A stretch of DNA of 48,727 nucleotides. It comes from Clostridiales bacterium (GTDB taxonomy: Bacteria; Bacillota; Clostridia; Christensenellales; Borkfalkiaceae). This document shows positions 1 through 48,727 of this stretch, piece after piece. The stretch is from contig SVHP01000004.1 in NCBI GenBank assembly GCA_015055735.1, positions 1-48,727 of the forward strand. Direction: 5' to 3'. Each line of letters begins with the position of its first letter. The stretch's first letter is position 1. Position numbers and translations under genes: made by a program. The notes under the pieces were generated by a model. The model made no database searches. It saw only the letters and a list, made by a program, of their open reading frames with translations, and was not told where the DNA came from.

Positions 1-377
1 TCACTTCTGTCGGTGGTGACACCGATCAAGGTGGTGACAATGAGCAGGGCGGTAGCGAAAGTATTGATGATTATATAATCTTCATTTCTGTTGTTGATTA
101 CACCAATGGAAATCAAACGCTTTACCCGACCAAAAATCCCGATAATTCAAACGAGGTTTACATCAGAGTGGAAACAATTGCAGCGAACAGCTATCTGTCC
201 GTAAGTGCAATGTCCAAAGCAGATTACTCCTCTACTACCTATGGCACGCTTACGGAAACCGATGCGTCGGTAGCGACTAATCTTACCGCAGACATGATTT
301 GCGTAAAGGTAGCCGGACCAATTGAAGTTTATTTCAACTTTGAAACAAAAACTGTAAAAATCGTTGCTGTAAGCTAA
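1..377 (+). CDS. C-terminal end of a secreted/surface protein (5' end outside window)
   Basis: The reading frame is open from base 3 to the TAA at 375-377, so this is the tail of a gene entering from the left edge; an internal ATG at 168 is not the start. The visible part begins with a low-complexity Gly/Asp/Gln/Glu linker (GGDTDQGGDNEQGGSES), followed by about 100 residues rich in Val, Thr, Ser and Tyr with alternating beta pattern, ending VYFNFETKTVKIVAVS. A flexible acidic linker before a small terminal beta-domain is usual in secreted carbohydrate-binding or surface proteins of Bacillota. A strong hairpin lies 33 bases downstream, so the gene ends its own transcript. The function cannot be named from this fragment. 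Confidence 0.75.
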   Translation, partial: TSVGGDTDQGGDNEQGGSESIDDYIIFISVVDYTNGNQTLYPTKNPDNSNEVYIRVETIAANSYLSVSAMSKADYSSTTYGTLTETDASVATNLTADMICVKVAGPIEVYFNFETKTVKIVAVS

Positions 378-410
378 CAACACATTAATAAAATTCACAT
401 AAGCATTAAA

Positions 411-444
411 AGTCAAAACCACCAGTGAACTGGTGGTTTTGACT
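411..444 (+). terminator. Perfect 16-bp hairpin after the first gene
   Basis: The arms AGTCAAAACCACCAGT and ACTGGTGGTTTTGACT are perfectly complementary around a 2-base centre. The 3' arm carries four T and is followed by TGCTTTG, so the T-tract is partly inside the stem. It separates the secreted-protein gene from the next promoter, whose -35 begins on the last base of the hairpin. Confidence 0.75.
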
Positions 445-472
445 TGCTTTGTAAACTGAAAAAGAGTATAAT
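444..472 (+). promoter_or_regulatory. Sigma-A-type promoter for the ceramidase-like/AEC unit
   Basis: TTGCTT at 444-449 and a perfect TATAAT at 467-472 are separated by 17 bases. The start codon of the next gene is 44 bases downstream of the -10, leaving a short leader with an AAAGGA ribosome binding site. Confidence 0.7.
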
Positions 473-515
473 GTGATATGAAAGAAATCATATAAATTTA
501 ATAAAGGAAATTATT

Positions 516-1865
516 ATGCAAGCGTTAAAGGTAGGTTATTCAAAAATAAATATTACCCCACCTATGGGAATAGGCATTATGGGATATTTTATCCCTAGAC
601 AAGCAGACGGCGTTTTAGACCATTTAGAAGCCGTTGCAGTTGCCGTAAATCACGGCGATACTACGGCTCTTTTAGTGACCGTCGATAACTGTGGTATAGT
701 TCAAGAAGTTTCAAAATATTATCGTGAATACATAACTGAAAAAACGGGTGTTCCTTGTGAAAATATCTTTATTCAAGCAACGCATACGCATACCGGTCCG
801 TTCGTTGCACTCGATAGTAAAGACGAGTTGATAAGTAGATATTCGGAAGACTTAAAATATAAACTTGCCGACGTTTGCGCATTTGCTCTTGCCGACTTAA
901 AGCCTGCAAAAATGGGTATTGCAAACAGTAAAGCCGATAAAATTTCTTTCATAAGACGATATCGTATGAAAGACGGAAGCGCCCAAACGAATCCAGGCTT
1001 AAATAATCCCGACGTGGTTGCCCCTATTGGAAATATAGATAACACGGTTGGCGTTATTAGATTTGATAGGGAAAACGCAACTTCTGTCGTAATGATTCAT
1101 TTTGCAAACCACCCCGACTGTATCGGTGGCAACAAGATTTCGGCTGACTGGCCAGGTTTAACTAGAAGAATTTTCAAAAATGCAGTGGATAACACCGAAT
1201 GTATAGTGTTTAACGGCGCGCAAGGTGACGTAAATCATATTAATCCAAATCCAAAAGACGGCGATCTCAACGGAATGAAGGTGGATTTCGACGGTGTGGT
1301 TAGGGGATATCAACACGCAATACATTTAGGTCGAGTATTAACGGGCTCTGCTATGCAAGTTTACGATAAGGTCGAATACGTTGACGTGGATAAGATTTTT
1401 TGTGTTCAAAAGGTCATCTCTCTAGCATCTAATATGCCTGATGACGAAGAGAAATTAAAGGTTGCTCACGAGTACGTGCAACTACATAATTCAGGTAGGG
1501 ACGATTTAATCCCATATAAGGATATGATGCTAACTACGGTAGTAGCAGAGTCGCTTCGTATGGTAAGATTAGAAAACGGACCAAAAGAATTTACTATGCC
1601 TTTATCAATGATAGTTATAGGGGAAGTGGCAATTTTTGGTATTCCAGGCGAGCCGTTTACCGAGGTTGGTAGAATGATGAGAGAAGATAGTGGATATAAA
1701 ATGGTGTGGTCGTGTTGCGACGCTAACGGCAAGGAAGGGTATTTTCCTACTATGGACGCATATCTAGAAGGTGGTTACGAAGCGCGTACTTCTAATTTTA
1801 AGGCAGGCGTAGCTGAAAAAATAGTTGAAGAAGGTAAAAATATATTGAAGGAAATTAAGGGATAA
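516..1865 (+). CDS. Neutral/alkaline ceramidase-like N-terminal-domain hydrolase, cytoplasmic
   Basis: A 449-residue protein with the family opening of a neutral/alkaline ceramidase N-terminal domain (VGYSKINITPPMG...MGY). It has zinc-site-type motifs ATHTHTGP (residues 88-95) and HFANHPDC (195-202), then SADWPG (209-214) and GAQGDVN (234-240). True neutral ceramidases are secreted, about 650-750 residues, and carry a C-terminal Ig-like domain; this one has no signal peptide and lacks that domain. Short relatives of this kind occur beside carbohydrate genes, where their substrate is unknown, so a literal ceramidase role is not claimed. ATG at 516 follows AAAGGA. It is transcribed with the transporter 2 bases downstream. 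The family assignment is firm; the reaction is not. Confidence 0.85.
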   Translation: MQALKVGYSKINITPPMGIGIMGYFIPRQADGVLDHLEAVAVAVNHGDTTALLVTVDNCGIVQEVSKYYREYITEKTGVPCENIFIQATHTHTGPFVALDSKDELISRYSEDLKYKLADVCAFALADLKPAKMGIANSKADKISFIRRYRMKDGSAQTNPGLNNPDVVAPIGNIDNTVGVIRFDRENATSVVMIHFANHPDCIGGNKISADWPGLTRRIFKNAVDNTECIVFNGAQGDVNHINPNPKDGDLNGMKVDFDGVVRGYQHAIHLGRVLTGSAMQVYDKVEYVDVDKIFCVQKVISLASNMPDDEEKLKVAHEYVQLHNSGRDDLIPYKDMMLTTVVAESLRMVRLENGPKEFTMPLSMIVIGEVAIFGIPGEPFTEVGRMMREDSGYKMVWSCCDANGKEGYFPTMDAYLEGGYEARTSNFKAGVAEKIVEEGKNILKEIKG

Positions 1866-1867
1866 AA

Positions 1868-2839
1868 ATGGACGCATTTATACCTATGTTAAAAAACACT
1901 TTGCTTTTCGTTGCTCTTGCAATACCTGGGTATCTTTTGGTTAAGATAAAATTACTCAAACAGCAAGACTCGGCAGTGTTATCTAATTTATTGACCTATA
2001 TCGGTTTGCCGTTTATGATTTTTTCGGGGACGATAGGCGTTTCTTTTAACGCTGATACCTTGACTAATATATGGATTAGCGCAGTATTTGCTATTGTCGT
2101 TACGGTTGCCTTTTTCTTTTTAACAAATCTTTTTTATTGTAAAATTAAAGCCAAAGACGGTGAAGATAGTCTTTCGTTAGAAAAAAGAAAAGGAATGTTA
2201 AGATTTTGCACCCTCTTATCAAATAACGGATTTTTAGGGCTACCTTTGGCTGCCGCAGTTTTTGATAATAATACATTTACTTGCGTTGTAATTTTTAATA
2301 TAGTGACTAATATGTTTATTTATACGTTAGGAGTGTATCTTGCATCTTGCGACAGAAAAACGGTTAGTTTTAAGAAAATTATATATAATCCCGTGTTAAT
2401 CGCTTTCGTTTTGGGTGTAGTATGTAATCTTTTAGGAGTAAAGAAAATTGTGCCTGAAATAGTTAGTTTTTCCGATCATTTTAAGAACTTAGTAACACCA
2501 CTTGCTATGTTGGTATTAGGAATGAAAATGGGGAACATTAAGTTTTCAGTGCTATTTAAGTATGCTCAATTATATATAGTTTCGATTTACAAGTTAATAG
2601 TTATGCCGGTGGTCGCAACGGCTGTTGCTTTTTGTTTTTATAGGCTTGGGTACGTGGGATTTGATATAGTGAACGCCGTATTTATCGCCTTCGCTATGCC
2701 GACAGCAGGGCTTGCGCCTGTGTTTGCCGATAAATTTAAGTCGGATATAGACTGCGCAACTATTTGTACTTTAGGCACTACCATATTCTCAATAATAACA
2801 ATTCCAATGTTATACTTATTGCTTTGCTCAATAATTTAG
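1868..2839 (+). CDS. AEC-family (auxin efflux carrier-like) membrane transporter
   Basis: A 323-residue integral membrane protein with about ten hydrophobic segments. It has the two-half layout of the AEC family: residues 1-60 hydrophobic, a charged loop with KAKDGEDSLSLEKRKG near 95-115, then a conserved LLSNNGFLGLPLAAAVF segment, and a similar FAMPTAGLAPVFADKF segment in the second half. AEC proteins move small organic anions or amphipathic molecules by secondary transport. It starts 2 bases after the ceramidase-like gene, so the two are almost certainly translated from one message and the transporter may move that enzyme's substrate or product (inference). The substrate is unknown. Confidence 0.85.
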   Translation: MDAFIPMLKNTLLFVALAIPGYLLVKIKLLKQQDSAVLSNLLTYIGLPFMIFSGTIGVSFNADTLTNIWISAVFAIVVTVAFFFLTNLFYCKIKAKDGEDSLSLEKRKGMLRFCTLLSNNGFLGLPLAAAVFDNNTFTCVVIFNIVTNMFIYTLGVYLASCDRKTVSFKKIIYNPVLIAFVLGVVCNLLGVKKIVPEIVSFSDHFKNLVTPLAMLVLGMKMGNIKFSVLFKYAQLYIVSIYKLIVMPVVATAVAFCFYRLGYVGFDIVNAVFIAFAMPTAGLAPVFADKFKSDIDCATICTLGTTIFSIITIPMLYLLLCSII

Positions 2840-2929
2840 CAAAATATCGCTATGTTTTTACTCGCCAAAATGGTTAATAAAAAAAATTGTCAAATCTTAA
2901 AAAAATTTTAAAAAATAGCCAAAAAGTAA

Positions 2930-2958
2930 TTGACAATATTCTTTTTTTTAGATATAAT
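2930..2958 (+). promoter_or_regulatory. Consensus promoter for the tRNA pair
   Basis: A full-consensus TTGACA (2930-2935) and TATAAT (2953-2958) with 17-base spacing, starting 71 bases before tRNA-Met. This is a strong unregulated-type promoter, as expected for stable RNA. The upstream sequence is A/T-tract rich like an UP element. Confidence 0.9.
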
Positions 2959-3000
2959 ACATTAGCATTTGTCGATAGATGAGTTTGGCGAGTGAGTTAT

Positions 3001-3077
3001 GGCGGCGTAGCTTAGTTGGTTAGAGCGGCCGGTTCATACCCGGCAGGTCGTTGGTTCGAATCTGACCGCCGCTACCA
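3001..3077 (+). tRNA. tRNA-Met (CAT), elongator type
   Basis: A 77-base cloverleaf with encoded CCA. The acceptor stem is GGCGGCG/CGCCGCT (one G-U), the D-arm GCTTAGTTGGTTAGAGC, the anticodon stem GCCGG/CCGGC around loop TTCATAC, and the T-loop TTCGAAT. The first pair is G-U rather than the unpaired C-A of initiator tRNA, and the sequence closely resembles the Bacillus elongator tRNA-Met. A CAT anticodon can also be modified to read AUA as Ile, but the body favours Met. Confidence 0.93.
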
Positions 3078-3138
3078 GTATAAAAACGGCGTGTAGCGTC
3101 GGTTCAACATATAAAGGCAAGAAATTGCCGAAAATAAA

Positions 3139-3213
3139 GGCCCCTTGGTCAAGCGGTTAAGACACCACCCTTTCACGGTGGTAACATGGGTTCGATTCCC
3201 GTAGGGGTCACCA
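3139..3213 (+). tRNA. tRNA-Glu (TTC)
   Basis: A 75-base cloverleaf with encoded CCA. The acceptor starts GGCCCCT and closes AGGGGTC, the anticodon stem CCACC/GGTGG encloses CTTTCAC, and the T-arm is GGGTTCGATTCCC. It lies 61 bases after tRNA-Met and shares its promoter. Its 3' 18 bases plus 3 flanking bases occur again at 3318-3338. Confidence 0.95.
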
Positions 3214-3218
3214 AACGA

Positions 3219-3249
3219 AAAGAGATAGGTTTTTCCTATCTCTTTTTGT
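3219..3249 (+). terminator. Rho-independent terminator of the tRNA operon
   Basis: AGAGATAGG and CCTATCTCT pair around a T-loop and run straight into TTTTTG, five bases after the tRNA-Glu CCA. Confidence 0.9.
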
Positions 3250-3252
3250 TTG

Positions 3253-3287
3253 TGCTATCCTAAAGGATAGCAGAACCCATAGGGTTC
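3253..3287. repeat. Two back-to-back perfect palindromes
   Basis: TGCTATCC-TAAA-GGATAGCA (3253-3272) is followed without a gap by GAACCC-ATA-GGGTTC (3273-3287), then a small GGC-TTT-GCC. All are tight hairpins with 3-4-base loops, lying between the tRNA terminator and the duplicated tRNA end. They have no reading frame and no T-tract. They resemble short interspersed palindromic units, but copy number elsewhere cannot be judged here. Confidence 0.7.
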
Positions 3288-3317
3288 GGCTTTGCCATCG
3301 CAGTGAAACGGAGATGC

Positions 3318-3338
3318 TTCCCGTAGGGGTCACCAAAC
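3318..3338 (+). repeat. Duplicated 3' end of tRNA-Glu (direct repeat of 3196-3216)
   Basis: Twenty-one bases, including CCGTAGGGGTCACCA and the flanking AAAC, repeat exactly, 122 bases after the original inside tRNA-Glu. No tRNA body precedes this copy, so it is not a gene. Short direct copies of a tRNA 3' end are what integrating elements leave as attachment sites. Loss of a third tRNA gene by recombination is the other simple explanation. Confidence 0.8.
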
Positions 3339-3339
3339 A

Positions 3340-3380
3340 AAACCTAAATCGAAACGAAATTCGGTTTAGGTTTTTTATTT
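3340..3380 (+). terminator. Second terminator after the duplicated tRNA end
   Basis: A 14-bp stem (3340-3353 with 3360-3373, one G-U pair, loop ACGAAA) is followed by a T-rich tail. Having its own terminator right after the tRNA-like end suggests that the copy came with downstream sequence of a real tRNA gene. Confidence 0.85.
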
Positions 3381-3475
3381 GTTAAGAATATATTTTTAAC
3401 TTCGTTGAAATAGTTTTTAAGTTTGACGGCTATAATAACGAATCATGCATTGTGTTGTTATTTAATTTAACTCAA

Positions 3476-3539
3476 ATTAAAAAAAGTAAATTTTTGTTTA
3501 AAAAATGGGATTGAAATATCATAATAAACAATATATAAT
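3476..3539 (+). promoter_or_regulatory. Promoter and putative activator site of the phosphoesterase unit
   Basis: The -35 is TTGAAA at 3511-3516 and the -10 TATAAT at 3534-3539 with a 17-base spacer. Directly upstream lies a block AAAAAAAGTAAAT, then TTGTTTAAAAAA, then GGG. This block reappears before the first solute-binding gene (7971-8010) at the identical distance from the -10. The fixed spacing points to a protein site that works with RNA polymerase. The neighbouring AraC regulator (6994-7827) is the obvious candidate, by inference. Confidence 0.7.
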
Positions 3540-3576
3540 ATAAATATTAAAATAAATTTTGTAAAAGGAGACTTTT

Positions 3577-5229
3577 ATGAGAAAATTTAAAGGATTAACA
3601 GTATTTCTTTTATGTGCAGTTATGGTGTTTTCTAGCGTTGCATGTGCATATTTTGGTTCTAATGATAGCAATACGGATACGCACCAACATAAAGTTATTA
3701 AACGTTCTGGTGTAGAGGCAACGTGTATTGAAGATGGAAAGTTAACGTATTACGAATGTGTAACCTGTAAGAAACTTTTTGCTGACAAAGCTTGCACTAC
3801 AGAAATTAAGGATTCCGACATTCCTTTAGGAAAAACGTCACATCAATTAACACATGTTCCTGAAGTTGAAGCTACCAAAGACAAAAATGGTAATATAGAA
3901 TATTGGGAGTGTAAAGTATGTGGAAAATTCTTTGCTGATAGTGCTGCTGAGAACGAAATTAGTAAAGATATGGTTACAACCGTTAATGGCATAGATTTCG
4001 TTGTAACCGTTGAAAGTGCTAAAGAACCTGTAATATTACAACTTGCAGACCCACAAATAATAGACTCTTCAACAAAAAGAAGTGACGTAAGTTTAAGTGA
4101 TGATGCAATTGCATACTGGAATAAAGATAGTAGAGATGAACTTGCTTATGATTTAATGACCGAAGTTATTGAAGCGTCTAATCCGGATTTAATTTTAGTA
4201 TCGGGCGATAACGTTTATGGTAAGTATGATGACGACGGTCACTTACATGAAGAGTTTGTAGCATTTATGGAAGAATTTAAAATTCCTTGGGCGCCAATTA
4301 TGGGCAACCACGATATAGAAACTGCAAAAGGTGCAGATTGGATTTGTGACTTGTATGAAGGAGCACCAAACTGCTTGTTTAAGCAAAACACTCTTAGCGG
4401 TCACGGAAATTATACTATAGGTATAGAACAAGGTGGTGAAATAAAGAGAGTTATCTTTAACATGGATACAAACGGTTGTACTGGTGCAAGTCAAGCATCG
4501 TTAGATAATCCACAAACAATCTCTTATGAAAATAACACCTATGGTGTTAGATATGGCGCTTATGGTTTACAAAAAGACCAAATTAGTTGGTTTGAAAAAG
4601 CTGCTGACGATATTAAGAATGACTACCCTAATGCTAAATTAAGTTTGCATATACACGTTCCAATGAATAAAGTATATACTGCTATTAACGATGCTTATAA
4701 GGCAAAAGTTGGTTTAGACCCAGTAGCTAGAATGTACCACGCTTTTAACAATATAACTGCAAACGGTAGATTTTTAGCGCCTGAAAGAGTAAAAGGTCAT
4801 ACTGAAGGTGATTTTGGTATGGTTTATACTTTGTATCCTAATACCTTTATAGAATGTTGGGATACCGAAACAACTAACGGTACAGGCAACCAAGACCAAA
4901 CTTATAATAGAATTAAAGCAAAGGGTGTAGACTCTATCTTCCTTGGACACATGCACTCTAACTCTATAAGTATAGTTTATGACGGTGTTAGATTCCAGTT
5001 TGGTCAAAAATGTACTTTATTTGACTCTGTTCAAAGAATTGATTCTACTGGTAAAATGTCTGACGTAGCAGGTGCTTATGCGCTTAATAGTGGTGAAACT
5101 GCACTTGTTGGTGGAACGGTAATGAAGTTGGATAAGGATACCGGTGCAATCATTGATGCTTATATTGAATACAATACTGGCTATGGTAAAGAAATCAACT
5201 GGAGCCAATATTATAATACAATAGGTTAA
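3577..5229 (+). CDS. Lipoprotein calcineurin-like metallophosphoesterase with CxxC repeats
   Basis: A 550-residue exported protein. A lipobox (SVAC, Cys23) follows a Lys/Arg-led hydrophobic signal, so the protein is anchored outside the membrane. Residues 38-130 hold two tandem repeats of about 45 residues, each with a VEAT...Y-x-E-C-x-x-C-x-K-x-F-A-D pattern. The phosphoesterase fold follows, with its metal-site blocks in order: ADPQ (157-160), SGDN (209-212), GNHD (243-246), LHIH (357-360) and GHMH (457-460). The enzyme probably hydrolyses a phosphomonoester or diester outside the cell; the substrate is unknown. ATG at 3577 follows AAGGAG. The GH20 gene follows, separated only by a hairpin. 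Its promoter shares a motif with the first importer operon, tying it to glycan uptake. Confidence 0.9.
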   Translation: MRKFKGLTVFLLCAVMVFSSVACAYFGSNDSNTDTHQHKVIKRSGVEATCIEDGKLTYYECVTCKKLFADKACTTEIKDSDIPLGKTSHQLTHVPEVEATKDKNGNIEYWECKVCGKFFADSAAENEISKDMVTTVNGIDFVVTVESAKEPVILQLADPQIIDSSTKRSDVSLSDDAIAYWNKDSRDELAYDLMTEVIEASNPDLILVSGDNVYGKYDDDGHLHEEFVAFMEEFKIPWAPIMGNHDIETAKGADWICDLYEGAPNCLFKQNTLSGHGNYTIGIEQGGEIKRVIFNMDTNGCTGASQASLDNPQTISYENNTYGVRYGAYGLQKDQISWFEKAADDIKNDYPNAKLSLHIHVPMNKVYTAINDAYKAKVGLDPVARMYHAFNNITANGRFLAPERVKGHTEGDFGMVYTLYPNTFIECWDTETTNGTGNQDQTYNRIKAKGVDSIFLGHMHSNSISIVYDGVRFQFGQKCTLFDSVQRIDSTGKMSDVAGAYALNSGETALVGGTVMKLDKDTGAIIDAYIEYNTGYGKEINWSQYYNTIG

Positions 5230-5264
5230 TAAGCATTAAAATAATAATTACTATAACAAATAAA

Positions 5265-5293
5265 CGCAGCGGGGAAAACCCCGCTGTGTTTTT
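5265..5293 (+). terminator. Terminator-like hairpin just before the GH20 gene
   Basis: A 10-bp stem (CGCAGCGGGG with CCCCGCTGTG, AAAA loop) followed by TTTTTC. Only 13 bases separate it from the GH20 start codon and no promoter fits between them, so the GH20 gene depends on readthrough. It may act as a partial terminator. Confidence 0.8.
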
Positions 5294-5306
5294 CAAAAGG
5301 GAAATT

Positions 5307-6944
5307 ATGGAAAAGATTTTATTTGATAAATTAGGCGTGCTTATATCGACCACAGGCACGGTGTATAACGTAAAAACTATTAAAAAATTTATTGATTACG
5401 TGTCGCAACTCGGATACAATACTTGTTATTTGGAAATTACTGCAGGATACGAAATAGAAGAAGAACCGATGTTTGCTTACCTTAGGGGAAAATATAATAA
5501 ACAAGAATTAAAAGAAATAGATACTTATGCAAAGTCCAAAGGCATAACGGTTATTCCTACCGTACAAACGCTTGCTCATTTAGGATTTCTTTTTAGATGG
5601 CCTCAATTTATAAAATATAGAGATATTGATGAAATTTTACGTGTCGGTGAGCCTAAAGTTTACGAACTGATAGAAAAAATTATAAGCACTATGGCTGAAT
5701 GTTTTTCATCAAAAATTTTACACTTGGGTCTTGATGAAGCGTGGAATTTGGGTAGGGGAACTTATCGTGACGTAAATGGCGCTAGGGATTGGATAGACAT
5801 AATGAAAGACCATATGAATAAGTTGCTTGAAATTTGTGATAAATATGGTGTAACGCCTGAAATGTGGGGTGATATGTATATTCGTATGGCTTATGGCGCA
5901 TATGAAAATGGACCTATGACCATAGACAAGTCAGATGAAGTAAAGGCAAGTATAACTTCTAATATGAAAATTCACTATTGGGATTATTACAGTTTAGAAA
6001 AAGAACATTACTGCGATTTCATTGATAAATTTAAGAAAATAACCGATAACATAGTATTTGATGGTGGTGTTTGGAACTATATTGGTTTTGTGCCTGATAA
6101 TACTTACAGTATCAAGGCGACAAAAGCAGCGTTTGAAGCTTGTATAGAAAAGGGTATTAAAGACGTCGTTATAACAACGTGGGGTGGAGATACCGTTCAA
6201 GAAACGTCGCTTTGGTCAACTATGCCAACTTTGGTTGCTGCGGCTGAATTTGCACGTGGAAACTATGATATGGATAGCATAAAAGCAAAGTTTAAAGACG
6301 TTATGAAAATGGATTTTGATGCGTTTATCGAGCTTGAATCGGTCAATAAACTTAAACCACGTGATAAGGCAAATACGGATAGACATTTGCTATCTCCATC
6401 TAAATATTTATTATATAATGACGTGTTTGCAGGTATTTACGATTCTACCGTTGATGATACTGAAAGATACGTATTTACTGACGCAGCGAAAAAAATGCAA
6501 CCTTACGTTCAAGATGAACAATGGGGTTACATATTTAGGTTAACTAAAGCGCTTGCTGAAGTAATGGAACTTAAATTTGATTTGGGTGTAAGAACTCGCC
6601 GTGCGTATAATGCAGGGGATAAGCAAGAATTAAAAAATCTTGCAAATAACGTTTACCCTATGGTTGCAGAAAGGGTTGAAAAACTTTATCGAACTTTAAG
6701 AGAACAATATTATATAGAAAATAAGCCAAACGGCTTTGAAATTCAAGACGCACGTTTTGGTGGGCTTGTTAAAAGGTTGTCAAACTGTAGTGAAATGCTT
6801 CTTGACTACTGTGATGGAAAACTTGATAGATTAGAAGAGCTTGAACAAAAGCAATACGATTATCTAGACGGAACGGTTGAGCAGGTAAAGGGCGCATTTA
6901 TGGAAAATGCTTACCGTGACGAAGTGAGTGTACTGAAAGTATAA
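5307..6944 (+). CDS. GH20-type beta-N-acetylhexosaminidase, cytoplasmic (GcnA-like)
   Basis: A 545-residue protein with no signal peptide. ATG at 5307 follows AAAGGGA. An in-frame GTG at 5286 is rejected because it lies in the terminator stem and has no ribosome binding site. The N-terminal two thirds read as a TIM barrel of the GH20 class: FIDYVSQLGYNTCYLE (28-43), a catalytic-type HLGLDEAWNLGRG (139-151) with the Asp143-Glu144 pair expected for substrate-assisted cleavage, and later a TTWGGD motif. The last 200 residues are helical. The layout is closest to GcnA-like exo-hexosaminidases, which remove terminal GlcNAc/GalNAc. It probably acts on imported oligosaccharides. The family is fairly firm; the exact sugar is not. 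Confidence 0.82.
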   Translation: MEKILFDKLGVLISTTGTVYNVKTIKKFIDYVSQLGYNTCYLEITAGYEIEEEPMFAYLRGKYNKQELKEIDTYAKSKGITVIPTVQTLAHLGFLFRWPQFIKYRDIDEILRVGEPKVYELIEKIISTMAECFSSKILHLGLDEAWNLGRGTYRDVNGARDWIDIMKDHMNKLLEICDKYGVTPEMWGDMYIRMAYGAYENGPMTIDKSDEVKASITSNMKIHYWDYYSLEKEHYCDFIDKFKKITDNIVFDGGVWNYIGFVPDNTYSIKATKAAFEACIEKGIKDVVITTWGGDTVQETSLWSTMPTLVAAAEFARGNYDMDSIKAKFKDVMKMDFDAFIELESVNKLKPRDKANTDRHLLSPSKYLLYNDVFAGIYDSTVDDTERYVFTDAAKKMQPYVQDEQWGYIFRLTKALAEVMELKFDLGVRTRRAYNAGDKQELKNLANNVYPMVAERVEKLYRTLREQYYIENKPNGFEIQDARFGGLVKRLSNCSEMLLDYCDGKLDRLEELEQKQYDYLDGTVEQVKGAFMENAYRDEVSVLKV

Positions 6945-6952
6945 ACTATAAA

Positions 6953-6993
6953 AAAATAGCCAAACTAAATTTGACGTTTAGTTTGGCATTTTT
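6953..6993. terminator. Bidirectional terminator between GH20 and AraC genes
   Basis: The 11-bp stem GCCAAACTAAA/TTTAGTTTGGC (6959-6969 with 6977-6987) is flanked by A7 on the left and T7 on the right, so it can end transcripts from both convergent genes. Confidence 0.88.
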
Positions 6994-7827
6994 TTATTTT
7001 CTTGAAGAAAGTTGATTTTTCTTTCGCCATTCGCTAGGCGACATTTGATACATTTTAGTGAACTGGTTTATAAAGTTTTTAGGCGAACTATAACCGATTG
7101 TTGTAGCAATATCTAAAATTTTTAGGTTTGTATTCATCAGTAAAAAAGATGCGTAATTAATCTTTTGCACGTTAAAGAAATTTACGATTGTTTGTTTCAT
7201 ATATTTTTTAAATTCACGACAAATATATCCGTGGCTATATGGTATTTTTGACGAAAGTTCTTCTATTGAATATATAAAATTATCAGTTTTTTTAAGTTCT
7301 TTTACAAAAATAGTTAACCAATCTGGTAATAGATTTGTTTGCTGTTGAAATTTTTGATATTCAACTAAAAGGCTGATAGTAGCGGCAAAGTGCATATTTT
7401 TTAAAAGTGGCACTTGGTCGGTATTAGGAACGTTTTGAGAAGAAAAAAGTTCTTCAATATATTTTCTTATAGACGAAGTAGTTGTGAAAGACACCGGCTG
7501 TTTTGCTGAATATAATTTATCGTATAGTTCAGGGTCAATCATATTGCAATATAATCGCATATCGCTATCTAAAATATAAATATCTCTATGTCTATAAGTT
7601 TCATCTAGATTGGTCGTTTCAAAATAATGCACGTCCTTAATTGGACGCAAGAAGTAAACCGTTCCCGCAGAAATATCTTCGGTCTTTTTGTTTAGCGTTT
7701 GCTTGCAATGTCCGCTAAGAGAAATAAAAATTTCCCAATAGGTATGGTTGTGTTCCTGATTGTAAGGAATTTGAATATAATTTGTAAAAAGCGAATTTAA
7801 CAAAACTTCACTAGTAAAAGTAATCAT
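6994..7827 (-). CDS. AraC-family transcriptional regulator 1
   Basis: A 277-residue protein. The N-terminal part is a cupin-like sugar-sensing domain (HNHTYWEIFISLSGHC, then ISAGTVYFLRP near 52-62). The C-terminal 95 residues hold two helix-turn-helix units: one around IEELSSKIPYSHGYICREFK, the other around ILDIATTIGYSSPKNFINQF, with the family ending SPSEWRKK. ATG at 7827 is chosen because GGGAG lies 8 bases before it; a TTG immediately upstream (7830) is possible but less well placed. It is divergent from the first solute-binding gene, the classic position for an activator of that operon. Its likely binding sites are the repeats at 7969-8000 and the matching block at 3476-3505 (inference). 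Confidence 0.92.
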   Translation of the reverse strand: MITFTSEVLLNSLFTNYIQIPYNQEHNHTYWEIFISLSGHCKQTLNKKTEDISAGTVYFLRPIKDVHYFETTNLDETYRHRDIYILDSDMRLYCNMIDPELYDKLYSAKQPVSFTTTSSIRKYIEELFSSQNVPNTDQVPLLKNMHFAATISLLVEYQKFQQQTNLLPDWLTIFVKELKKTDNFIYSIEELSSKIPYSHGYICREFKKYMKQTIVNFFNVQKINYASFLLMNTNLKILDIATTIGYSSPKNFINQFTKMYQMSPSEWRKKNQLSSRK

Positions 7828-7968
7828 CAAAATTTCTCCCGTTTATAAATTAGATTAAAAATCGTAAAAATAAATCAAAAATAATTTCCAAAACACTTAA
7901 AGTGTTATTAAAAATAGATTAACACATGTGATAATGTCGTGTCAAGTAAAAATTATAAATAATAATCG

Positions 7969-8034
7969 TGTTCAAAAAAAGTAAATCATTGTTCAAAAAA
8001 GGGGTTGAAGGCTTATTATACATAATGATATAAT
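7969..8034 (+). promoter_or_regulatory. Promoter and direct-repeat operator of the first importer operon
   Basis: TGTTCAAAAAA occurs at 7969-7979 and again at 7990-8000, exactly 21 bases apart, so on one face of the helix. The second copy abuts GGGG and the -35 TTGAAG (8005-8010); the -10 is a perfect TATAAT (8029-8034) with an 18-base spacer. Tandem sites two turns apart that touch the -35 are typical of AraC-family activators. Before the start codon, a GGTAAATT/AATTTGCC hairpin (8052-8071) lies 5 bases upstream of the ribosome binding site and may modulate translation. Confidence 0.75.
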
Positions 8035-8088
8035 TAAAGAAAAAATATGTAGGTAAATTTTAAAATTTGCCAAAATGGAGGTATGAAA

Positions 8089-9666
8089 ATGAAAAGACTT
8101 TTAGCTGTTTTATTAGGGCTTATCACTTTTGTTTCTTGCTTTGCTACAACTGGTTGTAACAATAGTGGTGTTTCTAATGAACAAAAACAAAACGCACTTA
8201 TAATTGAATATTATAAGGCAGGTTATGGTGAATTATGGATTCAAAAGCTTGCAGCCGCATACACTGAAAAGTATGGTCAAGAAGTTATTACTTTACCAAG
8301 ATCAGGTGACCAAGGCATTGAGAATATGTCTACAACTTTCCATTCAGGCGCTAGCGAAACAGATTTGTTCTTTACTAAGGGCGCAAACTTTGCAGAACTT
8401 TACAAAGGTGGTCAAGCCTCAAATAACTATTACACCGATATTACTGACGTGTACGAAGCGACGATCGATGGCGAAGGCGTTAAAGTAAAAGACAAGATGT
8501 ATGATGCATTTGAAGAATTCTACAAAATGCCAGCAGAAGGTAAATATTACGACGACAAGTACTATTTCTTCCCATGGGTAACGGGAATGATGGGTATAGT
8601 TGTTAATATGAACGTTTGGGAGCAAGTTGCACAAGGTAAGTCTTTCCCAAGAACAACTGATGAATTTTTAAAACTTTGTGGTGAAGTTAAGGGAGTTAAA
8701 GATGGTGTAGCACCTTTCATTTTCTCATTAAGTAACGAATATTTTACTTCGTACTATCAAGTATTTATGAACCAATACGAAGGTAATGAAAAAATGGATA
8801 AGTTCTATCAAGGCTATAACCCAGCTGGCGAACGTTATGAAGCAGGTATGGTTGACTATGATGGATTTAAGTATGCGTTAGAATTCTTTGAACAATTATT
8901 AGCAAAAGAAGGTTCTGACTACAAATATATGCACGCAGATAGTGCATCTGCAAACTTCCAAGGTATGCAAGGTGCTTTCTTAAATGGTGCTGCTTTATTC
9001 TCTGTTAACGGTGACTGGTTAGAAAACGAAATGATAACCAAATATCCAAACGTAAACCTTGCAATGCTTAAGACGCCTGTTTTAAGTGCAGTTGCTAACA
9101 AGTGTTCTTTCAAGGACGCTTCAAACAGAGATGAAATCTTATGTGCTGTAATCGATTACGTTGACGGCAAGACGACAACAAAACCTGATGGCTGTATTGA
9201 TGATGATATTGACTATATCCGTGAAGCAAGAGGTGTTGAATACGTGACGGGTAACGAACTTGTTTCTTACATTCCTACTTATTCTAACCAAATTCAAGCA
9301 GCTAAAAACTTCTTAAAGTTTATGGCGTCAGACGAAGGTATGAAGATTTTTAGAGATAACACTTATGGTTGCGAACTTCCACTTAATTATACGGAAAAAA
9401 GTACTGCAACTAAAGTTACAGGTTTCCGTCAATCTATCAACAGTATTTTAGACGTTTCAACAGCACGCTTCGTTAACAAAAAGGATAAGATTTATTCTGT
9501 AGGTGGTATTAACGTGCTTCTTTACAATAACAGTTTCGGTCGTTTTGCGGATGCCTTCTCAAGTTCTACGGCTAAAAAGACAGCCACTGAATATTATGAA
9601 GCAGAAGTTACCGCTGTAGATAAATTAATTCCTGGTGCATTAACACAAGCAGGTATTAGCAAATAG
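8089..9666 (+). CDS. ABC-importer solute-binding lipoprotein 1 (carbohydrate type)
   Basis: A 525-residue extracytoplasmic binding protein of the family-1 sugar-binding class. A lipobox with Cys23 (FATTGC) ends the signal. The fold is recognisable from an N-terminal beta-alpha opening (LIIEYYKAGYGELWIQKLAAAY), a hinge region with FFPWVTGMMGIVVNMNVW, and a helical C-terminal lobe. ATG 8089 is preferred: GGAGG (8077-8081) is 7 bases upstream of it but only 1 base from the alternative ATG at 8083. It is the first gene of the long operon and should pass its ligand to the permeases at 18886-20679, an unusual 9 kb away. Transcription is probably AraC-controlled. Confidence 0.92.
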   Translation: MKRLLAVLLGLITFVSCFATTGCNNSGVSNEQKQNALIIEYYKAGYGELWIQKLAAAYTEKYGQEVITLPRSGDQGIENMSTTFHSGASETDLFFTKGANFAELYKGGQASNNYYTDITDVYEATIDGEGVKVKDKMYDAFEEFYKMPAEGKYYDDKYYFFPWVTGMMGIVVNMNVWEQVAQGKSFPRTTDEFLKLCGEVKGVKDGVAPFIFSLSNEYFTSYYQVFMNQYEGNEKMDKFYQGYNPAGERYEAGMVDYDGFKYALEFFEQLLAKEGSDYKYMHADSASANFQGMQGAFLNGAALFSVNGDWLENEMITKYPNVNLAMLKTPVLSAVANKCSFKDASNRDEILCAVIDYVDGKTTTKPDGCIDDDIDYIREARGVEYVTGNELVSYIPTYSNQIQAAKNFLKFMASDEGMKIFRDNTYGCELPLNYTEKSTATKVTGFRQSINSILDVSTARFVNKKDKIYSVGGINVLLYNNSFGRFADAFSSSTAKKTATEYYEAEVTAVDKLIPGALTQAGISK

Positions 9667-9752
9667 TATAGATTTTATATTTGCGTATCAATTATTAAAT
9701 ATTAAAGAATATTAATGACTAATAAAGATAGCTTGTTGGTCTATAATGAAGA

Positions 9753-9789
9753 TAAATCAACAGCAAAGGAAGTCTTTGCTGTTGATTTA
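9753..9789 (+). other. Perfect 16-bp intercistronic hairpin after the binding-protein gene
   Basis: TAAATCAACAGCAAAG and CTTTGCTGTTGATTTA pair perfectly around GAAGT. No T-tract follows directly (AAAAACAAAACG comes next), so it is not a standard terminator. In this place it could protect the binding-protein message from 3' exonucleases and so raise that product above the downstream genes (inference). Confidence 0.75.
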
Positions 9790-9827
9790 AAAAACAAAAC
9801 GTTTTTTAGTTAATTAGGGGTAAAGAT

Positions 9828-12371
9828 ATGTTTAAGAAAATAGCGAAAAGATGTGTAGCCTTATTAGGCGTTATCGTTTTATCGTTTGGTGTAGTTGCCT
9901 GTCAAGATACTCCAAAAACTACAGAAGTTGATTATGAAGTATGGACAACTTATAACACAATGAAAGTTGTAAGGGACGTTGAATTAAACGGGGTAAATCT
10001 TAACGACAACTACGTTAAAATGGAAAAAGCCATTAACGTAGCGATGGCTAAAGCGGAAAGTGAAATGGGTTCGCTTTACGTTACGACTGGTGAACAAGAG
10101 ATTGATAGTTTTAACCTTATAGCACAAGACCTTGAAAGTGATGCCGGTGATGTTTTTCCAGTTGAAAATATGACGGTTTATGCGCAAAGATATATTAAAG
10201 TTATTTGGCGTTCAAGAAACAATACTTATGAAGAATATCCACTTAACTGCTATTCGCCTGATGCTTTAGTAGAGATGGATTTATATCGTAAAGCCGGCGA
10301 AGATAAGATTGCATCAAATAACAACCAAGGCTTTACCGTTGACTTCAAAACTACGGCAAGCACTCCTGCTGGTGTGTATTCGGGTACTTTCTTATTAGAG
10401 TTAAATGGAGAGTATATTGATATTCCTGTTAGCGTAACCGTTTGGGATTATGCTATTCCAGCAAAATCAACTTCAGCATCTTGCGTGCTTATTTATGAAG
10501 ACTCTATTATGCAAGGCGAACAAACTAGTATTCAATCTGAAGTAGATGCTTGGTATAGAGTATATTATGAAACGGCATTAGAATATAGGATAAATCCTTA
10601 TATGGTTCCTGAATCAACCAAGAGTCCGGAAAAGTTCGTTGAAAACGTAGTTGCTTACTACGACCATCCAAACTTTACTTCTTTTGGTTTGCCACATCAA
10701 ACTTTCCTTCCAACTTATGATGCTTATTCTCATGATTATGCAGATAGTGCAGGTTACTTTGATGGTGCGGATGCTGCAAATAAGAAAGCTAGATACTACT
10801 GTGCTATGGACTACTGGTTTGATTGTTTATATTTATTAGGTAAACAAGCAAAAGAAAATAACGTAAATTATTTTGAAATTGCTTATTTGTATCCAATTGA
10901 TGAACCACACAGTGATGCAGAAATTGCAAATGCAATTACCTGGATGGAAGACCTTAATAAGCTTAAAAATGACGTTGCAGATAAACTTGTGGAAGACGGC
11001 GTTTTTGATGCTAATAACCCTATCCTTGATAGCATAAGAGACATTGATATTGTGTGTACTGCGCTTGGTGACGAACCAGCGTTAGCAGGATATGATATCG
11101 TTTACGTGCCAGAACCATATGAACTTGAAGATTATTCAATTCAAACGACGATAGAAAAACACGCACAAAATAACGATAACCCTATTTGGTACTATACTCA
11201 AATAGATAAAATCGGCGATGGTCCAAATCTATACATTGACGACTTTAACGTTGCTGGTAGAATTCAAGGCTGGTTAGAACAATATTACAATATTGACGGC
11301 TGGCTATATTGGGAGTTTAACCAATACTTAAAGAAGATAGCAAAAGTTTCTGGTTCAGGCGTTGTAAACCCTTATGAAGATATGAATAGAGATAACGGTA
11401 CGGCAACGGGTTGTGCTGGTGGTGGATATTTCGTGTATCCAGCAAGTAAGTACGGTGCATCAGAACCTATTAAGACTTTAAGATTGTTAACCTATCGTGA
11501 TGGACAAGAAGATAAAGAAGCATTAAGATATCTTGAAAGTCTATATGCTCAATTTGAAACTTATTACGGTGTACAAGCTGGCACGTTTGATATTAACAAC
11601 GTTTTCAAGGGTGTGTACGACAAATTATTCTGCCGTTCAGCAGTATATCGTGACGATGAAATGTTTGATGCATGTAAAGAAGTTCTTAAAGATGCAATAA
11701 TCAATGCTCAAACTGGACAAAGTAAGTTCGTTTACAATATGGAATATACTGGCAAAATGGCAACCTATACTTTCTATACAGCCCCAGGCTATTCAGTAAA
11801 AGTTAACGGTTCAGTATTAGCAAGTACTGTAAGTGGACAAGGTTTGAAACACACTTATACGATGGATGCGTCAGCACAAAACGCTTTAACTTCGGTTGAA
11901 TTAGTTAAAGATAGTCAAATAACAAAAGTTGACCTTTATGAAGTTGCAACTGAAAGGGCTGTTGATTTGACTGCAAGCACGTTCAACGTAACGGTTACTG
12001 AAGGTAGTTCTTTAGCCTATAATGAAACGGGTTACGATTTCACAATCGTAAGTAAAAATGAAAAATTCTTTACGCCAAAGATTACTTTCAATGGATTGCC
12101 TGATACTTTCAAAGTTATTGAAATTGATCTTGAAAACAATACTAACCAAACTACTGTAATGTCACTCAGATTTATTTATTCAGATGGAAGTTCTGAAACT
12201 AAAGATATAGGCTTAACTGCAAATACGGCAAGAATGGTTGAAGTTCTTTCTCGTAATGGCAAAGGCAAAAAGATAACGTCTGTTGAAATTAGGTTTGAGA
12301 ATAGGACAAGCGCAAACGGTCCGCTTGTTGGCGATAGAAACGTTTCTATAAAAGGAATGAGAGTTAGATAG
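9828..12371 (+). CDS. DUF4091-type secreted glycoside-hydrolase-like lipoprotein
   Basis: An 847-residue lipoprotein (lipobox VVAC, Cys25). Residues 40-215 form a beta-sandwich ending with AGVYSGTFLLELNGEYIDIPV...TVWDYAIP, the usual lead-in to a DUF4091 protein. The TIM-barrel-like body has YLYPIDEP (residues 353-360, Asp358-Glu359 as possible catalytic acids) and GWLYWEFNQY. The DUF4091 signature follows, with LRLLTYRDGQEDKEALRYLE. About 200 extra beta-rich residues at the C-terminus may bind carbohydrate. DUF4091 proteins are presumed glycosidases, with few activities known. It follows the binding protein and precedes three beta-rich surface proteins, so a role in trimming the captured glycan outside the cell is likely. 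Confidence 0.85.
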   Translation: MFKKIAKRCVALLGVIVLSFGVVACQDTPKTTEVDYEVWTTYNTMKVVRDVELNGVNLNDNYVKMEKAINVAMAKAESEMGSLYVTTGEQEIDSFNLIAQDLESDAGDVFPVENMTVYAQRYIKVIWRSRNNTYEEYPLNCYSPDALVEMDLYRKAGEDKIASNNNQGFTVDFKTTASTPAGVYSGTFLLELNGEYIDIPVSVTVWDYAIPAKSTSASCVLIYEDSIMQGEQTSIQSEVDAWYRVYYETALEYRINPYMVPESTKSPEKFVENVVAYYDHPNFTSFGLPHQTFLPTYDAYSHDYADSAGYFDGADAANKKARYYCAMDYWFDCLYLLGKQAKENNVNYFEIAYLYPIDEPHSDAEIANAITWMEDLNKLKNDVADKLVEDGVFDANNPILDSIRDIDIVCTALGDEPALAGYDIVYVPEPYELEDYSIQTTIEKHAQNNDNPIWYYTQIDKIGDGPNLYIDDFNVAGRIQGWLEQYYNIDGWLYWEFNQYLKKIAKVSGSGVVNPYEDMNRDNGTATGCAGGGYFVYPASKYGASEPIKTLRLLTYRDGQEDKEALRYLESLYAQFETYYGVQAGTFDINNVFKGVYDKLFCRSAVYRDDEMFDACKEVLKDAIINAQTGQSKFVYNMEYTGKMATYTFYTAPGYSVKVNGSVLASTVSGQGLKHTYTMDASAQNALTSVELVKDSQITKVDLYEVATERAVDLTASTFNVTVTEGSSLAYNETGYDFTIVSKNEKFFTPKITFNGLPDTFKVIEIDLENNTNQTTVMSLRFIYSDGSSETKDIGLTANTARMVEVLSRNGKGKKITSVEIRFENRTSANGPLVGDRNVSIKGMRVR

Positions 12372-12386
12372 GGGAGATATGAGATT

Positions 12387-14729
12387 ATGAAAAAACTTTT
12401 AATATTTCTTTTAAGCATAGTATGTATATTTTCATTCTTAATGGCAAGCGCATGTGACAATATTAACGAAGAAAAACAAGAAGAAAACGGAGTTTTAATT
12501 CTTGGCTTTAATACTTGGGATGACCTTGCTAGATTTGACTTAAATCCAACAACCTTTAGTGGTAATTGGAAATTAAACACAGACCCAGAGTACGTTTTTG
12601 AAGGCAGTGCTTCTTGGAAAATTTACGTTGACGCTGCACTTGTAAACGAGCCAAACTTCAAAATGAATGCAACTGGCGTAAAGACGGATATTACCGACGT
12701 AACTGAATTTAACCTTTGGGCGCATAGTGATTCAGAAACGCCTTTTGATATCATTATAACGGCTTATGCTGGTGATGAAGCAGTATGCTCACCTAAAGCA
12801 ACTGTAGAAAAAGGTGAAAATTACTTGTCATTCAAATTAAGAAGAGAAGCCTTAGTACAAAGAGGGCAAATGATAACTGAATATAGCATATCTTTCTCAG
12901 GCATCAAAGGTGGAACGACGCTTTACGTTGACGAGTTTAGTGCAAAAACTACTTTAGAAGCGGTTGTTTTACCACAAGCAGTTCAAGAAGTAATCAATGC
13001 TATTGCAAACTTAGGTAGCGACCCAACTAAAGAACAAGTTGAAAGCGCTATGGAAAAATATAGGGCGCTTCCTACCGAAGATAAGGTATGCGTAACTAAC
13101 TATACAACACTTAAAGCAAGCATACAATCTTTCCAATTAAGTGATTTGGCTGATGCTAAACTAGAAGAGCCAGCAAAATGGTTGTTCTTTGGAGATTCAT
13201 TTGGTGAAATTCAAGTTGAAGGCGCAAGCGCAGGTATTGCTTCTTACATGTATTCAACAGAACAAAAACACGGTGATGATAATGGTTCGTTAAAAGTTGA
13301 ATTTGAAGTTTCTTCAACCAAATGGTTAACCTTAAGCACGGTTGCAACGTCAAAGCCTGAAAGTGGATATCCTTACGTGGAATTCTACGTTTATAACGAT
13401 TCTGACCAATTAAAGGCACTATGTGTTGGCTGGAATGCGCCAGAAAACCCAATGCGTCCTGGTAAGTCATTATATTATATGATAGCACCAAGACATTGGA
13501 CAAAAATTTATTGCCCATCAAGTTGGTTATATGATGCTGGTGGCGCAAGTGGTGGTATCCAAATTTGCGGTTTAGGAGATTTGATGACAGGTGCATCTGA
13601 ACCACCAGAAGGTTCAATGTACTTCTCCTCATTCGTTACAAGAAACGATGAACAAATAATTGAACAATCGAGAGTAGGCGAAGATGCAAATACCTTGTAC
13701 TTCTTTGATAAGGAAGTTGGTACAGGTCAACTAATTCCTGCGGTAGATGTTTTCATTCCATATTCAAGTGCTATTGATATTGAATATTCTACAGACGTTA
13801 AGTTTGCTAATGAAGCAGGTTCACTTGCTATAACCAGTCACGAGGTAGAATACCCTGACGGTGAAAACGTTAAAAAAGGTGACCCACAAATCAAATGGAA
13901 TACTTTTGGTTATGAATTTAATGAAGGCGACTACGTTGCATTCTACGTTTATAACGATAGTGACTGTGACGTTGTAGATATTTCTTTAGGTACAGCGCAT
14001 AGACAAAGATGCTATAACGGAGAATGGACAATGGTGCTTTGGAGCGCTGCTGACGTTTTAGAGAATGGCTGGAGCTGGTTAATCGGTAGAAATTACGGCG
14101 AAAAAGATTATGCCCCTGATATCTATACTAGACTAACAGGTACTATATATCTTTCTAAAGCAAAAGTATATTCTAAAGACCAAATTAAAGACTTAACGAC
14201 TGTAGGAGCAACCGAAGAATATACTATTGGCCACGTTACTTCGATAGGCAGTCCTAACACAGTAAATAACGACTACGACCACGATAATATTTTTGCATTC
14301 AATGACCCAAGCTTCAAGAATCCTTTCTACGTAAACGGCATGTTGCGTTGGCACGCTCTTGGCTTGAAGTATCAAGATGAATACGCTCCACAAATAGCCT
14401 TTAAGTTTAAGCAATCTTACGAAATGGCATCAAATTGCTATATGTACGTGACTGTTAAAGGTGCTATTGAAGGCGAAATTTATTTCCAAGCATTTAACTC
14501 TCTTGTTTACACTGATGGTTATACAGGTGATGGGCACTTTGGTTCTCCATCAGGTCAATTAGTTGAAACTTTATCAGATGGCTTTGCAGTTTATAAATTC
14601 CACGTGGGCGAATTCATTACTCGTGCTAATGCAACAGACTTTAGCGCATTCCGTCTTACAGTAAGAAAAACTAAGAAACCAGTTACTGGACAAGTAATTG
14701 TAAGCGATATTGAAGTAAAATACGAATAA
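12387..14729 (+). CDS. Surface lipoprotein with CBM-like, helical and A/A/B modules
   Basis: A 780-residue lipoprotein (Cys23) of no recognised family. Residues 36-190 look like a galactose-binding-type beta-sandwich (FNTWDDLARF...GSASWKIYVD), and 194-250 like a short helical linker domain. Residues 255-425 and 432-600 are two copies of a module I call A: GSLKVEFEV...PYVEFYVYNDSD...MYFSSF versus GSLAITSHEV...DYVAFYVYNDSD...IYLSKAKVY. Residues 610-780 are module B (YVNGMLRWH...YMYVTVKGAI...GFAVYKFHVGEF...GQVIVSDIEV). A and B recur in the next two large genes. No catalytic motif is visible, so glycan binding is the best guess. ATG 12387 follows GGGGAG; the earlier ATG at 12379 hits a stop after three codons. 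Confidence 0.85.
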   Translation: MKKLLIFLLSIVCIFSFLMASACDNINEEKQEENGVLILGFNTWDDLARFDLNPTTFSGNWKLNTDPEYVFEGSASWKIYVDAALVNEPNFKMNATGVKTDITDVTEFNLWAHSDSETPFDIIITAYAGDEAVCSPKATVEKGENYLSFKLRREALVQRGQMITEYSISFSGIKGGTTLYVDEFSAKTTLEAVVLPQAVQEVINAIANLGSDPTKEQVESAMEKYRALPTEDKVCVTNYTTLKASIQSFQLSDLADAKLEEPAKWLFFGDSFGEIQVEGASAGIASYMYSTEQKHGDDNGSLKVEFEVSSTKWLTLSTVATSKPESGYPYVEFYVYNDSDQLKALCVGWNAPENPMRPGKSLYYMIAPRHWTKIYCPSSWLYDAGGASGGIQICGLGDLMTGASEPPEGSMYFSSFVTRNDEQIIEQSRVGEDANTLYFFDKEVGTGQLIPAVDVFIPYSSAIDIEYSTDVKFANEAGSLAITSHEVEYPDGENVKKGDPQIKWNTFGYEFNEGDYVAFYVYNDSDCDVVDISLGTAHRQRCYNGEWTMVLWSAADVLENGWSWLIGRNYGEKDYAPDIYTRLTGTIYLSKAKVYSKDQIKDLTTVGATEEYTIGHVTSIGSPNTVNNDYDHDNIFAFNDPSFKNPFYVNGMLRWHALGLKYQDEYAPQIAFKFKQSYEMASNCYMYVTVKGAIEGEIYFQAFNSLVYTDGYTGDGHFGSPSGQLVETLSDGFAVYKFHVGEFITRANATDFSAFRLTVRKTKKPVTGQVIVSDIEVKYE

Positions 14730-14749
14730 GATTTATAAAACCTAAAACG

Positions 14750-14789
14750 AGTGCCAAATTATCCGAAATTTTTTCGGGTAGTTTGCACT
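14750..14789 (+). other. Intercistronic hairpin, copy 1 of a conserved pair
   Basis: AGTGC...GCACT forms the outer stem and AAATTATCCGA pairs with TCGGGTAGTTT inside, with one bulged base between. No T-tract follows. The same structure occurs at 16401-16439 with a compensatory change in the outer stem. A second small hairpin (14814-14832) and an A/T-tract precede the next ribosome binding site. Confidence 0.7.
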
Positions 14790-14851
14790 TAAAATTAAAA
14801 AAATCAAAAAATATTACGATGAAAAATCGTAAAAATTTTGGGAGGAAAACT

Positions 14852-16384
14852 ATGAAAAAGACACTTTTAACAATTTTAACAGTAGTGCTTGCATTTTGTA
14901 GCGTAGGTTTAGTTGCTTGTGCTGATATTTTTCATACCTGTGTGTATGATCAAGAAGTTGCTAACGCAAGCACTTTAGCACAAGAAGCAACTTGCACGTC
15001 ACCAGCACTTTACTACTATTCTTGTGAATGTGGTGAAAACGGAACAGACATGTTTGAAGTTGGCGAAGCATTGGGACACAGCTATACAGCTGAAACAGTT
15101 AAAGCCGATGCTCTTATTACAGTAGCAAGTTGTCAAACTGCAGAAACGTATCACAAATCTTGTGTAAATTGTGGCGAAGTTTCTACTAGCGATGATGACG
15201 TGTTTACGGTAGGTGAAGTTCTTAAACATAACTATGACATTAACAACAATTGTTTGTGTACGTATGGTTGTGGAAAAAGTAACCAATTTGTTCCAAGACG
15301 TGTAGGTGAAGAAACAAACACATTATTCTTCTTTGACCAAGCAATTGGTGTAGACCAAATTTCTATTGTAAATAATGCGGCATATTGGTATAAATATACC
15401 CCTGAATTTTCTACTGAAAAGAAATTAGGAGAAGAAGCAGGTTCTCTTGCAATTAACATTGAAAAGAGAGAAACATATACAGAAGAAGCTCCAGAAAATG
15501 AACAAGAAGAAACGAAAGTTATTACATGGAATACAGCTGAGTATGAATTTAATGAAGGTGATTACGTTTCGTTCTACGTTTATAATGCTACTGCTTCTGA
15601 CGTTGTAGATATTTCTTTAGGAACGTCGCATAGACAAAGATGTTATAACGGACAATGGACATTAGTTCTTTGGAAAGCTTCTGACGTTGTTGCAAATGCT
15701 AATAGCTACTTATATCAATACAATTATGGTTCAGGCAATTTTGCAGGTATGTCTTCTGGTACTGACTTAAGCGGTGCTTTATACTTCTCTAAGGCTAAAG
15801 TATATTCTGCAGAACAAGTTAAGGATTTAAAAGAAGTTGAAGATACTTTCGAATACACTGTTGGTAGCGTAACCTTAATCGGTAAGGCTGGTACATCTTA
15901 TTTGGATGGTAATTACAATGGTGACCCAAGTGCATTCAACGATGCGTTCTACTTAAATCCACATTATGTAAACGGCGTATTAGCTTACCATATTCACGAT
16001 AAGAGAGAAACGTCTGGTTTACAAAAACCTTACGCTGAACCAAGGATTGAATTAACACTTAAGGACACATATGATCTTGCTAATTGTTATGTTTATATAA
16101 CTATTAAAGGTGCTGTTGAAGATGATATTTATATGCAAGCATTTAGTACTACAGGACACTTTGCTACATGTATGAAAGCATATAACAATCTTGAATTATT
16201 TGAAACTTTAGCAGATGGTTCTCAAGTTTACAAGTTCAATTTAGCACAATATGCTAACGCTGGTGGCAATGCAATTAACTTTAAGTCATTCCGTCTATGT
16301 GTAAGGCAAAATATAGCATACCCAGTTAACGCACAAATTGTTATTAGCAATATTAGCGTTGTTAACGAAATACCACAAGCGTAA
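14852..16384 (+). CDS. Surface lipoprotein with CxC/CxxC repeats and A/B modules
   Basis: A 510-residue lipoprotein (lipobox LVAC, Cys23). ATG 14852 follows GGGAGG; an in-frame ATG 69 bases upstream lacks a ribosome binding site and would bury the signal peptide. Residues 28-145 carry cysteine-pair repeats (YYSCECG, YHKSCVNCG, CLCTYGCG) separated by GHSY/KHNY-type spacers, similar in style to the phosphoesterase repeats at 3577-5229. Residues about 148-320 are module A (EEAGSLAINIEK...GDYVSFYVYN...DVVDISLGTSHRQRCYNG), nearly identical in its core to the second A copy of the upstream protein. Residues 325-510 are module B. It is probably a recent paralogue by duplication that included the flanking hairpin. 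Function unknown; surface binding is inferred. Confidence 0.85.
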   Translation: MKKTLLTILTVVLAFCSVGLVACADIFHTCVYDQEVANASTLAQEATCTSPALYYYSCECGENGTDMFEVGEALGHSYTAETVKADALITVASCQTAETYHKSCVNCGEVSTSDDDVFTVGEVLKHNYDINNNCLCTYGCGKSNQFVPRRVGEETNTLFFFDQAIGVDQISIVNNAAYWYKYTPEFSTEKKLGEEAGSLAINIEKRETYTEEAPENEQEETKVITWNTAEYEFNEGDYVSFYVYNATASDVVDISLGTSHRQRCYNGQWTLVLWKASDVVANANSYLYQYNYGSGNFAGMSSGTDLSGALYFSKAKVYSAEQVKDLKEVEDTFEYTVGSVTLIGKAGTSYLDGNYNGDPSAFNDAFYLNPHYVNGVLAYHIHDKRETSGLQKPYAEPRIELTLKDTYDLANCYVYITIKGAVEDDIYMQAFSTTGHFATCMKAYNNLELFETLADGSQVYKFNLAQYANAGGNAINFKSFRLCVRQNIAYPVNAQIVISNISVVNEIPQA

Positions 16385-16400
16385 TAAAAAAATAAAATAA

Positions 16401-16439
16401 GCGCTAAATTATCCGAAAAATCTTTCGGGTAATTTGCGC
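16401..16439 (+). other. Intercistronic hairpin, copy 2 of a conserved pair
   Basis: GCGC/GCGC is the outer stem, then a bulged T, then AAATTATCCGAAA pairing with TTTCGGGTAATTT around AATC. Compared with 14750-14789, the outer T-A pair has become C-G while the stem is kept, which is covariation in favour of a selected RNA structure. ATTAAAAAAC follows, not a T-tract. Confidence 0.7.
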
Positions 16440-16510
16440 ATTAAAAAACAAAACTTTTATAAAGGCTCTCACGGTGTAAAAACCGAAAAAAATTTTTTAG
16501 GAGGGGAACT

Positions 16511-16648
16511 ATGAAAATGGTTCAAGGTAAAAAGTCGGGCTACCAAAGTCCGCAAGTTCAATTTGTTTCCATTTGCGAAAACGTTTTAAAAACGTCTTTA
16601 GGCATGGAAGATTACGATTTTAACGTAGATACTGAGGATTGGGATTAA
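16511..16648 (+). CDS. 45-residue acidic-tailed micro-protein
   Basis: ATG 16511 follows a very strong AGGAGGGG, and the next gene's own GGGAGGAG begins right after the TAA, so this small frame is surely translated. The product has no signal peptide. Its basic N-terminus (MKMVQGKKSGY) leads to SPQVQFVSICENVLKTS and then to an acidic, aromatic C-terminus (MEDYDFNVDTEDWD). The Pro-x-Val...Glu-Asn-Val-Leu-x-Thr-Ser pattern recalls short uncharacterised proteins that I associate with gut Clostridia; this is memory, not a search result. It sits between two members of the A/B-module secreted family, and 16 bases separate it from the next gene. A role as a peptide signal, an assembly partner or a modified peptide is possible but unproven. 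Confidence 0.8.
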   Translation: MKMVQGKKSGYQSPQVQFVSICENVLKTSLGMEDYDFNVDTEDWD

Positions 16649-16664
16649 TAGGGAGGAGAATAAT

Positions 16665-18791
16665 ATGAAAACATTAAGAAGTAAAATTTTAGTTACACTT
16701 GTTTCAGCATTGTTTCTTTGCTTAAGTCTTGCCCTTGCCTTTTCTTTCAATATCGCAAAGGTACACGCAACGGTAGATAGCGATGCTTTCGTTATGGAAA
16801 AAGGCGCATCACTTGCGCTAACAAAAGACGGTCTTCGTTTCCGTGTTCAAATGGGTCAAAACGTTTACGACAGAATTTTTACTAATGACACTGATGATAG
16901 CGTTGACCTTTCAGTTCTTATTGCTCCAAAGTCTTTCTTTGAAGAATTAGATGCAACTGAAAACGCAGGCAAGTATCAAGAGCTTTCAAAGAAAATTGAA
17001 ATTCAAATTGACGACGTTAATAAGGTTTATGAAGAAGATGGCTACTACTATGCGAACGCAGTTTTAACAAATCTTGCAGTTGTAAATAGCAATGGCAAGA
17101 TTACTAAAGATCAATTTGATTTAGACTTTGTTGCTGTTGGTTGTATTGCAACTACTGCTGATTCTGAAACTACTTATGAATATGCATCTTTCTATGAAGA
17201 AGATATGGCTAACAATATTAGAAGTCAATATCAAGTAGCACACGCATCAGTTCTTCTTGAAAGTGATGAAGATGCATCTCTTGCTTCGGCAATTCTTGAT
17301 AGAGAAACTAGTCCGTACAAAACTTGGTTTGGTACTGAAGAGCACCCTATCAACGTTGATAGTGAAGAAGAATATAGTATTTTACAATCTAAAGTTTCAG
17401 CAGGCTTAACTACTGATGCACAATTTAACGTTTACAACAAGTTTGACCTTGGTGAAAGAGAAAACTTACCAGAAAACACTACTTTCTATCACTACGTAAG
17501 TTTTTATGATGAAGATAATACAACTTTAATAGATACAGTTGAGGTAAAAGAAGGCGAAGCTGCTGAACTAACAAAAACCCCTAGCCGTGAAGGTGAAGAG
17601 TTGCTTGACTATGCTAATGGTGTTATTTATAAATATTACTTAAGCTCATGGAAGAGTACTAACGCTCTTGGAGAAGAAGTTATTTCGACAGACCTAACTA
17701 ACGTTAGAGCGAACAAGAACGTTTATGCATACTATGGCAGAGATAGAATTGACGATGACTTACTCGCAGAAGCAAATGCTGCTAACACAGACGTTGCAGC
17801 ATTCTTTGGTGAAAGATTTGGTTTTACTCTACTTAATAAATATACTGGAACTGGTGCTTCCCACGCATATTATTCAGCAAATAAAGAATATCATCCTGAT
17901 ATGGAGTATGGTGGACTTAAAGGTATGACTTCATATACGGTTAACAACACTGCTGGTCAAGATTTAAGGATGAGATTTGATATCAAACTTAATGAAAATT
18001 TCACTTACAATACTGGTGATTACGTTAAGTTCTATGTTTATTCTGAGCATACAACAACTGCTTCACAAGCTCGTACTTTAGTAAGATGTAATGATGAAAA
18101 TGGTATTGCAGTAGTTTGTGATAATTACGATTGGTCTATGGTTGTTTTCCCAGCTGAAACTTTTGCAAATTCAACTTATTTATCTTTTGGTACATTTGGT
18201 ACTGCGGCTGCCGGAGATGTTTATAAATACTACATTTCAAATGCTGTACGCGTACCTGCAAGTGAAGTTTATAGAATGGATAATTGCGCAACTTCTGGCT
18301 GTACTCATACTGATGAAACTGTTGCTAGTGACTACACTTGGACCATTGGTGACGGGGACGTTGAATTTGTTGGCCCAGTATATAGATATGTATGGGGTTC
18401 TAATCATAGTTATATTGGTGAAGTTGATAAACACGTTTATTACGTTGAAAATAGTTTAGTATATGGCAATATGATATCTGCATCCGGAAGTTTTACAGCT
18501 AGAGCAATCGGTTTATCATTTGCTGAGAAAATGACTGGTAAGATTTACATTACAGCAAAAGGATTTGAAAGTGGCGCTGGTATAAGACTCTTTACTGATG
18601 GTATAGAAAGTGCTACTGGTTCTAACGTATGGAAAACGTTTACTAAGGTAAAAGACCTTAATAACGGCTTTGCTGTTTACGAATATGATTTTGGCGACTA
18701 TGAAGCTTCTTATGCTAGATTATGTGGTTATACTGAATATTTTGGTCAAGTTATCATTAGCAATATCAGCACAACTAATCCTGCAGCATAA
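16665..18791 (+). CDS. Secreted protein with N-terminal beta domain and divergent A/B modules
   Basis: A 708-residue protein with a type I signal peptide (hydrophobic to about residue 32, likely cut after KVHA at 35) and no lipobox, unlike its two relatives. Residues 40-225 begin FVMEKGASLALTKDGLRFRVQM, an opening I associate with large secreted Clostridia proteins but cannot name. Residues 270-355 resemble a beta-grasp repeat of the Listeria-Bacteroides type (SFYDEDNTTLIDTVEVKEGE...VYAYYGRD). Residues 375-560 are a divergent A module (GDYVKFYVYSEH), and 575-706 a B module (IYITAKGFESGAG...GFAVYEYDFGDY...GQVIISNIS). No anchor such as LPxTG is visible, so it may be released or held by partners. 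ATG 16665 follows GGGAGGAG. Function unknown. Confidence 0.83.
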   Translation: MKTLRSKILVTLVSALFLCLSLALAFSFNIAKVHATVDSDAFVMEKGASLALTKDGLRFRVQMGQNVYDRIFTNDTDDSVDLSVLIAPKSFFEELDATENAGKYQELSKKIEIQIDDVNKVYEEDGYYYANAVLTNLAVVNSNGKITKDQFDLDFVAVGCIATTADSETTYEYASFYEEDMANNIRSQYQVAHASVLLESDEDASLASAILDRETSPYKTWFGTEEHPINVDSEEEYSILQSKVSAGLTTDAQFNVYNKFDLGERENLPENTTFYHYVSFYDEDNTTLIDTVEVKEGEAAELTKTPSREGEELLDYANGVIYKYYLSSWKSTNALGEEVISTDLTNVRANKNVYAYYGRDRIDDDLLAEANAANTDVAAFFGERFGFTLLNKYTGTGASHAYYSANKEYHPDMEYGGLKGMTSYTVNNTAGQDLRMRFDIKLNENFTYNTGDYVKFYVYSEHTTTASQARTLVRCNDENGIAVVCDNYDWSMVVFPAETFANSTYLSFGTFGTAAAGDVYKYYISNAVRVPASEVYRMDNCATSGCTHTDETVASDYTWTIGDGDVEFVGPVYRYVWGSNHSYIGEVDKHVYYVENSLVYGNMISASGSFTARAIGLSFAEKMTGKIYITAKGFESGAGIRLFTDGIESATGSNVWKTFTKVKDLNNGFAVYEYDFGDYEASYARLCGYTEYFGQVIISNISTTNPAA

Positions 18792-18832
18792 AATTACTAA
18801 CTTAAGATTAACAAACTTTTACTGATTTTATT

Positions 18833-18859
18833 CCACCACCGATTTAATATCGGTGGTGG
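18833..18859 (+). other. Intercistronic hairpin before the permease genes
   Basis: CCACCACCGAT and ATCGGTGGTGG pair perfectly around TTAAT. GAAAAAATCG follows, not a T-tract. A TTTTTT run and AGGAG then lead to the permease start. Confidence 0.75.
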
Positions 18860-18885
18860 GAAAAAATCGTTTTTTAGGAGAAAAG

Positions 18886-19797
18886 ATGGAAAATACGAAG
18901 ATTGTTAAAAAGGAAAAGAACGTAAGTAATAATATTTTTATAATAGTCATGCTTATCGTTCCTATAATTTCCTTTTTATTCTTTTACGTTTATATAAATT
19001 TCAATTCTATTTTATTGGCTTTCCAAGTGCCTCTTTACGATGGATTGGGTGGATTTGAAATTGGACTACAAAATTTTGAAACCGTAATTAAACAATTTAC
19101 TAATACGGACGATAAGTTTTTTTCTTATTTGCGTAATACGTTAATTTATTTCAGTCAAGATACGTTTATCAATATGCCTTTATCTCTTATCATTTGTTAT
19201 TTTATTTATAAAAAAATAGCATTGAGTAAGGTTTTAAGGGTTATCATTTATTTACCTATTATTATGACGCCGACAATCGTTTCAGTATTGTTTAAGTTTA
19301 TGATAGAAGCAGGTGGGCCTTTACAAGCCATTTGTGGTACTAATATTGCTTTACCTAATACCTTTATTCAAGATGAACAATATGCATTAAAAACAATATT
19401 GACCTATTCTATTTATTCAGGACTTGGCGCTCGTTTCGTTCTATTTGGCGGTGCAATGAATTCTATTGATATAAGCGTAATTGAAGCAGGTAAGTTAGAT
19501 GGCGTTGGTCCATTTAGAGAACTTGTTTCTATAATCGTGCCTTGTATTTGGCCTACGTTTGGAACTATGCTTTTAATTAGTTTTACGGGTGTATTTACTG
19601 CAAGTGGTCCATCGCTTTTATTTGACCCTGACGGTAGATTTGGTACTATGTCAATTAGCTATTGGATTTATACTAAAACTACGGGTACTGGTTCACAACC
19701 TGAACTTGCGTCAGCTACTGGTTTGGTATTTACTTTACTTGGCTTACCGATAGTGTTTATCGTTAAAAAGTTGACAAAAATAACGGAGGGAAACTAA
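18886..19797 (+). CDS. ABC sugar importer permease 1 (UgpA/LplB type)
   Basis: A 303-residue membrane protein with six predicted transmembrane segments. The cytoplasmic coupling loop motif is EAGKLDGVGPFRELVSIIVPCIWP, written here as EAGKLDGVGPF followed by RELVSIIVPCIWP. ATG 18886 follows AGGAG, whereas a GTG-led extension upstream overlaps the hairpin and is rejected. The next permease begins at the base after its stop. The pair should serve the binding lipoprotein at 8089-9666. No ATP-binding subunit is encoded anywhere in the window, so an MsmX/UgpC-like ATPase encoded elsewhere must energise it (inference from family habit). Confidence 0.92.
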   Translation: MENTKIVKKEKNVSNNIFIIVMLIVPIISFLFFYVYINFNSILLAFQVPLYDGLGGFEIGLQNFETVIKQFTNTDDKFFSYLRNTLIYFSQDTFINMPLSLIICYFIYKKIALSKVLRVIIYLPIIMTPTIVSVLFKFMIEAGGPLQAICGTNIALPNTFIQDEQYALKTILTYSIYSGLGARFVLFGGAMNSIDISVIEAGKLDGVGPFRELVSIIVPCIWPTFGTMLLISFTGVFTASGPSLLFDPDGRFGTMSISYWIYTKTTGTGSQPELASATGLVFTLLGLPIVFIVKKLTKITEGN

Positions 19798-20679
19798 ATG
19801 AGGACGAAAATTAAAAGAACTGTAGGCGAGCGAATAATATTTTCTATAGTATTTGTTTTGCTTGCAATTTACGCATTATTTATTCTATATCACTTTTATT
19901 TCCTTCTTCAACTTGCAACGAAAACTGACGTAGAATTTGACCAAGCTCTAGTAATTGACGCTTACGGTACGTGGAGTAAGAATATACAATTTTCTAACTT
20001 ATTTAAGGCCTTTACGCTCTTTAAGGACGAGTATGGCAATACTTTCTTAAGTATGACTTTCAACTCGCTTTGGTTTGCTATTGGTAGTGAAGTTATCGTT
20101 TTATTCTTCCAAAGTGCCGCCGCTTACGTTATTTGTAAGTATAATTTTAAGGGGAAATCTTTCCTTTATAACCTAGTTATCGTTCGTATGATGATTCCTA
20201 TCGTCGGTACTTTACCATCTGCTTATAAGGCTTATAAACTGATAGGTTTAATCGACTCGCCATTAATTTTATTAACGGCTACTGACGTTTTAGGTGGGGC
20301 AAACTTCCTTATAGTTTACGCTTTTTATAAAGGCATTTCTTGGGACTATGCCGAAGCTGCGTTTATTGACGGTGCAAACAATTTCCAAGTATATTTTAAG
20401 ATTATGTTTAGAATGGCGTTGCCAGCAATAAGCGTATTATTTATTACAGGTTTTATTGGGCGTTGGAATGAATACTTAAATATAAGTATATTTATGCCTA
20501 ACTTACCAACTTTATCGTATGGATTATATAAGTTCCAAGCAGATATGTTGCACGATGGCGCAAGAATGCCGATTTATTTCTCAGGTGTTTTCCTTGCTGC
20601 TATTCCGTGTATTACCTTGTTTATCATATTCCAAAATTCAATTATGCAAACGGTACATTTTGGTGGACTTAAAGGATAA
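19798..20679 (+). CDS. ABC sugar importer permease 2 (UgpE type)
   Basis: A 293-residue membrane protein with about six transmembrane segments. It has the conserved coupling motif AEAAFIDGANNFQVYFKI and the family C-terminal ending with MQTVHFGGLKG. It starts directly after the first permease's stop, with GGAGGG in that gene's last codons as ribosome binding site, so the two are translationally coupled as a heterodimer. Two hairpins separate it from the GH106-like gene. Confidence 0.93.
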   Translation: MRTKIKRTVGERIIFSIVFVLLAIYALFILYHFYFLLQLATKTDVEFDQALVIDAYGTWSKNIQFSNLFKAFTLFKDEYGNTFLSMTFNSLWFAIGSEVIVLFFQSAAAYVICKYNFKGKSFLYNLVIVRMMIPIVGTLPSAYKAYKLIGLIDSPLILLTATDVLGGANFLIVYAFYKGISWDYAEAAFIDGANNFQVYFKIMFRMALPAISVLFITGFIGRWNEYLNISIFMPNLPTLSYGLYKFQADMLHDGARMPIYFSGVFLAAIPCITLFIIFQNSIMQTVHFGGLKG

Positions 20680-20707
20680 ACTAATTTATAAATTTTTTTG
20701 TTGCGTT

Positions 20708-20804
20708 ATTGGTTGGTTGTTATTTAATTTATATCAATCAACCAATTATCGCCACAAATCTCAATTAGAAAATAATACGGTATGCTCTTAATTTAGTATG
20801 CCGT
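20708..20804 (+). other. Two intercistronic hairpins before the GH106-like gene
   Basis: The first pairs ATTGGTTGGTTG with CAATCAACCAAT (20708-20746, one G-U, 15-base loop). The second pairs ACGGTATGCT with AGTATGCCGT (20777-20804, two G-U pairs). Neither has a T-tract. AAAGGAG follows at 20816-20822, and there is no clear promoter, so the operon probably continues through. Confidence 0.6.
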
Positions 20805-20826
20805 TATATATATTTAAAGGAGTATT

Positions 20827-23664
20827 ATGAGTAATAAAAAAATTATACCCACTTCTTTACCTTTTTGGTCTTGGAATGATGACCTGAAGAAGGACAAACT
20901 TATCGAACAAATTAGAAAAATGAAAAAGAACGGCTACGGTGGGTTCTTTATGCACGCACGTTCTGGATTAGTCACTGAATATTTAGGAGAAGAATGGTTT
21001 GATTGTGTGCGTGCTTGTTGTGAAGAAGCAAAAAAACTTGGGCTAAAGGCGTGGGCATACGATGAAAACGGTTGGCCTAGTGGATTTGTTGGGGGGAAAC
21101 TTCTTGAAACAAAAGAATTCCGTTTACATTTTTTGAACAGCACTACTGGCGATTTTGATGAAAAAGCAACCTATCATTATTTATTAAAAGAAAACGTTCT
21201 TGTTCGTGAAGAATGTAAACAAGAAGGTTGCTTTATAAACGTATTTGACCAAGAATCAGTTTCACTCGTGGATATACTTAACGACCAAGTCGTGGATGCT
21301 TTTATAAATGAAACTCATGAAAAATACAAAAAGGAGATTAAAAATCTTTCTGATAATATAGAAGGATTTTTTACTGACGAACCTTTGTATTGCCAACTAG
21401 GTGGTTTTCCTTTTCCTACTAAATTGAAAGACCGTTATTTTGAACTTTACGGTGAAAACTTGTTAGATAATTTGGGATTATTGTTTTCTGAACAAAAAGG
21501 TTATGAAAAATTCCGTTATAGATATTATAAGTGTTGTCAAGAACTTTTCCTTAAGAACTTTGCCGAAAAACTATATACGTGGCACGATAAAAATGGGTTA
21601 AAGTTAACGGGGCATTACGTTGAAGAACGTACTATGTTTACTCAAATGTTAAATAATGCAGGCATTATGCCGTATTATGAATATTTACATATGCCTGGAA
21701 TTGATTGGCTTTGTAGAAGATATTTGCGTGTTAATACTATACGCCAACTTACAAGTGTAACTGCGCAACTTCAAAAAGAATTTGTTTTGAGTGAAATGTT
21801 TGCAATGACTGGTTGGGACGTTACGCCTAAAGAACTTAAAAATATTGCAGATTATCAATATAATTATGGTGTAAACATGATGTGTCAGCATCTTTTACCA
21901 TATTCAGAAAGAGGGGATAGAAAAAACGATTATCCAGCCCATTTTTCTTCATTTAACGCCTGGATAGATAAAGGAATGGCGTCTTTTAACGCTTATTTTG
22001 ATGCTCTTGGCGCATGGATTCGTTCGAGTACGGAAAAAGTTGACGTTGCTGTGCTTTTTCCTATTCGTAGCGCTTACGTAAAGTATGATGCATCTAATTG
22101 GACTTCGTTAGAAGACCTTGATATCAGTTATATTGACGATGGTTGTGAGCGTCTTGCAAATAATCACGTGGCTTTTCATATTCTAGATGAAACTTTGCTT
22201 GCAAAGTATGGTTGTGTAGAAGAAGCAAAAATAAAACTTGGAGCGTGTGCTTATAAAACGCTTATTATTCCTAAATGTATCGTCATAGATAAGACTACGG
22301 ACGATATTTTAAGAGAATTTATTAAGCAAGGCGGTAAGGTTTTATTACTCGATGGTAAGCCGCAATTTGTTGACGGGGAATATGCGAACTTTGATTATCT
22401 TGAAAGCAATATTACTTTTGAAGAAATTTGCAAAGATAACGAATACTTTGTTTCAAATAAATCGACTAACTTACATACTTCTCTTCGTATGGTAAACGGC
22501 AAGAAATACGTATTTGCAGTAAATATAGGTGATGAAGACGTTTGTACTGAGATTGTTTTTGATAACGTTAATTTTAACGCAATTTACAACGTTGTAAACG
22601 ATGAAGTTTCTTTTATCGGCAATAATATAATCGTGCCTGCAAAGGAATCGGTTATCGTTTGCGTTTATGACGGTAAATCTAGTGAAGTAAAAGATTTTGA
22701 AAAGATAGAGATTGGTACGGGAGATTATTCTATAATCGATTTTAACGCTAATTATTTACCATTAGATTTTGCAAATCTTTCTTACGATGGAATTAATTTT
22801 GAAAGTAGTTTGCCTGTAGTTGGCATTTTTAGAAGATTACTTGAAGAACGTTATTCGGGAAAAGTTTATCTTAAATATTCTTTTACGTTGAAAGAAGTTG
22901 TTGAAGAAATTTCAATTTTAGCAGAAGAAGTAAATAAAATTACAGCCTACTTAAATGGTAAAAAATTAGATTTTGAAGGCGTTTCTAAACTTGACGAAAT
23001 TTATAGTTACGCAAACGTAGCGGATAAAATTGTCGTAGGCAAAAATGAGATGATTGTAGAATATGATTTCTACCAAGACGAATCGGTTTATTTTGCTCTT
23101 TTCGGGGAAGGTGTTTCCGAGAGCCTTCGTAACTGCATGACCTATAATACTATGATTACTGCGCCGTATCTTTGTGGTAAATTTGGCGTGTATTCAGATA
23201 CTTTTAGAAAAGGTATGGGTAAAAATATTGTTCATGCAGATGAATTTGTTGTTGGAAAGCCACCAAAAACAGTTTCAAATTTGGTAGAACAAGGGTTTGC
23301 TTTTTTTGCTGGTAATATTACGTTGCAACGTAAATTTATTACAAATAGCAATAACGTAAAGTTGAAATTTAACGGAAGATATCATATAGCAGAAATTTCT
23401 ATAAATGGAAAAAAGGTTGATACGCTTATTTTTACCGATACGATAGACGTGTCTAACTTTGTTGTAAAAGGCGAAAATACCCTTATAATTAAATTGTATT
23501 CGGGTAATCGAAACCTTTTAGGTCCTCATCACTTTGCAGAATTTGATACCGACAATGAAGTTGGCCCTTTCCTTTTTGACTTTACAAACACTTGGCATGG
23601 TAATTCTAGCGATGCTTTTGCAAATCGTTACGCTCTTTCAAGGTTTGGATTATTTGATGAATGA
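20827..23664 (+). CDS. GH106-like glycoside hydrolase, cytoplasmic
   Basis: A 945-residue protein without signal peptide. The opening LPFWSWNDDLKKDKL...GGFFMHARSGL...YDENGWPSG is the signature of large glycosidases annotated near GH106 (alpha-L-rhamnosidase relatives). EGFFTDEP (179-186) offers Asp184/Glu185 as acid residues. A middle block reads LSEMFAMTGWDVTPKELK and a later one YSERGDRKNDYP. A GATase-like segment and C-terminal beta-sandwich sugar-binding modules follow (INGKKVDTLIF near 860). The substrate may be a deoxy-sugar or another glycoside; the family is diverse. AAAGGAG precedes ATG 20827. It is followed 12 bases later by a GH94-type phosphorylase, so the hydrolase probably removes a side group before phosphorolysis (inference). 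Confidence 0.82.
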   Translation: MSNKKIIPTSLPFWSWNDDLKKDKLIEQIRKMKKNGYGGFFMHARSGLVTEYLGEEWFDCVRACCEEAKKLGLKAWAYDENGWPSGFVGGKLLETKEFRLHFLNSTTGDFDEKATYHYLLKENVLVREECKQEGCFINVFDQESVSLVDILNDQVVDAFINETHEKYKKEIKNLSDNIEGFFTDEPLYCQLGGFPFPTKLKDRYFELYGENLLDNLGLLFSEQKGYEKFRYRYYKCCQELFLKNFAEKLYTWHDKNGLKLTGHYVEERTMFTQMLNNAGIMPYYEYLHMPGIDWLCRRYLRVNTIRQLTSVTAQLQKEFVLSEMFAMTGWDVTPKELKNIADYQYNYGVNMMCQHLLPYSERGDRKNDYPAHFSSFNAWIDKGMASFNAYFDALGAWIRSSTEKVDVAVLFPIRSAYVKYDASNWTSLEDLDISYIDDGCERLANNHVAFHILDETLLAKYGCVEEAKIKLGACAYKTLIIPKCIVIDKTTDDILREFIKQGGKVLLLDGKPQFVDGEYANFDYLESNITFEEICKDNEYFVSNKSTNLHTSLRMVNGKKYVFAVNIGDEDVCTEIVFDNVNFNAIYNVVNDEVSFIGNNIIVPAKESVIVCVYDGKSSEVKDFEKIEIGTGDYSIIDFNANYLPLDFANLSYDGINFESSLPVVGIFRRLLEERYSGKVYLKYSFTLKEVVEEISILAEEVNKITAYLNGKKLDFEGVSKLDEIYSYANVADKIVVGKNEMIVEYDFYQDESVYFALFGEGVSESLRNCMTYNTMITAPYLCGKFGVYSDTFRKGMGKNIVHADEFVVGKPPKTVSNLVEQGFAFFAGNITLQRKFITNSNNVKLKFNGRYHIAEISINGKKVDTLIFTDTIDVSNFVVKGENTLIIKLYSGNRNLLGPHHFAEFDTDNEVGPFLFDFTNTWHGNSSDAFANRYALSRFGLFDE

Positions 23665-23676
23665 TTAGGAGAAATT

Positions 23677-26154
23677 ATGTCTAATAAAATTTATAATGAA
23701 ACACAACAATATTGTACGTACGGGCATTTTGATAAAGACGTTCCTGCAGGATATACTATTACAAATAGGGACGAATTGCGTTCGCCTTGGTATTACGTTT
23801 ATCAAAATAGAAAAGTTTTGTTGTACGTTGACCAAAATGGTCCTGTTAAAATGCAATACCAACCACCATCAGGTATTCTTATTTTCAAAAGGGAACTTGG
23901 CGAAAATCAAAGCAAATGGCAAGTTTGGATTAGTTCTAAAGACTTAAACGATGGTGTTCCCGTTAATAATTTTGGTACGCCAATTTTACGCCATGATCTT
24001 AAAAAGCCCATTTGTACTGTTAATTGGTCGCCTGAAAAGGCCGTTTATAAATTGCAATATGAAACTGTTGATATAATAACAGAGCTATTTGTTCCAATCG
24101 ATAAAGCAACGGTGTCTATGAAAACGACTATTCTTAACAAAAGCGATAAGAGTATGGATTTTACGGTCGTTCCATGTGTTTTTCCTTTTGTAAATAAGCC
24201 ACAAATGGTTGCGTGGGATTTGCCCGAGTGGTATCTTACTTCTTCTGTTGTTAAAAACGGCGATTGCTTATCTATATGTGGGCAAATGAGAGATCCGTCT
24301 ATGGACGAAAGTAAATATCGTTCTACTACGTTCAATCTTGAATATGATAAAAATGCTGAAATAGAACTTGATATGTGTCGATTTACAGGTTCGGGTAATT
24401 TTTTTGCACCAAATGCAGTTATAGATAACCTTTCCTTTTTAAACGGTATGGGAAGTGCTACTGATTTAAAATATTCGGAAAGACAAGCAGTTTGGGCTGC
24501 AAAATATAAAACCACATTAAGCGCTGGGGAAAGCAAGACGTTTACCCAAGTGCTTACTATTCAAGACTCAAACATTTATAGCCAAAAAGAAAATGAATTT
24601 GAAAAAAATTACTTTAATAATGATTTATATAATGAATATCTTTCTAAATCAAAGGCTTTTTACACTGATTTGTTTTCAAAACGTTCAATAAAGACAAATA
24701 ATGAACTGTACGATAATTTTATAAATTATTTTACACCTTTGCAAATGTATTGGGTATGTTCGCTTGATAGGGGTTGGCCGTCATCTATGAGGGGAACGAG
24801 AGATGCTAGCCAAGACTTTGTTGGAATGAATCCAATCGATCCAAATTGGGAGAAAGAAACGATGTTGCAATTATTTAGGCATCAACGTATTGACGGTTGG
24901 TTTCCAAGACAAATTAGTACAATTTCTAGGCAAGCGCCACACGATATGCGCGATTTTTGTGATGGGGGAGCATTTCTTCTTGAATTGTTTTATGAATATT
25001 TAGCATTTACTAGAGATTTAAGTTTTGTAGAAGAAAAGTGTTGTTGGCTAAATTCTGACGAGCAAGATACGGTTTTAGAGCATATTGTAAAATGTGTCGA
25101 TTACTATATTAGACCACAAAACGTTGGCGAACACGGATTATGTAAAGCCTGGTTTGGTGACTGGTGGGATATACTTGACAACGTTGGTAGCGAAGGTAGG
25201 GGCGAAACTGTTACTGTAACTGCTCAAATGATTTTGAATCTTAAAAATTTGGTAGAAATATTTAAGTGGTTGCAAAAAAATAAAAGACTTGATGAACGTT
25301 ATACTTTACTTATCGATACTTACGCTTGTGCAAGAGAACGTTTTATAAAAGCAATGAGAACTCACGCATATAATTCCGAAGGGTATTTTAACGGATATTT
25401 TAATGACGATGGGAAGTGGTTGTTTTCTAATGATGACCCCGATGGTGAACAAAGACTTTATTTGGTGAGCAACGTTTGGAGCATAATTTGTGGTGCTGCA
25501 GATGAAGGTATGACAAAAGAAGTCTTACGAAATATTGAAGAAAAATGTTTTGGTAAACTAGGCTACAATACGCATAGTCTTGCTTTTAAAAAGTCTATTC
25601 CTAAAGCGGGTAGGGTTGGCAACGGAACTATGCCGTTTGTCACACCATATAATCATGCTCAAAGCTTTATGGTTCGTGCTTGTTGTGTTGCTGGTGATGC
25701 GGAAAGAGCGTATAAAACTACTCGATATATTTTGCCGATAGAACAAAAATATGCGCCAGTAGAAAAAACTTTTGCACCACCGTATGCTATTGCAAACGCA
25801 TATAGTACTAGTGACGCCAATTTGCATAGGGTTGAATTACAATTCTTATCCGGTACTGTTTCATACGTTTTGCGTACGGTATATTCATACTTTTTTGGTA
25901 TCACTTATGGGTTAGACGGCTTAACTATTAAAAATTGTTTGCCTAAAGAATTTGGTAACTGTTCAGCAAGGTTTGAATATTTGGGCAAAAAATTTGATTT
26001 AATATTCATTAAGACGCAAGAAAGTGAAAAAACGATTAAACTTAATGGAAAATTATGGGACAAAAAGGTATATTGTGAAGAATATAGAAAGGAATTCCCA
26101 TATCTTTCTGATTTAGATATGGAAGAAGAAAATATTATAGAGATAGAGTATTAG
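23677..26154 (+). CDS. GH94-type glycoside phosphorylase 1
   Basis: An 825-residue cytoplasmic enzyme of the former glycosyltransferase-36 group. The N-terminal beta-supersandwich (residues 20-290) contains LLYVDQNGPVKMQYQPPSG. The (alpha/alpha)6 barrel has RDASQDFVG, FCDGGAFLLEL, GDWWD (494-498, matching the GDWND block that carries the proton-donor Asp in GH94) and SGTVSYVLR near the end. GH94 enzymes split a beta-linked disaccharide or chain end with phosphate, giving a sugar-1-phosphate; which sugar cannot be read off. Two paralogues of about the same length lie at 31863-34331 and 34643-37111. TTAGGAG precedes ATG 23677, and the MBL gene starts 2 bases after its stop. Confidence 0.85.
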   Translation: MSNKIYNETQQYCTYGHFDKDVPAGYTITNRDELRSPWYYVYQNRKVLLYVDQNGPVKMQYQPPSGILIFKRELGENQSKWQVWISSKDLNDGVPVNNFGTPILRHDLKKPICTVNWSPEKAVYKLQYETVDIITELFVPIDKATVSMKTTILNKSDKSMDFTVVPCVFPFVNKPQMVAWDLPEWYLTSSVVKNGDCLSICGQMRDPSMDESKYRSTTFNLEYDKNAEIELDMCRFTGSGNFFAPNAVIDNLSFLNGMGSATDLKYSERQAVWAAKYKTTLSAGESKTFTQVLTIQDSNIYSQKENEFEKNYFNNDLYNEYLSKSKAFYTDLFSKRSIKTNNELYDNFINYFTPLQMYWVCSLDRGWPSSMRGTRDASQDFVGMNPIDPNWEKETMLQLFRHQRIDGWFPRQISTISRQAPHDMRDFCDGGAFLLELFYEYLAFTRDLSFVEEKCCWLNSDEQDTVLEHIVKCVDYYIRPQNVGEHGLCKAWFGDWWDILDNVGSEGRGETVTVTAQMILNLKNLVEIFKWLQKNKRLDERYTLLIDTYACARERFIKAMRTHAYNSEGYFNGYFNDDGKWLFSNDDPDGEQRLYLVSNVWSIICGAADEGMTKEVLRNIEEKCFGKLGYNTHSLAFKKSIPKAGRVGNGTMPFVTPYNHAQSFMVRACCVAGDAERAYKTTRYILPIEQKYAPVEKTFAPPYAIANAYSTSDANLHRVELQFLSGTVSYVLRTVYSYFFGITYGLDGLTIKNCLPKEFGNCSARFEYLGKKFDLIFIKTQESEKTIKLNGKLWDKKVYCEEYRKEFPYLSDLDMEEENIIEIEY

Positions 26155-26156
26155 TT

Positions 26157-27107
26157 ATGGAAAATAAAACTGAAATTTATCAACTTTGTCCGCATAGCGG
26201 TTATTTAATGGAATCATATTTAATAAAAACGCCAAATAACAAAATAATTATGATAGACGGCGGTAGTAATACTTATATGGAAAAGGCGTATTTGCCATCT
26301 GCAATAAGGGCTATTTTAGGCTTAAAAGAAGGTGATTATTTTGAAATTGACGCTTGGTTTTTCTCTCACGGACATAACGACCATTATGGCGAATTTATTA
26401 TGATGATGAAGGAATATGATAAATATTCTAACTATAAAGTAAACAATTTTTACTTTGATTTTCCTGATTTTGAAAATAGTACTTTAACGGAAAGCGATTA
26501 TTCGCTGAAAGATTTTCTGTCATTTAAAAATGCTCTTAATACTTACGCAAAGGTCAACGATATAGAATTTAGTGGAGATTATTATAACGTTCTTAATGGC
26601 AAAGTGATAAATCAGCAATCGGTAAGCAAAGGCTTGATTTTAGAAATTGATAACGTTTTATTTGACGTTTTACAAACGTGGGACGAAACTGATGAACAAG
26701 TCAATGCAAACTCTTTAGTAATAAGGGTTAGTGAAAAAAATAAAAAAACGCAAACTTGCTTATTTTTGAACGATGCTAGCGTAAATAGTGGTAATAGATT
26801 GTTAAATACTTATGGTGAAAAACTTAAAAGTGATATAGTTCAAATGGCTCATCATGGTCAAGCAGGTGTTGATAAAAACGTTTACGATGCTGTAAATGCT
26901 AAAATAAGATTATGGCCAATAACTTTTTGGCTATGGCAAGATCACAAAATATGGCTTGTTGACAAGGTGAGAAGTTGGTTTGGTATAGAAGAAAATAACT
27001 ATACCGATGGAGATATACTTGCTTGTGGATATGGTGAGTATCCTAAAGATTATACGTCTATTTCGGATTGGAAAAAATGCGTTGACAAAATGAAAATTAT
27101 ATTATAG
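26157..27107 (+). CDS. Metallo-beta-lactamase-fold hydrolase
   Basis: A 316-residue cytoplasmic protein. The HxHxDH metal motif is intact in FFSHGHNDHYGEF (His71, His73, Asp75, His76). A preceding MIDGGSNTY strand and a later VQMAHHGQAG block supply the other ligands, in the ComEC-like subgroup style. MBL hydrolases of this kind cut esters, lactones or phosphodiesters; the substrate here is unknown. It is the last gene of the long operon, starting 2 bases after the phosphorylase stop, with no clear ribosome binding site beyond coupling. A terminator follows. Confidence 0.88.
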   Translation: MENKTEIYQLCPHSGYLMESYLIKTPNNKIIMIDGGSNTYMEKAYLPSAIRAILGLKEGDYFEIDAWFFSHGHNDHYGEFIMMMKEYDKYSNYKVNNFYFDFPDFENSTLTESDYSLKDFLSFKNALNTYAKVNDIEFSGDYYNVLNGKVINQQSVSKGLILEIDNVLFDVLQTWDETDEQVNANSLVIRVSEKNKKTQTCLFLNDASVNSGNRLLNTYGEKLKSDIVQMAHHGQAGVDKNVYDAVNAKIRLWPITFWLWQDHKIWLVDKVRSWFGIEENNYTDGDILACGYGEYPKDYTSISDWKKCVDKMKIIL

Positions 27108-27140
27108 GATAAACGAGATTGTTTATTAAAAAATATTTTT

Positions 27141-27173
27141 AAAAAATCGCTAGTAATTTACTAGCGATTTTTT
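27141..27173. terminator. Bidirectional terminator of the long operon
   Basis: AAAAAATCGCTAGTAA and TTACTAGCGATTTTTT are perfectly complementary, with A6 at one end and T6 at the other. It serves the MBL gene and the convergent PHP gene. Confidence 0.92.
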
Positions 27174-27250
27174 ATACGCGAAAACCACATGGTAGTTCCA
27201 TAAGTAGAGTATGTGCCATAAACACTTTTTTTAATATTATTAAAATTCCT

Positions 27251-28066
27251 TTATAACTTGACGTCGATAAATCCCGAATCAGTTAAAATATATCTTTGGG
27301 TAAAACCACACTCTAATAAAAGTTCACGTGCGTTATTAAACCAAAAATCAAGGTCCTCTGAGTGATGGGCATCCGAAGTAATAATTGCACCAAATCCCCA
27401 TTCTTTCATTTTAGTTATAATGTTTTTCATAGGGTAGGGCGACGTGCGATATCCCCTTGAAATTGCACCCGTATTCAATTCAAAAAACGGAATTTTATTG
27501 CGCATAGCGTCAAGCGCTTCGAAAGCGTGTTTTAAATAAATCTCGCTTTCCGTGTTAAAAAATTTTACCTTTTCAATATTTTTAGTAATAATATCAAAAT
27601 GCCCGATAACGTCAACTTTTTTAAAATCTAAGATCTTAATAAGTTGTCGATAGTATTCTTTTGCAAAATCTAATCCGTTACCGTTGAAATATTTGTTTAT
27701 TATGTTTGCAACGACTTGCGCCGAACGGTCGAACCCTACTAGTTCATTTCCAATTTTTAAACAGTGCAAAGTACCTATAATGTAATCGTATCCCGATTGG
27801 TCAACGTCAGAGTATGCATCTAATTCAAGCCCCAAAAACACGTCGATTATACCTTTGTATTTTTCTTTTAAACGCTTAACTTCGTTTTTATATTCGTTAG
27901 TAGATTCAATCGACATAGTATATTGGGGAGAGTAAGTTGTAAAAGAGTGGCCTGAAAAACCTATGCTTTTAAAATTTTTAGCTATTGCTGATTCTATCAT
28001 TTGTTCAACGGTAGCAACGCCGTCACAAAAAGTCGTATGTGTATGTAAATTTTGTATAGGATTCAT
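27251..28066 (-). CDS. PHP-domain phosphatase (histidinol-phosphatase-like)
   Basis: A 271-residue protein with the polymerase-and-histidinol-phosphatase metal sites in order: LHTHTTFCDG (His8, His10), FSGHS (His40), GLELD (Glu81), GTLHC (His101), GHFD, a FFELNTGA segment and TSDAH near the end. Family members hydrolyse histidinol phosphate or other small phosphomonoesters. No other histidine-biosynthesis gene is near, so a histidine role is not assured, and a sugar or sugar-alcohol phosphate is possible. AAAGGA precedes the start, and a consensus-like promoter lies at 28099-28127. It stands alone on the minus strand between two glycan blocks. Confidence 0.88.
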   Translation of the reverse strand: MNPIQNLHTHTTFCDGVATVEQMIESAIAKNFKSIGFSGHSFTTYSPQYTMSIESTNEYKNEVKRLKEKYKGIIDVFLGLELDAYSDVDQSGYDYIIGTLHCLKIGNELVGFDRSAQVVANIINKYFNGNGLDFAKEYYRQLIKILDFKKVDVIGHFDIITKNIEKVKFFNTESEIYLKHAFEALDAMRNKIPFFELNTGAISRGYRTSPYPMKNIITKMKEWGFGAIITSDAHHSEDLDFWFNNARELLLECGFTQRYILTDSGFIDVKL

Positions 28067-28098
28067 AGTTTACGTCCTTTAATTTTTTACTTGCTAAT

Positions 28099-28127
28099 AT
28101 TATATCATTTTATCTTAATTTTGTAAA
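28099..28127 (-). promoter_or_regulatory. Promoter of the PHP-domain gene
   Basis: Read on the minus strand, TTTACA (28127-28122) and TATAAT (28104-28099) are separated by 17 bases, 33 bases upstream of the start codon. Confidence 0.75.
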
Positions 28128-28412
28128 TATTATTTGCAAAATTATACTGACTATTTAGATATAGCCAGTAACAATTATTATTTAATAATATATATACAGT
28201 CTTTTCTATTTTGGGGATATTTACATCTTCAAAGAACTTTTTGTTACCAATGGCTATCTTGCGATTTATTTTAATTGCCTATATATAAAAAGTAAAAGTT
28301 AGAACAAACTTTTAATTGTATTAAATATAGTAATTGATGAGATATCATTAGTAAAACATTTAGTAAGTTTTGCATATTAAAAGTTACAATTCTATTGATA
28401 ATAGCAAAAGAG

Positions 28413-28508
28413 ATGTTTGATAAACTTGAAGAAGGGCAAGAATCAACGTTAGTATTAATGAACGGATTATTCTTTGACTTTGGGGAAGGAGAAGAAATAA
28501 CCGATTAG
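28413..28508 (+). pseudogene. Possible small gene or decayed gene tail
   Basis: A 31-codon frame whose acidic product (LEEGQEST...GLFFDFGEGEEITD) looks coding rather than random. The frame is open upstream for a further 24 codons without a clear start, and only weak AAAAGAG lies before the ATG. The terminator 14 bases after its stop implies that a transcript once ended, or still ends, here. It is not recognised as any family. Confidence 0.3.
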
Positions 28509-28520
28509 CTTTAAACTTAT

Positions 28521-28555
28521 ATAAAGGTCGTAGGAGCAATCCTGCGACCTTTTAT
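28521..28555 (+). terminator. Rho-independent terminator after the small frame
   Basis: AAAGGTCGTAGGA pairs with TCCTGCGACCTTT over 13 positions (one U-G) around a GCAA tetraloop, with a T-run at the 3' end. Confidence 0.82.
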
Positions 28556-28779
28556 CAAGTGGATATGAATTGTTTTAATTTCGATGATTAAGAATTTAAT
28601 ATAAAATATCGGGCAAAAATAAATTTGGTAAAATTTTAGATTTAACGGTGTAAAAATAATGGTTTTTATAAATAGATATTCGTATTTTTATGGATAAGTA
28701 GTTGTTTTTTTATATAAACTATGGTATATTAATAATTAGTAAAAGTTAAAAAAACAGTGATTATTTTAATATTAACAAA

Positions 28780-28808
28780 TTGTGATAAGGTATATATTTT
28801 GGTATAAT
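28780..28808 (+). promoter_or_regulatory. Promoter of the cytoplasmic DUF4838 gene
   Basis: TTGTGA (28780-28785) and TATAAT (28803-28808) with a 17-base spacer. An AAAAGTTAAAAAA block just upstream (28741 onward) resembles part of the motif at 38894, though in such AT-rich DNA this may be chance. Confidence 0.75.
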
Positions 28809-28836
28809 AAAACTAATAAAAAGGTAGGAGATAGTT

Positions 28837-30753
28837 ATGAGCCTTATTTGCGAAAAGAAAACTGAATACGTTTTGTTAGTTCCAAAAGAAAGGGACCAAT
28901 TTGTAGAATTTGCGATTAAAGAATTTAACGACGTAATTGAAAAAAGTACGGGAGTTAGATTTCCAATAGTTGAAGATGCTAAAAAGAATTTTATTTCTTT
29001 AGGCAATACCGATGCGTTAAAGGAGGCAAAAATTGCAACGTCCTATGGTGACGACGGTTTTGCGGTAAAGGAAAAAGACGGCAACTTATACCTTTTCGGT
29101 CAAAGTGAAAATGGCGCTATTTGGGCTGTTTACGAATTTTTGGAAAGGACTGTCGGCTACAAATTTTATGCAATAGATGAAGTTAAAATAGAAAAGAGAA
29201 CGGAAATAGATATAACGGGTTTAGACGTAGAATATACTCCGTCAATAGCATATCGTGGCAGTGGGTTTGGCGTAGCAAGAGATAATTATGATTACGCCAC
29301 TAGACTTAAGGCTTACTCTTACTACGGTATTAGGCTGGACGGAAAGGATTTTTGGGGGTCTTGGGCGCATAATTTAGCGAGCATATTTATCCAACCTGAA
29401 AAATATTATGAAGATCACCCCGAATGGTTTTTTCATTTAGATGGGGAAACTGACATAAAAAAGATGCGTGGACAATTTAATCAAGCGATAAGAATGCAGT
29501 TATGTCTTACTAACCAAGAAATGCGCAATGAATTTGCTAAAAATTTAATAGAGCATATTAAAAAGAATGATCACGCAACTTATTTTTTACTTGGCCGTGA
29601 AGATAACGACGGTTTTTGCGAGTGTGAAAACTGTAAAAAGATTACCGACCGTATAGGCGAAAGTGGTCTTTATATGGAATTCGTTAACGATATGGCAAGA
29701 CGTGTTGAAAGTTGGCGTAAAGAAAATGCTCCAGATAGAACTATATACATAGGCGCTCTAGTTTATGAGTGTGGGTATGGTAAGGTTGACTCTTGTTTTG
29801 TTCCACCCGTTAAACTCGTTGATGGAAAATACCTTCCAAAAGATCCATGCGTAGTTGCAGAGCCAAACGTTTTCGTGCTTTTCTGTGCTATGACTCAACC
29901 TGAACATTCAAAGTCGGTTTACTGTGAAGCGAATAAAAACATGCTTGACATTATGAATAGATGGCACGTTGTTTGCGATCATTATTGTAGTTACATTTAT
30001 TATGGAACGTTTAGGCGTGGCTTTGAATTTGTCGATGGTATTTATAGATTTAAAGAAGATATACAATTCTATAAAGAAATGGGTAGTAAGTATTTCTTCG
30101 TTGAATCACCACGTCAAAAAGCATTTCATAAAATGACTTTATACGTATTGACCAAGTTGTTATGGGACGTTACGCTTGATACTGATGATTTAATTGAAGA
30201 GTTTTGCGATAATTATTATAAAGTAGCATCGCCTTACGTTAAGAAGTATTTCCGTTACATGATGGATTACTGCTCAAAGACGAGAGATAGAATAAAATAT
30301 CTTACGGGGGTAAGGGCTGATTACGGCATGTGTCTAACCGATACAGTACCTTACGGTTATTGGAGCCTTAACGCTGTTTACGATGCAAGTTTAATGCTTG
30401 ACGACGCTGAAAAAGCAATAGATGATAGCGATTACGACGAGCAAATGAAAAATACTTTGCATGATAGAATTGAACTTGAAAGAATGGTATTATTGTATAT
30501 TCAATTAGAGTACTTTAATAGGGAAATGGGAGATTACGAAGAAGCAAGGACTATTAACTGTTATCCTAAGGAAAAAATCTTAGAACTTTGCGATAGATTT
30601 GAAGCGGGCGTTAATAAATTTGGTATAACTTTCGTCAACGGTGACGGTACTCCTCAAGAAGTTATTGACGGTTGGCGAAATCGTGCTATCAAAACTGCAA
30701 GGGGTTGGGAGAATAGAATTAACCTTATTCACGATAAATTCAATAAGAAATAG
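28837..30753 (+). CDS. DUF4838 glycoside-hydrolase-like protein, cytoplasmic
   Basis: A 638-residue protein with no signal peptide. Residues 10-130 resemble the small alpha/beta N-terminal domain of alpha-glucuronidase-type enzymes (AIWAVYEFLERTVGYKFYA). The DUF4838 body follows, with WGSWAHNL (173-180), HPEWFFHL (194-201) and the hallmark GREDNDGFCECENC (253-266), whose Cys261, Cys263 and Cys266 could hold a metal. The ending VIDGWRNRAIKTARGW matches the end of the secreted relative at 46844. DUF4838 proteins are presumed glycosidases with little biochemistry behind them. AGGAG precedes ATG 28837. It is followed by an AraC regulator that probably controls it. Confidence 0.85.
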   Translation: MSLICEKKTEYVLLVPKERDQFVEFAIKEFNDVIEKSTGVRFPIVEDAKKNFISLGNTDALKEAKIATSYGDDGFAVKEKDGNLYLFGQSENGAIWAVYEFLERTVGYKFYAIDEVKIEKRTEIDITGLDVEYTPSIAYRGSGFGVARDNYDYATRLKAYSYYGIRLDGKDFWGSWAHNLASIFIQPEKYYEDHPEWFFHLDGETDIKKMRGQFNQAIRMQLCLTNQEMRNEFAKNLIEHIKKNDHATYFLLGREDNDGFCECENCKKITDRIGESGLYMEFVNDMARRVESWRKENAPDRTIYIGALVYECGYGKVDSCFVPPVKLVDGKYLPKDPCVVAEPNVFVLFCAMTQPEHSKSVYCEANKNMLDIMNRWHVVCDHYCSYIYYGTFRRGFEFVDGIYRFKEDIQFYKEMGSKYFFVESPRQKAFHKMTLYVLTKLLWDVTLDTDDLIEEFCDNYYKVASPYVKKYFRYMMDYCSKTRDRIKYLTGVRADYGMCLTDTVPYGYWSLNAVYDASLMLDDAEKAIDDSDYDEQMKNTLHDRIELERMVLLYIQLEYFNREMGDYEEARTINCYPKEKILELCDRFEAGVNKFGITFVNGDGTPQEVIDGWRNRAIKTARGWENRINLIHDKFNKK

Positions 30754-30896
30754 AAATATTAGGTTGTAAAAACTAAATGTAGATATCAACTTGCCGTTAC
30801 AAAAAAGATGTTTTATTAGTGTATCTATTTATATACCGTGTTAATATGGTGTAAAAAGAGAATATTTATTATGCTTAACTTTAGGGGGTAATAATA

Positions 30897-31742
30897 TTGA
30901 AAACAAAACAGAATACACGGGTTATTACGTTGACCGAAAGCGTAGTGCAAAGTAGGTATTGCGCATCTCGCATAAATATAGAATCACAACTGCATACTCA
31001 TGAGTTTTACGAATTTGCTATTTGCGCAGAAGGTGAGTTTGAAAATTTTTATAATTTGGAAAGTAGGCAAATTTTAGAAAAGGGCGCATTCTTTTTAGCT
31101 CGACCAGGCGAGCCTCATAAGATAAATCAACGGCAAAATAACGTTTTTTTTCGTGACGATATATACGTTACTAAGAAAAAAATGAAAAAGATATGCAATG
31201 CTTTTTCCGAAACACTTTTTGATAAAATAAATACGATAAACGGACCTATAATTTGTACTTTAGATTATGATAAATTAAAAAGCATTTCAAACGCCGTTAA
31301 CAAGTTGAGTAATATAGGTGAAGCGACTGCCGATACCGAAGCTCAACACTCTTTTTTAGTTGCTAAGATGCTTGACGTGGTTTATAAAAAATACCTTGGT
31401 GAAAAAGAAACTAATCTACCTAAATGGCTTTTGGAAGTAAGGGAAAATATTTCAAAACCTGAAAATTTTATTATTCCACTAGCAGACTTGCTCGAAAATT
31501 CCTTTTATTCAAGGTCGTATATTTCTATGGCGTTCAAAAAATATCTTGGCGAAACGATTATAGAATATAGAAATAGAATGAAAGTCAATTATTCAGTTTC
31601 AATGCTTGCTGAAAATTCTATGTCAATAAACGTGATTGCTGGGTTACTCGGTTGGGATAACCCAAACAACTATATTATTGCGTTTAAGAAAGTTTATGGT
31701 GTAACTCCCTTGCAATACAAAAACTCTTTACTTAAAAACTAA
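30897..31742 (+). CDS. AraC-family transcriptional regulator 2 (TTG start)
   Basis: A 281-residue protein. The cupin-type sensing domain contains LHTHEFYEFAICAEGEF and FFLARPGEPHKI. The C-terminal helix-turn-helix pair lies around PLADLLENSFYSRSYISMAFK and MSINVIAGLLGWDNPNNYIIAFK (each about 20 residues), ending TPLQYKNS. The start is TTG at 30897, 8 bases after AGGGGG; no ATG is near. It lies downstream of the cytoplasmic DUF4838 gene, 143 bases away with no clear promoter or terminator between, so it may be co-transcribed. Targets are likely the adjacent DUF4838 or phosphorylase genes (inference). Confidence 0.9.
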   Translation: MKTKQNTRVITLTESVVQSRYCASRINIESQLHTHEFYEFAICAEGEFENFYNLESRQILEKGAFFLARPGEPHKINQRQNNVFFRDDIYVTKKKMKKICNAFSETLFDKINTINGPIICTLDYDKLKSISNAVNKLSNIGEATADTEAQHSFLVAKMLDVVYKKYLGEKETNLPKWLLEVRENISKPENFIIPLADLLENSFYSRSYISMAFKKYLGETIIEYRNRMKVNYSVSMLAENSMSINVIAGLLGWDNPNNYIIAFKKVYGVTPLQYKNSLLKN

Positions 31743-31802
31743 CAATTTCGTTTTTCATTAAATTTGACGAAAAAACTCTAACAACGATTAATAATAAAAA
31801 CG

Positions 31803-31840
31803 ATAAAAAGTCGGGTGGTTAATTTCATCCGACTTTTTTT
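31803..31840. terminator. Bidirectional terminator between AraC 2 and phosphorylase 2
   Basis: AAGTCGGGTG pairs with CATCCGACTT (one G-U), with A5 before and T7 after, so it can end both convergent transcripts. Confidence 0.88.
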
Positions 31841-31862
31841 ATATCTATTGGTTTTTAATAGT

Positions 31863-34331
31863 TTAATAAACGATATCTATCACGTTTTCGTCCGACATAT
31901 CGTTATCAGGGATAATGGTGATATCTTTTCTATATTCAACGTCGTAAACGGTTTTATCCCAATCCTTGCCGTTAAATTTAACTTGTTTATTTTGACCTTG
32001 AGTATAGTTTATCGTAAACTTTTTACCAAGATAATTAAAACTAACGCTACAATTTCCAAACGCTTTAGGTAAACAAGGTCTTAATCCTAATCCGTCGTAA
32101 CGGTAGTTGATACCTAGGAAGAAATTATAGAAAATTCTTAGCGTATAAGAAACCGTACCCGATAAGAATTGGAAGGTAACTCTTTGGAAACTTGAATCGT
32201 TATTGCTATACATATTTGCAATAGCGTAAGGTGGAGCGTAAGTTCTTTCAACAGGCGTATAATATTGTTCAAACGGGAAGATGTGTCTAGTAGCCTTGTA
32301 AGCCATTTCTGCGTCGCCCATCGTACAACATGCACGGACTAAAAAACTTTGAGCATGGTTATAAGTATTTGCTTGAGGTCCACGAAGTCCTACTCTGCCG
32401 GCATTTTTTAATGGTTTTGCGTAACCCCTTGTTAAAGTATGATAGCCTATTCTACCATAGTTTAATTTTTCGATATTTTCAAGGGTGGATTTGTTCATTT
32501 CAGGCGTTCCCGAGCCACTTAAAATCGCCCAAGAGTTAGATACTAGGTAAATTCTTGAAATACCTTCAGGGTCGTGCTCTTTGTCAGCGCCAAGCCATAC
32601 TCCGTCGTCGTTCATATAGCCGTTAAAGAATCCGTCGTTGTTGAAGGCATTTTTTCTCATACCGTCTATAAATCTTTGGCGTGCTTGCATAAACTTTTGT
32701 GGTAATGCGTGATATTGTTCAGGTATAACGTCTTTGAAAGCGTTTATCATATCAGCCATATTTTTAAGGTTTAATACCATTTGCGCTGTAACGGTTACCG
32801 TTTCGCCACGTCCTTTCATACCGATATCGTCCATAACGTCCCACCAGTCGCCGTACCAAACTTTTGCTAGGTCGTGTTCGCCGATATTCTTTTCATCAAT
32901 ATAGAAATTAACGCATTGGATAACGTGTTCTAATACGGTCGATTGCTCGTCGTTATCTAGCCACCATACCTTTTCAGAAAGAATAGACGTATCACGGGTA
33001 AAGGTCATATATTCGTGGAAATATTCTAGGAAGAATGCGCCACCGTCGCAATAATAGCGCATATCGTGCGCTGCTTCACGAGAAATTGAACTTATACAGT
33101 GTGGGAACCAACCATCACGTTGTTGGTGTTCTAGCATGTATAAAATGTTTTCTCTCGACCATTCTTTAGCGATAGGGGTTATGCCAGCAAAGTCTTGGCT
33201 AACGTCCCTTGCGCCTCTCATTCGACCAGGCCAGCCACGGTCAAGTGAACAAGTCCAATACATTTGAAGTGGTGCAAAATTATTAACAAAATTGTCGAGT
33301 AATGGGTTTTCGGTTTTGATAGTACGCTTAGAAAACCAGTCGTTAAAAAATTCAATCGTTTTAGCAAGGTGTTCTTTATATTGATTGTCATCAAAATAAG
33401 ATTGTTCAAATAAATCTTCTTCTTCACTGTAAGTTAAACTTTCTTGAACGGTTAGAACTTGGGTGTAGGTTTTAGATTGACCAGGTTCTAACGAACATCT
33501 ATATCTTGCGGCGTAAGTTTGTTGGAAAGTACCAAAACTTGCAGTTTCAGTTATATCTTTCATGAACAAAGAAAGTGGTGTGTCGGTAGTTTTTAGAGCA
33601 TCTGGATCAAAGAAGTTATTAGTACCACCAAAGCCACTTGCGTAAAGTTCAAGTTCGCCGTTTTCATCGTAGTCTATATTGAAGGTCGTAGAGCGATCTT
33701 CTTTAGGGTTCATTAACGGATCTTTAGTTTGAGCGTGTATAGAAATTGTTTTTTCCTTTTTTCGAGCCTTTGCCGTCAAGTACCATTCGGGTAAATCCCA
33801 AGGTGCCATAATAGGTATATTTCCATAAGGGAAAAGGGCAGGAGTGACTATGTAGTTAGATTTGTTTTTCCCTATATTTTTTATGGTGGTTTTCATACAA
33901 ACGGTCGCTTTATCTTGAGGAACAAAAATCTCAGTTACTATGTCAAGATTTTGGTAAACAGAGTGATAAATTGCCGTTTCAGGACACCATTCGATAGTAA
34001 ATTTAGGTGTTTCACCGTTAAAAGATAATTTAGGATTATTAAAATTACTTATCGGAACGCCGTTATTAACTGAATCTGACTGGATAAAAACTTGCCATTT
34101 GCTTTGATTTTCGCCAATTTCTCGCTTAATAGAAAGAATACCGTACGGTGGTTGGTGTTGTATTTTTACAGGTCCATTTTGGTCCACGTAGAGAAGAATT
34201 TTTCTATTTTGATAAATATAATACCAAGGACCTTTGAGTTTTTCGCCGTTTACTAACGTATATCCAGCGTGTTTTTCAAGATTATAACTTCCGTAAGCGC
34301 AATCTTTTTCTATTTTGTCGTATGGAATCAT
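31863..34331 (-). CDS. GH94-type glycoside phosphorylase 2
   Basis: An 822-residue cytoplasmic enzyme, paralogue of 23677-26154. It keeps LLYVDQNGPVKIQHQPPYG, RDVSQDFAG, YCDGGAFFLEY, YGDWWD (the proton-donor block) and SGTVSYTLR. ATG 34331 has AGGAG 6 bases upstream; a GTG-led extension of 12 codons lacks a ribosome binding site and lies over the -10. It is divergent from phosphorylase 3 across 311 bases. Close neighbours with the same fold suggest different linkages or chain lengths of one imported glycan (inference). It is the only glycan gene here read alone from its own promoter. Confidence 0.85.
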   Translation of the reverse strand: MIPYDKIEKDCAYGSYNLEKHAGYTLVNGEKLKGPWYYIYQNRKILLYVDQNGPVKIQHQPPYGILSIKREIGENQSKWQVFIQSDSVNNGVPISNFNNPKLSFNGETPKFTIEWCPETAIYHSVYQNLDIVTEIFVPQDKATVCMKTTIKNIGKNKSNYIVTPALFPYGNIPIMAPWDLPEWYLTAKARKKEKTISIHAQTKDPLMNPKEDRSTTFNIDYDENGELELYASGFGGTNNFFDPDALKTTDTPLSLFMKDITETASFGTFQQTYAARYRCSLEPGQSKTYTQVLTVQESLTYSEEEDLFEQSYFDDNQYKEHLAKTIEFFNDWFSKRTIKTENPLLDNFVNNFAPLQMYWTCSLDRGWPGRMRGARDVSQDFAGITPIAKEWSRENILYMLEHQQRDGWFPHCISSISREAAHDMRYYCDGGAFFLEYFHEYMTFTRDTSILSEKVWWLDNDEQSTVLEHVIQCVNFYIDEKNIGEHDLAKVWYGDWWDVMDDIGMKGRGETVTVTAQMVLNLKNMADMINAFKDVIPEQYHALPQKFMQARQRFIDGMRKNAFNNDGFFNGYMNDDGVWLGADKEHDPEGISRIYLVSNSWAILSGSGTPEMNKSTLENIEKLNYGRIGYHTLTRGYAKPLKNAGRVGLRGPQANTYNHAQSFLVRACCTMGDAEMAYKATRHIFPFEQYYTPVERTYAPPYAIANMYSNNDSSFQRVTFQFLSGTVSYTLRIFYNFFLGINYRYDGLGLRPCLPKAFGNCSVSFNYLGKKFTINYTQGQNKQVKFNGKDWDKTVYDVEYRKDITIIPDNDMSDENVIDIVY

Positions 34332-34642
34332 GTCAATCTCCTGTTTGCTTTTTTTACATTTTAGCACATTAAAATTGATTATTGCAAGATAAAACGATCT
34401 TTGATTTTTTTAATTTATCACTGTTTTTTATTTAGTAATAAAAAGCCTAATTTAAATAAAAGCGATAATAAAAATAATAACGCCTTTAATTAAAGGACTA
34501 TAAATTTATTGGGAAATTTATATTTTGTTGTAAAATGCAAAAAGTATAAAAACCCCTATAATTTGGTAAATAAATAACATTGTAAAAAAGCCTTTTTTAT
34601 GCGATTATAATATCGGATTTATATAATGAAGGAGAAAAGATT
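34332..34642. promoter_or_regulatory. Divergent control region between phosphorylases 2 and 3
   Basis: For the minus strand, TTGCAA (34387-34382) and TAAAAT (34363-34358) are 18 bases apart. Near the middle is a perfect 14-bp palindrome CCTTTAATTAAAGG (34483-34496), a possible dimer operator. For the plus strand, a block at 34539-34567 with AAAAACCCCTATAAT then TTGGT matches 38894-38922; TATAAT sits at 34557-34562 but no good -35 is visible 17 bases upstream. A second plus-strand option is TTGTAA (34580-34585) with TATAAT (34606-34611), with a long 20-base spacer. Confidence 0.6.
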
Positions 34643-37111
34643 ATGAAAAATATGCCTTACGACAAAGCATTGCTAGAATCCAAATTTGGACATTACGACC
34701 CAAATAATAAGGCAGGGTACGTTTTGACTGCTGGACAAGACTTGAAAAAACCTTGGTACTATATTTACAGTAATAGAGAAGTTCTTCTCTACGTAGATCA
34801 AAACGGTCCGGTTAAAGTTCAATATCAACCACCTAATGGTATTTTGGTTTTTAAAAGAGAAATGGGTGAAAACCAAAGCAAATGGCAAGTGTGGGTTTCT
34901 TCTTCTACCGTAAACGGTGGAATTCCCGTAAGTAATTTTGCTAGTCCCGAACTCAACTGCTTTGGAGAAAAGCCAAAGAGCACTATAAATTGGACGCCCG
35001 AAAAAGCCGTTTATACTCTCGAATATGAAAATGCAACTATAATAACAGAACTTAGCGTTCCTTGTGCTAATGCGACCGTTTGTATGAAAACCATCGTTAT
35101 AAATAAGGGGGATAAAACGGTATTTACTATAAATCCGTCAATGTTCCCTTACGTTAACGTTCCACAAATGGTTGCGTGGGATTTACCTGAATGGTATTTA
35201 ACTACAACCATAAAAAAGCAAGATAACTTCATTGCTTTTTGTGGGCAAATGAAAGAGCCGACTATGGACAAAACGAAAAATCGTTCTGTCACCCTTGCTC
35301 TCGATTATGAAGAGAATGCAGGTATCGAGTGTGATATGGTTAATTACGTAGGGGCTGGCAATTTCTTTATTCCTGACACCGTAAAGAACGGTACGCCTTT
35401 TGCAACTATGATGAAAGATGCTGACGGGCTCGTTCAAAAAAGTTATCAAGCAGTTTATACTGCAAAATATTCGTGTGTTCTTGAGAAAGGACAAAGTAAA
35501 ACTTTTACTCAAGTTTTAACTATACAAAACGATATATCTTACAATCAAGACCAACTTGATTACGATAAGATTTATTTCGACATGGATCAATATAATGCTA
35601 AAATTGAAGAAAGCAAGAACTTTTATTCAAATCTATTTAGCAAAAGAAAGACTAATACTTCAAATCCTGTGTTTAATAAGTTCATCAATGAATTTGCGCC
35701 TTTGCAAATGAACTGGGTAAGTTCGCTTGACCGTGGTTGGCCGTCCCAACAACGTGGTATTCGTGATACTAGCCAAGACTGTATGGGGTTATTACAACTT
35801 AATGAAAATGAAGTTCGTAAAAAGATACTTGAATTGTTTGAACATCAAACTAGTGAAGGTTGGTTTTATAAGCAAATGAGTACTGTTTCACGTTCTGCGC
35901 CACACGATATGCGTAAGTTTTGTGACGGTGGGGCGTTCGTGCTTGAACTCGTTTACGAATACTTGGCTTATACTAGAGATGAGAGCGTGCTTTGGGAAAA
36001 GACCGTTTGGCTAGATAGCGATAAGCAATCGACCATTTTGGAACACGTTATTAGTTGTATGGAGTATTACGTCGACGATAAAAATATCGGTGAGCACGGC
36101 TTATGTAAGTCATGGCACGGAGACTGGTATGATATTATAGATGGAATAGGCGACCAGGGCCGTGGTGAATCGGTGACCGTTACTGCGCAAACTATCATAA
36201 ATTTAGGCAATTTAGTTAAGATAATAAAGTGGCTTAACGATAATGGTAAAGCACTCGAATTGTGTGATAAAATTACAAAATATCAAAAATGTAAGAAATT
36301 ATTTAGTTCGGCAATGCAAAACGCCTATAATTCTGACGGCTATTATAACGGATACTTTAACGATAACGGCAAATGGATTCTCGGTAATAGCGATCCTGAC
36401 GGTCAAAAAAAGGTTTATTTAGTAAGTAATGCATGGGCGATTTTAAGTAATGCGCCAAATAAAGAACAAGCGAAAAAGATCTTAGAAATAATCGATAAAG
36501 AAAGTTTTGGAAGGCTTGGCTATAACGTTGTTAGCAAACCTTTCAAAAGTTACGTTGAAAAGGCTGGGCGTATGGGCAGTTTGTTGCTGAATAATTCTGA
36601 CCCGTATAACCATGCTACGAGTTTCTTGGTTCGTGCTTGCTGTGCATCGGGTAATGCGGATATGGCTTATAAAGCGACTAGATACATCTTCCCGATAGAA
36701 GAAGATTACGCACCTTGTGATAAGACTTTTGCGCCACCGTTTACTATTGCAAATTCATATAATTGTGAAGAAAAATATTTGCACCGAGTTGAACTACAAT
36801 ACCTATCGGGTACTGTTTCGTACGTTTTAAGGAATTTTTATTCTTCATTTTGTGGTATAAATTATTCGTTTGACGGGTTGGTTATAAAACCTTGTTTACC
36901 ACGTGATTTTGGCGATTTTAGTATAGAATTTGATTATCTAGGAAAGAAGTTTACAGTTAATTATTGTGTTAATCAAGATAAATGTGGTCAAATGATTCTA
37001 AACGGAGTACCACTTGCAACTAAAGAGAATACTCAAAGTGGAAAAAATATGTCTACTATAAAAGACGGCGATTTTAAGGACGTAAACGTGATTGACGTTT
37101 ACTATTATTAA
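34643..37111 (+). CDS. GH94-type glycoside phosphorylase 3
   Basis: An 822-residue cytoplasmic paralogue. Conserved blocks are LLYVDQNGPVKVQYQPPNG, RDTSQDCMG, FCDGGAFVLEL, GDWYD (493-497; Tyr replaces the second Trp of its relatives), YNHATSFLVRACC and SGTVSYVLR. The RDTSQD block also differs at the following positions (CMGLL versus FVGMN), so the acceptor site may prefer another sugar. GGAG is 8 bases before ATG 34643. The EEP gene follows after 9 bases, then AraC 3, so this unit appears to be a self-regulated operon. The promoter shares a motif with the second importer. Confidence 0.85.
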   Translation: MKNMPYDKALLESKFGHYDPNNKAGYVLTAGQDLKKPWYYIYSNREVLLYVDQNGPVKVQYQPPNGILVFKREMGENQSKWQVWVSSSTVNGGIPVSNFASPELNCFGEKPKSTINWTPEKAVYTLEYENATIITELSVPCANATVCMKTIVINKGDKTVFTINPSMFPYVNVPQMVAWDLPEWYLTTTIKKQDNFIAFCGQMKEPTMDKTKNRSVTLALDYEENAGIECDMVNYVGAGNFFIPDTVKNGTPFATMMKDADGLVQKSYQAVYTAKYSCVLEKGQSKTFTQVLTIQNDISYNQDQLDYDKIYFDMDQYNAKIEESKNFYSNLFSKRKTNTSNPVFNKFINEFAPLQMNWVSSLDRGWPSQQRGIRDTSQDCMGLLQLNENEVRKKILELFEHQTSEGWFYKQMSTVSRSAPHDMRKFCDGGAFVLELVYEYLAYTRDESVLWEKTVWLDSDKQSTILEHVISCMEYYVDDKNIGEHGLCKSWHGDWYDIIDGIGDQGRGESVTVTAQTIINLGNLVKIIKWLNDNGKALELCDKITKYQKCKKLFSSAMQNAYNSDGYYNGYFNDNGKWILGNSDPDGQKKVYLVSNAWAILSNAPNKEQAKKILEIIDKESFGRLGYNVVSKPFKSYVEKAGRMGSLLLNNSDPYNHATSFLVRACCASGNADMAYKATRYIFPIEEDYAPCDKTFAPPFTIANSYNCEEKYLHRVELQYLSGTVSYVLRNFYSSFCGINYSFDGLVIKPCLPRDFGDFSIEFDYLGKKFTVNYCVNQDKCGQMILNGVPLATKENTQSGKNMSTIKDGDFKDVNVIDVYYY

Positions 37112-37120
37112 GGAGAGAAG

Positions 37121-37867
37121 ATGGAAGTTAAAATAGGCAACTACAATATTTGTCATTGTGGCGATTATACTAACAGAAAGGATACCGATCCAATATGGGT
37201 ACAAGCCATAAACGTTCAGGCGATGGCTGATGCTATAAAAAAACTTGATTTTGACGTTATAGGCTTAAATGAAGTGTACTTTAAAAGCGTAAATGAAGAA
37301 GGGGTAGAGCAAGCCAAAAAACTTGCTAAACTTGCTGGATACGATTATTATGCCTCTGCAGAAGGGGCGAGCGATGGTAGGACGACGATCGGAAATGCGA
37401 TATTGTCAAAATATCCGATTATAAACGTGGAAATTATTGCTGTACCAACTATTCCAGAAAGCGAGAGAGTGGAAGAAGGCTGGTATGAAGATAGAGTGCT
37501 TTTAGTTGCTGATATAGAGATTAACGGAAAGGTTAACAAAGTTATCGTATCGCACTTTGGTTGCATAAAAAAAGAAAGAGAATTAATTGTTGATAAAATT
37601 AGTAAAATTTTAGATAAAGACGAGGTACTGGTCGTTATGGGCGACTTTAACGCACTTCCACATGCGCAAGAATTGCAACCGTTGTACGATAAAATGATTA
37701 GCTCTGCCGACCAAAAAAATAATAAAGAATTTACTTTTGCATCGTACAATCCACATATGTGCATAGATTATATATTCGTTAAAAAAGGTGTGGAAATAAA
37801 GGATTACGTCGTTCATAAAGAAAAGGCGTCTGACCATTATCCGATATCGGCTGTGCTAGATATCTAA
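37121..37867 (+). CDS. Endonuclease/exonuclease/phosphatase (EEP)-fold hydrolase
   Basis: A 248-residue cytoplasmic protein with the EEP metal and catalytic blocks: IGNYNI (5-10), GLNEV (Glu51), GNAILSKYPI, VSHFG, GDFNALP, IDYIF and SDHYPI at the end. Family members cut phosphodiesters or phosphomonoesters in lipids, inositol phosphates or nucleic acids. The context, between a phosphorylase and an AraC regulator, argues for a small-molecule or phosphate-decorated substrate rather than DNA repair (inference). AAGGAGAG precedes ATG 37121. Confidence 0.88.
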   Translation: MEVKIGNYNICHCGDYTNRKDTDPIWVQAINVQAMADAIKKLDFDVIGLNEVYFKSVNEEGVEQAKKLAKLAGYDYYASAEGASDGRTTIGNAILSKYPIINVEIIAVPTIPESERVEEGWYEDRVLLVADIEINGKVNKVIVSHFGCIKKERELIVDKISKILDKDEVLVVMGDFNALPHAQELQPLYDKMISSADQKNNKEFTFASYNPHMCIDYIFVKKGVEIKDYVVHKEKASDHYPISAVLDI

Positions 37868-37892
37868 ATTTTAGAAAGAAGGGGGAATAATT

Positions 37893-38774
37893 TTGGGCAT
37901 TCTTGACTTAAACATTACTATGCCAAATTTTCAAGGCGAAGTAATAACCGTTCAAAGGGACGTTATGTCTTTTAGTAAGTATCATAAACATCAGTTTGTG
38001 GAGATCGCTTACTTTTATCATGGGACGGGCAAGCACATAATTGACGGCAAGACTTTTGACGTAAAAGCAGGGGATATTTTCGTGTTAAACAGCAACGTTT
38101 TGCATCAGTTTAACGGGGACGATTTGCGTGTAATTAACGTAATGTTTTCGGCAAATTTTATTTCGCCCGACTATACTAACGATTGCTTTATAAAGCAGTT
38201 TTGCGAAAGCCATTTTGATAAAAGCGATTTAGGTGAGATAGACTTAAATAGGTATTTGTATATACCTGATTTTTCGTGTAAATATTCTGACGCTATCATA
38301 TACGATATGTTGCAAGAGTGCAATATGCATATGGAATGTTGTTCTACTATTTTGCGTAATAACGTCGAGATATTGATGGTTAATTTAATGAGGCTTTTGC
38401 TCATTAAAGATAACGAAATTCCACTTTTATATTCGCATAAAAACACCTTGGAAAAAGCCATATCGCTGATTGACGAAAACGTAAGCGATATAAATAAGGT
38501 TGAAGATATAACCGATAAAATAGGGTACAATAAATTGTATTTTAATAGACTGTTCAAAAATTATATGGGTATATCAATTTCCAAATATATTAGAAAAAAG
38601 AAAATGGAAAAGGTGTCTAATTTGCTTATGCATACTAATTTCACAATAGAAAAAATTGCCGAAATGGTGGGGTACGTGGATATGAAATCTTTTTATAGTG
38701 CGTTTAAGAAAGAAATGAACACTTCTCCAGGTTCGTATAGGGCAAAGTTCATTAAAGTTGAAAAAAGTAAATAA
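37893..38774 (+). CDS. AraC-family transcriptional regulator 3 (TTG start)
   Basis: A 293-residue protein with a cupin sensor (YHKHQFVEIAYFYHGTGKH, KAGDIFVLNSNVLHQF) and a C-terminal helix-turn-helix pair around VEDITDKIGYNKLYFNRLFK and IEKIAEMVGYVDMKSFYSAFK (each about 20 residues), ending SPGSYRAKF. The start is TTG at 37893, 7 bases after AAGGGGG; an ATG 27 bases further in has no ribosome binding site. It lies 25 bases after the EEP gene and 260 bases before the second importer operon, so it is the likely regulator of both flanking units, which share a promoter motif. Confidence 0.92.
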   Translation: MGILDLNITMPNFQGEVITVQRDVMSFSKYHKHQFVEIAYFYHGTGKHIIDGKTFDVKAGDIFVLNSNVLHQFNGDDLRVINVMFSANFISPDYTNDCFIKQFCESHFDKSDLGEIDLNRYLYIPDFSCKYSDAIIYDMLQECNMHMECCSTILRNNVEILMVNLMRLLLIKDNEIPLLYSHKNTLEKAISLIDENVSDINKVEDITDKIGYNKLYFNRLFKNYMGISISKYIRKKKMEKVSNLLMHTNFTIEKIAEMVGYVDMKSFYSAFKKEMNTSPGSYRAKFIKVEKSK

Positions 38775-38893
38775 AACCAAAATTTGATAGATGTCACAAA
38801 AATCAACGATTTTAACAATAAAATGGCTGAAAAATTAATAAAATAATGCATTTTTTCAAAATTATTTAAAAATTAATTTGATTCAAAAAACAA

Positions 38894-38922
38894 AAAAAGT
38901 TAAAAAACCCCTATAATAAGGT
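38894..38922 (+). promoter_or_regulatory. Shared promoter motif of the second importer operon
   Basis: AAAAAGTTAAAAA runs into ACCCCTATAATAAGGT. The block matches 34539-34567 before phosphorylase 3 at 25 of 29 positions by eye. TATAAT (38912-38917) is a good -10, but there is no recognisable -35, which suits an activator-dependent promoter. Confidence 0.65.
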
Positions 38923-38971
38923 TTAAATTTTTCATTAACATATAATATTACATATTATAAAATAAGTTTGT

Positions 38972-39002
38972 AACATGCCGAAGTGTTCGCTTTTGGCGTG
39001 TT
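38972..39002 (+). other. Leader hairpin before the second binding-protein gene
   Basis: AACATGCCGAA pairs with TTTGGCGTGTT over 11 positions (two G-U pairs) around GTGTTCGCT. It sits 24 bases upstream of AGGAGG, with no immediate T-tract. It could stabilise the message or modulate initiation. Elsewhere in 38775-39034 only AT-rich DNA is seen. Confidence 0.55.
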
Positions 39003-39034
39003 AACAAACTTTATTTTTTTATTTAGGAGGACTT

Positions 39035-40750
39035 ATGAAAAAAGTTTTATCACTCACTATGGCGATTCTTATTTCGGTAACGGTCGCATTTACCAGCACG
39101 GCTTGTCAAAACAGAACCGGCGAAACAGTTAAAGAAGGTTATACGCCATTATACGTAAACGTATTATCTTGTGGTGTAGGTACGGCTTTTGCTGAAAGCT
39201 TGGAAGATAAATTTGAAGCTATGTGCGAAGCTGAAGGAAAGAAGGTTGACGTTATTATCACTACTAACGACGTTAACGGCAACGAAGGTATTACTGCAGT
39301 TAGAAGCGGGGCTTCTGATATCTTCTATTTCAACGGTTTTGACATAAGCTATTATACTAACCTTGCTGAAAAAACAAGTAACGCAGTTCTTGATATAACT
39401 GACATCGTTACTGAAGGTGGAGAAGACTCTATTTACAACAGATTACAAGAAGTTTCTAGAAATTATTTTAACGTTGGCACTGATAACGACCCTAAATTCT
39501 TCGCTCTTCCTTGGTTCTCATCTTACTATGGTACGGTATATGACGTAGAACTCTTTAGAGAAAATCATTACTATAGAAACGATCCAAACATTCCTGCTGA
39601 TTCTTCAATTCTTGAATATACAGGTCTTGACGGAATAACAGGTAATGAAGACGATGCTTTCGGACCTGACGGTGTTGAAAATACCGTTGACGACGGATTA
39701 CCAGCAACTTGGAACGATTTTAGACTATTACTTGAACAAATGCAAAATACCCAAGTTAAGCCTTTTGCATTTACCATGCAAGGCAACTATACCGAAGCTT
39801 GGCTTTATAGTTTATGGGCTTCTTATGAAGGCGCATCAAACATTTACACTATGACAAACTTTAGTGGCGATTATAAGAGTAGAAATGCTCAAGGTGGAGT
39901 AGATACTTTAGAAGTTACCCCTGAAAACGCTTACATGATGTCAGAACAAACTGGTAAATTGGCAGCGCTTGAAATTGCAAAATACTTAGTTGAAAGTAAT
40001 AGTATTTGTCTAAACTCTTACGATTCTGCTTCAGAAAACAACTTAGAAGCACAAAAGACTTATTTACGTAGTTTCCTTGGTAAAAATGCAAATAAAGACG
40101 GACAACGTATAGCATTCTTAATGGAAGGTACGTGGTGGGAAAACGAAGCAAAAGATTATTTTGGTACTTTAGTAGGCGAAACCAAAGATGATTCTCTTGC
40201 TTATGGCACTCGTGAATTCGGATTTATGCCATTCCCTAAATTTATCAACGACGCAAGTGGTATTCCTGATCAAGTACATAATAAAACCGTTATGAGATCT
40301 TCTTGGGTATCTAACATGGCTGCTGCAGTTATGATTAGTAAAAACAGTGCTCAACCTGAACTTGCAAAAAAATTCCTTAAACTTGCATATTCAGAAGAAA
40401 TGAACGGTGACTTTACTCTAAATTCAGGTGTTACAGTACCTATGGAATATACCATGACTAAAGAACAGTTGTCAAAAATTACTCCTTTCCAAAAGAATAT
40501 TTTTGAACTTGTTCAAAGCCCATACGTAGAAGTTGTAGAGGCTGTTACTCGTTCTGAATATATGTTGTCAGAACCAGACGTAGTAAAAACGATTTCTACC
40601 TTTGCAATGGCTACAAGTGAAACTACAAGCACCTATATCAATGCGCCAATCGAAAAGTTTAAAGAAAACATGAGTGTTGAAACTTATTGGCAAGGAATTC
40701 AATGGGCAAACCCTGCTAAAAACTGGGCAAATATGCCTTGGATGAAATAG
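39035..40750 (+). CDS. ABC-importer solute-binding lipoprotein 2 with acidic loop insert
   Basis: A 571-residue lipoprotein (lipobox STAC, Cys24) of the family-1 sugar-binding class. Typical blocks are LEDKFEAMCEAEGKKVDVI in lobe one, FALPWFSSYYGTVYDVELF at the hinge and LMEGTWWENEAKDYF in lobe two. Residues 198-222 form an Asp/Gly-rich insert (GLDGITGNEDDAFGPDG, then VENTVDDGLP) that looks like a calcium-binding loop of the EF-hand or thrombospondin-3 kind. The insert sits just before the conserved PATWNDF segment. AGGAGG precedes ATG 39035. Permeases follow directly, in the usual order, unlike the first system. Confidence 0.93.
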   Translation: MKKVLSLTMAILISVTVAFTSTACQNRTGETVKEGYTPLYVNVLSCGVGTAFAESLEDKFEAMCEAEGKKVDVIITTNDVNGNEGITAVRSGASDIFYFNGFDISYYTNLAEKTSNAVLDITDIVTEGGEDSIYNRLQEVSRNYFNVGTDNDPKFFALPWFSSYYGTVYDVELFRENHYYRNDPNIPADSSILEYTGLDGITGNEDDAFGPDGVENTVDDGLPATWNDFRLLLEQMQNTQVKPFAFTMQGNYTEAWLYSLWASYEGASNIYTMTNFSGDYKSRNAQGGVDTLEVTPENAYMMSEQTGKLAALEIAKYLVESNSICLNSYDSASENNLEAQKTYLRSFLGKNANKDGQRIAFLMEGTWWENEAKDYFGTLVGETKDDSLAYGTREFGFMPFPKFINDASGIPDQVHNKTVMRSSWVSNMAAAVMISKNSAQPELAKKFLKLAYSEEMNGDFTLNSGVTVPMEYTMTKEQLSKITPFQKNIFELVQSPYVEVVEAVTRSEYMLSEPDVVKTISTFAMATSETTSTYINAPIEKFKENMSVETYWQGIQWANPAKNWANMPWMK

Positions 40751-40790
40751 TAGAAATTTTTAATATGCTACAGGAGCGAACATCAAGCAA

Positions 40791-41687
40791 ATGAAAAAGA
40801 TAAATTCAAATAAAAGCAAATGGATTAGAGAAACGATCTTTGCAGCGGCAATAGTGATATTGCCGCTTGCTTGGTGGGCGTTCTCTTTCTTTTATACGAC
40901 CTTTGATACCATTCTTTTGGGGTTCAAGGGTTATAATCGTATAAATCAGCAGACCACTTGGGTAGGCTTTGAAAACTTTGTAACGGTTATTGAAGAGTTA
41001 ACGACACCTGGAGAACTTTTGAATACTTCGCTCACAAATTCATTGTTGTTGTGGGTGATTAACGTATTCATAGCAATCCCTATTGCTCTTTTAGTTTCTT
41101 TTGCGTTATACAAAAAGGCTATCGGCTCTGGTATTTACAAAGTTATTTTGTTCTTACCAAGTATTGTGTCGGGTATGGTTTGGGTTTTAATTTATTCATT
41201 CCTTCTCGATAAGGGATTTCAAGTGGACTGGCTTTCTAATAACGATAAAAACCTTTATGCCTTGCTATTCTATAACTTGTGGTTAGGTTTTGCAGGTAAT
41301 ATGGTTTTATATACTGGGGCAATGAGTAGAGTTCCACCGTCATTAGTTGAAGCGGGACATCTTGACGGTATGAACGACTTTCAAGAATTTATCTACATAG
41401 TTTTACCACTTATATTCCCAACCTTGTCGGTTATACTTACTACTTGCATAATGACCATATTCACTATTCAATTGCCTGCGTTTGCTTTTTATGGTAACGG
41501 TGGTACTCAAAGTAAACCACATTTGTATAGCTTTGGCTTGTATACCTTTATGAAGGGTTATGCGCAAGATCCTGGCGAAACACCACTAGTTTCAGCAATA
41601 TCAATGCTAGTTTGCGCAGTTGCTGCGCCTGCATCGGTGTTGTTCCGTAAGTTATTGGAGAAGATTTCTCCAACGGTTGAATATTAA
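40791..41687 (+). CDS. ABC sugar importer permease 1 of the second system
   Basis: A 298-residue membrane protein with six predicted transmembrane segments and the coupling motif EAGHLDGMNDFQEFIYIVLP. The ribosome binding site AGGAG (40772-40776) is 14 bases from ATG 40791, longer than usual, so translation may be weaker or partly coupled. The gene follows the binding protein after 40 bases. No ATPase gene is nearby. Confidence 0.92.
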   Translation: MKKINSNKSKWIRETIFAAAIVILPLAWWAFSFFYTTFDTILLGFKGYNRINQQTTWVGFENFVTVIEELTTPGELLNTSLTNSLLLWVINVFIAIPIALLVSFALYKKAIGSGIYKVILFLPSIVSGMVWVLIYSFLLDKGFQVDWLSNNDKNLYALLFYNLWLGFAGNMVLYTGAMSRVPPSLVEAGHLDGMNDFQEFIYIVLPLIFPTLSVILTTCIMTIFTIQLPAFAFYGNGGTQSKPHLYSFGLYTFMKGYAQDPGETPLVSAISMLVCAVAAPASVLFRKLLEKISPTVEY

Positions 41688-41698
41688 GGAGGTGTATT

Positions 41699-42598
41699 AT
41701 GGCAAAGAGAACTAAACTTGAAAAGGCAAGCGTAAGAACGCCTTTCTTAATAATTTTGTCTATAATTATAGGTATTTATTGTCTATCGCTCGTAATTGCG
41801 TTGCTTTGGTCGGTACTTTCTTCACTTAAATCGGATTTTGCATTTTCAATGTATCCGTTTAAAATTCAACCACTTTCAGAGTGGCAGTTTATCAACTATT
41901 CTAGGGCGTTTTTAGAAGCTGAAGTTGAAATTTCTGTTAACGGTGGCACCGAATACGTTGGGTTTGTAAATATGTTGCTCTATTCTCTAATTTATTCGAT
42001 AGGGGTGGCGTTTTTATCTAATTTCACGAGATCGATGTGTGCGTACGTCGTCGCAAGATATAGACATCTTAGATGGACTAACGCTATACACGTTTTGGTT
42101 ATCGTCTTGTTAACGGTTGCTTTTCCAGGAAACTTGGCGGTTACCATTGCTTTCTACAAGATGATGAATATGTACAATAACATTTTCTTGTGCGTAGTCG
42201 TAAGTGCATTTTCTTTCAGCGGTCCACATTTCTTGTATATGTACGCGGCTTTTTCAAGCTTATCGAAAGAATATGCTGAATCGGCAGAGATTGACGGGGC
42301 AAATCAAGCAACCGTTATGTTTAAAATAATGATGCCTATGGTGAAGAATATTTTTATTGCCGTATTCATTTTGGATTTTATAGCCCTTTGGAACGACTAT
42401 AATCCTTCACTTTTGTACTTGCCTAATTATCCGATGTTGAGTTATGCGTTATTCCGTTTCCAACATCATACGCCTGCGCCTGATATTCCAGTAAGGCTTG
42501 CGGCAAGTACGATAGTTATAATGCCAACGTTGTTATTATTCATACTTTTTAGAAATCAAATCATGTCCAATCTTTCTATAGGAGGTTTGAAAGGATGA
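41699..42598 (+). CDS. ABC sugar importer permease 2 of the second system
   Basis: A 299-residue membrane protein with the motif AESAEIDGANQATVMFKIMM and the family ending NQIMSNLSIGGLKG. AAGGAGG precedes ATG 41699. Its TGA overlaps the next gene's ATG (ATGA), so the large surface protein is translationally coupled to the permease. Confidence 0.93.
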   Translation: MAKRTKLEKASVRTPFLIILSIIIGIYCLSLVIALLWSVLSSLKSDFAFSMYPFKIQPLSEWQFINYSRAFLEAEVEISVNGGTEYVGFVNMLLYSLIYSIGVAFLSNFTRSMCAYVVARYRHLRWTNAIHVLVIVLLTVAFPGNLAVTIAFYKMMNMYNNIFLCVVVSAFSFSGPHFLYMYAAFSSLSKEYAESAEIDGANQATVMFKIMMPMVKNIFIAVFILDFIALWNDYNPSLLYLPNYPMLSYALFRFQHHTPAPDIPVRLAASTIVIMPTLLLFILFRNQIMSNLSIGGLKG

Positions 42599-45500
42599 CG
42601 AAAAGAGTTAAAAATATAAGCATACTTATTTTAACGCTGTTGTTGTCTATTGCCGTTATTATGACGGTAAACTTAATTAGTAAAGCAAAAACAGTTGACG
42701 CTTTATTTTTGGCAACGACCGAAAACGTTAACGTTGAAACGGAAAAAGTTGTTTCACCAATGTTTTTATCGGGAAGAAAAGGTTATGCTTTTTCAGCTAA
42801 GAAAAATGGCGAAAAAATAATGTTTAAAGACGGAGTTGCTGGTGTTTTTTCCATTGATTTTACACCGTATTCAGACAAAGTCGGAGAGGTTGATTTTTCG
42901 CAATTTGCAATTACCTTTAGTAGCGAATCTTCAAGGGTAGATATAAGTTTAATATTCGTTTCAACAGACAAAGGACTATTGATGAACGTTCAACTTTCAA
43001 ATAGCCTTGGTAGAACCGTTGCTGTAAATATGGACGGATCATTTTGTAATACGTCGGATAAGAGTATTAATTTTTCTTTTGATCCTGATGCTATGGTCGT
43101 TAAAAATGCAAAGGGTGACGTTGTTGCAAATTTTAAAGATAAGAATTTCTTGTATACCTATCGTATACCTGAAGCGCTTGAATCTTTTGGCAAATATGAC
43201 GTTGAGATGACCTTTGACAAAATAGTAGAAGGTAAGACTGCAAAGATAGTTATATTTGACGTTTGTGGTCAAAAACTCAGTGGCGATACCATTGAAAATA
43301 CTTCGGCTCCTGTAATTTATTCTCTTCCTACTCTTAACGACGGTGTCGTTGGAGTAAATTACAGTGTAAGTAAAGCCGTTAGTACTTTTGACGTTATAGA
43401 CGGCTTTAAGACTGAATTTTCTGGACAAATTAAGGTTTATGACCAATTAAACAATCTCATCGCATTAGATGATGATAATTCTTTTGTACCTTCTTACGTG
43501 GGTACTTATTCGGTAAACTATATTCCTGTAGATGATAATGGTAAAACGGGACAAAGTAAAGTTGCAAAATTTTACGTTCATTCTTCGCAACCTGAAGTTG
43601 AATTTGTTTTCTCAACGCCAATAGAAGATATGGAAGTGGGGGTTGGAACAAAACTTTCTTTCCCTAAAATCACGGCAAATTCAAAGTTAACTACACAAAA
43701 ACTTGTCGTATATGCAAACGTGCTCTTAGACGGAGTGAAAAAAGCGTCTGCAATAGATTGTACCGACGGCTTTAATTATTCGTTCGGTGGTCAAGGTGTT
43801 TATGCCGTTGAGTTTTACGCTCAAGACGTAAGTGGATATATAAGCAAGCAATCTATTGAAATAACCGTTTCAAATATAGCAGTATTTTCGGGTGTAGACT
43901 TTGGCGTAACTTATGCTAAAGATGCGATTGTTAATCTAGAAAGTGCAAAGTGCGAGTTGAACGGCGCATCGGTTGGAAAAGTTACGGCTTTAACAGTTTT
44001 CCCTAGTGGCAAAACTACTTCGGATTATAACGTTATTTGCGATGAAGAAGGTACTTATACGGTAACGTACAGTTGCGTTGTAAATGGCGCAACCATTTCT
44101 ACCGTTAGATATTTCGTGGTTAAAAACGATAACGTTTCGTTGTGGGAACCAACTAGTGGTTTGACTATCGAAGCTGATACTTGGGCGCCTGAATATGCTG
44201 ACTTTGCTTATAACGGCATAACGTTTACTACTAATAGACCGGTTGAAGCCGTTTATAAAAACGTGCTTAATGTAGCTGATAACACAAAAGAAGATTTGCT
44301 TTGCGAGTTATTCGTTGCTCCAGCTTCTGCAAATACACAAGAATTTAAATGTCTTGACGTAATTCTTACCGATATTTACGATGAGAATAATGTTATCGAT
44401 ATAAGGCTTACCGAAGATATTTGGCGTCGTACTGAATCTCGTGCGTCAATGTCGGCAATGGCATTGCCTATAAGAGATTTTACTAACGAAACCTTATATT
44501 CAATCAATCCTAATAAAACGACAAATGAAGTAGTGTTGAAGTATTTTTATACGGCATCAGTGTTGTCGTCTTTCTACGGTATGCTAGGTGATAGCGCAAA
44601 TAATAATCCTTCGCACTCGGTTAAATTCTATTTTGATTATGAAGAAGGAAAGGTGTATGCCGATTACGCTAGCGTTAAAGGATACGCAAACGGAAAACTT
44701 TGCATAGCCGATTTAACTGACGAAAGTTACGTTGGCGTAGGTAGGGCTTGGAAAGGCTTTACTACGGGCGAAGTTAAAATTTCTATTAAGATGTCTAACA
44801 TAGCAAAGACAGCTCACCTTATGGTGCTAAACATTGACGGTCAATCAATGTCTGGTAAATCTACTATTGATACGACGGCTCCTTCAATTGTTCTCGATTA
44901 CGCTGGAAATCAACAAGATAAATTGCCTAAGGCAATCGTAGGAAAGGCGTATAAGATTTTTGAGCCTACTTCAGTTGACTTGATTGACGGTTATAGTAAA
45001 GACGTTCAAATTTCAGTATATAAAAAGAAGGGCGCAGTAATGACTGAATACCCTAAAAACGATATGGAATTTATTCCTAATGAAGCAGGTGTTTACGTCA
45101 TACGTTATCAATCAACCGACTCTTCTGGCAATGAAACGACTAAAGAAGTGAGCGTAAATGCAGTAAATTACCTAGAAGATCTCAACTATACGTTTAATAG
45201 TAATATTGCATCTAGCTACTCGGTTGGTGAGAAATTTAATTATTTTATAGGAAAGATAAGTGGTGGTAACGGCGTGGTCCTAAAGACCGTTAAGGTTAAT
45301 TTAGGTCAAGAAGAAATTGAACTTGACTCCGATAATTCTTTCGTTATCACTAAGAAAGGCAATTATACTCTTACGGTTACTTTAAGCGATTACGTAAGCG
45401 TTTCCGAACCTTTCGTATTTAACTTTTCGGCAGATTATTCATCTAGTCCGATTTTAGGCGAAGTTTCAATGCCTGACGCTCTAGTTCAAGGCGAAGAAAC

Positions 45501-46842
45501 CGTTCTTCCTGTTGTTGATGCAAAATTATATAGTTCGTCTAAGATTGAAACTGTTCCTACCACTTGGTCAGTTCGTTATGGCGAAAGTGGGGAATTTCAG
45601 GCTATTAACGGCAATTTTGTCCCAACACAAAGTGGTGTGGCTTACTTGAAAGTTCAAGCAGGTCAAAGTCAAAAGGTTTATAAAGTTAATATTACAACAC
45701 AAGCAAATGTAAATGAAAATAGTTATTTATCGCAATACATTTATACCGATGCCGATCTAGTTGCATTTACTTCGGCAGATAAATTCAACGCTACTGCAAA
45801 GAGCGCGTTACATTATGAATTTACTGACTCATCAGTTTGGGCTATTGCAAGAAAAATTGACGTTGAATTTGCTAGTTTTACTTTTGGTGTTTCAAAGTGC
45901 AATTTTGACAGTGTAAAAATTACCTTTAGAGATTCAGTCGATTCTAACGTTAGTATTAGTTGTTTAATAACCGAAAAGAAAGCGGGTGAAGAAGTTTACG
46001 TTAGAATAAACGGCGTTGATCACGTAGTTTACGCTTCGTTTGAAAATGCGAGTGCGTTTGGTGAATTCAAGGTACAGTTTAACCCTGAAAACAACAGTAT
46101 TATGATAAATAGTATTGCCGTTGCTCAAGTTGAAAGAACTGACTTAGGAAAGAATTTTACGGGATTTGCTAGTGGTAAGGTATACGTGAAGATGGAAATT
46201 GACACGGCTACTTCTGGACAAGTAAGTAAAATCGGTATTTCTGAAATAGCGGGACAAGTAATTATTCCAACTATTAAAAAAGACAGCATAGGTCCAACTA
46301 TTACCGTAAGAGGTGAGGTTGACGGCATTGATTACGGCGAATATATCAACGTTCCTGAAGCTGTGGCATTTGACTTTATGAGTAGTGTAAAATCCATTAA
46401 GGTTAGTGTGTATACTCCAAACGACGTTGCAATTTATAGCAACGTAAATATAAATGAAGTTAAACCTATCTTAGCCGACCAAATCGGTCTTTACACGATT
46501 GAATACACGGCAATTGACACCAACGACAACGTAGGCAAATATGAAGTTGGTATTAAAATAATAGACTATGTAGCCCCTGAAATAACACTTTCTGGCACAG
46601 TTCCAACGACTGGTAGGGTAGGACAAAAAATCACCATTCCGTCAATGATTGTCAAAGATGATCATACGGCAACCGAAAATATAATCACTTACGTATATTA
46701 CATTGCTCCTAACGCTAATACGGTCGAAATTAAAAATGGTGAATTTACACCAGAGCAAAAGGGCTTATATATGCTCGTATACTTTGCGCAAGATAGCGAC
46801 GGCGCAACGAGTGTACAATATTATCAAGTGAGGGTAAAATAG
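42595..46842 (+). CDS. 1415-residue exported protein with a three-fold repeat of large beta module plus Ig-like domains
   Basis: An N-terminal hydrophobic segment (residues 8-29) preceded by KR is a signal peptide or uncleaved anchor; there is no lipobox, LPxTG or SLH. Three long beta modules (about 50-235, 515-757 and 1044-1226) each close with an aligned ending: GKYDVEMTF...VCGQKLSG, GEVKISIKM...IDGQSMSG and GKVYVKMEI...IAGQVI. Each is followed by an Ala/Gly-Pro junction and two or three Ig-like domains with the D.DGN/DSSGNETT/DTNDNVG turn typical of bacterial Ig folds. No catalytic motif is seen, so a long surface adhesin or glycan-binding rod is the best reading. Its 4-base overlap with the permease ties it to transport. 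The large-module family is not recognised. Confidence 0.85.
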   Translation: MTKRVKNISILILTLLLSIAVIMTVNLISKAKTVDALFLATTENVNVETEKVVSPMFLSGRKGYAFSAKKNGEKIMFKDGVAGVFSIDFTPYSDKVGEVDFSQFAITFSSESSRVDISLIFVSTDKGLLMNVQLSNSLGRTVAVNMDGSFCNTSDKSINFSFDPDAMVVKNAKGDVVANFKDKNFLYTYRIPEALESFGKYDVEMTFDKIVEGKTAKIVIFDVCGQKLSGDTIENTSAPVIYSLPTLNDGVVGVNYSVSKAVSTFDVIDGFKTEFSGQIKVYDQLNNLIALDDDNSFVPSYVGTYSVNYIPVDDNGKTGQSKVAKFYVHSSQPEVEFVFSTPIEDMEVGVGTKLSFPKITANSKLTTQKLVVYANVLLDGVKKASAIDCTDGFNYSFGGQGVYAVEFYAQDVSGYISKQSIEITVSNIAVFSGVDFGVTYAKDAIVNLESAKCELNGASVGKVTALTVFPSGKTTSDYNVICDEEGTYTVTYSCVVNGATISTVRYFVVKNDNVSLWEPTSGLTIEADTWAPEYADFAYNGITFTTNRPVEAVYKNVLNVADNTKEDLLCELFVAPASANTQEFKCLDVILTDIYDENNVIDIRLTEDIWRRTESRASMSAMALPIRDFTNETLYSINPNKTTNEVVLKYFYTASVLSSFYGMLGDSANNNPSHSVKFYFDYEEGKVYADYASVKGYANGKLCIADLTDESYVGVGRAWKGFTTGEVKISIKMSNIAKTAHLMVLNIDGQSMSGKSTIDTTAPSIVLDYAGNQQDKLPKAIVGKAYKIFEPTSVDLIDGYSKDVQISVYKKKGAVMTEYPKNDMEFIPNEAGVYVIRYQSTDSSGNETTKEVSVNAVNYLEDLNYTFNSNIASSYSVGEKFNYFIGKISGGNGVVLKTVKVNLGQEEIELDSDNSFVITKKGNYTLTVTLSDYVSVSEPFVFNFSADYSSSPILGEVSMPDALVQGEETVLPVVDAKLYSSSKIETVPTTWSVRYGESGEFQAINGNFVPTQSGVAYLKVQAGQSQKVYKVNITTQANVNENSYLSQYIYTDADLVAFTSADKFNATAKSALHYEFTDSSVWAIARKIDVEFASFTFGVSKCNFDSVKITFRDSVDSNVSISCLITEKKAGEEVYVRINGVDHVVYASFENASAFGEFKVQFNPENNSIMINSIAVAQVERTDLGKNFTGFASGKVYVKMEIDTATSGQVSKIGISEIAGQVIIPTIKKDSIGPTITVRGEVDGIDYGEYINVPEAVAFDFMSSVKSIKVSVYTPNDVAIYSNVNINEVKPILADQIGLYTIEYTAIDTNDNVGKYEVGIKIIDYVAPEITLSGTVPTTGRVGQKITIPSMIVKDDHTATENIITYVYYIAPNANTVEIKNGEFTPEQKGLYMLVYFAQDSDGATSVQYYQVRVK

Positions 46843-46843
46843 T

Positions 46844-48727
46844 ATGAAGAAAAGATTAATCGGTTTTATAGCGATAGCGCTTTCTATGCTCACAGCGTTT
46901 TCTACCGTAGCGTGTAATAACAACACGAACGAAGAACCAGATAACCAAAATGAGCAAGTGATTACTTTCACGGATATTGATTTAACAAAAAATGCAAGTA
47001 CTGATTACGTTATAGTTATTCCTGAAAGTTTTTCACAATACGAAGAGTATGCAGCAGAAGAACTCCAACTATATCTAAAAGAATCAACCAATGCTGATTT
47101 TCAAGTTATAACCGACAAGGGCGTTGCTTACGACAATACTCGCAAGTATATTTCAATCGGTAGAACGTCTTTGCTTACGGCAAGTGGCATTAGTGTGACC
47201 ACTGAAGAGTTGGGAACTGACGGTTACGTTATTAAAAGAGACGGCAATATCGTTTTGTTATGTGGTGGCGCAAACACGGGTACTTTATACGGTATTTACG
47301 AATTTCTTAACCAACAATTTGGTTTTGAAGCATATGCGCCTGATGAAATTTATTTAGAAAAGAACATAAATTCAAAACTCGTTGATTTTAATTTGGTTGA
47401 CGTACCTGCTATGAGAGACCGTCACGGTGGGTTCTGGGACGCTCTTAACGATCCATATTTTGCAGCCAAGAGAAAGACTTGGGCTGGACCTGGAAAAATG
47501 CCTTTCGGTGGCGAAAAGTGGTATTACTATGGACACTCTATGTTTAGGGTAGTTCCACCAACACAATATAGAGCTGAAAATCCAAGTTGGTATTCTTCAG
47601 ACGGTGTTCAACCTTGTTTCTCTAGTGAAGGCTTTAAGGCTCAATACATAGAAAACGCAAAAGAATTGTTCTTAACCATGCCTGAACTTATCTATTTAGG
47701 AATAGGCCTAGAAGACGTAAACAATTCTATGTGTACGTGTAAAGATTGTAAGGCGTCTATGGATAAATATACCAAATCGGGACTTGTTATAAGATGGGCA
47801 AACGACGTTACAGCAAAGATGCGTGCGTGGGCAGAAGAAGTTAAATTAGGAAGAGAAATATATTTTCCTTTTATCGCTTACTACGAAACGGCAAACGCAC
47901 CTATCGGTGACGACGGCGAATTGATAGATCCAAGCTGTATGCTAAACGAATATTCGCCTGTGTTATACTGCCGTATAGACAGCGACTGGACTTCGCCTTG
48001 GGAAGATCCTTCTAACGCAGGTGTTATTGCAGGATATAATGAATGGAAAAAATGTTGTAAAACAATATCTTTCTATAACTATACTAACAACTTCGCAAAA
48101 TCTTTCGAATGGTGGGATAGTTTATACGTCCTAACACAAAACTACGGTTTTGTTGTTGACGCTGGTGGTATTTCAGTTTACGACGACTCGTCTAATGCAA
48201 CTTATTGTGGATTTGCTTTCCAAAGGATGTTTGGTTATATAACTGCAAAATTACAATGGGATCCTAACGTTGATACAAACGAATTAGTAGTTAATTATAT
48301 GCAAAATTTCTTTAAAGACGCATCTGAAGAAGTGTTGGAATATTATTACCTAATGAAAATCCAATGTAAAGGAGTGTCTGACGATTTTAAGGAAAACAAG
48401 AAAGAAGCGGGCGAAGCAGATTGGGTTAATCGTGGTGTTATGGATAGAGCCGTAAAACTACTTAAAAAAGGTATAGAAGATATTAAAAAGGCTCCGTACT
48501 ACACTGACGAGCAAAAAGATAGATATATTCAAAGGGTAGAAGAACAACTGTTTACACCTTTACAATATATATTAGATTATCTAGATTCTGAATATTCTAC
48601 AAATGAATATCTCGCTCTCGTTGACCAAATGGAAGAACTCGTAAGCAAATACGGTATTACTAGCTTATGCTGGTTTGAAGGACAAGCAGGTTATAAATCT
48701 GTGGAACAAGTAATTGCTGGTTGGAGG
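46844..48727 (+). CDS. DUF4838 secreted lipoprotein (3' end outside window)
   Basis: The frame is open for 628 codons to the last base. ATG 46844 is 1 base after the upstream TAG, with GAGGG before it, so it is coupled. A lipobox (STVAC, Cys24) and an Asn/Glu-rich linker precede an alpha-glucuronidase-like N-domain (GTLYGIYEFLNQQFGFEAYAP, 21 residues, shortened here to GTLYGIYEFLNQQFGFEA). The DUF4838 body has GLEDVNNSMCTCKDC with the same CxCxxC layout as the cytoplasmic relative at 28837-30753. The last visible residues (EQVIAGWR) align with VIDGWR about 24 residues before that relative's end, so little is missing. It probably acts on the glycan at the cell surface. Confidence 0.88.
   Translation, partial: MKKRLIGFIAIALSMLTAFSTVACNNNTNEEPDNQNEQVITFTDIDLTKNASTDYVIVIPESFSQYEEYAAEELQLYLKESTNADFQVITDKGVAYDNTRKYISIGRTSLLTASGISVTTEELGTDGYVIKRDGNIVLLCGGANTGTLYGIYEFLNQQFGFEAYAPDEIYLEKNINSKLVDFNLVDVPAMRDRHGGFWDALNDPYFAAKRKTWAGPGKMPFGGEKWYYYGHSMFRVVPPTQYRAENPSWYSSDGVQPCFSSEGFKAQYIENAKELFLTMPELIYLGIGLEDVNNSMCTCKDCKASMDKYTKSGLVIRWANDVTAKMRAWAEEVKLGREIYFPFIAYYETANAPIGDDGELIDPSCMLNEYSPVLYCRIDSDWTSPWEDPSNAGVIAGYNEWKKCCKTISFYNYTNNFAKSFEWWDSLYVLTQNYGFVVDAGGISVYDDSSNATYCGFAFQRMFGYITAKLQWDPNVDTNELVVNYMQNFFKDASEEVLEYYYLMKIQCKGVSDDFKENKKEAGEADWVNRGVMDRAVKLLKKGIEDIKKAPYYTDEQKDRYIQRVEEQLFTPLQYILDYLDSEYSTNEYLALVDQMEELVSKYGITSLCWFEGQAGYKSVEQVIAGWR

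What the first reader, a model, noticed from the sequence alone, without database searches (positions are those of the whole stretch)
12387..18791. Three adjacent secreted proteins share paralogous A and B beta-modules with no recognised family
The proteins at 12387, 14852 and 16665 all carry a module with a GDYVxFYVYN core (A; two copies in the first) and a terminal module ending GQV/IV/IISxI (B). Two have lipoboxes and the third a plain signal peptide. They sit between a DUF4091 enzyme and two sugar permeases, the place where a Gram-negative locus would carry surface glycan-binding proteins. This may be an undescribed Gram-positive glycan-capture set.
Basis: partly seen in the sequence, partly recalled or inferred. 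Interest (0 to 1): 0.75.

Follow-up and report, generated by a model that had tools for sequence, protein, structure and literature searches.

The report
Gram-positive surface glycan-capture lipoprotein set
Three neighbouring secreted proteins of an uncultured gut Clostridia bacterium are strings of sugar-binding-like domains that sit beside a glycan-cutting enzyme and a sugar importer, and they look like a Gram-positive counterpart of the glycan-catching proteins known from Bacteroides.

Summary
P1 (12387), P2 (14852) and P3 (16665) share a homologous A+B module pair; P1 has a second A-type module (A0) and an N-terminal module (N). The window proteins have no significant Pfam, NCBIfam or PDB sequence match. 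Predicted folds are CBM-like beta-sandwiches; [quoted passage not shown]
The set is not a local oddity. P1 is the local form of a lipoprotein encoded directly after secreted DUF4091 (beta-N-acetylgalactosaminidase-type) genes: in 55 of 69 readable cases in the family (31 with un-iterated profiles), against 33 (12) of 463 other ORFs, and in 8 of 10 in other families of the order. Of 37 short companions, 15 match Pfam PF18329 (SGBP-B binding domain), the best above its cut-off; 11 of 14 PF18329 matches in 122 genomes lie within 1.7 kb downstream of a DUF4091 match.
Best explanation: surface glycan-capture lipoproteins serving an extracellular glycosidase and an ABC importer, analogous to SGBP-B. 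Glycan binding is inferred, not tested. One paper read in passages says Gram-positive loci lack SGBPs, so this is a new variant worth testing.

The parts
8083..9666 (+). extracellular sugar-binding lipoprotein of the ABC importer (SBP)
   Evidence: Pfam SBP_bac_1 E 2e-17; an SBP lies directly upstream of the DUF4091 gene in 50 of 59 first-batch census cases with room
9828..12371 (+). DUF4091/GH123-type beta-N-acetylgalactosaminidase lipoprotein, DE motif at residues 358-359
   Evidence: Pfam GH123_cat E 3.4e-14; best PDB relative 8k2f, oligosaccharide-releasing beta-N-acetylgalactosaminidase, E 1.5e-15; DE in 54 of 62 aligned relatives
12387..14729 (+). P1, companion lipoprotein with modules N, H, A0, A, B
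   Evidence: matches to the P1 alignment, whole or partial, in 34 of 398 family genomes; AF2 model pLDDT 74
12492..12956 (+). N module of P1
12969..13142 (+). helical connector H of P1
   Evidence: helices in the model; recurs in relatives
13170..13646 (+). A0 module of P1
13674..14186 (+). A module of P1
   Evidence: its own fold was barely tested
14199..14720 (+). B module of P1
14852..16384 (+). P2, lipoprotein with Cys-rich repeats then A and B
   Evidence: 45% identity to P1 A+B
14930..15289 (+). Cys-rich repeat region of P2
   Evidence: similar stretches (38-51% identity) on five other contigs of the same genome
15302..15820 (+). A module of P2
   Evidence: HMM E 5e-64 (the seed included P2)
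15833..16360 (+). B module of P2
   Evidence: HMM E 3e-63 (the seed included P2)
16665..18791 (+). P3, secreted protein with P3N, A and B
16773..17384 (+). P3N domain, unknown family
   Evidence: 18-member alignment A7 without a shared Pfam or convincing PDB match
17781..18254 (+). A module of P3
18321..18776 (+). B module of P3
   Evidence: hhalign 99.5% E 1e-22 to the B profile
18853..20679 (+). two ABC sugar permease genes (18853-19797 and 19798-20679)
   Evidence: Pfam BPD_transp_1 E 5.8e-10 for the first; the second by profile homology to its orthologues and by reading

Best explanation
P1-P3 are non-catalytic cell-surface glycan-capture proteins of a Gram-positive glycan-utilisation locus, working like SGBP-B of Bacteroidota. 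P1 and P2 are lipid-anchored; P3 is secreted or held by an unknown means. Their tandem beta-sandwich modules hold a (probably beta-GalNAc- or hexosamine-containing) glycan at the membrane. The lipid-anchored DUF4091 enzyme encoded just before P1 cuts it, the solute-binding protein passes the released oligosaccharides to the two permeases, and cytoplasmic GH20, GH94-like and GH106-like enzymes finish the breakdown. Shown: module homology, predicted folds, gene order and its conservation, lipobox patterns, catalytic DE motif of the neighbour. Inferred: sugar binding, the substrate, cooperation in one pathway.
Confidence: 0.65

Rival explanations
1. The modules are spacers or assembly scaffolds that hold the DUF4091 enzyme and the solute-binding protein away from the membrane, with little sugar binding of their own.
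For: Directly adjacent to the lipid-anchored enzyme; multi-module and helical-connector build. A spacer role has been proposed for a different PUL domain, DUF1735 (PMC11216935, search listing with title and start of abstract only). For CHU_1279, presence was reported as more critical than binding capability (PMC12016534, passages).
Against: Folds and PF18329 matches point to sugar-binding domains rather than Ig spacers; module number varies widely between loci.
Confidence: 0.17
2. General adhesins or cell-envelope proteins binding host mucin or neighbouring cells, only loosely tied to the transporter.
For: A P3-type relative (P3N+A+B) sits alone in the same genome beside unrelated genes (L021); Ig-like multi-domain proteins often follow the companions (by eye; weak Pfam Ig/PKD rows).
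Against: The conserved place next to DUF4091, solute-binding protein and permeases.
Confidence: 0.1
3. One or more modules are enzymes of an undescribed kind (hydrolase or lyase with a jelly-roll fold).
For: A jelly roll can carry lyases (recalled); relative L059 carries a phosphatase-like domain in the same chain.
Against: Each module is only about 150-170 aa; the listed fold matches of the P1 modules are mainly binding modules; I noticed no catalytic motif in the alignments, but ran no test for one.
Confidence: 0.05

Closest known systems
SGBP-B of Bacteroidota PULs (Pfam PF18329; PDB 7kwb, 7kwc, 7k44, 5e7g, 5e7h)
   Same: surface lipoprotein, tandem beta-sandwich domains, encoded beside a surface glycosidase and an importer; remote sequence match of companions and fold match of the P3 A module
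   Different: Gram-positive host, ABC importer instead of SusC/SusD; window proteins do not match PF18329 by sequence; binding not shown
CAZy-type CBMs with beta-sandwich fold (CBM4, 16, 22, 27, 29, 61)
   Different: sequence identity 6-13% in those CBM rows; no Pfam CBM match in the window proteins; not attached to a catalytic domain
DUF4091 beta-N-acetylgalactosaminidases (PMC11087588: abstract, section 8 and passages read)
   Same: the neighbouring enzyme has the DUF4091 region and DE motif; best relative 8k2f, deposited as an oligosaccharide-releasing enzyme
   Different: that paper's main text has no occurrence of 'transporter' or 'gene cluster'; it does not describe the companion lipoprotein in the passages read
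Gram-positive PULs (gpPUL; passages of PMC10318527)
   Same: GH genes, ABC transporter and regulator in one locus
   Different: that paper states that its gpPUL lacks SGBP, whose function is often replaced by a CBM on endo-acting enzymes; here separate, apparently binding, lipoproteins are encoded
Sas20, starch-binding protein of Ruminococcus bromii (PMC9112005, search listing with start of abstract only)
   Same: Gram-positive, surface glycan binding
   Different: amylosome component, starch; its gene context is not known to me from any call; no sequence comparison was made here

Membership tests
SGBP-B (Bacteroidota surface glycan-binding protein B) | sequence match to PF18329 in the window proteins | tested here: not met
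   0 matches at E<=10 in the own genome; none for P1-P3 (E<=1) or for three single A-type modules
SGBP-B (Bacteroidota surface glycan-binding protein B) | sequence match to PF18329 in the companion lipoproteins of the same cassette | tested here: inconclusive
   15 of 37 at E<=1, best 4.3e-7; one of six companions scanned singly was over the cut-off; 2 of 122 genomes over the cut-off
SGBP-B (Bacteroidota surface glycan-binding protein B) | tandem beta-sandwich domains with a CBM-like binding domain | tested here: met
SGBP-B (Bacteroidota surface glycan-binding protein B) | encoded in a SusC/SusD locus | tested here: not met
   SBP plus two ABC permeases in the locus; no SusC or SusD among the Pfam rows of the window genes scanned
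SGBP-B (Bacteroidota surface glycan-binding protein B) | binds the locus glycan without catalysis | not testable with these tools
   needs binding assay
known CBM family | sequence match of P1-P3 to a Pfam CBM model | tested here: not met
   no CBM model at E<=1
known CBM family | CBM beta-sandwich fold | tested here: met
known CBM family | demonstrated carbohydrate binding | not testable with these tools
   needs binding assay
DUF4091 beta-N-acetylgalactosaminidase (neighbour gene 9828) | DE catalytic motif and DUF4091/GH123 profile match | tested here: met
   GH123_cat 53.4 bits over cut-off 23.1; DE at 358-359
gpPUL | regulator, polysaccharide-degrading enzyme and carbohydrate transport genes together | tested here: met
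   AraC, GH20, DUF4091, SBP and permease genes

The most novel reading that the evidence does not exclude
A whole undescribed class of Gram-positive surface glycan-binding proteins: one superfamily of CBM-like modules (N, A0, A and the companion modules), distantly related to the SGBP-B binding domain, is encoded immediately after secreted DUF4091 glycosidase genes across an order of gut Clostridia, forming with the enzyme and solute-binding protein a Gram-positive functional equivalent of the Sus surface machinery.
Probability: 0.5. Interest if true: 0.8.

Novelty: new variant of a known kind. Interest (0 to 1): 0.62.

Why it matters
A paper read here in passages states that the Gram-positive glycan locus lacks a surface glycan-binding protein, its role often being taken by CBMs on enzymes (PMC10318527). 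A conserved DUF4091 plus SGBP-B-like lipoprotein cassette would fill that gap, give many uncharacterised lipoproteins of gut Clostridia a testable role, and supply new candidate sugar-binding modules, perhaps directed at GalNAc-containing glycans.

Tried and rejected
Sequence-only searches of the window proteins gave nothing significant (a one-protein scan of genome contigs found no relative). NCBIfam on the 37 companions gave only scattered rows, best E 0.0007 in one member. P3N could not be assigned: 18 members share no Pfam match (best single row SPOCS_spoVID-N E 2.7e-4 in one member), and the PDB rows are antibody chains at E 0.004 or worse, taken as chance. Promoter-like sites were not clearly above shuffles (59 against 49.7, sd 7.7) and were not used; terminator-like sites 11 against 7.4, sd 2.9. 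The top Foldseek rows of P1 (Cry-type toxins, TM-score 0.11-0.12 on the target) were rejected as a common fold with poor superposition; toxin, reelin and meprin rows show that the fold is widespread.

Census limits. Judging by iterated profiles alone was rejected because N, A and A0 profiles merged after five rounds, so seed profiles, other families and the PF18329 search were added. By my count one search lists 68 distinct DUF4091 genes; 50 were fetched first (and earlier), the other 18 when I checked this report. First batch: 62 distinct ORFs of at least 500 aa, 58 with a next gene. Second batch: 15 such ORFs, 11 with a next gene, 4 of them companions (2 by seed profile); the script printed 5 by iterated profile, one of which is itself a DUF4091 protein and is not counted here; two shorter DUF4091 fragments also had companions. 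The totals 55, 31 and 69 are sums of these. The misses of the second batch are five shorter enzymes (544-665 aa) and two genes followed by a second DUF4091 gene. Three strong matches to the classical GH123 profile (L076, L077, L093) did not match my DUF4091 profile and are not counted: in L076 and L093 the next gene is no companion, and L077 ends there. Also left out: two duplicate loci (L088, L089), and regions fetched only through P1 (L056-L060, L062-L072, L074, L075, L024, L025). The window, L022, L023, L061 and L073 were first met through P1 but are also in the DUF4091 lists. In the order-level set a stricter gene choice gave 7 of 9 next genes against 6 of 60 others; one search gives 8 of 10, two of them (L142, L143) close relatives. 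The HMMs named N and A cover both seed and iterated versions.

Full report
1. What is there. The three ORFs exist as described. P1 (780 aa) reads N (36-190), helical connector H (195-252), A0 (262-420), A (430-600), B (605-778). P2 (510 aa) reads Cys-rich repeats (27-146), A, B. P3 (708 aa) reads P3N (37-240), a further stretch, A, B. A+B of P1 and P2 are 45% identical. P3 is linked by profiles: A 99.3% E 1.8e-20, B 99.5% E 1e-22, pairs of unlike modules at most 1%. A0 and A are paralogues (98.6%, E 5.5e-16), while N and B show no sequence link to them in these small profiles.

2. The local locus. Upstream to downstream: GH20-type gene (5286), AraC regulator on the minus strand (6994-7830), SBP (8083), DUF4091 enzyme (9828), P1, P2, P3, two permeases (18853, 19798), a GH106-like and a GH94-like gene (20827, 23677) and a metallo-beta-lactamase-fold gene (26157). 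The DUF4091 gene ends 15 nt before P1. The GH20, GH106-like and GH94-like proteins show no signal peptide by eye, so the extracellular set is SBP, DUF4091 enzyme and P1-P3.

3. Close relatives. A search of 398 family genomes with a three-sequence P1 alignment found whole or partial matches in 34, the own one included; genome contigs gave four loci from Clostridia MAGs, two of them titled sheep colon and goat cecum. In the window and L022-L025 (5 of 5) P1 directly follows the DUF4091 gene and the permeases follow the set. L071 and L073 are further relatives, L071 with P1 interrupted by a stop and L073 cut before any permease. P3 is present in the loci window, L022, L025, L071 and L073 and absent from the loci L023 and L024. 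A separate P2 gene is seen only in the window of these seven; L073 carries A-B-A-B in one chain, so P2 may have arisen by duplication of the A+B unit (inference).

4. The wider rule. To avoid choosing loci by P1, I started from DUF4091 genes: PF13320 in the genus (12 of 44 genomes) and a five-sequence DUF4091 alignment in 121 family genomes (28 of 121), and fetched their surroundings (the last 18 genes). First batch: of 62 distinct ORFs of at least 500 aa, 58 had a readable next gene; it carries N/A-type modules in 29 with un-iterated and 51 with iterated profiles, against 12 and 32 of 387 other ORFs (Fisher 4e-20 and 4e-37; related genomes make these P values optimistic). The start-to-end distance is at most 30 nt in 57 of 58, and 49 of 58 next genes fit a lipobox pattern. 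An SBP is directly upstream in 50 of 59 with room. The seven misses are two permeases, an SBP, another DUF4091 gene and three other proteins. Second batch, scored with the profiles left as they were: 4 of 11 (2 by seed profile) against 1 (0) of 76; its misses are five shorter enzymes and two tandem DUF4091 pairs. Together 55 of 69 (31 by seed) against 33 (12) of 463. Classical GH123 genes in L076 and L093 have no companion. So the companion goes with the long secreted DUF4091 form rather than with every DUF4091 gene. In other families of the order, DUF4091 matches occur in 8 genomes (9 of 248 with the own one); in the 10 regions fetched the next gene is of this family in 8. A second gene, often with Ig-like or A-type modules, and a third gene with P3N follow in many loci; P3N was labelled among the nearest downstream ORFs in 16 of 58.

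6. The enzyme. The DUF4091 protein's closest solved relative is 8k2f, an oligosaccharide-releasing beta-N-acetylgalactosaminidase (E 1.5e-15). PMC11087588 (abstract, section 8 and passages read) reports that group 1 NgaCa acts only on Gal-beta1,3-GalNAc-beta-pNP and that the DE motif is catalytic; that 8k2f is NgaCa is my inference from the molecule name. The window protein has DE at 358-359, and 54 of 62 relatives align DE there. An oligosaccharide-releasing surface enzyme next to an oligosaccharide importer fits the model. The substrate remains open.

7. Literature. DUF4091 occurs in 3 papers of the library; none of the passages read in two of them describes a companion lipoprotein (PMC11426533 was seen only in the listing). 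Searches for DUF4091, CBM, gpPUL, SGBP and host terms showed no such description in their listings; PMC10318527 states that the gpPUL lacks SGBP (passages). PMC12016534 calls a protein SGBP-B-like from predicted fold, location and measured binding (passages). Most subscription papers are not covered.

8. Verdict. Observation confirmed; interpretation partly supported and widened. Works like an SGBP-B (inferred); not filed as a member, since the window proteins fail the PF18329 match and there is no SusC/SusD.

Noticed in passing
window 16773-17384; alignment A7: P3N, a widespread domain right after the signal peptide (consensus EGA..R..GIRF), without a known family; also in a solitary P3-like protein in the same genome (L021).
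   Followed up: partly
window 14930-15289: Cys-rich repeats at the start of P2, similar (38-51% identity) to stretches in proteins on five other contigs of the same genome.
   Followed up: no
window 9753-9789: 16-pair inverted repeat between the SBP and DUF4091 genes, perhaps limiting read-through so that the SBP is made in excess.
   Followed up: no
window 39035-46842: A second SBP-permease-permease set followed by a 1415-aa secreted protein without a Pfam match.
   Followed up: no
window 23677, 31863, 34643: Three GH94-like genes in one window.
   Followed up: no
L025 12509-14671: The A+B part of this P3 relative is much closer to the P1 type (B profile E 3e-60) than in L022 (1e-12), as if exchanged between neighbours.
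   Followed up: no
L059 80-3667: A companion protein of 1195 aa carries fn3 and a tyrosine-phosphatase-like domain (PF13350 E 1.5e-28).
   Followed up: no
L024 10001-13003: An extra H+A0 unit is inserted in this P1 relative, so module number changes by tandem duplication.
   Followed up: no
L160 3590-8329; L161 4262-8909: Tandem pairs of secreted DUF4091 genes, the companion following the second one.
   Followed up: no
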